From Scilla litardierei (taxonomy: Eukaryota; Streptophyta; Magnoliopsida; Asparagales; Asparagaceae), in NCBI GenBank assembly GCA_030789695.1, contig JAULAV010009184.1, positions 25,283 to 89,282 on the forward strand: a stretch of DNA of 64,000 nucleotides, given 5' to 3'. Under the pieces are notes generated by a model. The model had not been told where the DNA came from and searched no databases. It was given only the letters and a program-made list of their open reading frames with translations. Numbering within the stretch: the stretch's first letter is position 1; each line of letters opens with the position of its first letter. This document shows, in pieces, positions 1-64,000 of the stretch. The translations under genes were made by a program, and so were the position numbers.

Positions 1-594
1 TAGGGAGAGCTAAATGGTTGTAAGTATGTGTTTAGTACAATTGGTATTTTAATATATTGGATTTGTGTAATATAGCATACTTCTTCATTTGCTCATTCAT
101 GTCACTCTCATGGAGATTGTTTGTTTATGTGACGTACCATGCCCATGTATGCCATATATGTCTTATTATGACACATGTATCATGACAGCTATAACATTTA
201 TATAACGAGTTGTTTAGTTGTTTATTGATTTTCATATCTTTGGAACACGTTGTCATTACACATCGCATTCCTCACATGCATGTTTCTTTGTGAAGATTGT
301 TAAAAATTATGGATATGATAACTGATGTGTATGACATACTTGTTTGTTTATGATTGTATTAATTATATTTAGATCTCAACCTCCAATGAAAACCTTTCAA
401 TTCTTTCATTAAAAATTCATTTTGATTCTACAACATGGACCTAATTTTCTTAGATGATTATGTTCATGGATTATTTAGATCCTATTATGATATGCCATGC
501 CATTCCAGTAGAATCATTCTTTTCTTTCCTAACATGTGCATTTTGGTTTATCTTTAGGTGACTGATGAACATGTTTCAAGCGCATGTCTCCTTA

Positions 595-1072
595 CAGGCG
601 CCTGTGATTTGTTTTACAGTCGTCTGTAATGCACACGTTTTTGATAGGATGCTTTGGGTTTTCATTATCCATTTCTAACAGGTAACTTCTATACAATGTA
701 AAAGCGCATGGCTCCTTGCAGGTGCCTGTGACTTGTTAGTCATTCGCATAACTCTTTTTTGCCCAAAGATCCCTAAATTGTCATCATTCAGTCAGACGAC
801 TGATGTTGGTTTCACAGTCGCTTGCCCATGGCACAGGCGTCTGTGAATTCTTCTTCAGTCGCATGTCGATCATTGTCCTAACACTTTGTGTTTGACAAGC
901 TATGCAAGTTTCGGCCAGACGACTGATGTTGGTTCCACAGTCGCCTGCCCATGGCATCTTCGCTCGTGGATACCACATTAGTCGCCTTCCTTACTTACCC
1001 AGAATTCTTGATTTTGGAAACTTTCGCACTTCTACCACACAGACGCCTGGTGACCCTTCAGCAGTCGCCTGT
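595..1072. repeat. Internal array of CAGKCGMCTG palindromes in element A
   Basis: About twelve full or half copies of one palindromic motif: CAGGCGCCTG at 595, a CAGTCGTCTG form near 617, then variants near 719, 793, 813, 834, 855, 914, 938, 979, 1041 and 1061. Two of the blocks (around 785-835 and 906-956) are near-identical ~45-bp duplications. The same motif family recurs in the LTR of A at 4387-5015. In both places it ends about 85 bp before a TATA-like box. Confidence 0.75.
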
Positions 1073-1156
1073 CCTGTCAGGATTTTTAGCCATTGAGCCT
1101 TTTTCCAGCTGATTGTGTTGAGGGTTTTAGGTGAATCGTTTGGCGGTTTTAGAGAG

Positions 1157-1169
1157 CTTATAAATAGGG
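1157..1169 (+). promoter_or_regulatory. TATA-like box after the internal palindrome array of A
   Basis: CTTATAAATAGGG lies about 85 bp downstream of the last palindrome, the same spacing as in the LTR promoter of A (TATA at 5099). Followed by pyrimidine-rich sequence like an LTR R region. Inferred internal promoter; no transcript evidence. Confidence 0.5.
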
Positions 1170-1369
1170 CATTTACTGTTCTATTAGGGATCTCTTGGAA
1201 CCCTCTAAACTCTATTGATTTGATTTCAAAGCTCAAGCTCTTACTTCATTCAAAATCCCTAAATCTCCAAATCTTATCTTTTCTTCCAACTAGAATCATT
1301 CATTTCCCTATGGCATGTTATGCTTCATCATGTTATACATAATTCATGCCAAGAATAAGATTAATTGAT

Positions 1370-3260
1370 TAGAATCTTTATGCATATTTGTTCATTGTAT
1401 CACCACACATCTTATACTTTTCTTACAGTTGGTATGATTATCTTTATGAGACATATTGATATGATTTGGGGTGATCAATGTATGTTACTTGTCATTTTAA
1501 TTGCTTTAGCTATAATTTTATTTGAGAGATATTTTATGTCTATAGCTAAATCCTTCATGTATGATATTTTCACAAGTGACATAACACTCATGCACATTGG
1601 TTAGTGATTTTCATGCTATATTTCTCATCATGTCATCTCTCATCTCATGCTCATATTTTATGCTATTTTTATGAGATGTTAGAGATAATTTGTGCCATAC
1701 AAGATCATATAAGTTTTATAATATGTTAGTTGATATGTATATTTTGTCATATATACTCTTCCATGAATATATCCTGATGCACTATGACTTCATTAATGCT
1801 ACCACCGATTAAATTGTGATTACATAAGCTTTTGTTCTATTCGCACAATCAGTATGTATGAATGCGATGCTCATGGTAACTTTATTCGTTTATGTCCTAC
1901 CTTGTGACTTAGAACCTAGATTATCTTCATTATATATCTTTGCTCATGTCAAACTCCATGCCTTTGCTCAAAAGGCGTTTTGTCACATTATGCCTTGTGT
2001 TGAATCCTTTGTGATAATTGAGCTAGGATGAGATCATGACTCTATTTGTTCACTTGGGTTCCTTCACAAGTGATGTCATGATCTTGGCATTATTTGCTTG
2101 CTTCTCATACTTTTTAGAATATTTATATTTGATATCATCTTTACATGCTCTTACTTGATGCAAGTTTTGAATTTAGGATATATTGCTTATGCTCATGGCA
2201 TTCCATACTTTTCATTGACTCAATCTGTGAGTATCTATTCTGGAATGCATGCTAGTACTATGATTCTTTTGAACATTGTTTCAATTAGTATCCTAGTGTG
2301 CTAGAATTGTGTATGCCATAATTTTTATGAATTTACTATTTTTATTGACATAACACTTTTGCATGATGTTGATATTTGATATTCATACATTTTTTATCAC
2401 CTTGTCACCCTACATCTCATACTTCACTTAGAATTGGTATGCTTATTTTTGGAGATGATTTGTGGAGTTTAGCACATGCCATTATATTTTTTTGTCATCT
2501 CACATCTCATACTTCTATTTTCACTCTTTTAGAAGATTTTTTAGAGGATTTGTGTTATATGTGATCATTTGATGTAATTACAATATATGATGATTTGAGT
2601 ATGTTAGTATGATCATTAGAATTTATTTTGAGTAATAAGTTCATAACCATGATTATGCTATTATTTGTGCCCTTTTGATCGTATTTTCACCACTTCTTGT
2701 CACATCACTTTAAATTGATATATTTTGACATGTAGTGATTAGTTCATTGGTATTATGATCATTAAAAACCTAATTTGAGTTATTATTTCATAACATAAAT
2801 TGATACACGTAACTAAAAATTTCCATAGTCATGTTTGTTGCATTTTTCTGCCATGTTTGGCTTAGATCTCAGTCTATTGATATTATCTGTTGATATATGT
2901 CATTGTGATGATATTGATTCTATCATTATGTCTTTAATCATGTTCATGTCATATGCCATGCCCTTGCTCAAGGATAGTCTATCACATTATGCTTAATGTT
3001 ATAAATTTTGTGATACTTGTGCTTATTTGTGTACTTGACACTATTTGATCACTTGTTTTTCTTTCACAAGTGATGTCATGATTTTTGCATTGTTATCCAT
3101 ATTTTGTTATCATGTTTATTGTTGGTGGCTACTGCTAATTATGCTATTGTCTCTTTTCTAACACTGCTCACACTTTTGTTTACAATTAGTATCTATTGTA
3201 ATCCTTTATCACACTATGCTTATTGCTTATTTATTTGTGATAATTGAGGGTGGTTGAGTT
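1370..3260 (+). repeat. Degenerate ~1-kb direct duplication
   Basis: The segment at about 1945-2095 (CATGTC, GCCTTTGCTCAA, CACATTATGC, TTCACAAGTGATGTCATGAT in order) recurs at about 2945-3100. The segment at 1375-1440 recurs at 2385-2450 (CATCTCATAC/CATCTTATAC, TTGGTATG). Both pairs are offset by about 1,000 bp, so an old tandem duplication of a ~1-kb unit is likely. A weaker third trace is at 3200-3260. Confidence 0.55.
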
Positions 3261-3810
3261 GTTGTTGGATATTTGCTCTTGTAATTGATATCTTTATTTT
3301 GATATCTTGTTTACAATTGGTAGCTTATATAGTTTATATTAGATATACCTTTATGTTTTCCGCTCTATTTTTGCATTTGTTGTTTATATGCCCCTATGCC
3401 TTTTGGATAATGCCAAAGGGGAGAGAAATAAATTAAGGATGTGCTTTGTGCTAATTAAATGTTGAGTGTTAAACAATAACTTGAATCATATGACTTTATA
3501 TATGATTGATCATGTATATGATTCAGGGTGAGCATTGGTGATTACCTTGGTCTATATTGGTTACATTTGGTATCTGTTGGTAAGCCTGCTCATGTTTATG
3601 ATGTGCATCACCTATATGATTTGTATTGTGTATGCATATCATTTTTGGTCATTCATGCGATATATACACAACCTCATGTGATACACACACTATTAACTTC
3701 TTAATGATGCTAGTGATTATTGATATTAACTTAATTGGCATCATTGCAGAGGGAGTAAGTATATTTAATGCACAATTATTTATTTTGTTTATATTTGGTT
3801 TGTCATCATC

Positions 3811-3823
3811 AAAAGGGGGAGAA
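3811..3823 (+). other. Polypurine tract of A
   Basis: AAAAGGGGGAGAA directly precedes the TGTTGAG start of the LTR. This is the expected plus-strand primer position for a + strand element. Confidence 0.8.
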
Positions 3824-4386
3824 TGTTGAGTATTAGACTCTCCACCTTAGTTTTGATGATGATCAAATATAAATCATCGTGATTAACCCTGTGATTGCAG
3901 TTAACTAAAAAGTCACCAATTAGATCCAAGAAGATCAAAAGTGACTACACGTGTTGATTCAAGTGGAGAACTTGGTAGATCAACAAAGGTGAAGCATTGT
4001 CTTGAAGAACTCAAAGACTACATCAAACCTCAAGCTAATGGCTTCAACAAATGAATGGAGATTCAATCCAAAGAGAAGAAATGAATGGATGATTCAAAAG
4101 CTTCAAAGAACATCTTAAGGATCAAAGACTAGATGGCGTTGGAGACATTCAAGACATACAACTAAAAGTCTCAAGACCATGAATAGGTAAGGATATTCAT
4201 TGTAACCTTTAGTATTTAATTCTTTGTGAGTCTTAGAATGTTAAGCCTTAAATTAGAACTACTTAGAGGCACATACACTACCTATACACATTAGTAGTAT
4301 AGCATCTAGTTGACCCCGTATGCTTCTAGGCTTTCAAAACTTGAACCTGAACTTTTGAATCAAAAAAAGGGTCTGATGAATGATCA

Positions 4387-5015
4387 CCAGTCGACTGGTG
4401 TGCTCACCAGAGATATGCTTACCCTTCATCAGTCACCTGTTTTTAAAGAGAGCCCAAATCTGTTTGAAGCTGTATTCTGTTTTTCTGACCAGTCTGCCTT
4501 CCAACTGATGCTAATTTTTCTGTAATTAGAATTTTTCATCCAATCCACTTGTAGTAGTTATCTAACTTACTAAGCTTTCCAACCCAACTTGAATCACTCC
4601 AATCGGATATCTATAGTTCAAGTTATGACTGTTTTCGTGAGCCGATATCAGATTTCCTGCCCTTATCAGTCAGATTCAGAGTCCTATCATTTTTTCTGTA
4701 CTTGGAATTTTGTGTCCATTCAAAGCTCATTTGAAAGAAAATTTTGTTAGTATTCTAACCCAACTTGAATCACTCCAATTGGATATCTTTAGTGGCAGAT
4801 ATGGATGTTTTAGTGATCAGCTATATTGAAAATCTGCAGAATCTGCCCATCAAACAGCCGCTTATTATAGGTTCGACAGGCGCCTGCCCAAGTGGACAGT
4901 TGACTGGTCATCCTTCTACAGTCAACTGTTCATCCTCTATCCAGCCATTGTTTTTCAGTTTATAGCCGTTGGCTACAGTGGACCAAGCGACTGTCCCCTC
5001 TTCTGCAGGCGACTG
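4387..5015. repeat. Palindrome array in U3 of the A LTR
   Basis: Copies include CCAGTCGACTGG (4387-4398, perfect palindrome), CAGGCGCCTG (4877-4886, perfect), ACAGTTGACTGGT (4896), ACAGTCAACTGT (4918-4929), a GCGACTGTCC form (4987) and CAGGCGACTG (5006-5015). Consensus CAGKCGMCTG, matching the internal array at 595-1072. Confidence 0.75.
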
Positions 5016-5098
5016 TCCAAGTCGTATTCAGCCCATTTCTAGCCGTTGGAAGATTAGTTCGTGGGTCTTTTTGCTTGGGGTTTTGGGCTTCTCTTGAG

Positions 5099-5112
5099 CT
5101 AATATATATAGG
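5099..5112 (+). promoter_or_regulatory. TATA-like box of the A LTR
   Basis: GCTAATATATATAG, about 85 bp after the last palindrome, followed by pyrimidine-rich sequence (5155-5225). Likely the LTR promoter. Confidence 0.6.
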
Positions 5113-5305
5113 AGATAGGGTGAATATGTGAGAACTATTGATCCCTTAAGAAAACATTTCAAGTCTCATTTCAAGCTTCTTTCTCCTCTTAAGTGCTCTC
5201 TAATTCTCTCTTGCCCTCAATGCTCTAAAGCACACATCTAAGCCAGATTTGCTTTCATCTTTGGGCAAGCATCGCAAGGGATATCTTCTCCCTCATTGAG
5301 CACTT

Positions 5306-5344
5306 CACACACACACAAAAGCCCGCGTGCGCGCGCACACACAG
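5306..5344. repeat. CA/CG microsatellite
   Basis: Two CACACA runs flank a GCGTGCGCGCGC core in the transcribed part of the A LTR. Confidence 0.85.
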
Positions 5345-5438
5345 AGTATAGCCTTCACAAGTAAGTTCTTATTCAAGGCATATGTGAGTGTATTTCAAGT
5401 TGTATATTTCATTCTCAATACTTCTATTTTGTTGAGTA

Positions 5439-5593
5439 CTCTCGGCTGGTGAGAGGGTTGGCTTGATTCCAAGTTGTGGGAGTCAAGGTAAGGATTTGCT
5501 CTCGATTGTGAGAGTGTGCTTAGTTCCAAGTTGTGGGATTAAGGTATTTGCGTGTTCCCAGGTTGTGGGATACACAGACATCGATTGTATGTC
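5439..5593 (+). other. Run of six hairpins with a shared loop in the A LTR leader
   Basis: Six consecutive short inverted repeats: CTCTC/GAGAG (5439, loop GGCTGGT); TTGATTCC/GGAGTCAA (5463, loop AAGTTGTG); CTCTC/GAGAG (5499, loop GATTGT); CTTAGTTCC/GGGATTAAG (5519, 9 bp with two G-U pairs, loop AAGTTGT); GTGTTCCC/GGGATACAC (5552, one bulge, loop AGGTTGT); GACAT/ATGTC (5577, loop CGATTGT). Five loops end in TTGT while most stems differ. The run lies about 340-490 nt downstream of the TATA-like box, so it should be in the RNA. Function unknown; packaging, dimerisation or translation control are possibilities. Confidence 0.65.
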
Positions 5594-5637
5594 GATTGCA
5601 CTTGTTAGGGTTTTCACGAGTGGGCTAAATGAAAGCT

Positions 5638-5741
5638 CTAGTGGTATTTACTAGAGTATCGGAGTGTGATCCCAGATGTTGCTGGATCCCTAGTGGTATT
5701 TACTAGAGTATCCGAGTGTGATCCCGGGTGTTGCTGGATTA
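5638..5741 (+). repeat. 52-bp tandem duplication in U5 of A
   Basis: Two copies, starting at 5638 and 5690, of a unit beginning CTAGTGGTATTTACTAGAG. Each contains CTAGT/ACTAG and GATCC/GGATY inverted repeats, which extends the hairpin-rich leader. Confidence 0.8.
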
Positions 5742-5950
5742 AGGCACCGATAACAAGTCGGGTTTGACTTGGATGGCACCGAATCAGGATACATTGCATG
5801 TTTTCATTGCATTATGCATTGCGTTGTTGATCATCTCTTTAATTCCGCATTTTTTGGTTAATTAGGGTTTTATTTGGCGTAAATTCCTTATAATTCTATA
5901 AAACACTATTCACCCCTAGTGTTTCTTCCTCATGGCATTGGGTCCTTACA

Positions 5951-7110
5951 AATACGTCGTTCTTTGCGCAATGCTTTCGGTAGAGTACGTTGTCGAAGAT
6001 CACGAACGATGAAGCTCGTCTCTTGGTCTTCCATGCCTCCAGCCTATTGTCTGGTTGGGCTCCGAACTTCAGGTAGGCGACAATCGGGTTCATCCACGAT
6101 CGCTCTTGGTCGACGAATATTAGTTTATCCTCCTCAATACTGGGCGTCAATAAGTTCTCAATGTAAATGGCTTTCCCAATTTCTGTCGAAGAAGATGAAG
6201 CCAGCTTTGAGAGGGCGTCTGCGCTGAGATTGTTCGACCTCGACAGATGTTGGACCACCGCTCTCTTATATTTGAGGAGTTCGGCCCGGGCGCATTTCAT
6301 GTATCGCTTCATCAGTTTCTCCCTTGCCTCGAAGCTTTCTTCGATTTGCTAGACGACCAGCCTTGAATCGTTGATCAACAACACATTCATCGCTCCAAGT
6401 GCCCGGTAGAGCTTTAAGCCGTTGAGGGCGGCCTCGTACTCCGCAACATTTTTGGTTGCCGAGAATTTGAAGCAGAGGGCGTACTTCGATAGGCCCCCTT
6501 CTGGAGTCTTTATTACAATGCCAACTCTGCTCCCCGATGTTTTGGCCGATCCATCAACGTGGACGACCTACTGCTTGCCGTCGGACTGGGTGGAAGTAGA
6601 GGGAGGACTGCTGATGGTGAGCTGCTGGGGTGCCGCACCCAGGCGACTGTAGGGCGTGGCCTCGCCATTCTCTCCCATGGTGCACTCTACCATGAAGTTC
6701 GCTAGTGCTTGCCCATTGATCGATGCCTTTGGTTTGTAGATAATGTCGAGCTCGCTAAGCTCGACACTCTAATTCAGCATGCGGCCTGACCGCTCTAGCC
6801 TCCTCAAGTTCTTTTCTAGCAGCGAATTTGTGTAGACGACGATAGTATGCGCCTGTAAGTAGGGTCGGAGCTTCCTTGCCGTCAGAACCAGGTAGTAATC
6901 GATCTTCTCGATGGGTTCATAGCAGGTCTCCGCATCTCGGAGCACCTGGCTGGCATAATAGACCCGTCTCTAGATGCTCCCATCCTCCTTCACCAGGACC
7001 GATCTTATAGCTTCCTCAGTTGTGGTGAGGTAGAGGCCGAGCTACTCTCCTTCTTCGGGCTTTACGAGCAGCGTCGGGATTTGCAGGTAGGCCTTTAGCT
7101 CCCCGAAAGC
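5951..7110 (-). pseudogene. B RNase H region (two RNase H-like blocks)
   Basis: Minus-strand reading shows a first RNase H-like block (7110-6780, including VYYASQVL and YYLVLTARKLRPYLQAH) and a second, Tat-type block (6580-6180) beginning VVHVDGSAKTSGSRVGIVI and continuing NVAEYEAALNGL, VQHLSRSNNLSADALSKLAS. A second RNase H is characteristic of Tat elements. In-frame stops occur, for example near 6352, 6570, 6775 and 6972. The frame runs into the LTR of A after VLYRKH at about 5980, showing that A interrupted B just before integrase. Confidence 0.75.
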
Positions 7111-8287
7111 TTTTGTTTAGGAATCATCCCACTCCACCACTTCCTTATATGCCATTCCTCTCAGCGAGGGCTTTTCGGAGAATCTTGAAGAATGGGAGTG
7201 ACCTCTCTGCAGACTTCGACAGGAATCTTCCCAGCATGACGATCCATCCATTTAGCCTCTGCAGGTCCCGGATCGTCCTTGGCTCTAGCATGTTGGCGAG
7301 GGTGGCGATCTTGTCAGGGTTGGCCTCAATTCCTCGCTTGGTGATTATGAAGCCAAGGAACTTCACTGACTCAACGTCGAATATGCACTTGGCTGGGTTG
7401 AGCCCAGGTTGTAGTGCCGCACCTTATGGAATGTCTCCTCCAGGTTGGCAAGATGATCTTCAGCCTTATTTGACTTCACCAACATGTCATCAATATAGAC
7501 CTACAGATTCTTGTCGACCTGGGGATGGAAGATTTGGTCGACCATCCGTTGGTAGGTCACTTTGGTGTTCTTGAGTCCGAACGGTATTTTGGTGTAGCAA
7601 AATGTCCCCCGGTCCGTGATGAATGCTGTCTTCTCCTCATCATGGGTGGTCATCTATATTGGTTGTAGCATGAAAAGGCAACAATAAAAGTTAGGAGTTC
7701 ATACCCTGAGGCATTATCCACCAGATAGTCGATCCTTGGCAGTGGGAAGCTATCCTTTGGGCAGACTTTGTTGAGGTCGGTGAAGTCCACACACATTCGC
7801 CATTGGCCACTGGGTTTCTTCACCATCACCACATTGGCGAGCCAATCAATATATCTCACCTTCTAATGAATCCGGCTTTAAGGAGCTGCTCCACCTCTTC
7901 GCCTGCTACCTACGCTTTCTCTCCCCCAGCGATTCGCTTCTTCAGTCGAACCGGGTAGGCTTTATAGTCGATGTGCAGCTCATGGGCGATCATCAGTTTA
8001 TCGACTCCAGGAATGTCTGAGGGCAACCATGCGAAGATGTCAGTATTCGCCCTGAGGAGGTTGCTCAGCCCCGCCCTCAGCTTCACAATTAACTTTGTAC
8101 CGATCGATATAGTTTTGTCTGCCTCCTCCGTTAGTAGCACCTCTTCTACGCCCTCCACCGGGGTTGGTCGTTGATGTTCCAAGTCCTCCCAGCCCTCAAG
8201 GAGTTCGGCCAACAAGGCTTGCTCGGATTGCTTGTGCTTGGTAGAGCCGACGTAGCAGCTTCGTGGGAGCCTCTGGCTTCCTCGCAC
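7111..8287 (-). pseudogene. B reverse transcriptase remnant
   Basis: The N-terminal part reads ANTDIFAWLPSDIPGVD (about 8100-8020). The palm starts WLANVVMVKKPSGQWRMCVD (about 7840), then CPKDSFPLPRID, then a block where the first catalytic aspartate is lost: the family's DAFSGYNQI reads VAFSCYNQY (about 7680). The second motif YIDDMLVKS is present near 7500-7475. The connection domain reads FLGFIITKRGIEANPDKI (7360). Several frameshifts and stops separate these blocks. DNA synthesis activity is not expected from this copy. Confidence 0.75.
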
Positions 8288-8735
8288 TTGTCCAACCCTA
8301 TAGGGGTTCTAGAACTTTATCATCTGGTGCAGCAGCAAGGGAAGAGCTTCGACGGTGGTCATGTAAGTCCGCCCTATGATGTTATTGTACACCAAGGGGA
8401 TGTGGACGATGACGAATTGCGTCATTTGCATAACAATCCTCGGGCCTCTCCCCCAGGGTGACGGGCAGATCGATCGTTCCGACAATGGGCACCGAATGTC
8501 CAGTGAAGCCGATAATTAGGATCAAGCATGGTTTCAAGTATACCTCGCCCAGTCCCATCTTCTGGATTGTCGACAAAAATAGTATGTCACACGAGCTGCC
8601 ACTATTGACCAAGAGCCTACTCACAATTGTCGGTCCGATGAGTGCTTCGATGACAATGTCATCATCATGTGGTAGCTTGACCCTCACCAGGTCGTTGTCG
8701 GAGAAGGAGATGGGGGTGGAGCTACCCTTCTTCAC
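8288..8735 (-). pseudogene. B aspartic protease remnant
   Basis: Reads VKLPHDDDIVIEALI, then VNSGSSCDILFLSTIQKMGL, then GFTGHSVPIVGTIDLPVTLG. The family's active-site D(T/S)G is NSG here, so the catalytic aspartate is replaced. The frame is lost near 8450 after LGERPED. Lies between Gag and RT as expected. Confidence 0.75.
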
Positions 8736-9863
8736 TTCGCCCCTTCATCAGCGCTCGCCATCATGACCTGCCTCACATAATTCTTCCCCTGCGATGTCGA
8801 GATTTCATCTGAGGCCGGTCCACCACATATCACATCTATGCACATGACCAGATCACTTATAGGATGGGCGGCTAGTTTGGCGTTCTGGGCTTGGGCCTGC
8901 TGGACAGGTTCCGCTGTAGTTCGCCCTTCTCGGTTCTGGCCCTCTTGATCGATGAACCGCTGAAGATGGCCACCCTGGATTAGCCATACTATGTCCTTTT
9001 TTAGAGCAAAGAAATTTTCGGTGTCATGGTCGTGGTCGTGGTGGTACCGACAGTACTTCTGTGCATTACGTGCGTTTGGCCTTTCCCTCATCAACGGGGG
9101 CGGCTCTTTGAGAAGTCTGCCCATCTTGGCTGATGCCATCACTTTGGCCAGCAGGGCATTGAGACTGTATAATGTGCCTCCTCCAACGCTATTTTAGGTC
9201 CGTTCCTCGGGGCGGGGTTCATTGGAGGGAGGACCCCCCTCAGAGGTCCGGGGAAATCCTTCCCTTGTGCGCCTCCCTGGTCACGCCCTCGGGGGCGATC
9301 TTGATCTTGCCCTCGGGGGAGGTCATCATGCCTCGGCCTAGGTGGAGGCAAAGGTTTAGCTCTGGGTCGCTTGGTGTCGGTAACTACTTTCTTTGCCCAC
9401 AACGACTCCTCACTGAGCATGAACTTATCCGCTCTGGAGAAGAGAGCGTCGAGGTCCATTGGCGGGTCGTGGAGTAGGGATTTGTGTAGAGTGTAATTGG
9501 TGAGCCCCTTCTTGAAGGCTGCCATGGCAAGCTTGTCTCTGCAGCTCATCACGCTTAGACGCTCTTCATTGAAGCGCCACTGGAACCTTCGGAGGGTCTC
9601 CCCCTCCTCTTGGACTATCGTAAACAGATAGTCAGGGCCCTCTTCCTTCTTCACCCTGCTCAAAACTGCATTCGGAACTTGTGGTATAGATCACCAAAGG
9701 AGTCAATCGATCTATCTGGCAAGTTGTTGTACCACTCCATGGTAGACTTCTTCAGAGTCATCGAGAAGGCATGGCAGAGGAGCTCATCGTCTGCTCCTTG
9801 GATCTCCATCACGCCTATATAGCGTTCCACATGTTCGAGTAGATCGTCCGAGTCGTCGTACAA
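8736..9863 (-). pseudogene. B Gag capsid remnant
   Basis: Minus-strand frames at 9863-9660 and 9663-9139 carry a Tat-type Gag: HVERYIGVMEIQGADDELLC, MEWYNNLPDRSIDSFGDLYH, then FQWRFNEERLSV and LDALFSRADKFMLSEE. An arginine/proline-rich tail follows, with repeated RPRGRDQ-like units. The segment 9142-8732 continues with PLMRERPNARN and YCRYHHDHDHDTENFFALK, a histidine/aspartate-rich block. Frames change at about 9660 and 9140. Confidence 0.7.
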
Positions 9864-10645
9864 TTCTAGCTAGGGTAGCTTGAACCTACGCGGTATCAGG
9901 GTTGAGATCACCCTTTGTGTCAGCGGGTTGGCTTCTTCGAGATGTTGGGGAGGTGCTGGTGACCTTCGTGTGACGTCCTGACCGCCTCGGAGCTCTTGCA
10001 TGTGTTTGGAACCCCCAGATGAGCCACCTAGATGCTCAGGAGAGTCCCTTCTATGTGCCCTGGGGATTGGGCTTTGCTCGCGGCTCTGCCCCCGTCGATC
10101 ATTGCACCTAGGAGAGAGGTTCTCAATCCAAGGGGGGCTTCGGCCTTGATGGGGGCACCCTTTGCGCCTTAGGCTTGATGATCTTCTGTGAGGGTGGCTC
10201 TCCACAACTTGATCTTGCAGGATGTGCTCCTGCAATATCACGATCGATGCGTAGGGGATCCCAAGCTCCCCTGCTGGATCATCTCCCTTGCAGCAAAAAT
10301 GTAACGTCATTGGACAACTGCTTCTTCATCAAGCCTTCTTTGAATCGTGGCCTCCTCCTCGTCCAACCATCTCTGCCTAGTGGCTGCCTCGTCATCATCG
10401 AGACGCCTTTGCAGAGCGGCTAACTCCTCTTCATCGAAGCACCTCCTCCGAGCGGTCGCTTCTTCGTCGAACTCGAGGAGAAGGTTTTGCCTCACGTTGA
10501 GAGGTCTGGAGGGGCCTGATGTTAGAGGCCTCCTTGCAGATTTCTCCACAGCCATGTCCTTCATCACTTTGTCGAAGATATCAAAGCTTGGATAGACGCC
10601 ATGGGCTGCATCCTCGATGGTAGCATCTACGCCCAAGGGGCGCAT
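9864..10645 (-). pseudogene. B N-terminal Gag region with RRLDEEEA-type repeats
   Basis: The frame 10645-10307 is charged and coiled-coil-like, with repeats of the RRLDDDEAATRQRWLDEEEA type, about 13-15 residues each. The next frame, to 9870, is arginine/serine-rich. Position and composition suggest the N-terminal leader of a Tat Gag. No enzymatic domain seen. Confidence 0.5.
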
Positions 10646-10752
10646 CTCTCGAGGGGGACCTCCTAGGAGAGGGGGCCTCCTCGAGAATTGGTTGTTTACT
10701 GCTACGATGAGTGCGGTGACTTTGTGTGGGGTCTGTCATGGATGTAACCAAT

Positions 10753-10773
10753 GTTCCCACAGACGGTTTCAAA
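10753..10773 (-). other. Primer-binding site region of B
   Basis: On the minus strand the LTR end CCCGCAACA is followed by TTTGAAACCGTCTGTGGGAA. This differs by a short substitution from the GGCGCCGTCTGTGGGAA block common after the 5' LTR of Tat elements. Confidence 0.6.
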
Positions 10774-11240
10774 TGTTGCGGGGGTAAAATACGCTAACAT
10801 TGAATTTATGTTGAAATGGGAATCATGGTTACAATGATTACAAGTTTTGGGGTGAAGACGAGGTTAATCCCGATTGAACGACCCTTTGTAGGTGGAGACA
10901 CTGGGTCGCCCGTCAATCGGAGTAGGTCGCCAGTCTAGTGGAGTAGTTCGACGTGGGTCACTTTGACCACCGGTAGCTGGGACGAACTTCCTGCAAGAGG
11001 AGCAACTCGTCAGAAAGGCTCGGTTGGCTATCAACCATGAGCCTCTCCGATGCTTATGTCAGTTAGTGACTGCTTGGAGAATGTCAGACACGTATGGCGA
11101 TCTTAGAGGCAGATTGGCGCTTGCATGGCAAACTAATGTGGAAGGCGCAAATATGTAGAGGATATTAGACCTTGAATATAAGTAGATGTGTTAGGATTTC
11201 TTACAGATTAGTCAGCCCCTTTCTTGTTGGAGGAGAGGGT

Positions 11241-11251
11241 GTATTTATAGG
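11241..11251 (-). promoter_or_regulatory. TATA-like box of the B LTR
   Basis: Minus strand CCTATAAATAC, followed on that strand by pyrimidine-rich sequence. Confidence 0.55.
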
Positions 11252-11339
11252 CTGATGGAGTCGGTTGCTTTAGCTGAGCCGGCGGTGTCAGGGTGTCAGG
11301 GGTTTGGCCGAGGATGTCAGGGCCGAACGTGTCAGACAT

Positions 11340-11500
11340 GCTTTTATAAGAGCCATAAATGTCAGGCGCACTTTTGTCAGGCTATCTGACGACAAAACGG
11401 CCATGGGCACTTTCGGCAGGCTGTCAGGCAGCAAAACGGCCATGGGCGCTTTCGGCAGGCTGTTAAGTGGTGAAGCGGCCAGGTGTGCTTTTGTTAGACT
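11340..11500. repeat. ~39-bp minisatellite in the B LTR
   Basis: Three to four imperfect copies of a unit containing AAAACGGCCATGGGCRCTTT and CGGCAGGCTGT, period about 39 bp (clearest at 11382-11460). Located just upstream (minus strand) of the TATA-like box, so it may be a promoter element array. Confidence 0.75.
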
Positions 11501-11814
11501 TGTCTATAGTGAAACTGGCAGTGATACTAGTGGCAAGTCGCCTTCCTCCTTGGGTGAACTTCTTCTGTGTGGAGAGATAGGCAAGCTGCATCTGGGGCGA
11601 GCTACTCATGGAATGATCCGGTGTAGATCGTGTGCGATCAGCCAGAGGGCTCTTCTCTTTGGGTCGATCGACAAGTTCGCCGCTCTGCAGTTGCGGGCGG
11701 ATCTGAATCCTGGCGAGCTTGTCCAAGCCTAGGCGAACTAGGTCTCATTGTGGAGATTCGGCAGGCCATGACTTGGGCTTCGATCATACGGGCCTAGATC
11801 GACTGGGCCGATCT

Positions 11815-14151
11815 TAAGGTCATAACAAATATCATTTAATAAAAAGATCCATAACTTCCCGAAAATGTAGAAAAATAGCCATGAGCTAAGAAAAATCGAC
11901 AAAAATGTCCGTCGGAACCAGGAGATCACCATTTTTAACTGAATAATAAGAGAAGACCAAATTACGTTATAAAAATTAGATCATTTAAAATAAAAATTAT
12001 ATCATACAGAAAATGTAGAAAATAGCTCGGAGCTCAGAAAAATAAAAAAAATTCTGTTGGAAACGGGAGATCGCCAACTTCAACTGAAAAAATAAAAGAA
12101 GAAAAAATTAGGCCAAAAATCATATCATTTAATAAAATGATACATATTTGCCATAAAATGTAGAAAATAGCACCGAGCTTTGAAAAGTCCACACATGTCC
12201 ATTGGAACCAGGAGATCGCAACATACAACTGAAAAATAGAAGACTAAATTAGGCCAAAAAACAATATAATTTAATAAAAAGATTCATATCTTCAAGAAAA
12301 TGTAAAAACCCCAAAGCTAAGAAAATTCCGCAAAAATATCTGTTGGAACCGAGAGATCGACATATTCAACTGAAAAATATGAGAAAACAAAATTAGGCTG
12401 CAAAAATCTTGTCATCTAAGAAAGAGATCCATATCTTTAATAAAATGTAGAAAATAGCCCGGAGCTTAGAAAAATCAGCAAAATATCCGTTAGAACAGGG
12501 AGATCGCCAAATTCAACTGAAAATAAGAGAAGAAAAACTTAGTCTATAAAATCATATAATTTAATAAAATGATTCATATCTTCAATAAACTGTAGAAATA
12601 GTTCCGAGTTTCGAAAAATCCGCAAAAATGGTCGTTGGATCAGGGCGATCGACATCTTCAACTAAAAATCAAAGAAAACAAAATTAGGCAATAAAAATCA
12701 TATCATTTAACTTAAAGATTCATCTCTTACAGAAAATTTAGAAATAGCCCGAAGCTCAGAAAAATCTGCAAAAATGTCAATTGGAACTGGGCGATCGTCA
12801 TCTTCAATGAAAAAATAAGAGAAGACAAAATTAGGCCTAAATATCATATCATTTAATAAAACGATCTATAACTTCACGAAAATAAAGAAAAGTAATACCG
12901 AGCACATAAAAGATGCCAAATTATCCGTTGGAATCAGGAAAGTGCCATCTTCAATAGAAAAAATTAGAGAAGACAAATTAGGCTATAAAAATCATATCAC
13001 TTAATATAAAAATCCATATCTTCCAGAAAATTTAGAAAATAGTCCGGATCTTAGGAAATTCGCACAAATGTTTGGTGGAAATGATAGATCAATATCTTCA
13101 ACTGAAAAAAGAGAAGACTATATTAGGCCAAAAAATCAAATCATTTAATAAAAAGATCCATAATTTCCCGAAAATGTAGGAAAAATAGTCCCAAGCTCAG
13201 AAATATCTGCAAAAATATCTGTTGGAAACAGGAGATTGACATCTTAAAGTGAAAAAAATAAGAGAAAACAAAATTAGGCTAAAGATCATATCATTTAATA
13301 AAAAATCCACATCTTCAATAAAATATAGAAAATAGCACCAAGCTCAGAAAAATCCGCAAAAAAAGTCCGTTGGAACCTGGAGATAGCCATTTTCAACTGA
13401 AAAGTAAGAGAAGACAAAATTAGGCTACCAAAATCATATCATTTAATCTAAAGATATATATCTTACAGAAAATTTAGAAAATAGCCCGGAGCTCAGAAAA
13501 TCTGCAAAAATGTCCGTTTGGAACCGGGAGATCGCCATATTCGTCTGAAAAATATGTGAAGATAAAATTAGGCCAACAAATAAAATTATTTGATAAGAAG
13601 ATCCTTATCTTCTAGAAAATGTAGAAAATAGCCTCAAGATCAAAATAATCGTCAAAAATCTCCGTTGAAACTGTGAGAACGCCATCTTCAACTAAAAAAA
13701 TAAGAGAAGATAACATTAGGCCAAAATATCATATCATTTAATTAAATCATCCATTTCTTTCATATAATGAAGAAAAATAGCCACAGCTGGAAAAAATAAG
13801 TAAAAAAGTCTGCTAGAACAGGTAGATCGCAATATTCAACTAAAAAAATAAGAGAAGAAAAATGTAGGATATAAAAATCATATCATTTAATAAAAAATTC
13901 ATATCTTCCATAAAATGTTGAAAATAGCACCGAGCTTCGAAAAATTCGAAAAAAATTTCGTTGGGACCGGAAGATCGCCATCTTCAACTGAAAAATAAGA
14001 GTAGACAAAATTAGGCCAAAAATAAAATTTAATAAAAATATCCATATCTTCAAGAAAATTTAGAAAATAGCCCCGAGTTCAGAATAATATGCAAAAATAT
14101 CCGTAGGAATTGGGAGATTGCCATCTTCAATTGAAAAATAGGAGATTGACA
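11815..14151. repeat. Tandem array of ~16 copies of a ~146-bp unit
   Basis: The block GAAAATGTAGAAAATAG recurs near 11861, 12009, 12154, 12296, 12441, 12586, 12732, 12878, 13026, 13170, 13319, 13468, 13615, 13762, 13911 and 14053. Spacings are 142-149 bp, mean about 146. Each unit also has CATATCATTTAATAAAA, GTCCGTTGGAACCGGGAGAT, GCCATCTTCAACTGAAAA and AGAAGACAAAATTAGGC. Copies have diverged visibly. No ORF and no similarity to a known gene seen. Confidence 0.9.
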
Positions 14152-14378
14152 TCGTCGATTAATCTAGTCAAATACGTTAAAAATCAACTTCAAGATTAGC
14201 CCTAACCCTCCTTATTTTAGAGAATGGCAACTATTGGTTCTTTATTAAAGTTGTTGAGCACACTCAAGCTATGTCATAGATACTTTATGGAAACCAACTT
14301 CTCAATACATGAGATGTAGTCAAGACTTAAACCAAACCGTCAAGTCGTACCCATACACCGAGCGCCGTCGTAAGTTAG
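14152..14378 (+). other. Leader fragment of C left of insertion D
   Basis: Homologous by eye to the minus-strand leader of D: the D block GTCAAATACGATAATAATC corresponds to GTCAAATACGTTAAAAATC here, and both contain GTTGAGC(T)ACACTCAAGCT. Ends in GTTAG, the left target-site copy for D. Confidence 0.7.
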
Positions 14379-14970
14379 TGAAGGGTTTTGGCAGACTCTC
14401 AGAGCTCAGATCTGTGCACGTCCTAAGTCAGACGGACCACAGAGGCATAAAGCACAGCGAAAAATTAAAACTATCTAGCTAAACAATTTAGCTAGGCCCA
14501 CAGAGAGCCAGAACCTAGCCCAATCTATGCCAACTTGGGGTGGATCTGACCACCCCAAGAGGGATCAATTCTACTGCGACGAAATTAAATTACATTAAAA
14601 TTACTTAGAGAACATACCCAGAATCTCAACCCTTGGGCGTGCAAGATGTACCGCATCGTCTTCTGACGATCCTCGTAGCCGAACCGTCTTGACCTGATCC
14701 ACCCGAGCCGCCTCGCATCTTCGAACCGATCTGCCCGAGCCGACACCCGTCTCCAAGCCAATCACATGCGGTAGAAGGTTTCACTTGAGTAGACCCGCGT
14801 CTTAGGCGTCTGGATCTAAATCCAAACCCCTTTCGTAGTCTTGCTAGGACTAGTTGGGAGAATAGGAAGAAGAGAGAAAGAATAGTTTAGTCGTAGGTCG
14901 AGCTTGCTCTAAAATTAGGAGCTACTCGATCGAAGACTTGGTGCATTTTTCAACGAAGAAAGTGCACCCC

Positions 14971-14983
14971 TACTTATATAGGG
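14971..14983 (-). promoter_or_regulatory. TATA-like box of the D LTR
   Basis: Minus strand CCTATATAAGTAG, about 300 bp downstream of the GC-palindrome cluster. An equivalent box is in the right LTR near 21438. Confidence 0.55.
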
Positions 14984-15295
14984 AGTCGGCACTTCTCTTT
15001 TCATTGCGAGCAATGTGGGACAAAACAAATAGAAGAAAAATTAATTAAGCTAATTTAGCTTAATTGAAGTTTTAATAAGCCTTTCATAAAGGCCAACTTC
15101 AACGAATTAATTCTCTTTATCCATTAAACTTTGGACACCAAACAAGCTATCAATTCGAAGGGCTTCGAATGGTGAACGCGTAGGAACGAGTGACGACGAA
15201 TTTCGACTTCGTTTGACCCCTCAAACAAATGCCCAAAGATGGCAAAAAAATCAATTTTCGTAGCCGTCATAGAGGGGTTTCAAAAACCCCTACAA

Positions 15296-15490
15296 ATTAA
15301 GTTGCGAGTGTGCCCGCTAGGCTTAGCGGGCGTGCCCGCCTAAGGTAAGGAGGGCGGGCGGTCGGCCCACTGGGCAGCGGGCGCTCGCCTGCTGCAACCC
15401 GCGGGATGCGCCCATTGCTGCAGCGGGCACGTGCCCGCTGCAACCAGTGGACCGTGCCCACTGAGTAGTGGGCATGTGCCCGTTTACCCC
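15296..15490. repeat. GC-rich palindrome cluster in U3 of D
   Basis: An AT-rich LTR contains a sharply GC-rich block of GCGGGC/GCCCGC inverted copies, for example GCGGGCACGTGCCCGC near 15420-15440 and GTGGGCATGTGCCC near 15469. The right LTR has a diverged version (about 21770-21975), and C has one at 29735-29840. Confidence 0.65.
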
Positions 15491-16785
15491 TCATGGATAG
15501 GTCCGTTAGCCTAAGTGGGTCTAACTCACTTTGCCTCAGACTGTTTTTACGTTTCTGGGCTCGTTTGAGCTCCGATTTGGATGCAGTTTAAACCTGTGTT
15601 TAAACCGAGATGATCCCATTACCCAGGTAACCCTTTCCAATGCTTTTGTTCCCACAAATATTGTCGTAAACAATTTACGACATGTTTAATCTTTGTTTGC
15701 ATCGAATGCAACCATGTCCCTAATGCATCTACGACTTAGTCTCATAACTAGCTTGTGAACATCAACTATTCCATTTCATTGAATGAGAATCTCTTATTAA
15801 TCTTCCTATTACTAAGACACGAACGCTACTCGGTGTGAGACCCTACAGCCTGACCTTACTATAGGTTGGGGCTTGAAACCCCTAGACGACAGTCAACACG
15901 AGCAGTAGTTGTCGTCCCTGTTTCAGAATCATCATAATGTGATTGGCCCATTGACAAAAGTATCGTTGGGTTTACATTGGCTGTGTCAGTGATGAATACC
16001 GTTAGCTATAATCCCTTGATCAAGATTGTGTCTCTGTTGGCCTAGGATATGGTTTACTGTCAACCCCATTAGACAACATTGGTCAGTATACGACAGTTTT
16101 TGATGTATTCACGTTGTACATCTTACAACGTACCCCGGCCGAGGATTAACACAAAGACCGTACTGAGCATATGAAACTAACTTCCCTTTAACGGAAGAGA
16201 CGAATCCCATCATAGTCATCTACTCGCCGCGAGAGGTTCAGGTGTAACCCAACCTAAGATCTTTCAGCAGGCCTAGCCTCGAAGCTAGATCTAGGTCTAA
16301 GCGACACTGTTCACTCATAGGTTAGTACAAATGACTTCAGGTCTTAAGGACCAGCTTACCTATCATCACCCTATAGTTATTATAGACAGTTTAGTTAAAT
16401 TTTAACCATATAATAACTCTATGTTGGTCGTTCAGTGAACTCATTCTTCAATGAGCACCTGTGTCTACTTCACCAAGTAGAATGACTATGAGATCATCAT
16501 TACCTTAAGGTAAGACAAAGATACAATGGTCTGTCCGATGTGCCGATATCCAGTTCTCGACACATCTATGACCACGAACCATTTAAGACTTAAGTTTTTA
16601 TTCCGTCACTTACTACTCATAATCGAGATCTTATCTGGATACGTAAGGACCTAACTATAAGTCTGTGGACACTATCTAAGTATATCATTCAAACAAATTC
16701 ATACTTAGGATAATGGATACCATATATCATATTAACAAGACGTACACTTAGGATAAATCGCCTTATGGGCATATATCCTCCTACA

Positions 16786-16796
16786 TCTCCCACTTG
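16786..16796 (-). other. Polypurine tract of D
   Basis: Minus strand AAGTGGGAGA immediately before the TGTAGGAGG start of the LTR. A related tract precedes the LTR of C. Confidence 0.75.
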
Positions 16797-18059
16797 TGCC
16801 TAGGCTATTTATCTCGATATCTTATACCGTTATAGCATATCAGTCACATTGGACATTTATATGACAAACCTAAGAGTGGATTTACTAACGAGTATCTATA
16901 TTGCATTTTAATTGATTAGTATTTATACATCTCTTGATCACACAAGGTTAATCCTTGAAAAATGATTTGGATCAATTTTCCTTTCTTTGTATAGTAATAA
17001 TTAGCTCATACAATCTAGATGTAGGGTCTAACATTTCTATAAGTCAGTCTCAACTCATTCCAATCTTCTTGTGTCAATATGTCAAGTACATACATGACAC
17101 ACTAAGTCTTTATATATTCGATTGAATCAAAAATATTTTGATTTAATGTTTTATATAGATGATTCAAATAAGTTTGGAAACCTTTTTAGTTAGTCCGAGA
17201 AACCGGAACTAAGTATATGAGCTAGCTCCCACTGACTTTAAGAATTATCGGGTTAAGTACTTCAATTATATATCTAAATCATATTTAGACTATATATATG
17301 AAGACCGTAACCATTTGATATATGCTTAGATGGAACGTACTAGTGTCAGGTTGGGTTTGACGAATGAGTCAAATCAAGATTGGCTTAAGGAATCTTGACA
17401 TTGACTTACTCAGCCAAACGTCCTACACTGTGCCTTTCCCTTAACTATATTTAATAATAACTTTTAAGAATCAAATGTCGTTTATTGAGAATTAATCTTA
17501 ATATGCGTATAATTGTGATCACACACAATTTATACGCTCCTGGAATTTATACTTAACTATCGACTGGCTATAACATTAAGTCAGCTCCAAACAATCAATA
17601 TTTTCTGAAGCTCTGCTTCATAGTTTGAGAATTTATGCAACCAACTCAGATAGCCACATTCACAGAACTTTAAGCCATTCTTAACAAATCACAATTTCAA
17701 AAGAAAGCACATTTCCCGAGACATTTATTCAAACAACGGATTCATAAAAATAAATCATAATTTGTTTATCAAATAAACCTTAAGTGTAAATCACTCAATC
17801 ATTGTTTTAACTTTAAGGAACAATGAATTATATTCATAAAAGGAAATAAGTATCGGCGCCTTCTTCTTCATGTCTCTTGAAGTCCTCGCACGGCCCTAGC
17901 AGCAACGATTGCTCAGATGCCGACCATCCTTGGAACTTCTTCCTACCTCTGCTTCATATCAGCCACTGTATATATTACACAGATGTCTTAGTATCTCATA
18001 CTATGTGATAAAGTATTTATGGAAATAATTATGCTTTATTGAATTTAATTTTTTGTACC
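16797..18059 (-). other. Non-coding 3' region of D
   Basis: About 1.26 kb, AT-rich, where a complete Copia element would have protease to RNase H (about 3.5 kb). I see no pol motif in any frame. It may be a deletion scar plus 3' UTR. Confidence 0.6.
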
Positions 18060-18923
18060 TGAGGTAGAGGCAACGGTATGCCCCTTCTTCTTTTCTGTAA
18101 GGTAAACCTTGTAGTTCCTCTTTCAATGGCCCATCTTATGACAGTGACAGCACTCAGATTTCGACGAGGTCCCTTTCATCATCTTCTTCCCCTTCTTCAC
18201 ATTGACAGGTTGTGGGACCTACCTCTTCTTACCCTTGCCTTTCGGCTGGTCTGAAGAAGCAGAGCCAACAACCAACGCAGTCGGTTTCTTCTCGATTTCC
18301 TCAAACTGCCTAAGCATGTTGAGGAGACCGGGAAGATCCGTTTCAATACTGTTCATAATGAAACCAGTAATGAAAGGCTTGAAGTCCGTGGTTAAAGACC
18401 TAAGGATGATGTCCATGGACATCTCATTGTCCAGGACAAATCCCAAATGGGCGACGTCTTCTACGTACTTGATCATCTTAATAACATGATCTTATACGGG
18501 CCCTGTCTCCACCTTTGCGCCCCAGAGGTTGCTCGTGGCTTCAAACTTGGCAGCTCTAGACCGCTTGTCATTTAACTCTTCTGCATTCAGAAGAATGATT
18601 TGAACATCCAAATGTCCATGCTTCCTCTGCAGTTCGTTATTCATTGAAGCCAGAGTAAGGCACCTGGCCTTCTCTGCATCTCTCTTGTACAGCTTGTATG
18701 ATTCCTTTTCCTCGGGAGTTGCATCTTCGTCTGGCTTTTTAAGAGGGTCCTTGAACAGCACGTATCCAATCCTGGCTAGAGAAAGGACTAACTTAATGGT
18801 TCTAAGCCAATCCTTATAGTTTGTTCCATCAAGCACATTCTTCTCTATCATATACTTAAGACCCGAATCCATTCTGCAATTCAGTAGACACTTAGTCAGT
18901 ATATGTTCGTTGTATAGTTTCAA
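18060..18923 (-). pseudogene. D Copia-type Gag remnant
   Basis: The minus-strand frame 18923-18492 starts upstream of NVLDGTNYKDWLRTIKLVLS and continues YVLFKDPLKKP and CLTLASMNNELQ, the signature of Copia Gag (UBN2-type). After a stop near 18492 it continues HVIKMIKYVEDVAHLGFVLD, MSMDIILRSLTTDFKPFI and LNMLRQFEEIEKKP to about 18219. A zinc-knuckle follows (about 18155-18115) but is broken: the tryptophan-like position after CHCHKMGH is a stop and the last cysteine is a tyrosine. Two stops and a degraded knuckle make this copy non-functional. Confidence 0.8.
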
Positions 18924-20832
18924 TGATTTTTAATAAAACTATGTTCTCCCACTAAATTTATTAAAGCCATAATAATAAACAGTTTATTATACAATAACAT
19001 TTCTGAGAGAGGGATCTGACTACCCTGAGTCTGACAACCTTGAGTGTGTCCAACAAGTTGTTTGACTCTGCAGTCGGTAGACGAACTCATTGTCAATCAT
19101 ATTAAATATGATTCCATGTCGATTTTTAACCCTAGTCATTTGTGTTCATGAGTGTGCTCATCCAAAATCACAATGGCTAGCCTAGTCGGACCCTTGTTTT
19201 CGTGTCTAGCCTGACTCGCCCCTAGCGCGCGGTGTATGCACGACACGTCGGTTTGGGTCAGGTCTTAGACTACATCTTTGGATAGACTTACGCCTGCACT
19301 CGGTGTATGCACGAGATGAAGGTTTGAATCAGGTCAAGATGTTATCAAGAAATCGGTTTCTATAAGGCTACCATGTCACAGCTTGAGTGTAGCTCAACAA
19401 CCGTCACACGGGTCTTACAGTTGCCAACTCATAAAACAAGGAGGGCTACGATTTATCTTGAACAAGATTATTATCGTATTTGACTTAGGTATAGTCAATG
19501 GACTTATACAGTCATGATTCGACTCCTTGCGGTCCAGTGGACACGGCCAGGGAATTGACTAAGCCAGGACCACTTGGCCCCTAGACTAGCTAGGGTGGTC
19601 CAGCAAACTTAGCCAAACTCATTAAACGACATCATGATCCATTGAAGGAGGTTCATCAATTCTATGTTCATCCATCAACTAAATGGATTTTAATTAATAC
19701 TAGTTAATCCTTATCTACTAGTGGATCCTAATATTCGAAATTTTTATGGATTTGTTGAACAATTTTTATTAGATCCGTATTTACTATAAGGTTCTTATGT
19801 TCATCGTGCTACCCCAATCTTATTAAGATTTTAATAAAACAATAACAACATTTTACAAAATTACTCATTTAATGATAATCATCATTTAAATAATTTATGA
19901 TAATGATTGTCAATAAAAGGGACTACGCTAATCTGGTATTAGGTTTTAATATTGTATTTGTTCATTTAAAACGTAGCATGTCACTAGTCATTAAAATTAT
20001 ACCTTATAAAGTTTTAATCAATTAATGGCTAATCTTAAGGGTTCATGAATACTATATTCATCATGTCCATTATAACATAAACCAACTAATTTAATCACAT
20101 AAATTAAAGAATCAATAAAGTGACATACAATGAGAACATGCAAGTTATAATTATCTACAACATAATTAAATAACTTGCAAATCTAAAATTTAACATTTAA
20201 ATTTAAAGATCTTAAATTTTAAATCTTGAAGCACTTTTATCATATAAAATTTAGGTTTCATAAAATTATCAAATAATTTTAAATTCAAAGCTAAGCTTTA
20301 AAATTTAATGAAACATTTCTAAGATTAATATATCGCATAAAATAATCTTGAAACCCATATGTAATTAAAAGAAATAAATTTGTAATTCCATCTCATGGGA
20401 ATAAAATTTTTCTTTATGTTACATATACTTTAAAACAATTTTAAAAAATTTTAAAATCGTTTGAAGTTAATTTTAAAATTTTCAGATAAAGTTTAAACAC
20501 TTTCAACCTTTATGTAACTAAAAGAAATAAATGTTCAATATAATCTCATGAAATAAAATTTTTTCTTCATGTTACATAAACTTTAAAAACTTTTAAATTA
20601 TTTTATCTTATAAAATTAAATTTTAAAAGGCATTTAAACTTAGAAGACCTATTAAATTTATCGCATAAAATTTAAAACATCCCCTAAAAAAAATTTCATG
20701 TTACAAAACAATTTTAAAACACAAAAAAATATTAAACAAATTTTAACATAAAGTTAAAATGTCCGTATGTTCAAAACAAGCAATTTAAAGAATTTAAAAT
20801 CGTTGCAAATATAGATCTAGAAGCATAACGAA
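18924..20832 (-). other. Long leader of D
   Basis: About 1.9 kb between PBS and gag. The part next to the PBS (about 19680-20800) is very AT-rich with recurring AAATTTTAAA-type words. The gag-proximal part (19000-19660) is shared with C and carries two copies of the TTGAG(N)CTCAA-type hairpin (19034-19060 and 19382-19402). No supportable ORF. Confidence 0.6.
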
Positions 20833-20844
20833 GCTCTGATACCA
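20833..20844 (-). other. Primer-binding site of D (tRNA-iMet type)
   Basis: Forward GCTCTGATACCA, that is TGGTATCAGAGC on the minus strand, one base from the LTR end. This is the standard initiator-Met PBS of plant Copia elements. Confidence 0.9.
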
Positions 20845-20845
20845 C

Positions 20846-23200
20846 TGAAGGGTTTTGGCAGACCCTCAGAGCTCAGATCTGTGCCCATCCTAAGTCGGAC
20901 GGACCACAGAGGCATAAAGCACAGCGGAAAATTAAAATTATCTAGCTAAACAATTTAGCTAGGCCCTGGGAGAGCCAGAACCTAGCCTGATCTATGCCAA
21001 CTTGGGGTGGATCTTACCACCCCAAGAGGGATCTATTCTACTGCGAAGAAATTAAATTGCACTAAAATTAATTAGAGAACATACCCGGAATCCCAAAACT
21101 GGGGCGAGCAAGATGTACGGCACCATGTTCTGACGATCCTCGTAGCCGAATCGCCTTGACTCGATCCACCCGAGCCGCCTCGCACCTTCGAACCGATCTG
21201 CTCGAGCCGACACCCGTCTCCAAGCCGATCACACGCAGTAGAAGGTTTCACTTGAGTAGACCCGCATCTTAGACGCCTGGATCCGAATCCAAACCTATTT
21301 CGTAGTTTTGCTAGGACTAGTCGTGAGAATAGAAAGAAGAGAGAAAGAATAGTTTAGTCGTAGATCGAGCTTGCTCTAAAATCCGGAGCTACTCGATCGA
21401 AGACTTGGTGCATTTTTCAACGAAGATAGTGCACCCATATTTATATAGGGAGTCGGCACTTCTCTTTTTGTTGCGAGTAATGTGGGACAAAACAAATAGA
21501 AGAGAAATTAATTAAGCTAATTTAGCTTAATTGAAGTTTTAGTAAGCCTTTCATAAAGGCCAACTTCAACAAATTATTCTCTTTATCCATTAAACTTTGG
21601 ACACCAAACAAGCTATCAATTCGAAGGGCTTCGAATGGTGAACGCATAGGAATGAATGGCGACAAATTTCGACTTCGTTTGACCCTTCAAACAATTGCCC
21701 AAAGATGGACAAAAAATCAAGTTTCGTAGCCGTCATAGAGGGGTTTCAAAAAAACCCTACAACTTAAGTTGCGGGCGCGCCCGCTAGGCTTAGCAGGCAT
21801 GCCTACCCAAGGCAATGAGGGCGGGCAGCCGGCCCGCTGGGCAGCGAGCGCGCCCATTGTTGCCAGCAAGCTATACCCATTGAGCAGGGGGTCCTGCGCC
21901 CGCTGCAACCAGCGGGCTGTGCCCGCTGCAACCAGCAGGTCGTGCCCACTGAGTAGCAGGCGTGCGCCCATTTACCCCTCGTGGATGGGCTCATTAGCCC
22001 AAGTGGGTCTAACCCACTTTGCCTCGGACTGTTTTTACGTTTCTGGGCTCATTTGAGCTCCGATCTGGACGCGGTTTGAACCTGTGTTTAGACCGGACGA
22101 TCCCAATAACTAGGTAACCCTTTCCAATGCTTTTGTTCCTACAAATATTGTCGTAACCAATTTACGACACGTTTAATCTTTGTTTGCATCGAATGCAACC
22201 ATGTCCCTATTGCATCTACGACTTAGTCTCACAACTAGCTTGTGAACATCAACTATTCCATTTCACCGAATGAATATCTCTTATTAATCTTCCTATTACT
22301 AAGACACGAACTCTACTCCGTGTGAGACCCTACTGCCTGACCTTACTATAGGTTGGGGCTCGAAACCCCTAGACGACGGTCACCACGAGCAATAGTTGTC
22401 GTCCCTGTTTCAGAATCATCATAACGTGATCGACCCATTGACAAAAGTATCGTTGGGTTTACATTGGCTGTGTCAGTGATGAATACCGTTAGCTATAGTC
22501 CCTTTGTCAAGACTGTGTCTCTGTTGGCCTAGGGTATGTCTTACTATCAATCCCATTAGACATCATTGGTCAGTATACGTCGGCCTTTGATGTATTCATG
22601 TTATACATCTTACAACGCACCCCGGTCGAGGATTAACACAAAGACCGTACTGAGCCTGTGATACTAACTTCCCTTTAACGGAAGAGACGAATCCCATCTT
22701 AGTCATCTACTCGCCTCGAGAGCTTCAGGTGTAACCCAACCTAAGATCTTTCAGCATGCCTAGCCTCGAAGCTAAATCGTAGGTCTAAGCGACACTGTTC
22801 ACTCACAGGTTAGTACAAATGACTTCAGGTCTTAAGGACCAGCTTACCTATCATCACCCTAGAGTTATTATAGACAATTTAGTTAAAGTTTAACCATATA
22901 ATAACTCTATGTTGGTTGTTCAGTGAACTCATTCTTCGATGAGCACCTGTTTCTCGTCTCCGACTTCACCAAGTTGAATGACTATGAGATCATCATTACC
23001 CTAAGGTAAGACGAAGACACAATAGTCTGTCCGATGTGGCGATATCCAGTTCTCGACACATCTATGACCACGAACCGTTTAAGACTTAAGTTTCTATTCG
23101 GTCACTTACTACTCATAATCGAGATCTTATCTGGATACGTAAGGACCTAACTATAAGTATATGGACATTATCTAAGTATATCATTCAAACGAATTCATAC
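20846..23200 (-). repeat. 5' LTR of D, first part
   Basis: Starts TGAAGGGTTTTGGCAGACCC and runs parallel to 14379-16700 until ATTCATAC, where solo LTR E interrupts it. Continues at 25972-26052. Confidence 0.85.
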
Positions 23201-23816
23201 TGTCATGGTCTGTTTTTGATCATACGCTTTACGTGCACGTATTTATTTTAGACCTTGTTTGTATCCGAACCCTATAGTGTGATATACCGTTGTGACCCTC
23301 TCGAAGAGTATTAAATTGTGGAATTATTTTGGAACTTCATTTCACGGGTCATTCTCCCACGATTTGACTTTGTTTGATGAGATGTCGCAATTTTCACTTT
23401 TGTCGTGAGGCCTTTTTATTTTTAGTTTCGTTTCTCGTCGTCGAAATTGTGATCCGTCTTCTTTGTTTTATTTCTCTCATCGGTACGGTCACCCCAGTAT
23501 TTATATTATAATTTTAGCCCTAAGTTTCATTTGATCCGCTTTCACTTTTTGCCCAACCTATAATATCGGTTTAGCCCTAAGTTTCATTTGGTTCTTTCCC
23601 CCAATGATTTATTAATAATAATATCATCCAAGTTTATTTGACTTAGCCACTTTTCCCCACATGGCCGCACAACCTAGGGAGAGAGAGAGAGGGTGAGAGA
23701 TTTTGGTTTTTATAATCTTTAATAACAATTCTCTTCTAACAAATTTTTAAATCAAATAAACCCTAACAACCCACTACACACGTTTCAGCCCATCTCCACG
23801 TGACCTAGCCCATCCC

Positions 23817-23827
23817 CTATAAAAAGT
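23817..23827 (+). promoter_or_regulatory. TATA-like box of solo LTR E
   Basis: CTATAAAAAGT about 615 bp from the LTR start, followed by a pyrimidine-rich region; supports the + orientation. Confidence 0.6.
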
Positions 23828-24055
23828 AGACCTAGGGCTATCTATTTTCTCCAAGCAATCATGTTTACAGCCGCCACCTATCAATATTCCCGCATGCGCA
23901 ACCCTAGCATCCGACCTCGCCTTCTCCCTCAACCCGCCGCCGACCAGACCCTCTGACCTCACCCCGACCTTCCTCCTCCCTCTGCGCCGTCATGGGCCCC
24001 CGCCTACCGCCGCCTAGCCACCGGAGCTTCGCATGCTAGCCGTCACAACCGCAGC

Positions 24056-24112
24056 AAGCAACAGCAGCAGCGGCCGCCGCCGCCGCTGCCGGCCGTCGTC
24101 GCCGCCGTGAGT
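24056..24112. repeat. CAG/CCG-rich low-complexity tract
   Basis: CAGCAGCAG followed by GCCGCCGCCGCC-type triplets in the leader part of solo LTR E. The open frames across it look like products of base composition. Confidence 0.75.
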
Positions 24113-25971
24113 CGCCCCACCGACCTCCTAGCGACCCCCTGCGTCGTCACGACAGTCCCCCTCTGTCGTTCAAGCCTCAAAACAGCGAGATCCTCGCTGT
24201 TACGCTTTCTAACGATGTCGCAACGCGTCGTTTCGCCTCCCCATCGTTCTCGATCACTGTTGGGTTCTTCCGACAGCCCCCTACCTCCCCCAGAGGTGTT
24301 CCTTGACGTCACATTAGCCCCTACGATGCTCAACAGCGTAGTCTCTGTGTACGTCGACCCCTTCGTATCCATTCGTTGTTACGGCTTCCCGTGAGCCGTA
24401 GAACGTCAACCGTTCACTTTGCTCGCTGATTTGGACTCATCTCACTGATCTTGTCACTATCCAAGGATTGGTGATCGTGAAATCTTATTTTGGAATCTGG
24501 ATTAGGAGCGCTTTCTTTATTCCAACCCCTAGCGTCGCTACCCGATGCCAGTGTAGCTCTCGTGGCGTGTAAGGGTAATTTTCTGATCTCTTATGACCCC
24601 CAACCAATGCATGCTAATTAAGATTAAAATCGGTAATTTAATTTCTTGGTAAATCACTAATGAAGATAATCTAAACTGAGACTGTAGGTTGGTGAATCCG
24701 AGCATATAGGTAGATTGGACTGGTTGAACGGTGTTTGCAGAACAGCTGATTGCAGGCAAGTAAAACTTGCCAACTTGTGTTTAGGCCATGTTTTTAGGCT
24801 ATTCCTTGTTTTTAGCATAAAAGAGACTAGGCGATGAAATGATAGTCGCCTAGACGCAACTTTAAGATCTAGCTTGACAACGAAGCTAGATCTGAAACCC
24901 TGCCATGTCATTCATATATTCTGCCTGTCATGTTTAAATTTAGATATCTGTATGCATTTTAATTGTACTCTGCGATGCCTGTCACGTTTAAATTCCAGAT
25001 ATGTACGCACTTAAATTATACTCTTACCATGCCATGCATCATAACATGTCATTCCATGCTTGAATGTTGCATTTATAGCACACGCTATTATAGTTCCTTG
25101 TTGAGGCTAGGCACCTGCGTTGCAGGCACAACCCTATGCCAAATACACTTTTTGGCTCATGAACCAGAAGCGGGCTACATGTGTTGGTCAAAATCCAATG
25201 TCAATTACACGTGGAGTGGTAGGGTTAAGCGATCACTTGAGCTTCGGAGTTGGCCCGTACAACCGCTCCAACCAAAAGGCGTAAACCCTGTGCACGATGT
25301 GCTTACTTGTTTTGTAAATCTATGTGAATGTTTAGTAGCTTTGGTACCCTTGCCATGTCATACTTATTTTACTTTCATACTTGTTGCATCCATACCTTAA
25401 ACTTCCATGTCATCGCATATTTTAGAACTGCTAGGTTGTTTCCTTTCTTTTTAGTTTCCTTGCACAAGTCTCTTGTAGACTTGCTGACATGCGCCCTCGT
25501 CTCTTTTGGATGTCGCGTGTTAGTTGATGAGCCAGAGCCCGTTGCTGAGGACGAGGTGTTTGTTGACGTTGAGCCTGGGTCGACTGTTGACGTGGAGTAC
25601 GAGGATACCGGCGACCAGTCGTAGAGACTTCTTTTGTGTTGCTTTCTGCTTAGTTCTTGTTAGGTTGTAGGTGCGTAGCTTCTTTCCTTTTCTGTACGTT
25701 TGTTTTTTTATGTTGGCCATGCTTGGGGCCCTTTTAGACTCTTTTTAGCCTGGTGGCTTTTCTGTGATGTTGAACTTTATTTGTGGACATTCTGAGAATG
25801 GAATAATTTTATTATCTCTATGTTATTATTATTTTTGTTCTGTTTCGCAATTGCAAGGACCTCTACTTGGTTATACCAGACGCTTTACAGACTGTAGCCT
25901 CATAGCTTCAAGTCTGAGCGAACTTCTCACGCCTCGCCTTCCCTTTATGGGAAGCGGGTCGTGACACATAC

Positions 25972-26052
25972 TTAGGATAATAGATACCATATATCCTATT
26001 AACAAGACATACACTTAGGATAAATCACCTTATGGGCATATATCCTCTTACA
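25972..26052 (-). repeat. 5' LTR of D, second part
   Basis: Resumes with TTAGGATAATAGATACC after solo LTR E and ends CTCTTACA; matches 16701-16785 in the left LTR. Confidence 0.85.
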
Positions 26053-27000
26053 GTTAAGCTATACACGAAAACAAGGGTTCGACTAGACTAGTCATTGTGA
26101 TTTGGATGAGCACACTCATGATCATAAGTGGCTAGGTGTAAAAACCAATAAGGGAATCATATATGATATGATTGATAAAGATTCATCTACGAATCGCAGA
26201 GTCAAGTAATTTGTTGAGCATGCTCAAGGTTGTGAGGCTCAGAGTGGTTGGATCTCTTTTCCATTAAATTTAATTTAATTAAATCGTTCATTATTATGGC
26301 TAAAAATGATCGCAAAAATAGTGATAGGATGTAGTTAGATAAGAGCCATTCTATCTATATTTAAAATTGAACATATGCTAAACTACGATAGTTCTATGTT
26401 TACCAATGGAATCAAAAACATAATATCCTAAGAGAATATGTTAACTGTCTAAATGGTTGGTTAAAGGAATATCAGCTCAAATTCTACTTGATAAACTAAA
26501 CCATGTTCTCAATGACATTAAAAATGACCCGCTTGACACAGGCTTGAGGACAATGATTTCCTTGAGTTCTGGGTCCAACAAAATAAATGCTTGCTAGATG
26601 TCACTCGTCTCTCTGAGAGGCAGCTTGAACATACTGATGTTCAAAGCAGGTTTCTCCATACAATTTGTTGAGCACACCCAAGGTTGTTTCGAAAATGGTT
26701 TTGATCCGCAAAGTTTGAAACTTCGATCAAATTTTTTGAATCTAAAATGAGTGCACGAGCGATACAAGACTACGTATCCCAACCGGATCTTGAGACGAGC
26801 AACTTGTTGAGCACACCCAAAGTTGTAAAGCTCAAGCGTTTGGATACATGAGATGTTTGCACGGCTATTATTTTTCTTAAGACACGTAATATCTAAATGA
26901 GATTTAGAAAAGGAAGAAGGCATTAAGGAAATTCAATTGAGAAAGAAAGTGTTATCTATCATTAGTAAAGGCAAAAGTAGGAGGGACTGAAAATGTGACA
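26053..27000 (+). other. Leader region of C right of insertion D
   Basis: Continues the C leader with blocks shared with the D leader (CTATACACGAAAACAAGGGT). Contains three copies of a TTGTTGAGCACACCCAAGG-like motif. No ORF. Confidence 0.6.
26211..26826 (+). repeat. Dispersed TTGAG(CACA)CYCAA hairpin motif in the C leader
   Basis: Copies at 26211-26233, 26663-26687 and 26801-26826, plus 14250-14269 left of D. The consensus is RYTTGTTGAGCACACYCAAG, with a short TTGAG/CTCAA stem and CACA loop in the least changed copy (14250). The related element D has two copies at 19034-19060 and 19382-19402. Confidence 0.65.
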
Positions 27001-28615
27001 TATTTGATGTCACGACTTTAGGATAATCGTAATACAACAATATATCATACATGTTGGAAAAAGGAGCAATTGTTGTCTCTTGGACCATAGAGGACGTCTA
27101 ACATTTTTGACGAATGTCGTCACCTTGCTTCTGAAGCAATAAGTAATTTGTATACTATAATGTATTAAATGTTAATACATGAATACACAAGATAATAGCA
27201 AAACTTATATGGCTAAATAGACTAGGCCATACCAAAGAGACTAAGTATCACAAGTCACATAAAGAGGGGTATGACCTCTCTTATTATGAAGTCAATAGAC
27301 ACTTGTGAATCTTATCTCAAAGGTATGATGGCCGAAATTCCATCTATAAGACTGTGGGAGAATGAGTTGGTGAACTCATAGTCTAGTACATACGGATGTA
27401 CTCAGACCCAAGTCTAAGTTAGCCAGGATAAGTTGTTCCTATTTTATTACACCACGTGTTCTTGCTGAAACACAAGTCTGATAAAATAGATAACACAATG
27501 AAAGAAGTATGTGAACTGCTTCGATCAGATCAAAGAGTTGAATACTTAGCGATATAATCTTGCGTAATTAAAAGAAAATGTGATTTTTTCTCAGGTCAAG
27601 TCTCTTAATACATCGGTATGTTGGAGAGCATGAATCGCACTTTGTTAGACATGGTGCGATGCATGGCAAGTGGCTCTGAGTTACAATCCTCCCTCTGGGT
27701 TTAGTCCCAGATAGCATATGTTCTTGATAAGGTTTTATGATGAACTTATCAATAAGATATTCATTAAATCAAGCATTAGGAAGTTAAAGGATTACTCGAG
27801 TCTCGAGAGACGAAGAGTCGAGGAAGCATCATAGTTGGTGATGACTTAGTCAACTTTCAGGATGCCATTCGGAGTAGGAACTCTGATTAATAACTTGATG
27901 TAATCCGAGAAGGGTCCATGCACGTAAAAAAGTATGGACTTTAGTTTATGTGCCCAAAAAAAGTGTTTCTTATTGGCTGTAAGTAAATCTTCAAGACAGA
28001 ATATTGGTGCAGAAAGAAAATAGTGAAGAACAACTTATGTTGGTTGAGAACAGTTATCATCCTAACTCCTATAAATGGATTATGATGAAAATTTCTTGCC
28101 AACAGATGTGTACATATCTACTTGGACCGAACTCAATGTAAATGCTCATGATGACCATGAAAACTGGAGCATTCATGTATAATCTGTTTTCTAAATATGA
28201 TTTAGAAGAACGAACTTTTATGAATCAGCAAGAGAGTTTTCAAGATCAGTGGGACCGAATAAAATGCATGCGAAGCATCAAGGAACCGAAACATATGTTT
28301 GGACAAAGTGGTCAAAGAGTGACACATTATCAGAAATAATTATGAACCGTCTAAATGACTAGTAACTGATTTGGATTATTCTTGTAAGGTACGATGATCT
28401 AGATGAGATCCATGCAAGACAATGATAATGGATTTCAAGAGACCAAGAAAATTATTTGGATGAAATTCAAATATGTGGTCTAACATGAACATAGAAAACC
28501 TTTATGTCTATACAGTAAATGATTTAGCAGATTCACTCACGAAGGCTCTGTCACATAAAGTTTATAGAGACTTATGTGTAAATACGGTATGAGATACCGG
28601 GATAAATGGGCCTGA
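27001..28615 (+). pseudogene. C Copia pol remnant (integrase to RNase H)
   Basis: Only scattered blocks survive. Near 27628-27710, SMNRTLLDMVRCMASGSEL then SLWV resembles the integrase segment that in Copia elements reads N-R-T-L-L-D-M-V-R-S. Near 28506-28565, VYTVNDLADSLTKALSHKV matches the RNase H C-terminus (family ADPLTKAL). An open stretch at 28142-28339 has no recognisable domain. Stops and shifts are dense; most of pol is missing or unrecognisable. The blocks lie on the + strand, consistent with the LTR and PPT orientation. Confidence 0.6.
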
Positions 28616-28629
28616 GTGCAAGTGAGATA
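28616..28629 (+). other. Polypurine tract of C
   Basis: GTGCAAGTGAGATA precedes TGTTGGGAGATAGG. Related to the AAGTGGGAGA tract of D. Confidence 0.65.
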
Positions 28630-29339
28630 TGTTGGGAGATAGGTATGCCCTTGTACTCGAGGCAATTTATCTTTATGTAAGTGTACAAACAACTTGTTCA
28701 AAATTACAGTAAGCTGTATGGTAAGAATTATCTAAGTTAATAAAAACGTAGAAGACATTAGAACTTAGGTAAAGTCTTAAGACTTAATACGAGGTTAAAC
28801 AAGTATCGAAATGAGGATCTCGATCATAGAGAATTATTTAACTGTTAGTAGCATAAGTAGTGATCAAGATAGGATTCGTCTCTCCCGGTCAAGCGGAGTT
28901 AGTGTCGTCGTGTTAGTTCGATCTTTAATGAAAACTCTGGCCAGAGTATGTCAGAAGTAGTCCAACATTATTTGACTAAAGATCGATAGAGACTAACCAA
29001 ATTCAAGCTAATGAGGTTGACAATTGACCATACCATAGGCTTGATTAAATGGCATAGTTTTGACGAAAAGACTATAACTGTGTTCATCCGGACACAGTCA
29101 TGGTGGTCCCGACAATACTCATGTTAATGAGTTAACCATATAAGTATGATACCGAAACAGGGACGGCACTTGCTGCTCGTGCTCTCTACCGTCTGGGGTT
29201 TAGAGCTCCACCTGAAGTAGGGTCAGGCTGTAGGGTCTCACACAGAGTGAGACCTTCGTCAAGTTATAGGTAGAAATTATGAGAATATGCATTTGATGCC
29301 AGGGAAAGAAAACTGCAAAGAGTTTGCAATTAGCTCCTG

Positions 29340-29385
29340 CATTCAGGATAAATGATCCTGAGTGCAAGTAGGAGATGTTGGGGGT
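29340..29385 (+). other. Second PPT/LTR-start junction inside the C LTR
   Basis: GATAAATGATCCTGAGTGCA, then AGTAGGAGATGTTGGGGGTG, parallels the true junction at 28601-28640 (GATAAATGGGCCTGAGTGCA, then AGTGAGATATGTTGGGAG). A flanking pair (GCAAAGAGTTTGC at 29315 and 29435) is also duplicated. This suggests recombination between two related elements or a template switch. Confidence 0.65.
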
Positions 29386-29734
29386 GTATGTCCTTAGTTC
29401 ATTTGTATTTGATGCAAATAGATTTTATAAGTCGCAAAGAGTTTGCGATATAAGTTTAGAACAATAAGGATGTGGGAATTTTGCACATGATGTAAAAGAG
29501 AATTAAATGTGTCATAAAATATTTACGTAAATATTTAATATAATAAATGCATTGAAACAGTTAATTGGATGATGCGATCGTCCTGCTAAATGCAGATTCA
29601 AACGAATTAAAAACAGACTCCAAATGTGCGAAATATAACCTAAACCATGAATTTAGCCCAAGTTGGGCATTGCGGTCGGGTTCTCACTAAGAGTGCACTC
29701 GAACCACCTGGCAAGCGGGTGTCCACACTCACTA

Positions 29735-29840
29735 ACGGAGTGGTCGCCTGCACCCTTAGGCAACGGGCGGGGCCCGCCCGCTTCGTGCGAGCGGGGCCTG
29801 CTCGCTCGCGCCATCGCGGGCGCATGCACAGCACGTGCCC
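29735..29840. repeat. GC-rich palindrome cluster in U3 of C
   Basis: GGGCGGGGCCCGCCCGC and flanking GAGCGGGG/GCTCGC copies in an otherwise AT-rich LTR, at the same relative place as the D cluster, upstream of the TATA-like box at 30218. Confidence 0.6.
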
Positions 29841-30217
29841 AGCACGAGCACGTGTTTGGTGTTTACCTTGCTGGCGTGCGCTGGCTAGGTGGGGCCCATG
29901 CCATATGACCCATGCTTAGGTATTGTGAACCCTATCTAGAATGGCAGCTGTGTTTTTACGAAATGCATGGTTTTGGGCTATCTTTGGACCCTTGTTTGAA
30001 GGGTCAAACGGACTCGGAATGGAGTGTCGTTTCTTCCTACATGTTCACTGTTTACCCCTCTTTGATTTGATAAGTTGTATCACTTGCGAAGCTCAACGGG
30101 GAGGGATGAAAAATTCGCTAAATTTTGTCCTTTGTGAATGGCTAACTTTAATTAATTTTTTCTGCAAAATTTTTTAGTCCCACATCGGATATGAGAAGAG
30201 AGGAGGGGTCAGCCGCC

Positions 30218-30228
30218 TATATAAATAA
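30218..30228 (+). promoter_or_regulatory. TATA-like box of the C LTR
   Basis: CTATATAAATA after a CCCACATCGGATATGAG block, which resembles the CCCACATTGC block before the TATA box in D. Confidence 0.6.
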
Positions 30229-30852
30229 GGGCCTACTGGCCTCCTTGAAACTCGTCCCAAGCTCTATAGCTGAGTAGCTCCATTAAACTTGAGCAAGCTT
30301 GGATCTGAGTTTAAATTAAATATTCGCTTTCCCCTAAATTTCTTCCTTACTCCTGTTCGGTCTCTAGTAAAGCTACGAAGGAGCTCGGATCGGATTCGAA
30401 ATCTTGACGGAGGATCCACTCAAGGTGAAATCATCTTTGGTGTGTGGTTGGCTCAGTGACAACAGTGTTGCTCGCCTCGGGACGTGGTGCGGTTTGGGAA
30501 ACGGTTTGGCTCGGGACGAGGAGCCACTCTGGACGTGGTTTAGCATAGGAGAAGCGGCGTGGGCCCAAAGAAATGACGCTGAAAATGACGCTTCGTATTC
30601 AGCAAAAACGAAGTGAAATGTATATAGTTTAAATTAAACATGCATTTATAAATTGCAAATGTAAATCTATCCTTAGGAGTTGGTCGGACCAAACACCGGG
30701 ATAGTGGAGATCTTGGCTAGGGGTTGTTCCCTTTAGGGCGTTGATTTAAAATTATTTTAAGTCAATTTTTTTGCTGCTGTTTTGATAACTTCGTACGACC
30801 GACTTAGGCCAGACATCATATTTATGGCCCTATGGACCCAGAAATCCCAACA

Positions 30853-31337
30853 GAGAATACCAAAAGACAACTTGAAATTATGAGCCTAATGCCATGCACG
30901 AAAATTACATTTAAAATTCATAAGTTTATACTTCTTGGCTCTAGATCTCCCCAATGAATTCAGATTTAATGTGGTTGTTGCACTTGACTCTTTAGCTCCC
31001 CCATGAATTCAGATTTATTGGATGCAAATGACTCTTGATCTTCCCCCATGAATTCAGAATTATTGTTACACATGAACCTTGATCTTCTCCCATGAATGCA
31101 TTCAGATTTATGGCCACATGCCTCTTGATCTTCCCCCATGAATGCATTTAGAATTATGGCCTTAATTTCTTTGGCTTGGATTAGCAAGACTAAGGCCTCT
31201 TTGTGAGCACAACTTTCTTGGGCCAGCAATACTTCTACTTGGCTCCAACATTTTGCATTGTTTTTAGCATTCCTCTTGTTATTGGGCGTTCACTTAGAAT
31301 GTAGTCTTCATTTTGTAAGTTGATGGGCTGGGTCACA
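30853..31337 (-). repeat. 3' LTR of F, fragment
   Basis: Matches 35488-35909 of the right LTR (ACCAAAAGACAAMYTGAAATT, CCTAATGCCATGCACGAAA, GGCTCTAGATCTCCCCAATG, repeated CTTGATCTTCYCCCATGAAT). Ends GGGTCACA next to the PPT. The first ~560 bp of the LTR are absent because C inserted here. Confidence 0.75.
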
Positions 31338-31352
31338 TCATCCTCCCCTTTT
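31338..31352 (-). other. Polypurine tract of F
   Basis: Minus strand AAAAGGGGAGGATGA just before the TGTGACCC LTR start. It overlaps the last integrase codons (TPFQKG), so coding and PPT share bases. Confidence 0.75.
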
Positions 31353-32491
31353 GAAAAGGAGTCGTCCTTGACTCTTCAACATTTGCACCAAAATAAGAAG
31401 AGATGTCAAAAACATTAAAAGTAGCCCTCAAGCCATACTCACAAGTTAGCAAAAGTTTTTAAGCATTCTCTTGAGCTTCTCCCCACTTGAATCGAACCTC
31501 CTTCTTATCCAGTTCATTCAATGGTTTCGTCGGTGTGCTAAAATTCTTCACAAAAAAGCTTGTAAGTCCAAGAAAACTCCTCACTTGTCCAATAGTGGTA
31601 AGGGTTGTCCAATTTTGGATTGCTTTAATCTTCTCTTCATCCGTTGTAATACCTGTAATACTAACAACAAAGCCAATAAAAACAATTATCTGTGCAAAAT
31701 CATACTTTTTCAAATGGCCAAACAATTTCACCTTTCTTAGAACCTCTAGAATTTATCTAAAGTGATCCACATGTTCATCCAATGTTCTGATATACATAAG
31801 AATATCATCAAAGTAAACTACTAGAAAGTTACCAATGCAAGCATGATAAACATGATTCATTAATCTCATGAATGTGCTAGGTGCATTAGTTAACCCAAAT
31901 GGTATTATTAACCAATCCACGTTTAGTCTTAAATGCCGTTTTACATTCATCTCCTTCTTTCATTCTTATTTGATGATAACCACTTTTTAAGTCAATTTTA
32001 GAGAAAATCGTTGAACTAGATAATTCATCTAGCATATCATCTAACCAAGGAATAGGATGACGATATCTTACTGTGATGTTGTTAATGGCTCTGCAATCAA
32101 TGCACATTCTCCATGTACCATCTTTCTTAGGTACAAGCAATACTGGAACTGCACAAGGACTAAGGCTCTCTCTCACATATCCTTTGCTCATCAACTCTTG
32201 AACTTGCCTTTGAATCTCCTTAGTATCTTCAGGATTAGTGCGGTATGCTGGACGTTTAGGCAAAGATGCTCCATGAATAAGATCAATTTGATGTGTTATG
32301 CCTCTAATTAGTGGCAGACCTGGTGGTATCTCATCAGGAAAGACATCTTCATATTCCTGCAAAAGAGATAAAACAACACTAGGCAAAGCAAAGGTTAAGT
32401 TGTTAGTATTCAACATCGCCTCTTTATACACAAGTACTAGGAGGTTTTGTTGAGAAAACAAGGCTTGCTTAATCTCACATCTTTTTGCCAC
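31338..32491 (-). pseudogene. F reverse transcriptase fused to the integrase C-terminal tail
   Basis: Minus strand: VVLSLLQEYEDVFPDEIPPG, then [39 protein letters not shown], a frameshift near 31920, [19 protein letters not shown] and [10 protein letters not shown] with both catalytic aspartates, then FLGLTSFFVKNFSTP and FKWGEAQENA (start of the RNase H-connection). A stop follows. Then directly LRATFNVFDISSYFG and SRTTPFQKG, which in relatives is the very end of integrase. The deletion point is at about 31450. Non-functional copy. Confidence 0.8.
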
Positions 32492-32671
32492 TAGAAAACT
32501 CTTCTCTCCTTTTTTCTCTTTTCTCTCCTTTTCTTTTTGAATTTTCTCTCAGTTTACTTTCTTTTTCTTCACACAAATCTCTCATCTTTTTCTCACTCTC
32601 ATTTTTACTCTCTTATTGTTGAGTCATTTTCCTCTCTCACTTTCTCTTTTCTTTTCTCTCTTTATTTGATC
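32492..32671 (-). repeat. Pyrimidine-rich tract encoding the Lys/Glu-rich linker of F
   Basis: CTCTTTT/CTTTTTC repeats; on the minus strand this encodes an interrupted lysine/glutamate-rich linker of the KEKEREKKEKGEK type between protease and RT. Confidence 0.6.
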
Positions 32672-33030
32672 TTACAGTATTTGTTTTGGGGATAATGGAA
32701 GGAGAGTTATTGACGCCCCTCGAATTACAAAAGAATAACGGTTTAAGTACCCGTCATGTGTTACCCGATGATCAAACTGCCACGGTCTACCCAACAAGAG
32801 ATGACATGCTGTCATGGAAACACCGTCATAGATTATTTCATCTCTATATTTACCAATAGTAAATAGGAATGTGACTTGTTTTGTTACCTTCAACTCTCCA
32901 CATTCGTTGAGCCATTGTGGCTTGTAGGGTTGTCGATACTTGAAGGTTGGAAGACTCAACTTCTCCACTAATTCAGCACTTGCTACATTACTACAGCTCC
33001 TCTATCTATGATTACACTACATACTTTCCC
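32672..33030 (-). pseudogene. F aspartic protease remnant
   Basis: Reads ELVEKLSLPTFKYRQPYKPQ, WLNECGELKVTKQVTF, KYRDEIIYDGVSMTACHLLL and GRPWQFDHRVTHDGYLNRYS to about 32672, the C-terminal two thirds of this family's protease. The active-site end (33000-33030) is degraded but CSNVAS-like residues remain. Followed by PLSPKQIL at the linker. Confidence 0.75.
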
Positions 33031-34250
33031 GTGGACTAGGCAACGTGTGTGTGGAACAAGTTCTCTCTTTGGTTGTTCTCTTCCACCTTCATTTGAATGC
33101 TAAGTGCTCTTCTAGTCACAAGAAATTCTCCTTCGGCAGCAATTTCTCCGTCATCATCTTCAAGCAGCATCTTATCTTCTTCATCAGATTCTTCTTCTTC
33201 ATTCTCCCAGTCACCATGGTTATTGATGATCATGGTGCACTTGTTAGGGCACTCGTTGGAAATGTGTCCTCTCCCTTGGCATTTTAGCATCTTATGTCAC
33301 GGCTTCTAGAAGTATTTGCTTCAGTTTGCTTCTTCTTTGGAATATCAACCGTCTTCTCAACTTTCTTCGAAGTATTCTCCTTCAAACTAAATGGAGTATC
33401 TCTCTTTGAACTGGTCTTCCAAAGGATAAAAGAATTAGAGCCCTTCCTTGCAGCATTTCTCCTCTTCAGTTATTGTTCTACATTGATGGCTTGGTGGACC
33501 ATCCCTTGAAGCTTTACATAGTGATGCATCTCCATAGAATTTGCAATATCAGGATTAAGGCCTCGCAAGAAACGAGCCATTGTTGCTTCTCTGTCCTCCA
33601 TCATATTTGCTCGAATCATGGCAATCTCTATCTCTTTGTGATACTCATCTGCACTCTTAGAGCCTTGATTGAGTCATTACAGTTGGTGATGAAGTTCCCT
33701 ATGTTAATAAGATAGAATAAACATCCTCTCATGGTTGATTTCATTTTCATCCAAGTACTAATGGGACGTTCTCCATAACGTTCTTTTTCCTTTTGCACCT
33801 GATCCCACCAAACAAGAGCATAGCTGCAAGTTTCACCTTGTTACTTTCAGAGTAGTCATGGCATGAGAAAATTTGCTCAACACACATTTCCGACTCCAAA
33901 TACGCATCGGGATCATTTTTGCCTTGGAAAGAAGGTACTTTGATTTTAAGTCCACCAATGCTGTCACCTCGGTTTCTAAGTCTCCTTAGTTCATCACGAT
34001 GAAATCTCCTTCTTCTTGCTGGTGATCTTCAAATTCATCCCCATCAATTGGCTCTCTGTTTCTCCATGAGGTTGTTCTTGATTGTTTGGAGGATTTTGTT
34101 GTGTAGATGCTTGATTCTCCATTTGACCTAATCATTCATGGATTCGTTCTAGCTTTGTGTCAAACAATCTCTCAAGATGGCTCACCAATGCTTGCATTTG
34201 AAAAGATTTTTCTCCGCGTTGTGTAGTATCTTCAGGATTTCCTACCAAAT
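33031..34250 (-). pseudogene. F Gag remnant with a damaged zinc knuckle
   Basis: A CCHC-like segment reads KCQGRGHISNECPNKC at about 33240-33290, followed by an acidic stretch (EEEESDEEDKML) as in G (62800-62850). The first half of the knuckle is shifted by one base at about 33288. Further right, minus-strand frames contain short Gag-like pieces but many stops. No intact capsid. Confidence 0.65.
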
Positions 34251-34914
34251 TAGTGAAAGAGAAAAAAATATACACTCTTGATAATCTCACCAACTTACAA
34301 TTTCCTCAGATCTGTCCTTAGCTTGTATGCAACCCAAATCCTTGTTGAGTGATCCAATAATGCCAATTACTCACTTCAACCAAGTATGTAGTGGTGGTTG
34401 GTAAAATTGTGAATAATGGAAGGGTTTAGGCCTGAAGTTGGATTTGGTCTAGCGTAGGAGTTCAATGAAAAGAAGGAAATTTCTTAGTAGTGCAAGACAA
34501 AAATGCAACAATAAGAGCTATTAATTTGTAAGATAATAGGATGTAAGAAAAAAATTGAGGGACCACTGTTTTTTTGTTTTTATGCCAAGCTTTACTTTTT
34601 TTCTTTTGTTTTTTCGGATTTTTTTCTTTTGTTTTTTTCCTTTTTTTTCTTTTTTTTGCGTGCTTTACTTGTATAAAAACAACAACAAACAAATTTGACT
34701 TTTGAATGATATAAGAACAATAGCTCTCTAAAACAGAAAATGAAACAAAAGTCTTGCACACTAAAGATAAAAAAATCAAGGTGAGAAGGAATTATTTTAA
34801 GGTTTTGGAGGAGTTTCTTTTTTTGCAGAAATAGAGGAAATGAAAAAATTTGATACAGAAATTTTTTTTTGAAGTAATGAAATGATTGAAAGAAACCTAC
34901 AGTGTCAACTTGGG
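34251..34914 (-). other. F leader with long T-rich tracts
   Basis: Between PBS and Gag. On the forward strand 34565-34665 is almost pure TTTTTTC-type sequence (purine-rich on the RNA strand). No ORF with recognisable content; the long lysine-rich frame is a composition artefact. Confidence 0.6.
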
Positions 34915-34926
34915 GCTCTGATACCA
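34915..34926 (-). other. Primer-binding site of F (tRNA-iMet type)
   Basis: Forward GCTCTGATACCA, two bases from the LTR at 34929. Confidence 0.9.
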
Positions 34927-34928
34927 AA

Positions 34929-35909
34929 TGACAAACTAGAGGGATGGCCCGTTCGTCACGGCATAGGTTATTCAGGGAACTCAAAATAAACTTAAAAAGA
35001 AGGATATGAGCACACACTCCAGCCTTAGAGAAAGGAAAAGGAGAGTGATAAGCTCTAAATAAAGATGGTTCACTGACCTGACAAATGCAAATAGCCAACA
35101 AATATTATAGAAACGCAACCTGCTACTTAGACCACTTACCTAACCAGAACACGAGTTTAACCAATCCACACAGCAACACATTTGGGTTGATGCACAAATT
35201 AGGGGCTTTTGCGAATTTGGATCACCAATCTTAAAAGGAAGATTGACAAGGCAATGTTTCACAAGAGCTAAAGAAGATATAAAAACTCCCACAATTTGAG
35301 AAGAACACTCAATTCTGAATTGATAATCTGATTGATTGATGCTTGTTATAAAGGATTACATGCTCTATTTATATGTAGAGCTTGGTAGCTTAAATGAATC
35401 TCTAATTAAGGACTACCAATGGCTTTTGGTAGCCCATTAGTCATCATAATGACCTGGAATAAGTAAAAGACATAAATGTGACCTAGGTAAGACCAAAAGA
35501 CAAACTGAAATTATAAGCCTAATGCCATGCACGAAAGTTACATTTAAAATTCATAATTTTATGCTTCTTGGCTCTAGATCTCCCCAATGAATTCAGATTT
35601 AATGGTGGTTGTTGCACTTGATTCTTTAGCTTCTACATGAATTCAGATTTATTGGATGCAAATGGCTCTTGATCTTCCCCCATGAATTCAGAATTATTGT
35701 AGCACGTGAACCTTGATCTTCTCCAATAAACGCATTCAGATTTATGACCACATGACTCTTGATCTTCCCTCATGAATGCATTCAGAATTATGGCCCTTAT
35801 TTCTTGGGCTTTAACAAGACTAATGCCTCTTTATGAGTACAACTTTCTTGGGCTAGCAATTCTTCTACTTGGGCTCCAATTGCATTTGCATTCTTTTTAG
35901 CATTGCTCT
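34929..35909 (-). repeat. 5' LTR of F, interrupted by G
   Basis: Starts TGACAAACTAGAGGGATGG after the PBS and proceeds to AGCATTGCTCT, where element G begins. The remaining ~65 bp (compare GTTATTGGGCGTTCACTTAG to GGGTCACA in the left LTR) must lie beyond the right end of G, outside the window. Confidence 0.75.
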
Positions 35910-36480
35910 TGATGTGAACCCTGCCAGGAACTACGAGACCCAACACTGAAGAGGAACCCAAGATCGTCCTTTTATCAGAATTTGGATGGCGACCTCGACC
36001 CGTTGCACAACAAAAGCAAGAACATCAGTATAGATGACCTCAACCAGTTGCTTATTGCAAACAAGAATCTCGGTTTAAGGAAGATGCCACAAACACTGGT
36101 GAAATCCGTTTGATAAGTCGATGGTGAATGCCATGAAAAACTCCGATAAGTTCGAATAGTTCTTCAAAGAACCAAAGAGAAATTCTCTCAGAAATTTTAC
36201 GGAAAATCAACCACATTTTCCATTGCTTAGATGCCTTTTAATATGCTCAAAATTACAAGGAAAGTTCCTAAAATTTAGGCTAAAATTATGGCTACAAATC
36301 AGCCCATTAATTGGCTGATCACTTGCCGACAAATAGGAAAGGAAAGTAATTATCTCGGCATGCAAGCCTTCCAAAAATAGAAAAGGAAAGTAATTTCTAG
36401 GCATGCAAGCCTTCCAAAAATAGAAAAGTTCTATACATGCGAGCTTTCCAAATAGAGTATTTGGCATTCAAAACCATACA
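35910..36480 (-). repeat. 3' LTR of G
   Basis: About 571 bp, from TGATGTGAACC to AACCATACA. The first ~190 bp match the right LTR at 63811-64000 (GAGGAACCCAAGATYGT, TTTAAGGAAGAYGCCACAAAC). Contains a duplicated block (CATGCAAGCCTTCCAAAAAT at about 36360 and 36402). Confidence 0.7.
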
Positions 36481-36519
36481 AAAAAATTAATCCTCCACAT
36501 GACAATTTACTTGCTAAAT
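36481..36519 (-). other. PPT region of G
   Basis: Minus strand GTGGAGGATTAATTTTTT before the LTR start; a weak polypurine tract. Confidence 0.4.
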
Positions 36520-36896
36520 TTAAGCTATACATAGTTGGATTCTTCTAGAACTTGAATCATGTTGAGCCATGTTTGTTGAACACGTCTCATATTCAATGGG
36601 TCTCCATGAATTTGCTTGAGCCCAGATCTCTTGAATCAGCACATTGAGTACATCTTTGAACCTCTTTGCTCGCGAACGCGTAAATGGTCCAATTGGCACT
36701 TGAACTGGATCTTTTGAAGTTGTTCTATGATTTGCATCATTCCCCTCCTTTTGAAAACGATTTGTCCTCAAATCAGCACCTACATCAAAAGGACTCAAAT
36801 CGGTAACATTAAATGTAGCGCTTACATTGTACTCACCAGGTAGATCTAGCTTGTAAGCATTGTCATTGATGCGCTCTAGCACTTGGAAAGGACCAT
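36520..36896 (-). pseudogene. G integrase C-terminus (left of H)
   Basis: Continuous frame GPFQVLERINDNAYKLDLPG, then VSATFNVTDLSPFDVGADL, NRFQKEGNDANH, VPIGPFTRSRAKRFKDVLN and LIQEIWAQ. This is the standard end of plant Ty3 integrases of this type, after the GPY/F region, with an SRAKR-type tail. The first codons are on the other side of H (59571). Confidence 0.8.
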
Positions 36897-37146
36897 TGAC
36901 GTGCATTTATATTTTATATATTCACGCACGTTTTCTTCGTGATTTTCCGTTGTTTTCCGTTGTTTTGTATCTATTCTTTTGTGGTTTTTAGTATCTTTTC
37001 ACTTTCTTTGTGTTGTTGTGCCGTTGCAGGAGATTGCTAGCACTGGGGACATATAAATCAAATATCATGAGTCCCCGGAGCAACGGGAGGTGCCACGCGC
37101 GATCCTGAGGGCCAAACGTCGAAGAATATCATATTTCAGCCCTCAA

Positions 37147-37462
37147 CCGATCGGGTGGACAGACCCACCCGATCAGTTCATGCACAAGTATCCGACCCGG
37201 ACAGAAGCAGCAGTGAAGAAGAGCCCACCCGATCGGTTCAGCGATCGGGTGGTGGCGACAATGCTATTTGGCTTTTGGAGCTGAATTCCAACCGATCAGA
37301 TGAAAACTCACCCGATCGGTTCATCTGTAGCCAAAGTTCCCCAACTCACGACCCGATGACTCACCCGATCGTTTCAGCGATCGGGTGAAGTATCTGAAGA
37401 ACCGAAGGCCAAGTCGACCGTCGACTCACCCGATCGGTTGATGCTTCAACCGAACGGGTGGT
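37147..37462. repeat. Palindrome array CCGATCGG in U3 of H
   Basis: About eleven copies in both orientations: AACCGATCGGGTGG (37147), CACCCGATCAGTT (37167), CACCCGATCGGTT (37226), CGATCGGGTGG (37242), AACCGATCAGATG (37290), CACCCGATCGGTT (37309), ACCCGATGA (37351), CACCCGATCGTTT (37363), CGATCGGGTG (37379), CACCCGATCGGTTG (37428), CAACCGAACGGGTGG (37447). Core CGATCG is a perfect palindrome; the flanks are AAC or ACC on one side and GGT on the other. Ends about 10 bp before the TATA-like box. Confidence 0.9.
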
Positions 37463-37468
37463 CGTGTA

Positions 37469-37481
37469 TTCTATATAGACC
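37469..37481 (+). promoter_or_regulatory. TATA-like box of the H 5' LTR
   Basis: TTCTATATAGACC; the 3' LTR has TTCTATATATAGACC at 58610. Followed by CTAGGGTTTTT, a typical start of an LTR R region. Confidence 0.65.
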
Positions 37482-38251
37482 TAGGGTTTTTCCCAGAATG
37501 AGATCCCCTTTTCTAAAACTGTCTTTTAGGGATTTTTCGCGGCTGCAAATTTATTCTGTTTTATAAGTTCTCTGATTGTCTTGATACTTGGATATTGTGT
37601 TCTTAATACTATTTTCTCCGTATTTCTATTCCTTGATCTTGATTTTAATGGCTATAATTTGTTGAGTTGCTCTTTTTGCAATGAATTATGAGTAGTTTCC
37701 TAATCTGGGACATTGGTGGAAACCCCTTCGTGGGTTCTCCCTAGAACGACCACAGGATTAGGGATTCGATAGGATATAGGAATTTAGATGGTTACGCGGG
37801 GCGTTTCATTGTCATTGGCGGGAGAAAGACCGCCTCTGACCGTCGGGCCAAGGAGAAATAAAACATGAGTTTGATCCCCTAGTGATCGCTCCGGGACGTA
37901 CACCCAAAGAACGGTTGTAGTTTTACCGCAAGCGCACGGTGTAGCGACGAGCGGGTATCGAACACAGGGAGGACGAATGATCGTGCTTGCTTCTAATCAA
38001 CCTGGCTATTTAAGAATAGAGAGAATTGCCTTGGGCGATCCTGTCACAATCGTCAGACAAATGTGCGAAATATCAAATCAAATAAAGAACGTCTAGGGAA
38101 TGGGGAATCCCCGCTACTCACCGTATTTCATAAATGTGGTTCGTCGGTATCAAAATTGCTAGAATGAGAATTTGGATGAACTAGTTGCAACTAAATATGG
38201 AACCAAGCTCACGCTCTCGCGCTGTTGCCGGTCTATAGCTATCCTAGGGTC

Positions 38252-38542
38252 GGGTCCAATCTCTTGCAAACCCTAGCCTAGGAAAGCTAGCATTAGGATC
38301 AACATCATCGTCCAATTGCGCACCGAGCCTAATCTCTTGCAAACTCGGTCCATAATATAAATTAGGATAGTTCCTACCCGTCCAATCTCTTGCAAACGGG
38401 TATCGGCACGGAATTACAGCCGGAGATCCTGGTATCGGTCCAATCTCTTGCAAACCGTTACTTCGAAAGTCCGACTCCAACCCAATTCGGATTTCTAGGG
38501 CTTCCTATCAAATTGGGATCCAATCTCTTGCAAATCCCAATT
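38252..38542 (-). other. Five hairpins with one conserved loop (3' LTR copy)
   Basis: Forward CCAATCTCTTGCAA occurs five times (one copy has CTAATCTCTTGCAA), each flanked by different self-complementary arms: GGGT/ACCC (38252); ACCGAG/CTCGGT (38322); ACCCGT/ACGGGT (38386); CGGT/ACCG (38436); AATTGGGAT/ATCCCAATT (38511-38542). On the RNA strand the loop is UUGCAAGAGAUUGG. Five unrelated stems of 4-9 bp around one 14-nt loop cannot be explained by simple duplication. Positioned in R-U5, 390-690 nt downstream of the TATA-like box. Confidence 0.85.
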
Positions 38543-39024
38543 GATATGAATACCTAGCTATCCGTAGTAATTCGATCCCAATCTAATCTCTAATTATTGA
38601 TTCTAGCACAATTTCTACCAATTTATCACGAAAACGAAATTGGGCTTGTAGGGTTCATCCCCACGCCCCAAGACGTGGAGACTACTCACAAATCATAGCA
38701 ATAGTACAAAAATAATCAATGAAATAGGCAATGGAATTCATCACAACAATGATATAAACAATAAAAATAGAGTTTTTGGGGAAGAGAGATGCAAACCAAT
38801 GTAGTTCTTCAATTAATCCAACAAAAATCCAAGTTTTTCCTCTTCTCCAATCACAAATAATAAAGCTAAAAAGTAGTCTCAAAAAGCTGCAAAAAATCTA
38901 AGAGATGGCTCTTCAAACTAGGGTAAAAACAGGGCTTAAATAGCCCCAAAAATCGTCCAAAAATCCTGACCAAAACGCCCCTGCACAGCCTGTTTTCCGC
39001 AAATTTCGCTACAGGCAGCACATC

Positions 39025-39406
39025 GCACTCGACCGAGTGACAAAAGTCACTCGGCCGAGTGCAAACCCTGTCATTTTCCAGTAAGTCGGGGGCTTCAAGG
39101 GTCTTCAGTTCGGAGGCGGCTCGGCCGAGTGAGTTGTCGTCACTCGGCCGGTGGCTTCACTGCACTCGGGCGGACGTGGTTTGCCACTCGGCCGAGTGGG
39201 TCTTCTGAAGCTCAGGTGGCCGAAAAACAGAAACTTCGATATTATGGAGGGCTTCGTCTGGGCGCCACTCGGGCGGATGTGGTATCGTCACTCGGCCGAT
39301 GTGGTCTCCGTCGCTCGGCCGAGTACACATGGAAATCGTGTCTGAACGGGTCGGCCGAGCAGTGTCTCGCTGGTCGGCCGAGTGGCTCCTCCACTCGGCC
39401 GAGTGG
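39025..39406. repeat. Palindrome array CTCGGCCGAG in the I LTR
   Basis: Twelve copies, eight with exact TCGGCCGA: near 39028 (imperfect), 39049, 39120, 39141 (imperfect), 39162 (imperfect), 39186, 39268 (imperfect), 39290, 39313, 39351, 39374 and 39393. Best form CACTCGGCCGAGTG, a 14-bp perfect palindrome. The minus-strand TATA-like box of this LTR is about 85 bp beyond the low-coordinate end. Confidence 0.92.
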
Positions 39407-39700
39407 GACACAAAAGATGCCCAATCTGATTGTTTTGGCCTCCTCGTCGCTCCTGCGACGTCCACTCTTCTTCCGCTCCTCTCCAACAGCGAAATATCCC
39501 TCGGGGAGGTCGTCGGTGGCCGTCTAGAGTAAGCGCGTCTCGAGATCACTCCAAATCGCGCCAAATCACCTGAAATGCGACAAAAACAACAAATCGTGAA
39601 AAGCATCGCAATATCGTCGATATATCGTGAAAAACATGATTTGGGCGATCTAAATGGCATGCAAATACACGGAAAAAAGGTGTAAAATATGGAGTGATCA

Positions 39701-39714
39701 AAATCCCCCAAGCT
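39701..39714 (-). other. Polypurine tract of I
   Basis: Minus strand AGCTTGGGGGATTT directly before the TGATCACTCC LTR start; same core as the PPT of H. Confidence 0.9.
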
Positions 39715-40429
39715 TGCCTCTTACTCGTCCTCGAGGAAGATAAGTAAAAGGCGAACCCGGTGGATTCGGAAAACAAAAACGGCGAAAAAACGAAATAAAA
39801 TGAAAAACGAAGAAGAATGAAAACCAAATGAAAATAAAGACGAAAGAAAGAGGCGAAGAGGTAGGGTGCTAGATCATTTTCTCAGGACGTGGGTTTCACT
39901 TACTCTTATAGCATGCACCGAGTGAGAAATACATGTCAAAGAATCTTATTTTGATATCATAGTATAATAGTGCAAATAGAAATAGAAAACCCACGAACAA
40001 TGATATAATCATGAAGAACAGAATGATTTTAAAATTAACATTGCCTGAATCATTTAAAGCGGTATACAAATCACAGATCACACACTTTTCAATTGAACAC
40101 TTTCTATCTGGAATATAAGAGTATCACACTATAGAATAGAGAGAATAGAAAAGTTTGGATTTCATGAAATGAACGCTAGGCTTAGATTTCTGGATTTCGT
40201 GAAGCTAGAAACAATCTCACCGAGTATAGAATATTACTTAGCCTAGGTTGTCGTGCAATGTCAAGTAGTCACTCTCTCACACATCAATGGGTCCCCTCCC
40301 ACAAGCTTATCTATAAGCGTGGTGGCACAAAAATATTTACATCCCCATTTTTATATAGCTCCAAAAGCAAAGAAGAGAAAGAAGAAAGAAAGAAAGTGAG
40401 ATGGGATCTTTTATTGAGGATTTTTCCTC

Positions 40430-40462
<33 letters not shown>

Positions 40463-40542
40463 CTTTTTTTTATAAGCAATATATACACAATGATCCCAAC
40501 TCAGAGAGATATAATGATATACAAGAATGTTTTTCTCTCTTT

Positions 40543-40585
<43 letters not shown>

Positions 40586-41690
40586 GAAGGGATTTGGAGC
40601 TAGGAATTAATAGCGGGGGAAATGCCATAAAATAGAATCACTAAGGGGAGATTCACCAATGATTTTTAAAAGTAGAGAAATGATGTTCATGATTTGTGGA
40701 GAAAGAAATATATATAACTCTCGGTCACTCTATAAGACATGCACGACAACTTCAGCAGGGCAATCTAATCTACTCAGTTTCGATCACAAAAAAGCTAACT
40801 AATCCAGATATATCATAGCTAACATCATTCAATCATCCCGAAGTGAAGTGTACAATTTATGCATATAGAAGTGATATAGGAAAAGAAATCAGTACTCCAG
40901 ATATAGGCATTCAATGCGTGAATCTTGGTGTGTTTTCTGTGATAGCATACATATGAATATTCAGGCTCAGCTAATAATAAAACTTCATCCATTTTCATGT
41001 GAAAAAAGTGTGGGTTACTATTTCTAAATGCAAAGCAAGTCATAGCATATGATATCAGAAATAAAATCTAAGACATGACAAATATAGCATGCATATAGAA
41101 TAAGCTAACTCCACGTAGACATCATCACAGAAAATTCATCTCTAGCATGAGATGAAGAAGGAAAGAAATAAAGATAAGAAAAATAAAACTATGCAATGCG
41201 GCACACAGAGAAATAAGAAAAACGTGATGCATGTCAAAATAAAAGAAAAATAAAGAAAAATGAGTGCAAAAGTGAAAAAAAAAACGGTGTGAAAAACTAA
41301 AAATAAAGGTGGCAAATCGAAAAAGAACGTGAGAACTCACTCCCCCAAGCTAAACCGCACAGTGTCCTCAATGTGCAAAGTGTGGCACACAGAGAGACAA
41401 GTAATGAGAGGGGCAAGTGAGGGTGCATGCATGATGGAAAGAAAAAGATAATAAAACGAAAAAATAAAGAAATGAAAATATGATGCGGATATGATGCATG
41501 CACAGATATGAGTGATACGAGGATAAATGGGTCACCAAAAGCTCTCCCTCTCTCCCAAAAAAGATATATAAAGATACGGCAAATGAGAATCCAAAAATAA
41601 GTGAGGGGAGGGGGGGTGGACAAAAAGGCATCAGGACCCAGCAGAAACGGGCAGCACAACGGCAAAAGGAATCGATGGCATCAAGGGTGC
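39715..41690 (-). other. 3' untranslated region of I
   Basis: About 2 kb, AT-rich, no supportable ORF. Minus strand from the ORF side: a CACATTGAGGACACTG block followed by TTTAGCTTGGGGGAGTG (41334-41380), which is matched in H at 56735-56775; a TA microsatellite; long purine/pyrimidine tracts (40430-40475); and next to the PPT an ATCTTCCTCGAGGACGAG inverted repeat (39724-39741), also present in H at 57996-58017. Confidence 0.7.
40546..40581. repeat. TA microsatellite
   Basis: About 18 TA units in the 3' region of I. Confidence 0.95.
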
Positions 41691-43896
41691 CTAGGAAGGT
41701 GGTGATGCGCCGTCTCCGTCCTGAGGCGGAGGTGGTGGTGGTGGTGGTGTAGGCTGCTGAGCTGGGGTGGACGTGGAAGTGGAAGCAGGTCTAGTGTGTG
41801 TGGAAGTGTGTGTGGGAACCTGCTGGGTGGGTGGGGGTACGCGCGGAAGACGCTCTAAGATCTGTGTCAGGCAGTAGTGGATCTGAGGGATCAGGTCAAA
41901 GCGTCCAGCCATCGTAGAGACGGTGGAGGACAGGGTCCTAAGGTCACCTCTAAGACCACTCACCGCCAACTCAAGAGCACGTATGCTCTGCAGTACAGTG
42001 TCGGGCGGGGGTGGTGCAGAGGGACGCACCGGTCTAGGCTGCGCAGGGCGGGGCTGGCGTACGCGAGTGGAGTATGTAACGGGCTCAGCAGGGAAGGGGA
42101 CAAAAGGTGTCGTGCCAGCAAATGTGGGCCTGGCCTCAGTGTGAGGCCGGGACACCGGCTGGTGAGAAGTAGAGGCAGCGGCAGCAAAGGAAGCGTGCAA
42201 AAGTGGCAACGAAGTGGCAAGAGAGGTCAGTGGCCCAGAAGTGTGGACAGACGCCACGACGCTCTCGGAGAATACGGCGGCTGTGGAGACAGAGGACTCT
42301 ACCGCTGGGGCAGAACTGTGTGGACCAAAAGGCGCAATCCCAGCGGAGATCATGCTAGCCATGGTCTCCACGACCGCGGCAAACGAGGGCGCTCCACTCT
42401 CGACAAAGGTCGGCGGGCGCTCGGGGAGTGCGGAGCAAAGAGGCTCCACGGACAGAGGGCCAGAGGTGGCAGCGGGAGTGGTGGGGACAGCCTCGGAAGT
42501 GGTGACAGTGGTGGAAGTGGGCTCAGCAAAAGTACTCTCGACACTGACAGAGGTGGGGACAGAAGTGTCAGGAGCAGTGGAAACGTCAGGAACAGGCTGA
42601 GGGGCCACAGGGTCGACGGGGTCGGCAGCAGGCTCGGCAGGGTGTGCAGCAGGATCTGCGGGAGTAGCCTGGGCAGCGTGGGCAGCGTGGGCCTGCTCGG
42701 CCTCCTCGGCCTCGAGCACGTACGCAGCGGGGATGAGGACATCCATCGCTGGGAGCCAGTCAACGTGGGCCGGTGCAATCTGGGTCCGAGCTGGGCTCGG
42801 GAGAATCATGTAGTCGGCACCGAAAGGGCCGTGCAACCAGACCCAGTGACGCTCACCATGCGGACGCAGCATCTTCATCCGGGCCATAACGTCTATCGAC
42901 AAGGAAGTGGGGCCCGGAACGCGTCGCAGGTCGTCAGGTAAGTCCTCGCCGGTCATCATGGTAAGCAGGGTGATCAGACCGCCGCAGCATATCGGTGAGC
43001 GAGCGCCCACCGACACAATGATACGGTCTAAAAACCAAGCCGCAATGTCGATCACGACGGCGGGGACAAGCTCGTGTCCATCCCTAGATAGAGCTCTGGG
43101 ACGTGTCATCGCATAGAGCATGTAGAGCTCTGGCGTAGACATCGTGCCCGGGTCATATCTGGCCAAAAAGGTGGTCGCCATAAGGCGCTGGGCAATACGT
43201 AGGCAGGGGTGGACAATGGCCGAGGCCTTGGCCCTACTAGGGTCAAAGGCGGCGTGGTGGCCTGTGATACGTGCCCAGAAGGCACCGGCGTCGAAAGAAG
43301 GTGGGGGGATGTGGGTAGGGCCGTAACCGCGATCGGCTCCGGGGACAGCGGGCCATGAGAAGAACGCTCTCATCATATCGAGAGTGACCTGGCACTCTCG
43401 ATCCATGAACCTGAATGAGCATCCCTCATCGGTCCGGGCAATCGAACTCAAAACCTCAAGTGTCGGGCGGGGTGAACGTGTCCGCCGACACCTGAAGGAA
43501 GTCGCGCCAACCCACGTTATCGTACAACGTGAGTATCCCCTCTAGTACCCCCAGGCGTCCAAGGTCAGCGAGGTGTGCAAACCTGGAGGGTACGATCGAG
43601 CGCTGGGAGATACGGTCGAAGACGGCGCGGTGTGCGTCGTCTCGAAACGTGATCCCGAGCGGCCCGACCAGTGGAGCCGGTGGTGGTGGCTGTGGATCGG
43701 CAGGGAGAGGCTGTGCGGGCTGTGGGTGCACTGCAGGCTGTGCGGGGTGTGCGGGGCCTGCAGGCTGTGCTGGGTGGACGGCGTGTGTGGGGGAAGGCGG
43801 AGGAGAGTCCTCCACCAAGTGGGAGGGGCCGGGCTCGTCCGACCGCTTCCGCTTAGCGGAAGCTCTCGTCGACCGCGGCCGTGTCCGGGGCGGCAT
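41691..43896 (-). pseudogene. I third ORF: ATHILA ORF1-type protein, one frameshift
   Basis: Likely start ATG at 43896 (MPPRTRPRSTRASAKRKRSD). A basic, NLS-like KRKR segment is followed by a Pro/His/Ala-rich stretch, then FRDDAHRAVFDRIS, LGRLGVLEGILTLYDNVGW and a domain to about 42780 containing RECQVTLDMMRAFFSWPAVP, LRIAQRLMATTFLARYDPG, LYMLYAMTRPRAL and SPICCGGLITLLTMM. These match the third ORF of H (PICCYEMITLI, LFFLYAMS). A long Pro/Ser/Thr/Ala-rich tail follows. A 1-base length change at about 43455-43470 splits the frame (43965-43456 and 43451-41691). In Athila this ORF occupies the envelope position, but I see no signal peptide or membrane segment. Function unknown. Confidence 0.75.
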
Positions 43897-44440
43897 ATCG
43901 GCCCCGAGCGCGCCGAAAAGTGAAAAAGTGTGGCGTGTGCAAAAAGAATGGAAAGAGTGTACCAAAACACGCCGCGAGTGCTAAGCAGTGGAAGCGTGCG
44001 AAGTCCGCGCCTCCACGAAGTCCAAAACAGCCCGTAGAAGCTCCCTTAGGCTCCCCTAAGCTCCGAAAAGCAACCTGCGCATGGAAAAGCGATATCAGCG
44101 AGTAATAATCAAAATGTATGGAGCAATAGGGGTATAACAGATAGATATGGGAATTGATTCGGGTTAGGGGTTCGATTAATACACGGATCCTCGAAAACTA
44201 CGCAAAAAGAGGAGAAAACGGGCAAATCAAGCTATACCGGAGGTGATCGGAGACAAGGCCGCCGGCGGCGACTCGGGCGGGATGCGGCGATGGTCGGCCG
44301 GCGGTGGCTGGCCGAGCGGCGGCGCGCGCGGGCTTGGTCGGGCGAGTGGGGGCTGGGTGAAGCGAGATCGGGTGATGGGAGCTGAGGGGGCGCGGGCGGA
44401 TTTGGGAATTGCTATTTCAAAATCCGCGCCCCCCTCGCCA

Positions 44441-44454
44441 CTTATATATAAAAG
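44441..44454 (-). promoter_or_regulatory. TATA-like box upstream of the third ORF of I
   Basis: Minus strand CTTTTATATATAAG, directly downstream (8 bp) of the palindrome array and about 545 bp before the ORF start at 43896. Strongest internal-promoter candidate in the window; not experimentally supported. Confidence 0.65.
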
Positions 44455-44461
44455 AGTTACG

Positions 44462-44785
44462 ACTCGGCCGAGTGACGTGCTCACTCGGCCGAGCGAGGCA
44501 AATAAGACTTTTCTCCCCGATATCGCTTCGGCCGAGTGGCTTTGCCAGCCTCGGCCGAGTGACATAAGTCCATTCGGCCGAGTGACTCAAGCTACTCGGC
44601 ACGACTCGCCCTAGGAGGGTATCCGTTTCACTCGGCCGAGTGATAATGTATACTCGGCCGAGTAGCAGTTATATCGAAATTAAGAAAATAAACAGAGAGT
44701 TGGGTACAGCAGACTTCCCTCGTTCGTGAGCGGCTCGGCCGGACGAACTTGTGTACTCAGCCGAGTGACTAGTATACTCGGCCGA
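44462..44785. repeat. Internal palindrome array CTCGGCCGAG of I
   Basis: Eight exact TCGGCCGA cores (about 44464, 44485, 44528, 44551, 44574, 44632, 44653, 44778) and three imperfect ones (44595, 44733, 44756). Same motif as in the LTR of this element, but the spacer sequences differ from the LTR. Confidence 0.92.
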
Positions 44786-45053
44786 GTGAGCCGTGTGTTC
44801 TGCTGTTTGTCTTCGTTTGGGCTCTAAACTCTGTCTTTCTTCCTCCAGTCGATTTCATCCTCCTCCTAAGCGTTGAGCGCCTTCTTGGGGCGCTCCTCGT
44901 CGTCTCGTTCATCCTCCTCATGATGGATCTACCTATCTCCTCTCCTGTCAAGAAAAATAGGACCCGTTATCACAAAATTTTTGGTCGAATGACTCAAAAC
45001 ACTAAAAATCTCTAAAACGAAAATAAAGAAAAAGTAAAAATAAAACAAAAACC

Positions 45054-45071
45054 GTCGGGTTGCCTCCCGAC
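45054..45071 (-). other. Post-pol hairpin with AGGCAA loop
   Basis: Minus strand GTCGGG-AGGCAA-CCCGAC, a 6-bp stem. H has the same loop with another stem after its integrase (54271-54284). It marks where pol should have ended and so helps place the pol deletion in I. Confidence 0.75.
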
Positions 45072-45116
45072 AAGCGCTCGTTTTAGGTCGTGAGCTCGAC
45101 CCCCTATAATTTTCAA

Positions 45117-47780
45117 TCAATGCGGGATGTTTGGTGCATATGAGATGCACCCGTCAAACTTCCCGGGGAGCGCGCTTGGATTTGGACGTGGCGGCGTAGC
45201 GTTCTCCCTCGGAGGTCTCTTGTCTCGAATAGTGTTGGGGGGAGGCTCCCCCAAGCTAGCATTTGCCCCGGTCAACGGCTTAACCGGCGATGCCGATTTC
45301 CGTACCGGCGGAGCTTTCTTTGGAGACTTTAATTTCGAGAGCTTGCAGAGCTCTCGAATCCTTGCGACATCAGCGTCGCCTTCATCTTCATCAGCGGAGA
45401 AGTCAGGGGAATCATCTTTATTCTCTTCATCTCGGCCTAAATCTGGGCCTTCTTCAAATTCTTCATCAAAAAGGGCGCCAATTGAGTGAGGAATCGTCTC
45501 CTCTATCACCTCATCGAGGAGGTCCATGTAATCAAGCTCCTCGTGGTAAGGCATGTGCTTCATTGCCTTAGGAATGTGGAGCTCCACCTCGATGTTTCCG
45601 ACGTTTAAGGTTAAGGTACCTTCGCGCACGTCGACGATGACTCCGGCGGTGGCGAGGAATGGGCGTCCAAGTATCAATGAGGTGTCTCCCTCCTCCTTAA
45701 TGTCCATGATGACGAAGTCACATGGCAAGCATATTCCACCCGGGACTTGAAGTGGGATGTCTTCGGCAATCCCCACCGGCCTTGTTATCCGGCCATCGGC
45801 TAATTGAATGCGCATGTCGGTGGGTTTCAACTTTGTCCCGGTGTTAAGCTTTAAGAACATGGAGAGGGGCATGAGACTCACACTAGCCCCAAGATCGACC
45901 AATGCCTTTTGAAGAGGCACGCCGCCCAAAGTGCAAGGAATCCGAAAACTCCCCGGATCTTTAAATTTTGCCGGCTCCTTCTCTCTCTTGGTGAACCAAG
46001 AGCCCTCCTCGGCTAGCATGATCTTCTCCTTCCTCTTCCTCCCCGAAATCAAGTCCTTCAAGAATTTAGCATACGTGGGGATCTCCACGATGGCGTCGAG
46101 GAAGGGAATATTGAGGCTAACTCCTCTTAGATACTCGAGGAATTTCGCTAGCCTTTTCTCCATTTTCGCTTTCGCTAGTCTTTGGGGGAATGGGACCGGT
46201 GGCATGAAGCGCCTCTCCTCAATTAATCGCTCCGCCCTAGATTTCTCCTTGTCTTGTGGCTCCTTCTCCTTTTCAATCTCAACTACCGGCTCAACCGGCT
46301 CCAAGCTTTCCTCCACGGCCTCCTCGGTAGGAATCATAGCGGGGGTGGTGTCCTTCCCGCCTCTAGTAGTAACGGCAACTACGGCATTGATGTGGCCCGT
46401 GTTGCCCCGTGGGTTTTGCTCCGGTTGCGCCGGCAATCTTTGAGTGTTCCGATTGAGCAACGCCAATTGCTCCGATATTTGAGCCACTACGGTATTAAGA
46501 GATTCTTGCCCCGCCTTCAAAGTAGCATTCACCTTATTTTGCTCGACCATGAACGCCTCGACTCTAGTTTCGAAGTCGGATCGTTGTGGAGCTTGTGGAG
46601 GGTTTTGATTTTGATTCCTCCACCCTTGGTTGTATCCGGGAGGCCTATATGGTGGAACTTGTTGCTTCGGTTGAAAGTTTTGTTGAGTAGGCCCCCTCGG
46701 TGGATAGTTTTGTTGTTGGGGTGGTGGTGGTCGAGCTTGTTGAGGCGGTGGTTGTGGCGGGTTCAAGGCTCCTTCATTGTTGGCGTAGGAGAATCCCGGA
46801 TGATTTCTTGCGGCCGGATTGGACCAATACCCTTGGTTCCCCGCAACATATTGTACTTGCTCCAAGGATCCTTCTCCTTGCTCTCCTCCCGAGTACATGA
46901 CTTGAGATTGGTCTTGCCAATCACACATTTGGTTGGTCGGTGCGGAGGTGGATGGGCTTCCTTGGGGCTCCGTGATAAATTTCTCCAATCTCTCCACCAC
47001 CTTGTGGAGAGAATCGAATTTGCTCGTGAGCTCCGCTACGGCCTTCGCCTCGTAGATGCTAGTTGGCTTTAAGGAGGATGTGGAGTGTCCTCGCTCATCG
47101 CCCCATTGTTGGTTATTTGAGGCCATCTCCTCAATTAAGGCCGTAGCTTCCTCGGGAGTCTTTGACAAGATTGCACCATTCGCCGCGGCATCAATAATTT
47201 GTTTGGTCCCCGGTTGGAGACTGTTGTAGAAGCTATGAACTAGCTCCCAATCCTCTATACTGTGGTGCGGGCATTGATGCTGCAAATCCTTAAAACGCTC
47301 CCATGCTTCATAGAGCGTCTCCTGTGGTCCTTGCTTGAAGGACATGAGAGCGCTCCGGATCTTCACCGTCTTGGATGGCGGATAAAATTTGTCAATAAAT
47401 GCACTCGCCAGCTCGTCCCAAGTGGTGAAGACACCCTCAGCTTGCGTCCTCAACCAATAGAGTGCCTTGTCCTTTAGCGTAAAGGGGAAGAGACGCAGTC
47501 TGATAGCATCGTTGGAGACCCCCGGCATCTGGAATGTGGCGCACTTCGACAAGAATAGTTGGATGTGGTAGTGGGGGTTCTCATGTGCGTTCCCATGAAA
47601 TGGGTCTTGTTGCATCAAAACCACCAATCCAGTCTTTAGCTCGAAGTTCTTGTCAGCCGCCAACCCCGGCATGGCAATGGACGAGGTGGTAGAAGAAGTC
47701 TTAGGCCGAATCCTATCTCGAATAGAGATGATCCTGGCCATCCTTGCCGCCAATTCTTCAGGAGTTTCCAGGTTGGTCAT
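45117..47780 (-). CDS. I Gag-protease polyprotein (Athila type), intact
   Basis: 887 codons without a stop, start ATG 47780. Residues about 55-235 are an Athila Gag capsid: DPFHGNAHENPHYHIQLFLS, LRLFPFTLKDKALYWL, WDELASAFIDKFYPPSKT, LYEAWERFKDLQHQCPHH. Residues about 320-470 are Gln/Pro/Asn-rich with QQNYPPRGPTQQ; no CCHC knuckle is seen. Residues about 540-600 (PFPQRLAKAKMEKRLAKFLE, YAKFLKDLISGRKR) are the conserved segment before protease. Protease: IPCTLGGVPLQKALVDLGAS, with D at about residue 628 in a DLGA form usual for Athila, then LILGRPFLATAGV near 705. The C-terminal ~180 residues are acidic then proline-rich and end where RT should begin. The long intact frame in a pol-less element suggests recent selection for Gag-protease. 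Confidence 0.92.
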   Translation of the reverse strand: MTNLETPEELAARMARIISIRDRIRPKTSSTTSSIAMPGLAADKNFELKTGLVVLMQQDPFHGNAHENPHYHIQLFLSKCATFQMPGVSNDAIRLRLFPFTLKDKALYWLRTQAEGVFTTWDELASAFIDKFYPPSKTVKIRSALMSFKQGPQETLYEAWERFKDLQHQCPHHSIEDWELVHSFYNSLQPGTKQIIDAAANGAILSKTPEEATALIEEMASNNQQWGDERGHSTSSLKPTSIYEAKAVAELTSKFDSLHKVVERLEKFITEPQGSPSTSAPTNQMCDWQDQSQVMYSGGEQGEGSLEQVQYVAGNQGYWSNPAARNHPGFSYANNEGALNPPQPPPQQARPPPPQQQNYPPRGPTQQNFQPKQQVPPYRPPGYNQGWRNQNQNPPQAPQRSDFETRVEAFMVEQNKVNATLKAGQESLNTVVAQISEQLALLNRNTQRLPAQPEQNPRGNTGHINAVVAVTTRGGKDTTPAMIPTEEAVEESLEPVEPVVEIEKEKEPQDKEKSRAERLIEERRFMPPVPFPQRLAKAKMEKRLAKFLEYLRGVSLNIPFLDAIVEIPTYAKFLKDLISGRKRKEKIMLAEEGSWFTKREKEPAKFKDPGSFRIPCTLGGVPLQKALVDLGASVSLMPLSMFLKLNTGTKLKPTDMRIQLADGRITRPVGIAEDIPLQVPGGICLPCDFVIMDIKEEGDTSLILGRPFLATAGVIVDVREGTLTLNVGNIEVELHIPKAMKHMPYHEELDYMDLLDEVIEETIPHSIGALFDEEFEEGPDLGRDEENKDDSPDFSADEDEGDADVARIRELCKLSKLKSPKKAPPVRKSASPVKPLTGANASLGEPPPNTIRDKRPPRENATPPRPNPSALPGKFDGCISYAPNIPH

Positions 47781-47891
47781 TTACCTCCCTTCCGGATCTT
47801 GTCTTTTTTCCGCTCTAAGTCTCCGCGCGGTACGTTCGATCTCGGGATCAAATAATAAGTCTTCTGGGTCCGCCGTAGATCTCGTGTTCAT
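47781..47891 (-). CDS. 36-codon frame directly abutting and in frame with gag of I
   Basis: Minus strand ATG at 47891, reading MNTRSTADPEDLLFDPEIER, then TARRLRAEKRQDPEGR and stop TAA (47783-47781). The next base starts the gag ATG, in the same frame. The peptide resembles the N-terminus of Athila Gag proteins, so this is either a true uORF with zero spacing or an N-terminal exon of gag cut off by one stop codon that could be read through. Confidence 0.6.
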   Translation of the reverse strand: MNTRSTADPEDLLFDPEIERTARRLRAEKRQDPEGR

Positions 47892-48024
47892 GCACAGGGG
47901 AAACAGAGTTTCAAAGAAATGATTAATACCGTGGAAGGGTTAGGTAAGAATAGTAAAGGAAATAATAATGGTAACAATAAAAAATAAAAATAAAAGAAAG
48001 AAGTAGCTAGGGAACGCAATCACC

Positions 48025-48042
48025 TCCCCGGCAACGGCGCCA
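48025..48042 (-). other. Primer-binding site of I (tRNA-Asp type)
   Basis: Forward TCCCCGGCAACGGCGCCA, that is TGGCGCCGTTGCCGGGGA on the minus strand, complementary to the 3' end of plant tRNA-Asp. Six bases from the LTR end. Confidence 0.92.
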
Positions 48043-48417
48043 AAAACTTGATCGCTCCGGGACGTACACCCAAAGAACGGTTGTAGTTTTACCGCAAGCG
48101 CACGGTGTAGCGGCGAGCGGGTATCGAACACAGGGAGGACGAATGACCGTGCTTGCTTCTAATCAACATGGCTATTTAAGAATAGAGAGAATTGCCTTGG
48201 GCGATCCTGTCACAATCGTCAGACAAATGTGCGAAATATCAAATCAAATAAAGAACGTCTAGGGAATGGGGAATCCCCGCTACTCACCGTATTTCATAAA
48301 TGTGGTTCGTCGGTATCAAAATTGCTAGAATGAGAATTTGGATGAACTAGTTGCAACTAAATGTGGAACCAAGCTCACGCTCTCGCGCTGTTGCCGGTCT
48401 ATAGCTATCCTAGGGTC

Positions 48418-48708
48418 GGGTCCAATCTCTTGCAAACCCTAGCCTAGGAAAGCTAGCATTAGGATCAACATCATCGTCCAATTGCGCACCGAGCCCAATC
48501 TCTTGCAAACTCGGTCCACAATCTAAATTAGGATAGTTCCTACCCGTCCAATCTCTTGCAAACGGGTATCGGCACGGAATTGCAGCCGGAGATCCTGGTA
48601 TCGGTCCAATCTCTTGCAAACCGTTACTTCGAAAGTCCGACTCCAACCCAATTCGGATTTCTAGGGCTTCCTATCAAATTGGGATCCAATCTCTTGCAAA
48701 TCCCAATT
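48418..48708 (-). other. Five hairpins with one conserved loop (5' LTR copy)
   Basis: As in the 3' LTR, forward CCAATCTCTTGCAA with five different self-complementary arms; here all five loops have the consensus (GAGCCCAATCTC in the second, where the 3' LTR has GAGCCTAATCTC). Lies in the expected 5' leader of the genomic RNA, downstream of the TATA-like box at 49099. Confidence 0.85.
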
Positions 48709-49098
48709 GATATGAATACCTAGCTATCCGTAGTAATTCGATCCCAATCTAATCTCTAATTATTGATTCTAGCACAATTTCTACCAATTTATCACGAATA
48801 CGAAATTGGGCTTGTAGGGTTCATCCCCACGCCCCAAGACGTGGAGACTACTCACAAATCATAGCAATAGCACAAAAATAATCAATGAAATAGGCAATGG
48901 AATTCATCACAACAATGATATAAACAATAAAAATAGAGTTTTTGGGGAAGAGAGATGCAAACCAATGTAGTTCTTCAATTAATCCAACAAAAATCCAAGT
49001 TTTTCCTCTTCTCCAATCACAAATAATAAAGCTAAAAAGTAGTCTCAAAAAGCTGCAAAAAATCTAAGAGATGGCTCCTCAAACTAGGGTAAAAACAG

Positions 49099-49112
49099 GG
49101 CTTAAATAGCCC
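49099..49112 (-). promoter_or_regulatory. TATA-like box of the I 5' LTR
   Basis: Minus strand GGGCTATTTAAGCC, about 80-90 bp downstream of the palindrome array on that strand. Confidence 0.5.
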
Positions 49113-49190
49113 CAAAAATCGTCCAAAAATCCTGACCAAAACGCCCCTGCACAGCCTGTTTTCCGCAAATTTCGCTACAGGCAGCGCATC

Positions 49191-49575
49191 GCACTTGGCC
49201 GAGTGACAAAAGTCGCTCGGCCGAGTGCAAACCCTGTCATTTTCCAGTAAGTCGGGGGCTTCAAGGGTCTTCAGTTCGGAGACGGCTCGGCCGAGTGAGT
49301 TGTCGTCACTCGGCCGGTGGCTTCACTGCACTCGGGTGGACGTGGTTTGCCACTCGGCCGAGTGGGTCTTCTGAAGCTCAGGTGGCCGAAAAACAGAAAC
49401 TTCGATATTATGGAGGGGCTTCGTCTGGGCGCCACTCGGGCGGACGTGGTATCGTCACTCGGCCGATGTGGTCTCCGTCGCTCGGCCGAGTACACATGGA
49501 AATCGTGTCTGAACGGGTCGGCCGAGCAGTGTCTCGCTGGTCGGCCGAGTGGCTCCTCCACTCGGCCGAGTGGGA
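49191..49575. repeat. Palindrome array CTCGGCCGAG in the I 5' LTR
   Basis: Second LTR copy of the array at 39025-39406, again with eight exact TCGGCCGA cores. Several LTR-LTR differences fall in it (for example CACTCGACCGAGTG against CACTTGGCCGAGTG), all C/T or A/G changes. Confidence 0.92.
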
Positions 49576-49867
49576 CACAAAAGATGCCCAATCTGATTGT
49601 TTTGGCCTCCTCGTCGCTCCTGCGACGTCCACTCTTCTTCCGCTCCTCTCCAACAGCGAAATATCCCTCGGGGAGGTCGTCGGTGGCCGTCTAGAGTAAG
49701 CGCGTCTCGAGATCACTCCAAATCGCGCCAAATCACCTGAAATGCGACAAAAACAACAAATCGTGAAAAGCATCGCAATATCGTCGATATATCGTGAAAA
49801 ACATGATTTGGGCGATCTAAATGGCATGCAAATACACGGAAAAAAGGTGTAAAATATGGAGTGATCA

Positions 49868-50415
49868 CCTAGCCACAGCTCATACCCCTAGCGTAGACAT
49901 TGAATCCTAACGCGTGGAAATGGCATGATGAAATGTCGGGAGCAATCGTTGCGAGCTTAGTGCTCTCGGAGTCGGTCGGTGTTAATGGTCATGGGAATGC
50001 CCACCGTCCGAAGCCGGGTAGACCTGGCGTATCATCCTGTGCATCGAACGGAATATCAGGCCTATGGGACGCTAGGTATCACTTTTAGAGGCAACGTCTC
50101 ACCACTAAACCCTAGAATCCAATCGTATCCCTATCCGTCGGTCGTAACAGAGAGAGCACACGATAGGGTGGAAACCAAAGTCCTGGGTTCCTTCTTATAT
50201 CTTACATCTTTAGTAGTTTCATTTCGTGACAAACCACCGAGCGATAGGGCTAGCTCACCCACCGGGTGATCCGGATCTTGTCTGATAACAAGTACATCAC
50301 ATGCCTCCCCGTGTTCGACCCCCAAGCCACATTACAACACCGTGCGCTTGCAGTTATAATATTTAAATCGGGTATCCCTGTTCCGACTACACATTGCAAA
50401 ATCTAGGGGACGTCA
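49868..50415 (+). repeat. 5' LTR of H, second part
   Basis: Resumes with CCTAGCCACAGCTCA and ends GGGGACGTCA, parallel to 59016-59565. Confidence 0.9.
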
Positions 50416-50422
50416 AGCTTTA

Positions 50423-50440
50423 TGGCGCCGTTACCGGGGC
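50423..50440 (+). other. Primer-binding site of H (tRNA-Asp type)
   Basis: TGGCGCCGTTACCGGGGC, 16 of 18 identical to the PBS of I; seven bases after the LTR. Confidence 0.88.
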
Positions 50441-50893
50441 GGCAACGTGCTTGTTTCAGTAAGGACCCTGTGAACCCCTGAGACTAGTTCACATTCTTAC
50501 CCCGTGATAATTTTCACGTTCTACTCACTTTTTAATTTTACTTGGACATATTGTTCGCTGTATAGAGTTGGTAGACTATGTCTCCATACCGCCATCATTA
50601 ATATTCATCTCTCCATTCATACAACTTGTGCTATTAACATGCTCTCTATCCTTGCGATCCTCTTTCTCTCCTTTGCTTACACGGTTTCTGCTCTACAGCA
50701 AGAATGTCGTATGCCGTTTCATTCGATATCTGGGCACATGCACACCACGTCAGCTGTTTGTCCCAGAGTCTGACAGAATCTCTAAGCGCTTCGAGCATAC
50801 TATCCTTTCTGTCAGCTGCGAAGAAAATCAAGAGAGGAATCATGATGTTCGGCAGCATCCCGACAAGACAATTTTTTTCCTCCCGATGAAGCG
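50441..50893 (+). other. Leader of H; gag-protease absent
   Basis: Only about 450 bp separate the PBS from the acidic region that precedes RT, where gag-protease (2.7 kb in I) would be expected. No Gag or protease motif in any frame. The short frames here are not recognisable. Confidence 0.75.
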
Positions 50894-52210
50894 ATGTTTA
50901 TTGACATGCCCAGTACCGACTTCAGTGGGGAAGAGCTATGCACCTATGGGTATGTTTGTCTAGAGGATCATCATACAGATTTTATCGAGTGCAGTGAGCA
51001 GGAATCTATCTTATCCTTGCAGACCTCTACAGAGCACCCTGGATCTTGGGACCATGAGGAAGCTGAAAGTTGTAGTGGAGAACTATCCACTATTGAGACC
51101 TGTTTTTGCATTGAAGCCTTCTTCCCAGATGATTATCATGCACTTGCGAGGGACCCAGAACCTTCCTCCATGATCCCCTCACTACCTTGGAAGGCTTCGC
51201 CATGCGAAACCACAGCTAAAGGTGAAGTTGCGGATGCTAGCATCCAGGAGACCCAGGAAGAAGTCCTTTCATTAGAGGATGCTTAGCTTGAAAAATATGT
51301 GTCGGGACCACATGAAGTTGAGATGAAGGAGCTACCTCCGGGATTGAAGTATGAATATTTGTGGGAGGATTCGACGCATCCGGTCATCGTGAACTCCTCG
51401 CTACCCGAAGACCAAATGACTAAATTACTTGATGTTCTGAAAAGATTCAAGAATGTTTTTGGGTATACGATTGAGGACTTGAAGGGGGTGAGCTTGGGGC
51501 TTTGCTCGCATAGGATATTGCTAGAAGATGAGCAAGCCTCTTCCATCGAGCCACAACGAAGATTGAACCCCATCATGATGGAAGTAGTCAAGAAGGAGAT
51601 TGTTAGACTCCTCCAGGCCGGGATTATCTACCCTATTTTCGACAGTCGTTGGGTTAGCCCGGTACATGTTGTGCCCAAGAAGGGAGGAATGACGGTCATT
51701 CGTAATGAGAAAAACGATCTTATATTCACGAGGACCGTCACCGGATATCGGATGTGCATCAACTACCAGAAATTGAACAAGGCCACAAGGAAAGATCAAT
51801 GTCCCCTCCCTTTTATTGATCAGATGCTCGAAAGGCTAGCCAAGCACAACTACTTCTGCTTCAGGACGGATACTCTGGCTTTCTGCAAATTTCCATCCAC
51901 AATGATGACCAGGAAAAGACAACTTTTACTTGTCCATTTGGGACGTATGCTTACAGGAGAATGCCATTTGGGCTTTGCAATGCCCCGGCTACATTTCAAA
52001 GATTGATGTCCGCAATTTTCTCAGACTACTCCCAAGATATAATGGAGGTCTTCATGGATGATTTTTCCGTCTATGGAACGGAGTTCGACTCGTGTCTCCG
52101 CAACCTGACTAAAGTCCTGAAAAGGTGTCAAGATAAAGGGCTAGTTCTAAATTGGGAGAAATGTCACTTCATGGTCCAGGAAGGAGTTGTATTGGGCACA
52201 TTATTTCTTC
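50894..52210 (+). pseudogene. H reverse transcriptase (Athila type) with pre-RT segment
   Basis: Starts with an acidic pre-RT segment (50894-51285), then a stop. The RT frame from 51299 contains MKELPPGLKYEYLW, LDVLKRFKNVFGYTIEDLKG and WVSPVHVVPKKGGMTVI, then GYRMCINYQKLNKATRKDQC and LPFIDQMLERLA. A shift near 51850 moves the DGYSG catalytic motif to another frame. MPFGLCNAPATFQRLMSAIF and the FMDD catalytic motif (52050) follow. A further shift near 52195. Both catalytic motifs survive at base level, but the frame is broken. Confidence 0.85.
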
Positions 52211-52850
52211 AAGAGTGATTGAGGTGGATAAGGCAAAGGTATACATGATCGAAAAGCTTCCGCCTCCACTTAACCTTTGGGGAGTCCGTGGTTTCTTAGG
52301 GCATGCGGGATTCTACCGCCGGTTCATAAAGGAATTCTCTAAAATTTCTAGGCCCTTGACTCAACTCCTCGTGAAGGATACACCTTTCGTCTTCGATGAT
52401 GAGTGTATGGAAGCCTTCCGCCTTTTGAAGCAAGCCCTTATTTCCGCAGCTGTGATTCAACCGCTCGACTGGAGTCTACCTTTCGAGTTAATGTGTGATG
52501 CTAGCGACTATGCAGTTGGGGCCGTCTTGGGGTAGAGGAAGGACAAAAATCTGCTCGCCATATACTATACGAGCAAAACACTCGACGAAGCCCAAAGGAA
52601 CTATACGACAATGGAGAAGGAATTGCTAGCCGTCATCCATGCCATGGACAAGTTTCGGTCGTATCTTGTGGGTGCCAAGGTAATCGTGCACACCGATCAC
52701 GCCACCCTCAAATACCTTTTGAGCAAGAAAAAGGCCAAGCCTCGCCTCATAAGGTGAATTCTCCTCCTTCAGGAATTCGACTTAGAGATCAAGGACAAGA
52801 AAGGGGCGGAGAATGTCGTTGCCGACCACCTGTCCAGGTACTCTCGATCC
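52211..52850 (+). pseudogene. H RNase H
   Basis: GFLGHAGFYRRFIKEFSKIS (connection), then FELMCDASDYAVGAVLG, a stop (TAG at 52533), [40 protein letters not shown] and [17 protein letters not shown], a second stop near 52755, then [20 protein letters not shown] and DHLSR. Asp and Glu motif positions (CDAS, KELLA, HTDH, ADHLS) are present. Broken by at least two stops. Confidence 0.82.
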
Positions 52851-54147
52851 GGATGCCACTCCTATTGATGACTCACTCCCTGACAAGCATCTTTTCTCTA
52901 TCTCTTCTATTTGGACTCCATGGTATGCTGACATCGCCAATTATCTAACATGCGCCATCATACCCCCACAATGTGAGCTATCAGTAAAAGAAGAAATTCT
53001 TTCACGAAGTCCGGAAATTTTTTTGGGGTGACCCTTATTTGTACAATGTGAGCTATCAGTAAATGACGGGGTGATTCGAATGTGTATCCCCGAGACAGAA
53101 GCGACCTCGATAATTTCTCATTGCCATGATCAACAATATGGAGGCTATGCGAGCGCTTATAAGACCACGACGAAGATTCTCCAGAGTGGATTCTATTGGC
53201 CAACTCCTTTCAAGGACACCTATGCTGATGTCCAGGCTTGCGACAAGTGCCAAAGGACAGGAAACATATCCAAGAGGAATGAAATGCCTCAGCAACATCT
53301 TGGAAGTCGAGATCTTTGATGTTTGGGGAATCGACTTCATGGGGCCGTTTCCCTCATCCTCTGGAAATCAGTACATCTTGGTGGCCGTGGATTATGTGTC
53401 CAAGTGGGTAGAGAGATGGCTAGCCCCACCAATGATTCCCGGGTGGTGGCCAAATTCTTTAAAAATAATATCTTCCCGAGATTCGGCGTGCCTCGAGTTT
53501 TAATTAGCGACGGAGGGAGCCACTTCATAGAGAAGAAATTTGAAGCTCTTTTGAAGAAGTACGGAGTGCAGCACCGAATCGGGCGTGCCTATCATCCACA
53601 GAAAAGCGGCCAGGTGGAAGTTTCAAACAGGGAAATTAAGAGCATCCTTGAGAAGAATGTGGCTAGCTTTAGGAAGGATTGGTCATCGAAACTTTCAGAT
53701 GCGCTCTGTGCCTACAGGACTGCATTAAGACTCCGATCGGCACGACCCATTACCGACTTGTCTACGGGAAGCATGTCCCTGCATGTGGAATTGGAGCACA
53801 GGCATTTTGGGCTGTCAAGAATCTGAATTTCGACACCAAGGAGGTAGGAAGCCACCGACGGCTACAACTTAATGAACTCGACGAGATCCGGCTCAACGCT
53901 TACGAAAATGCACGGATCTACAAGGAGAAGTTGAAGCGGTGGCACGACAATCACATTTTAAAGAAAGAATTCAAGGAGACTTAGTTCTCCTATTCAATCC
54001 AAGACTGAGGCTTTTTCCCGGAAAGCTCAAGTCTAGATGGTCAGGACCCTACCGAGTCACCAAGGTCTTCCCGCATGGAGCAATTGAGATAATGGGAAGA
54101 GATGAACCGTTCAAAGTCAATGGGCATCGTTTGAATCACTATGCGAT
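52851..54147 (+). pseudogene. H integrase
   Basis: HHCC region: [20 protein letters not shown], then [20 protein letters not shown]. Catalytic core: [13 protein letters not shown] (first D), [19 protein letters not shown] (second D) and HPQKSGQVEVSNREIKSILE (E). Then YRLVYGKHV, LDEIRLNAYENARIYKEKLK, LRLFPGKLKSRWSGPYRVTK and VNGHRLNHY, a GPY/F-type C-terminus. Frames shift near 53030, 53310, 53420, 53740 and 53970. Confidence 0.82.
52968..53063 (+). repeat. 21-bp direct repeat within H integrase N-terminus
   Basis: ACAATGTGAGCTATCAGTAA (plus A) occurs at 52968-52988 and 53043-53063, 75 bp apart. In this family only one such place is expected, so one copy is probably a small templated insertion. 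Confidence 0.8.
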
Positions 54148-54270
54148 CAGCGAACCCACGTTGTTTCTGGTCGGAGGTTCAACGACCGATAGCTCTGCTG
54201 CAAACTCTCCGAATCCGAATTGAGCGCGAATTGAGGAATCGAGCAAACGACTTTAAACAACATCGCTTCA

Positions 54271-54284
54271 TAGGAGGCAACCCA
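54271..54284 (+). other. Post-pol AGGCAA hairpin of H
   Basis: TAGG-AGGCAA-CCCA, same loop as 45054-45071 in I but a different, shorter stem. Confidence 0.6.
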
Positions 54285-54409
54285 TGTTCTAAACTTTTGT
54301 CGGGTTTTATAGGATTAGTTTTCTCTTATTTTTGTGAATAAATTCTACTATGGGGATTGTCGTTGGGAGACTTAGATAAATTTTTTCTTTTTGTGTAGGA
54401 AATTGCCCC

Positions 54410-54752
54410 ACCCGATCGGTTCATGCATCAACCGATTGGGTGGCCAACATCAGAAGATGGCCAGTATTAGCACATAAGCCAACCGATCGGGTGGCCCATA
54501 CGGCTAATCGGGTGGCAAATCGGGTGGCGATGACAGAGCTCTCAGGAATTTTGGTGAAAACCCAACCGATCGGGTGATAGAAGCTGTGATCGGGTGGCAG
54601 ACCGGGAGGAGATGACAGAGCCCTCGGGAAATTAGTGAAGCGATCAACCGATCGGGTGAAATCCCACCCGATCGGTTTACCTGTAACCGTTTTCCAACAA
54701 GAAAATTTCGAAGTGGACCCACCTGATCGGGTGAGATCTCATCCGATCGGTT
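54410..54752. repeat. Internal palindrome array CCGATCGG of H
   Basis: About twelve copies: CACCCGATCGGTT (54411), CAACCGATTGGGTGG (54429), CAACCGATCGGGTGG (54480), ATCGGGTGG forms (54508, 54519), CAACCGATCGGGTG (54563), GTGATCGGGTGG (54587), CAACCGATCGGGTG (54646), CACCCGATCGGTT (54665), CACCTGATCGGGTG (54720), CATCCGATCGGTT (54740). Same motif as the LTR of H; intervening sequence differs. Confidence 0.9.
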
Positions 54753-54761
54753 CGCCTAACC

Positions 54762-54773
54762 CGATATATATAC
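54762..54773 (+). promoter_or_regulatory. TATA-like box upstream of the third ORF of H
   Basis: CGATATATATAC, about 10 bp after the last palindrome and about 460 bp before the ATG at 55221. Same arrangement as 44441-44454 in I. Confidence 0.65.
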
Positions 54774-55220
54774 TACCCCTCACCCGACCTCATTCACCCG
54801 ACTTCCAAATCCTCATTCGCACGGTCCATTTCTCCTTCTTCCAAATCAATCTCCTCCATCACTCCCCCACTCCTAAAATCACTCCCCCACTTCTTCCCGT
54901 ACTTCCCACCATCAAAAACCTCCTATCGACCACATTCAACTGCAAATCACCCAAACCCTAACCCTAGCCCCCAATTTTCGAAATTTCAGTTCTTGTTGGA
55001 TTAGCGCGCGACGGCTCCACAAATCACTCCATCGTGCAGCAGTGGATCAAGAGGGAGTATCTAGCTTGGAGTTGCATCATTGTTAGGTAACCTCTTTCCA
55101 ATCTTTATGTTTCCCGGCTTGTGTGCAACGTTTTGATTTTGTGTTTGCTTCCTACATCTGCTTTATCATAATTGTAGACACATTTTCCCCATGTAATTGT
55201 TCTTCCCTTAAATCATTACC

Positions 55221-56153
55221 ATGTCCGGAAAGGGAAAAGAGCATGCATCATCTTCACGGAGACACAACCTACACGGCCCTTTTCCGCCATCTTTCCTTGG
55301 CATCTACCCTTCCTCTGAAGAACAATCTGCACGTTTGCACACCCTTCTTCATCACCCCATACGACCTACACTTTTTGCTGATCGCCCCACGCTCGAATCT
55401 CTCGGACTTTTGAGGGGCGTAGCCAAACTTTTCGAATGCATTGGGTGCGATTTCCTACTGCTTGCTCATGCCCTCACACATCAAAATCTCACACTCGAGT
55501 TCCTTTGTTCTCTCGAAGTGTTTGATTGGGGATTTACATTCCGTGCTTTCAATACCGACTTTTCAATGAATTTTGCCGAGCTCAACAATTCGCTAAAGTT
55601 CCCTCACCCCGATCATTGTGTTGAATGTTCAACTCATGATCGGTCTGATATCTATTCTTATTTTCGAGACGATGATGTTTGGCAACGGTTCACCTGGTAT
55701 ACCACATTTCCATCGGGGGCACTTGCCTCCTATATTTTACACCCATGTTACCGCTTCGCTCACTGCCTCTTTGCCAACACCATCTTTTCCTGCATGGATG
55801 TTTCCATGGTGTCTAGGGATGAGCTTTTCTTTCTTTATGCCATGTCTCACGACAGAATCCGTGGACATGACCCATTGCCCATTAACACCGCCTATTGGAT
55901 CATCCACGAGATTTTATCTGTTAGCCGTGCAACTTTTGGACCAATTTGTTGTTATGAGATGATCACCTTAATTGTCAACCATGTTTTGAGGCTGCCGTCT
56001 GACCTCCAAATTTTACCGGGTCGAACCCGTATCGATCGCGACTACTTGATCGATATCGGTATGATCAATCCTTTCGGTCACGAACGTGCAGTCTACCTTT
56101 ATAGTCATGACAATACTCCTTTTTCCATCCTCCCACCATCATCTTTTGAGTGA
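55221..56153 (+). CDS. H third ORF: ATHILA ORF1-type protein
   Basis: 310 codons, ATG 55221 in a good context. N-terminus MSGKGKEHASSSRRHN is basic. The conserved domain includes LEFLCSLEVFDWGFTFRAFN, WQRFTWYTTFPSGALASYIL, CYRFAHCLFANTIFS, LFFLYAMSHDRIRG, AYWIIHEILSVSRATFG and PICCYEMITLIVNHVLRLP. It aligns in order with the third ORF of I. No signal peptide or convincing membrane helix. The same frame stays open for about 50 codons after the TGA (PWEFYPDPWNSSL), and a Pro/Ser-rich frame follows to 56449, so the true protein may have been longer. Usually called env-like by position only. Confidence 0.75.
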   Translation: MSGKGKEHASSSRRHNLHGPFPPSFLGIYPSSEEQSARLHTLLHHPIRPTLFADRPTLESLGLLRGVAKLFECIGCDFLLLAHALTHQNLTLEFLCSLEVFDWGFTFRAFNTDFSMNFAELNNSLKFPHPDHCVECSTHDRSDIYSYFRDDDVWQRFTWYTTFPSGALASYILHPCYRFAHCLFANTIFSCMDVSMVSRDELFFLYAMSHDRIRGHDPLPINTAYWIIHEILSVSRATFGPICCYEMITLIVNHVLRLPSDLQILPGRTRIDRDYLIDIGMINPFGHERAVYLYSHDNTPFSILPPSSFE

Positions 56154-58025
56154 ATCCACATTCGCACTTCTCATTTACCATGGGAGTTCTATCCGGATCC
56201 TTGGAATTCCTCACTAGTACATTTTCCACTCTTGGATCCTACCGATTTGCACCCGTGTGTCGGTTCACCCGGTGCCCCATACTCCACCACGATCCGTCAA
56301 TAAATTTTGACCCACCTATGATCCAACCCGTGGCACCTCCTTCTCCTGTTGGCACTCCCTCTCCATCATCCACACCATCATCTTTCGTCCACTATTCACC
56401 CACTTCCTCTCCATCTCCCTACAACTCCTTCGATGACAGCTCAGACTGATTTTTCCCCTATCCATTATTTCTGATTCACCACGATCACATCTTTTCTCAA
56501 GCATTGTCATGATCAGCTTGGGGGAATTCAAAATTTTTGTGATTTGTTTTCGTATCATGTTGGTGGTGTGTGCTTGTTTATATGTGTCCGTGTGTCTGTG
56601 TTCTTGGTATAATTCGTTCGGATGTTTATTTTCTTTGTTTTCTTTTTTGTTTTGTGTGTCTTCCATGGTTTTCAAGTTTTTTGTGTCGGTGCGTACTTCC
56701 CTCCCATTTTCCTTGCCCTCCCGTATTTACTCTTATTACATTGAGGGCAATGCAAAGTTCAGCTTGGGGGAATCGCACTTTGTGCGTCAGTTTTGTGTTT
56801 TTTCACCATTTTGAGTCGTTTTCTTCGTGTTTTTCCTTTTTCTTTCCTTCCTTTTATTCTCCCTCTCCTAGAGATGACAGCTCATGATGAACTGCCACGG
56901 AACCACACACACATTTAGCTTAGCTACGATAATCACTTTCACTACCCCTAGGAAGCCGAGTCCTATTGCATTTCATGCTCCGTGGGTTCACTTGCTTTTG
57001 TGTGAGTTGTTTGTCGTAACTAGCTAGTTGGTGTGATTCTATGTTGTGATTTCGTTTTATATGCCTATCCTTGGTTGACCCCTAGACTATCATGCTTCAA
57101 TTTCGAATATGCGGTATTTTGCCTACAGTGTATGCTTCTTTATGCATGAATAATATATTTAAGCTTCAAATCGTATGTGTCGGGATTCTACCAATAGGAC
57201 TAGGATAACCCATTTTTCTTATGCTCTGATTCGTGACAATTTTTTCTTTTGCCCAAGTGTTTAAAATTCGATTTCTTTTTTATTTTACTTGGTACAAATC
57301 CCCTCTTCGTGTACCGTTCTCCCACTTGGGAGAGTACACAAATATATAGCCCAAAATCCAAAAATTCAAAAAAAGGAGAGAGAAGAAAAATCCAAAAAGA
57401 AAAAAGTGAGAAAAAATATGTATAGCCAAAAATCCAAAAAAATACAAATACCCAAAACCCAAAAAAAATTTCCCGTTGTGAATATCATTCCTATCCACCG
57501 TGAATAAAGGGAAGGCGAGAATTTGCACCAAGTGTTCTACTCCACACCTTCTCAACCTCCTTCATTTTTGAACACGCTTGGCATAGGAATTTTCTAGCGA
57601 TTATCTAGGCAATAGTGTGGTGATCTTCTAGTCCCTAGCAGTGGAGTCCCCGACACATGATACGCTTCAATTCTTTTTCTATTCTAATGCATGCTTGAGC
57701 TATTATTCACAGCTTTTTCGAATTGAATCGATATTTGGGTCATTCTTGGGTATGTGTATATGGAGCTTTATTGCACAATTTAGATAGTAACAACATCTGC
57801 TAGCTCATGACCTCACTCACTCGCGCTTCACCGCATGGACCCACGACACTTGTATGGACTCTTATTCCTGGGTTTAGTGATGTTTTACTGCATGCTTGCT
57901 TAGTGTGGTGAGTTAGTTTTTGACGGGTGATCAAGGACTTTCCTTTCTTTTCTGTTTCTTCCTTTCTATTTTTCCCTCCGAGCTACTACTCTCACTCGTC
58001 TTCCTCGAGGACGAGGAAGGGTTCA
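56154..58025 (+). other. 3' region of H
   Basis: About 1.9 kb without a supportable ORF. AGCTTGGGGGAA occurs at 56516 and 56761, PPT-like copies far from the LTR; the second follows ACATTGAGGGCAATGC. A tract of AAATCCAAAAA-type repeats lies at 57350-57470. Confidence 0.7.
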
Positions 58026-58038
58026 TCTTGGGGGATTT
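57996..58038 (+). other. Conserved inverted repeat and PPT of H
   Basis: CTCGTCTTCCTCGAGGACGA (57996) then CTTGGGGGATTT ending at 58038, next to the LTR. I has the same two blocks in the same order. Confidence 0.88.
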
Positions 58039-59565
58039 TGACGTGCGTTTATATTTTATATATTCATGCACATCTTATTCGTGATTTTTCGTTGTTTTCC
58101 ATTGTTTTGTATCTATTCTTTTGTGGTTTTTAGTATCTTTTCACTTCTTTATGTTGTTGTGCCGTTGCAGGAGATTGCCAATGCTGGGGATATATAAATC
58201 AAATATCATGAGTCCCCGAAGCAACGGAAGGTGCCACGCGCGATCCTGAGGGCCAAACGTCGAAGAATATCATATTGCAGCCCTCAACCGATCCGGTGGA
58301 CAGACCCACCCGATCGGTTCGTGCATGAGTATACGACCCGGACAGAAGCAGCAGTGAAGAAGAGCCCACCCAATCGGTTCAGCGATCGAGTGGTGGCGAT
58401 AGTGCTCTCTGTCTTTTGGAGCTGAATTCCAACCGATCAGGTGAAAACTCACCCGATCGGTTCATCTGTAGCCAAAGTTCCCCAACTCACAACCCGATGA
58501 CTCACTCGATCGGTTCAGCGATCGGGTGAAGCATCTGAAGAACCAAAGGCCAAGTCAACCGTCGACTCACCAGATCAATTGATGCTTCAACCGATCGGGT
58601 GGTCGTGTATTCTATATATAGACCTAGGTTTTTTCCCAGAACGAGATCCCCTTTTCTAAAACTGTCTTTTAGGGATTTTTGGCAGCTGCGAATTTATTCT
58701 GTTTTATAAGTTCTCGGATTGTCTTGATACTTGGATATTGTGTTCTACTATTCTCTCCGTATTTCTATTGCTTGATCTTGATTTTAATGGCCATAATTTG
58801 TTGTGTTGCTCCTTTTGCAATGAATTGTGAGTAGTTACCTAATTTGGGACATTAGTGGAAACCCCTTCTTGGGTTCTCCCTAGAACGACCACAGGATTAG
58901 GGATTCGATAGGATATAGTAATTTAGATGGTTACACGGGGCGTTTCATTGTCATTGGCGGGAGAAAGACCTCCTCTGACCGTCGGGCCAAGGGGAAATAA
59001 AACAGGAGTTTGATCCCCTAGCCACAGCTCACACCTCTAACGTAGACATTGAATTCTAGCGCGTGAGAACGACATGATGAAATGTCGGGAGCAATCGTTG
59101 CGAGCTTAGTGCTCCCGAAGTTGGTCGGTGTTAATGGTCATGGGAATGCCCACCATCCAAAGCCGGGTAGACCTGGCGTATCATCCTAGGCATCGACCGG
59201 AATATCGGGCCTATGGGATGCTAGGTATCACTTTTAGAGGCAACGTCTCACCACTAAACCCTAGAATCCAATCGTATCCCTATCCGTCGGTCGTAACAGA
59301 GAGAGCACACGATAGGGTGGAAACCAAAGTCCTGGGTTCCTTCTTATATCTTACAACTTTAGTAGTTTCATTTCGTGACAAACCACCGAGCGATAGGGCT
59401 AGCTCACCCACCGGGTGATCCGGATCCTGTCTGATAACAAGTACATCACATGCCTCCCTATGTTCGACCCCCAAGCCACACTACAATACCATGCACTTGC
59501 GGTTATAAATATTTAAATCTGGTATCCCCGTTCCGACTACACATTGCAAAATCTAGGGGACGTCA
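58039..59565 (+). repeat. 3' LTR of H
   Basis: 1,527 bp from TGACGTGCG to GGGGACGTCA. Differs from the 5' LTR by frequent transitions and a few small indels (for example 37033-37075 against 58172-58214). Confidence 0.92.
58285..58605. repeat. Palindrome array CCGATCGG in the H 3' LTR
   Basis: 3' LTR copy of 37147-37462. Several cores differ between the two LTRs by single transitions (for example CACCCGATCAGTT against CACCCGATCGGTT), followed by TATA-like TTCTATATATAGACC at 58610. Confidence 0.9.
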
Positions 59566-59570
59566 ACCAT

Positions 59571-60460
59571 CTCCTCCCATTGGAAGCAATTTTGAGCGTC
59601 TTTGTTCTGAAAATCTCTCCTTTCTCATATGTAACCATACCTAGTCTCCCAGTTCCAAGATCAGCTTATGACACCCCTTGTTGGCTTGTTTTGCATATTG
59701 CTCTATTCTTCGTTCAATGGTAAGTCTTGCTTTCTCATGAATCTGTTTGACAAAGTCAGCCTTCTTTTTGCCATCTAAATTAACACGCTCAGTCAAAGGT
59801 AAATGAGATAAATCCAATGGAGTTAAAGGATTAAATCCATATACAATTTCAAATGGTGAAAATTTAGTAGCAGAATGAACAGTCTATTGTAAGCAAATTC
59901 AACATGTGGTAAACAGTCTTCCTATGTTTTGATGTTATTTTTAATGATTACCCTTAACAAGGTAGACAAAGTCATATTCACTGCTTCGGTTGTACCATCA
60001 GTTTGTGGGTGACAAGTAGTAGAAAACAACAGCTTAATACTTAACTTACACTACAAAGTCTTCCAAAAAAAGCTCAGGAACTTAGCATCTCGATCTGAAA
60101 CAATTGTTCTTGGCATGCCATGTAATCACGCAATATATCTAAAGAACAAATCAGCAATATGTGAGGCATCATCCGTTTTATGACATGGAATAAAGTGTGC
60201 CATCTTAGAAAATCTATCCCAATCACAAAAATTGAGTCTCTTCCTCGTTTCATCCTAGGCAATCCTAACACAAAATCCATTGAAATATCAATCCAATGCT
60301 CACTAGGAATTGGTAAAGGGGTATATAAACCGTTGGGCTGAATTCTAGATTTAGCTTGCCTACATGTAACGCATCTCCCACAAATTCTCTCAACATATCT
60401 TTTCATGTGTGACCAATAGAAGTGTTCTTGCAAAATAGCTAAAGTCTTTCCAACTCCAAA
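59571..60460 (-). pseudogene. G integrase, N-terminal and core part
   Basis: Minus strand: [56 protein letters not shown] (first catalytic D) and a degraded core. At the H boundary it reads LRKERFSEQRRSKLLPM, then MGG, which continues on the other side of H. Stops near 60078 and elsewhere. Confidence 0.75.
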
Positions 60461-60463
60461 ATG

Positions 60464-60980
60464 TCACATTAATCTCCCACCATGAGATTCCTGCACTAAC
60501 AACTCTCTTAATGAACAATTAGGCACACATAGCTTATTTTCTTGAAACAGGAACCCATCATATCTAAAGAACTTACCATAAGGGGTTTTCTCACAAGCAC
60601 GATATTCCTCACAAAATTCATGGTCATCAGCATATAAATTTTTAATGCACTCAAACCCAAGCAATTTTGCATCAAGTGTAGAAAGTAATGCATACCTGTG
60701 AGAAAGTGCATTAACGACCACATTCTCCTTACCTTTCTTATATCGGATGACGTATGGAAATGTTTCGATGAACCCCACCCAACGAGCGTGCCTTTTGTTT
60801 ATCTTGTGTTGTCCCTTTAAGTGTTTCAAGGACTCATGATCCGTGTGAATCATGAACTCCTTTAACCATAGGTAGTGCTGCCATGTCTCTAAAGCTCGAA
60901 CCAATGCATACAGCTCCTTATCATACGTTGGGTAGTTTAAAGCTACCTTGCTTAGTTTTTCGCTGAAGTAAACAATTGAT
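60464..60980 (-). pseudogene. G RNase H
   Basis: [20 protein letters not shown], then [40 protein letters not shown] and [14 protein letters not shown]. The usual ADALSRR reads VNALSHR, so the conserved aspartate is replaced. Continues into the chromatin-side linker ([15 protein letters not shown]). Confidence 0.78.
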
Positions 60981-62060
60981 CATCCTTCTTGCATAAGAAC
61001 TACGCCTATGCCAATTCCTGAAGCATCATATTCAATCTCAAACGTTTTTGAAAAGTTAGGTAAAGAAAATAAAGGAGCGTTGGTCAACTTCTCTTTGATT
61101 AGCTGAAATGCCTCTTCTTATTCTTGTCCCCATCTAAATACAACGTTCTTCTTGATCACATCAGTAAGTGGTGCAGCTATGCTACTAAAGTCTTTCACAA
61201 ACCGTCGGTAAAAAACTAGCAAGTCCATGAAAACTACGAACATTACCTACACGTGTGGGACTTGTCCACTCTTATATTGCACGTATCTTCTCTTCATCAA
61301 CATGTATACCTTGTGCACTAACAACAAATCCAAGAAATACAAGCTTATCTGTGCAAAAAGTACACTTCTTCATGTTGGCAAAGAACTTTTCTTTTCTAAG
61401 AACATTTACAACAGATTTCAAATGTACTGCATGATCATCCAAGTTCTTGCTATAAATTAGGATCTCATCAAAGTAAATAACAACAAATCTGCATATAAAT
61501 TCACTCAAAACATGATTCATAAGTCTCATAAAAGTGATTGGAGCATTAGTTAAACCAAAAGGCATAACTAACCATTCATATAAACCATATTTTGTTTTAA
61601 AAGCAGTTTTCCATTCATCTCCTTCTTTCATTCTAATCTGATGAAAACCACTTTTTAAATCAATTTTAAAAAACACACAAGAACCATGCAGCCCATCTAA
61701 CATATCATCTAGGGAAGGAATAGGATGACGATACTTTATCATTATGTTGTTGATGGCTTGGCAATCAACGCACATTCTCCACATCCCATCCTTCTTAGGC
61801 ACAAGTAAAACTGGAATAGCGCATGTGCTCATGCTTTTCCTCACGTGCCCTTTCTCCAACAACTCACTTACCTGCTGTTGAAGTTCCTTTGTCTCCTCGG
61901 GATTTCTCCTATAGGCTGGTCGGTTTGGAATCACCGCACTTGGAACAAAATCAATCTGATGTTCAATCCCTCGAATTGGAGGTAATCCATGTGGTATTTC
62001 TTCAGGAAAAACATCCTCATATTCCTGCAAAAGAGAAACAATAGAACTAGGCAAAGCAGA
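60981..62060 (-). pseudogene. G reverse transcriptase
   Basis: 260 open codons at 62054-61272: [95 protein letters not shown]. The second catalytic box is FDE where the family has FDD, a change expected to abolish activity. A stop near 61270 is followed by a poorly preserved connection to RNase H. Confidence 0.82.
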
Positions 62061-62417
62061 TGAAGTTGGTTATTATTTAAAATGCCTCTTTGTACAAACG
62101 TACAATCATCGGCTGATTTGAAAACATTGCACTCTTAACTTCACTCAATTTTGCATAGAAATTCTTTTGTTTTCTCTTTGATTTTCTCTCCATGGCCGAA
62201 TTTTGATTTTCTTTTTCTCTCTCATTTTTCCGGCCTCTCTCTGATTTTCACTCCTTTTCTTTTGTTCACTCTCTTTCTTTTGATCACTCTCTTTTTGCAA
62301 TCTCACTTGATCCTTATAAACTTGCCGTGGTGTCTATGGTACAAGAGTGATTGGTCATTGATTAAGTACAAAGGAGTGTTTGTTCGTAAAGCCATCATGC
62401 TTCACACGCCTATCAAA
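62061..62417 (-). other. G protease-RT linker
   Basis: Pyrimidine-rich on the forward strand (62160-62300), equal to the Lys/Glu-rich linker of F but with stops. Also holds the damaged C-terminal end of protease. Confidence 0.55.
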
Positions 62418-63200
62418 CTACAATAGATGCCCTAGTAACAAGTGTCCCGCTTGCATTGATACTACATCACATACTACATCGTCTTCATATTTACCAATCC
62501 GGAATGCAACTAACACCTGCTTGTTCACCCTTACTTCACCACTATCATTTAACCATTGCAACTTGTATGGTCTAGGATGCTTTAATGTAGGCAGTCCCAA
62601 TTTATCCACCATTGTTGTACTTGCAACATTAGTACATCTACCAACATCAATAATCATACTACATACCTTGTCTTTGATGTAGCACCCGGTGTGAAAGATG
62701 TTCTCCTGTTGCACTTCTTCAACTCCTTTTGCTTGCATGCTCAATGCTCTCCTTGCCACCAATGTCAAAGCATCAGGGACTAGATATTCCTCCTCGAGAT
62801 CATCCTCTAATGGTGGCATTTTATCATGGTCAGAATCATCATTTTCGGTGACAATTTCACCACTGTCTTGTAACACCATGACCTGCTTATTTGGGCATTG
62901 ACTTGCCATATATCCACTGCCTTGGCATTTAAAACATTTAATGTCACGATTTCTAGAGGTTGAAGGGTCTGATTTACCTTGAGAAATGTGACGGATATTC
63001 TCAGACTTAGGCTCAGGTTTGGGCATTTGTGGCTTGTCCATCTTCTTTGTATAACTCGGTTTCCAAGATGTAGGACTTGAGTTATGGGTTGTACTTGATC
63101 CACCCCTCCTCTTGAGTTGTTTCTCCACTTTGATGGCCAAGTGCACCATGTCTTCCCACTCCACATAATGCTGCATCTCCACCTTATCATGTCTTCCCAC
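62418..63200 (-). pseudogene. G Gag C-terminus with zinc knuckle and protease
   Basis: 260 open codons: QHYVEWEDMVHLAIKVEKQL, KRRG; zinc knuckle CFKCQGSGYMASQCP (the histidine of CCHC is Y); an acidic stretch; then protease KVCSMIIDVGRCTNVASTTM and VDKLGLPTLKHPRPYKLQWL, ending GHLLLGHLL and a stop. The N-terminal ~200 residues of Gag expected for the family are missing, so there is an internal deletion near 63200. Confidence 0.78.
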
Positions 63201-63796
63201 CCATTCTTACTTCTCTCACTCTGTAATTTCTCTTTCAGTTCTTTTGGAACTAAAACAAACAATACACAGAATTTCCAATAACAATTCACCAAAAACTCAT
63301 AAAGGAACTTCGGATCTGAAAGGAAGATTAAAAGAAACACGGGTGACAAAAATTTTAGAAGTCTAAAATTATCAAAATTTCCACAAAAAAAGATTGGTCT
63401 TTGGAGGGAGAATGTTCACACACACAAAAAGATAGATCTTTAGGTGATGTGATTTGTTGTGCTGATTATAACCAAAATGAATGATAACAAAAAAAAAATT
63501 TGTTAATCAGGTGTAACCTTTTTTGTTTGGTTTTTTCCTTTCTTTTTCTTTATTTTTCTTCTTATTTTCTTCTTCTTCTTCTTTTGCTTTTTTTGAATCA
63601 TTTTTTTGGATAACCAACAACTGTATTTTTTATAATAAAGAAACGATATTTCGAAAGAAAATACGAACGAAAAATGGATAAAGAAATTCGACTAAACAAA
63701 AATATGTAAATCGAATTTAGAGACTAAAAGAATACAGAATAAAGAAAAGAAAGGTTTTTTAATTTAAAAGATAGGCAAACCTGATCTAGACTCAAA
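63201..63796 (-). other. G leader
   Basis: AT-rich, with a T/C-rich block at 63500-63600 like the leader of F. No ORF beyond a short trace of Gag start-like sequence near 63250. Confidence 0.6.
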
Positions 63797-63808
63797 GCTC
63801 TGATACCA
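63797..63808 (-). other. Primer-binding site of G (tRNA-iMet type)
   Basis: Forward GCTCTGATACCA two bases from the LTR at 63811. Confidence 0.9.
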
Positions 63809-63810
63809 AA

Positions 63811-64000
63811 TGATGTGAACCCCGCCAGGAATGACGAGACCCGACAACGAAGAGGAACCCAAGATTGTTCTATAATCCGAATTTGGATGGAGACATCGAC
63901 CCGTAGCACGACAAAAGCAAGAACCTTGGATGACCTCGATCCATTGCTTATTGCAAATAAGAACCTCAGTTTAAGGAAGACGCCACAAACGGTGGTGGAA
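63811..64000 (-). repeat. 5' LTR of G, cut by the window end
   Basis: Matches 35910-36105 in order with scattered differences. Confidence 0.85.

What the first reader, a model, noticed from the sequence alone, without database searches (positions are those of the whole stretch)
48418..48708. Five leader hairpins in element I with one invariant 14-nt loop and five different stems
CCAATCTCTTGCAA (UUGCAAGAGAUUGG on the RNA strand) is flanked five times by different self-complementary arms: GGGT/ACCC, ACCGAG/CTCGGT, ACCCGT/ACGGGT, CGGT/ACCG and AATTGGGAT/ATCCCAATT. Seen in both LTRs (also 38252-38542). Different stems with preserved pairing are the mark of selection on RNA structure. The loop contains UUGCAA, a self-complementary 6-mer, as in kissing-loop dimerisation signals of retroviruses. 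My inference is a multi-hairpin dimerisation/packaging signal or a protein-binding array. I know of no description of this in Athila elements.
Basis: partly seen in the sequence, partly recalled or inferred. Interest (0 to 1): 0.88.

Follow-up and report, generated by a model that had tools for sequence, protein, structure and literature searches.

The report
Repeated RNA hairpins in plant retrotransposon
An abundant plant retrotransposon carries, in the expected leader of its RNA, a row of hairpins whose stems differ but whose tips stay the same through matched mutations, which suggests a row of identical docking sites for a protein, perhaps the one that packages the element's own RNA.

Summary
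The five hairpins lie in both LTRs of an Athila-type element; the leader folds far better than shuffles (z -7.6). The assembly (3.68 Gb) holds 167,774 exact 14-mers. In 33 sampled copies under 80% identical to the window, 93.8% of predicted pair cells still pair, and 15 of 17 pairs changed on both sides remain pairs. The '14-nt loop' can itself pair: CAA(GAGA)UUG, three base pairs with a GNRA tetraloop. A variant swaps A-U for C-G there: 32,129 copies, against 247 and 304 with one change only. It lacks the UUGCAA palindrome, which disfavours kissing-loop dimerisation. A sixth GAGA hairpin follows. This family's Gag lacks the CCHC knuckle, which other Athila-type families here have. Best reading: identical protein-docking hairpins in the genomic RNA leader, most likely a packaging signal read by a knuckle-less Gag. 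Structure is well supported; the binding partner is inference. A phylogeny-aware test over all column pairs was not significant; limited to predicted pairs, only the two apex pairs were.

The parts
48049..49867 (-). 5' LTR of element I (1819 bp)
   Evidence: 98.96% identical to 37883-39700, 18 mismatches; element I flanked by CCTAG on both sides
37883..39700 (-). 3' LTR of element I
49102..49108 (-). TATA-like box TATTTAA, 409 nt upstream of the hairpin-1 apex
   Evidence: a TATA-like motif 381-597 nt upstream of the first detected hairpin in 20 of 20 array loci looked at
48654..48730 (-). hairpin 1 (apex TTGCAAGAGATTGG at 48699-48686)
48577..48649 (-). hairpin 2 (apex 48619-48606)
48541..48568 (-). 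hairpin 3 (apex 48561-48548)
48480..48523 (-). hairpin 4 (apex 48508-48495; CAC/GUG variant in most sampled copies, CAA/UUG in the window)
48402..48455 (-). hairpin 5 (apex 48435-48422)
48369..48397 (-). hairpin 6, divergent: GCGC-GAGA-GCGU (48388-48377) on an imperfect lower stem
   Evidence: z only -1.6 for 48330-48430 alone; GAGA in 64 of 68 rows
48025..48042 (-). primer binding site TGGCGCCGTTGCCGGGGA
   Evidence: a motif holding it was used to sample other elements
45117..47780 (-). Gag-protease ORF, 887 aa, without a CCHC zinc knuckle
   Evidence: Retrotrans_gag E 1.8e-18, Asp_protease_2 E 1.2e-5; no CCHC, knuckle site degenerate
41691..43451 (-). ATHILA ORF of element I
   Evidence: PF03078 E 2.9e-8
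38236..38564 (-). the same five hairpins in the 3' LTR (offset 10166)
   Evidence: hairpin 4 apex has one change here (38329)

Best explanation
The expected leader of this Athila-type element holds a tandem array of five hairpins (plus a sixth, divergent one) that display the same apex: a U.G pair, a two-nucleotide UG bulge, a three-base-pair stem and a GAGA (GNRA) tetraloop, each on its own private stem. Shown by sequence: the array, its abundance in the genome, and selection for pairing in the sense strand. Inferred: the apex is what a protein reads; the stems differ so that each arm pairs only with its own partner; and the array works by multivalency. Most likely reader: the element's own Gag, which in this family has lost the zinc knuckle with which Gag normally selects genomic RNA, so the array would be its packaging signal. 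The last step is the weakest.
For: Array and fold. Copies: 167,774 exact 14-mers against 5 for the reversed control. Pairing kept out of sample: structure taken from the window, 33 rows under 80% identical, 3202 of 3414 cells paired (93.8%), slid partners 25-51%. Majority differences come in partner pairs: 17 pairs differ on both sides (15 still paired) and 16 on one side (14 still paired, 12 as G.U), while for slid partners 6-9 differ on both sides and 36-38 on one. All 66 non-window rows, five hairpins: both sides changed, 600 cells paired and 82 broken. Sense strand: 880 G.U against 136 A.C cells in predicted pairs. Apex: positions 6 and 11 of the 14-mer are A-U 268, C-G 63, U.G 4, G.U 2, A.C 1; genome-wide A-U 167,774, C-G 32,129, C.U 247, A.G 304. 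These apex pairs of hairpins 5 and 4 rank first and second of 105,570 column pairs and pass a test of the 116 predicted pairs (E 0.0005, 0.006). Stems are orthogonal: mean arm duplex energy -9.1 with own partner, -2.9 with others. A TATA-like motif lies upstream in 20 of 20 loci. Gag: no knuckle in the window copy nor in 8 of 8 readable array loci (20 given); CCHC in three non-array families with recognised Gag, and in a fourth whose Gag was not confirmed.
Against: No transcript, probing or binding data. Over all column pairs nothing is significant (best E 0.45): the copies fall into few clades and many stem changes sit on single branches; 114 of 116 predicted pairs do not pass on their own. 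One control is not clean: with partners slid by -1, doubly changed cells pair as often (263 of 313 against 602 of 705; 207 of 237 against 451 of 528; 6 of 6 majority pairs), though there are far fewer of them and all cells pair at only 51%. The fold gives two apical registers about equal weight (mean P of the mini-stem 0.31-0.54); only 7 of 68 rows show all five mini-stems in the minimum-energy fold, and hairpin 4 in 14 of 67. Some copies were chosen by the motif, which inflates loop conservation. The link with the missing knuckle rests on one array family; a second knuckle-less family (L097/L109/L122) has a structured leader with one GAGA hairpin but no such array.
Confidence: 0.45

Rival explanations
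1. [quoted passage not shown]
For: Same design logic: identical recognition elements repeated. The CTE description was seen as a passage in PMC4377836. A splice-donor-like GGTGAGT follows the array.
Against: CTE sites are internal loops in a 3' untranslated region; here they are hairpin tips near the expected 5' end. I know of no host factor that reads this apex (recalled, not searched).
Confidence: 0.22
2. The array controls translation of the long leader (about 1.3 kb from the expected start to the gag ATG, with several upstream ATGs), for example by shunting or by slowing scanning ribosomes.
For: Upstream ATGs at 48907, 48862, 48824 and others; very stable structure.
Against: A shunt needs a stable stem, not several tips kept identical (recalled); selection on the apex is unexplained.
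Confidence: 0.1
3. Kissing-loop dimerisation through UUGCAA.
For: UUGCAA is self-complementary and is kept in most sampled apices; retroviral DIS elements are palindromes in apical loops (passages of PMC5874298). In the alternative register part of the palindrome is unpaired.
Against: In the mini-stem register CAA is paired; 32,129 copies have UUGCAC...GUG, not a palindrome, with the mini-stem kept. GAGA is not self-complementary.
Confidence: 0.07
4. A structural role in reverse transcription or strand transfer, for example a compact R/U5 fold that affects strong-stop DNA synthesis or jumping.
For: The array is in the LTR between TATA-like box and PBS, so in R or U5.
Against: Would not need one repeated apex.
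Confidence: 0.08
5. A DNA-level feature (cruciforms, protein-binding palindromes) or a neutral by-product of repeat expansion.
For: The complementary strand also folds well (z -6.3); U3 of the same LTR carries a repeated 10-bp palindrome.
Against: Pairs are kept through G.U in the sense strand (880 G.U against 136 A.C; 12 of 14 kept one-side changes), which are mismatches in the other strand; the apex pair switches A-U to C-G in concert.
Confidence: 0.05

Closest known systems
Gammaretroviral packaging/dimer region with GACG tetraloop hairpins (SL-C, SL-D of murine leukaemia virus; two also in RD-114)
   Same: Neighbouring leader hairpins sharing one tetraloop, said to be involved in packaging (passages of PMC516450 and PMC5874298)
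   Different: GACG, not GNRA; two hairpins, not five or six; no bulged three-base-pair apex repeated on different stems (recalled); Gag with a knuckle (class I, passage of PMC2577118)
Satellite tobacco necrosis virus 1: five putative packaging hairpins with AxxA loops at the 5' end
   Same: Five hairpins with a shared loop motif proposed to be read by a coat protein (passages of PMC6475782)
   Different: Loop motif short and degenerate; the same paper argues against AxxA motifs acting in vivo; not a retroelement
Ty1 retrotransposon genomic RNA
   Same: LTR retrotransposon with a proposed packaging region near the 5' end and a Gag with low homology to retroviral Gag (passages of PMC8396678)
   Different: Ty1 has a long-range pseudoknot and palindromes; no repeated apex is mentioned in the passages seen
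BARE elements of barley
   Same: Plant LTR elements for which conserved dimerisation and packaging signals are mentioned (passage of PMC3735527)
   Different: Copia type (recalled); no hairpin array in the two passages seen
Diaspora and other Athila-lineage elements
   Same: Same lineage; Gag normally with a CX2CX4HX4C knuckle (passages of PMC1142308 and PMC2577118)
   Different: This family's Gag lacks the knuckle; the terms hairpin, stem and untranslated do not occur in the text of PMC1142308

Membership tests
Athila lineage of Ty3/gypsy LTR retrotransposons | LTRs with target-site duplication | tested here: met
   LTRs of 1818 and 1819 bp, CCTAG on both sides
Athila lineage of Ty3/gypsy LTR retrotransposons | ATHILA ORF (PF03078) and Athila-type Gag | tested here: met
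   PF03078 E 2.9e-8; Retrotrans_gag E 1.8e-18; 176 related proteins, of the best 120 listed the named ones are nearly all from plants
Athila lineage of Ty3/gypsy LTR retrotransposons | One CCHC array in Gag (usual, with few exceptions, per a passage of PMC2577118) | tested here: not met
   No CCHC in 887 aa; none in 8 readable array loci. The source calls the feature usual, so this does not exclude membership
Retroviral kissing-loop dimerisation site | Self-complementary sequence exposed in an apical loop and conserved as such | tested here: not met
   UUGCAC variant in 32,129 copies; CAA pairs in the mini-stem register
Retroviral kissing-loop dimerisation site | RNA dimer formation | not testable with these tools
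   needs native gels
Retroelement packaging signal | Located in the genomic RNA leader | tested here: inconclusive
   Downstream of a TATA-like motif in 20 of 20 loci and upstream of the PBS; no transcript data
Retroelement packaging signal | Bound selectively by Gag and needed for encapsidation | not testable with these tools
   none
A described RNA family (Rfam 15) | Match above the gathering score | tested here: not met
   No match in the array at the gathering score nor at E 1; only a 12.6-bit match nearby, on the other strand

The most novel reading that the evidence does not exclude
A lineage of plant endogenous retrovirus-like elements whose Gag lost the zinc knuckle has moved genome recognition onto a multivalent array of identical GNRA-capped hairpins, each on an orthogonal stem, a packaging code of a kind that my searches did not find described for LTR retroelements.
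Probability: 0.3. Interest if true: 0.88.

Novelty: new variant of a known kind. Interest (0 to 1): 0.74.

Why it matters
How plant LTR retrotransposons choose their own RNA for packaging is little known (my general knowledge; [quoted passage not shown] Here the natural copies point to a precise RNA element, down to the base pair, and give a simple binding test. If Gag reads it, this is a knuckle-free way of genome selection; if a host protein reads it, it is a host factor on which a very successful element depends.

Tried and rejected
Kissing loop through UUGCAA: rejected as the main reading. A target for the loop within the window: within three mismatches the 14-mer has 16 matches, ten of them the loops themselves and six scattered (8.8 expected by chance). 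A described RNA family: none. Similar arrays in other Athila/Tat families of this genome: 22 of 70 PBS-anchored loci lack the motif and fall into seven groups; in the ten of them examined no 10-mer occurs three times or more in the leader part (the repeats found lie in the outer LTR). Element II of the window: its leader folds moderately better than shuffles (z -2.6 on 20 shuffles); no CCHC was found downstream of its PBS and only fragmentary open frames, so it was not counted for or against. Relatives elsewhere: searches found nothing; one search matched patterns in 42 stretches but no relative; none of the 24 loci matches the Gag query or its 120 homologues, and they look like chance matches in GC-rich DNA; the 14 loci bear prokaryote titles and were not analysed. 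So no second plant species was compared.

A significant all-pairs covariation test: not obtained. One search had a script error in counting double changes and is replaced.

Literature: ten searches (one search failed for a bad term). No title in the lists shown is about a hairpin array in an Athila leader, but searches showed 20 of 53, 10 of 910 and 15 of 141 papers, and the library holds only open-licence PMC papers. Papers were seen as listings or as passages around search terms, none in full; in PMC5035971 none of the terms occurred.

Full report
WHAT IS THERE. Element I is an LTR element on the minus strand with LTRs at 48049-49867 (5') and 37883-39700 (3'), 98.96% identical over 1819 aligned positions, inserted into an LTR of a second element (36896-37882 and 49868-50416; its other LTR at 58038-59566) with the duplication CCTAG. 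It has a Gag-protease ORF and an ATHILA ORF. That its PBS is of the tRNA-Asp type is recalled, not tested.

THE ARRAY. On the sense strand TTGCAAGAGATTGG occurs five times between 48699 and 48422, at start-to-start distances of 80, 58, 53 and 73 nt, each between complementary arms. The 331 nt fold to -128.7 kcal/mol, z -7.6; the opposite strand gives -104.6, z -6.3. In the minimum-energy fold of the window the 14-mer is not one loop: U1 pairs with G14, U2 and G3 bulge out, C4-A5-A6 pair with U11-U12-G13, and GAGA is a GNRA-type tetraloop.

COPIES IN THE GENOME. The assembly has 3.68 Gb in 7266 contigs; the 14-mer occurs 84,400 + 83,374 times exactly against 1 + 4 for the reversed control. The PBS motif with up to two mismatches occurs 25,939 + 25,833 times. 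Of 70 loci anchored on the PBS, not on the hairpin motif, 48 have two or more motif copies within 900 nt upstream and 22 have not; carried over to the whole genome, an estimate only, that would be some 35,000 array-bearing elements. After dropping 32 loci whose array repeated one already held (often the same place fetched twice), 66 loci and the two window LTRs gave 68 rows, 71-100% identical in pairs. Caveats: all fetched loci come from the first 10 Mb of one contig; 30 of the places were found by the exact motif; and a row needed at least two motif matches with at most two mismatches. Loop conservation is therefore biased upwards. With that bias, changes per column on the tree are 0.94 in the 14-mers, 2.01 in the arms, 2.48 in the spacers and 2.31 outside.

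COVARIATION. The structure was taken from the window alone. Over all rows 94.6% of cells of the five hairpins pair, against 23-49% when partners are slid by one to four columns. In the 33 rows under 80% identical to the window 3202 of 3414 cells pair (93.8%), against 25-51% slid. In those rows 17 pairs have a different majority base on both sides, and 15 of the 17 are still pairs (binomial p 2e-5 against 6/16, 0.001 against one half; pairs that changed on one branch are not independent, so these are guides only). Sixteen differ on one side; 14 still pair, 12 of them as G.U. With slid partners 6-9 pairs differ on both sides and 36-38 on one: changes come in partner pairs. One control is weaker: at a slide of -1, doubly changed positions pair as often as the predicted ones (6 of 6 majority pairs; 207 of 237 cells; 263 of 313 cells over all rows), although one-sided differences there pair in only 16 of 36 and all cells in 51%. 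Random re-pairing of the arms gives 0.42 on average and at most 0.78 for doubly changed cells, against 602 of 705. Examples: hairpin 3 ACCCGT/ACGGGT and ATTCGT/ACGAAT; hairpin 2 ATCGGT/ACCGAT and TTTGGT/ACCAAA. G.U cells outnumber A.C cells 880 to 136 in predicted pairs; in four slid controls the counts were 976:385, 737:775, 1185:393 and 906:727. This points to the sense RNA as the acting strand.

THE APEX COVARIES. In most sampled copies hairpin 4, and in some hairpin 5, reads TTGCACGAGAGTGG: A6-U11 has become C6-G11. Over the hairpins of the rows the two positions are A-U 268, C-G 63, U.G 4, G.U 2, A.C 1. Genome-wide exact counts, with the rest of the 14-mer unchanged, are A-U 167,774, C-G 32,129, C.U 247, A.G 304 (reversed controls 5, 6, 1 and 3). 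The change of U11 could also be explained by the rival register (C4-G11 in a wobble-paired apex), but the joint change of A6 could not. Parsimony puts three A-U to C-G changes and one reversal on the tree for hairpin 5 and one switch for hairpin 4; transfer between hairpins or copies could inflate this. Two other hairpins show the same theme: the sixth hairpin here (GCGC-GAGA-GCGU; GAGA in 64 of 68 rows, but no compensatory change in its upper stem) and CCAC-GAGA-GUGG in the leader of another family (L097, L122; CCAU in L109).

STATISTICS AGAINST. A null model in the manner of R-scape, with changes dealt anew along a FastTree tree, gave no significant pair among all 105,570 (best E 0.45 and 5.3), though the two best were the two apex pairs. 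Limited to the 116 predicted pairs these two pass (E 0.0005 and 0.006) and the other 114 do not. The copies split into few deep clades, so many stem changes happened once. Folding each row, the mini-stem is in the minimum-energy structure in 53, 58, 42, 14 and 50 rows for hairpins 1 to 5 (of 68, hairpin 4 of 67); 7 of 68 rows show all five, 44 show three or four, 15 two, one one and one none. Folded locally, hairpin 4 has it in 15 or 19 of 67, by flank, and the two registers are close in energy. The stems are secure; the apex rests on covariation more than on energies.

WHERE IT SITS. A TATA-like motif lies upstream in 20 of 20 array loci examined, 381-488 nt before the first detected hairpin in 17 of them and 498-597 in three (the motif is short, so some may be chance), and the PBS 505-853 nt after the first detected hairpin. 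The array is thus in the expected leader, in R or U5; which of the two is not known. No transcript data were available.

THE GAG LINK. PMC2577118 states that Athila/Tat Gags usually bear one CCHC array (passages). The window Gag has none in 887 aa; at the site where homologues have CX2CX3-4HX4C it reads CDWQDQSQ. By a strict CX2CX4HX4C pattern, however, only 23 of 120 listed homologues match, 70 by a loose one, so absence is not rare among sequences as deposited. Of 20 array loci given to tblastn nine aligned there; eight were readable and all lack the knuckle, one is out of frame; no CCHC was found in any forward frame downstream of the PBS in the 20. Among non-array loci a CCHC was found in L095, L111, L099, L100 and L102 and L161, four families; Gag homology was confirmed for L095, L102 and L161, not for L099. 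L109 and L159, of one family with a strongly folded leader but no repeated apex, lack it; L160 and L162 show none but no Gag was recognised in them. One array family without knuckle is a suggestive fact, not a correlation: counting the L097 family with it, Fisher's p is 0.067 with four knuckle families and 0.10 with three.

MECHANISM. Identical apices on different stems are what one expects if a protein reads the apex and the stems only present it; private stems keep arms from pairing with the wrong partner (own -9.1, other -2.9 kcal/mol on average), and perhaps also limit deletion by template switching (inference). Repetition suggests multivalent binding. With a knuckle-less Gag the obvious client is Gag itself, for packaging; a host export or translation factor is the main rival. 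Likelihoods, my judgement: structure selected in sense RNA 0.93; apex as protein site 0.7; Gag packaging 0.45.

NOVELTY. Leader hairpins with a shared tetraloop are known in gammaretroviruses, and hairpins with a shared loop have been proposed in STNV-1 (passages); an array of five or six GNRA-capped apices in an LTR retrotransposon was not met in the ten searches of an open-licence library named in Tried and rejected. I therefore call it a new variant of a known kind.

Noticed in passing
49110-49867 (minus strand); also 58038-58640, L097, L102: The U3 of element I repeats the palindrome CTCGGCCGAG (six sites, one with a mismatch); other families repeat their own short motif (ACCCGATCGGTT in element II, CTCGACCGAG in L097, ACCCGCCTGT/ACAGGCGGGT in L102, where the outer LTR folds at z -16 on 15 shuffles). 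A family-specific U3 motif may be a second conserved feature.
   Followed up: partly
48289-48208 (minus strand): Between the array and the PBS a GGTGAGT and a TGACAG about 80 nt apart look like a short intron in the LTR; the donor motif was found, the acceptor read by eye.
   Followed up: no
47257-47362 (plus strand): Rfam snoR71 (plant C/D snoRNA) scores 45 bits, above its gathering score of 40, antisense to the gag ORF of element I.
   Followed up: no
11824-14151: Tandem array of roughly 145-150-bp units about 75-78% alike (self-comparison), satellite-like.
   Followed up: no
L097, L109, L122: Another Athila-type family has a strongly folded leader (z about -4 in L097) with long hairpins, one of them CCAC-GAGA-GUGG (CCAU in L109), and no CCHC found in its Gag region (L109, L159).
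   Followed up: partly
14379-16705 and 20846-23201: Direct repeat of about 2.35 kb, 91% identical, not examined.
   Followed up: no
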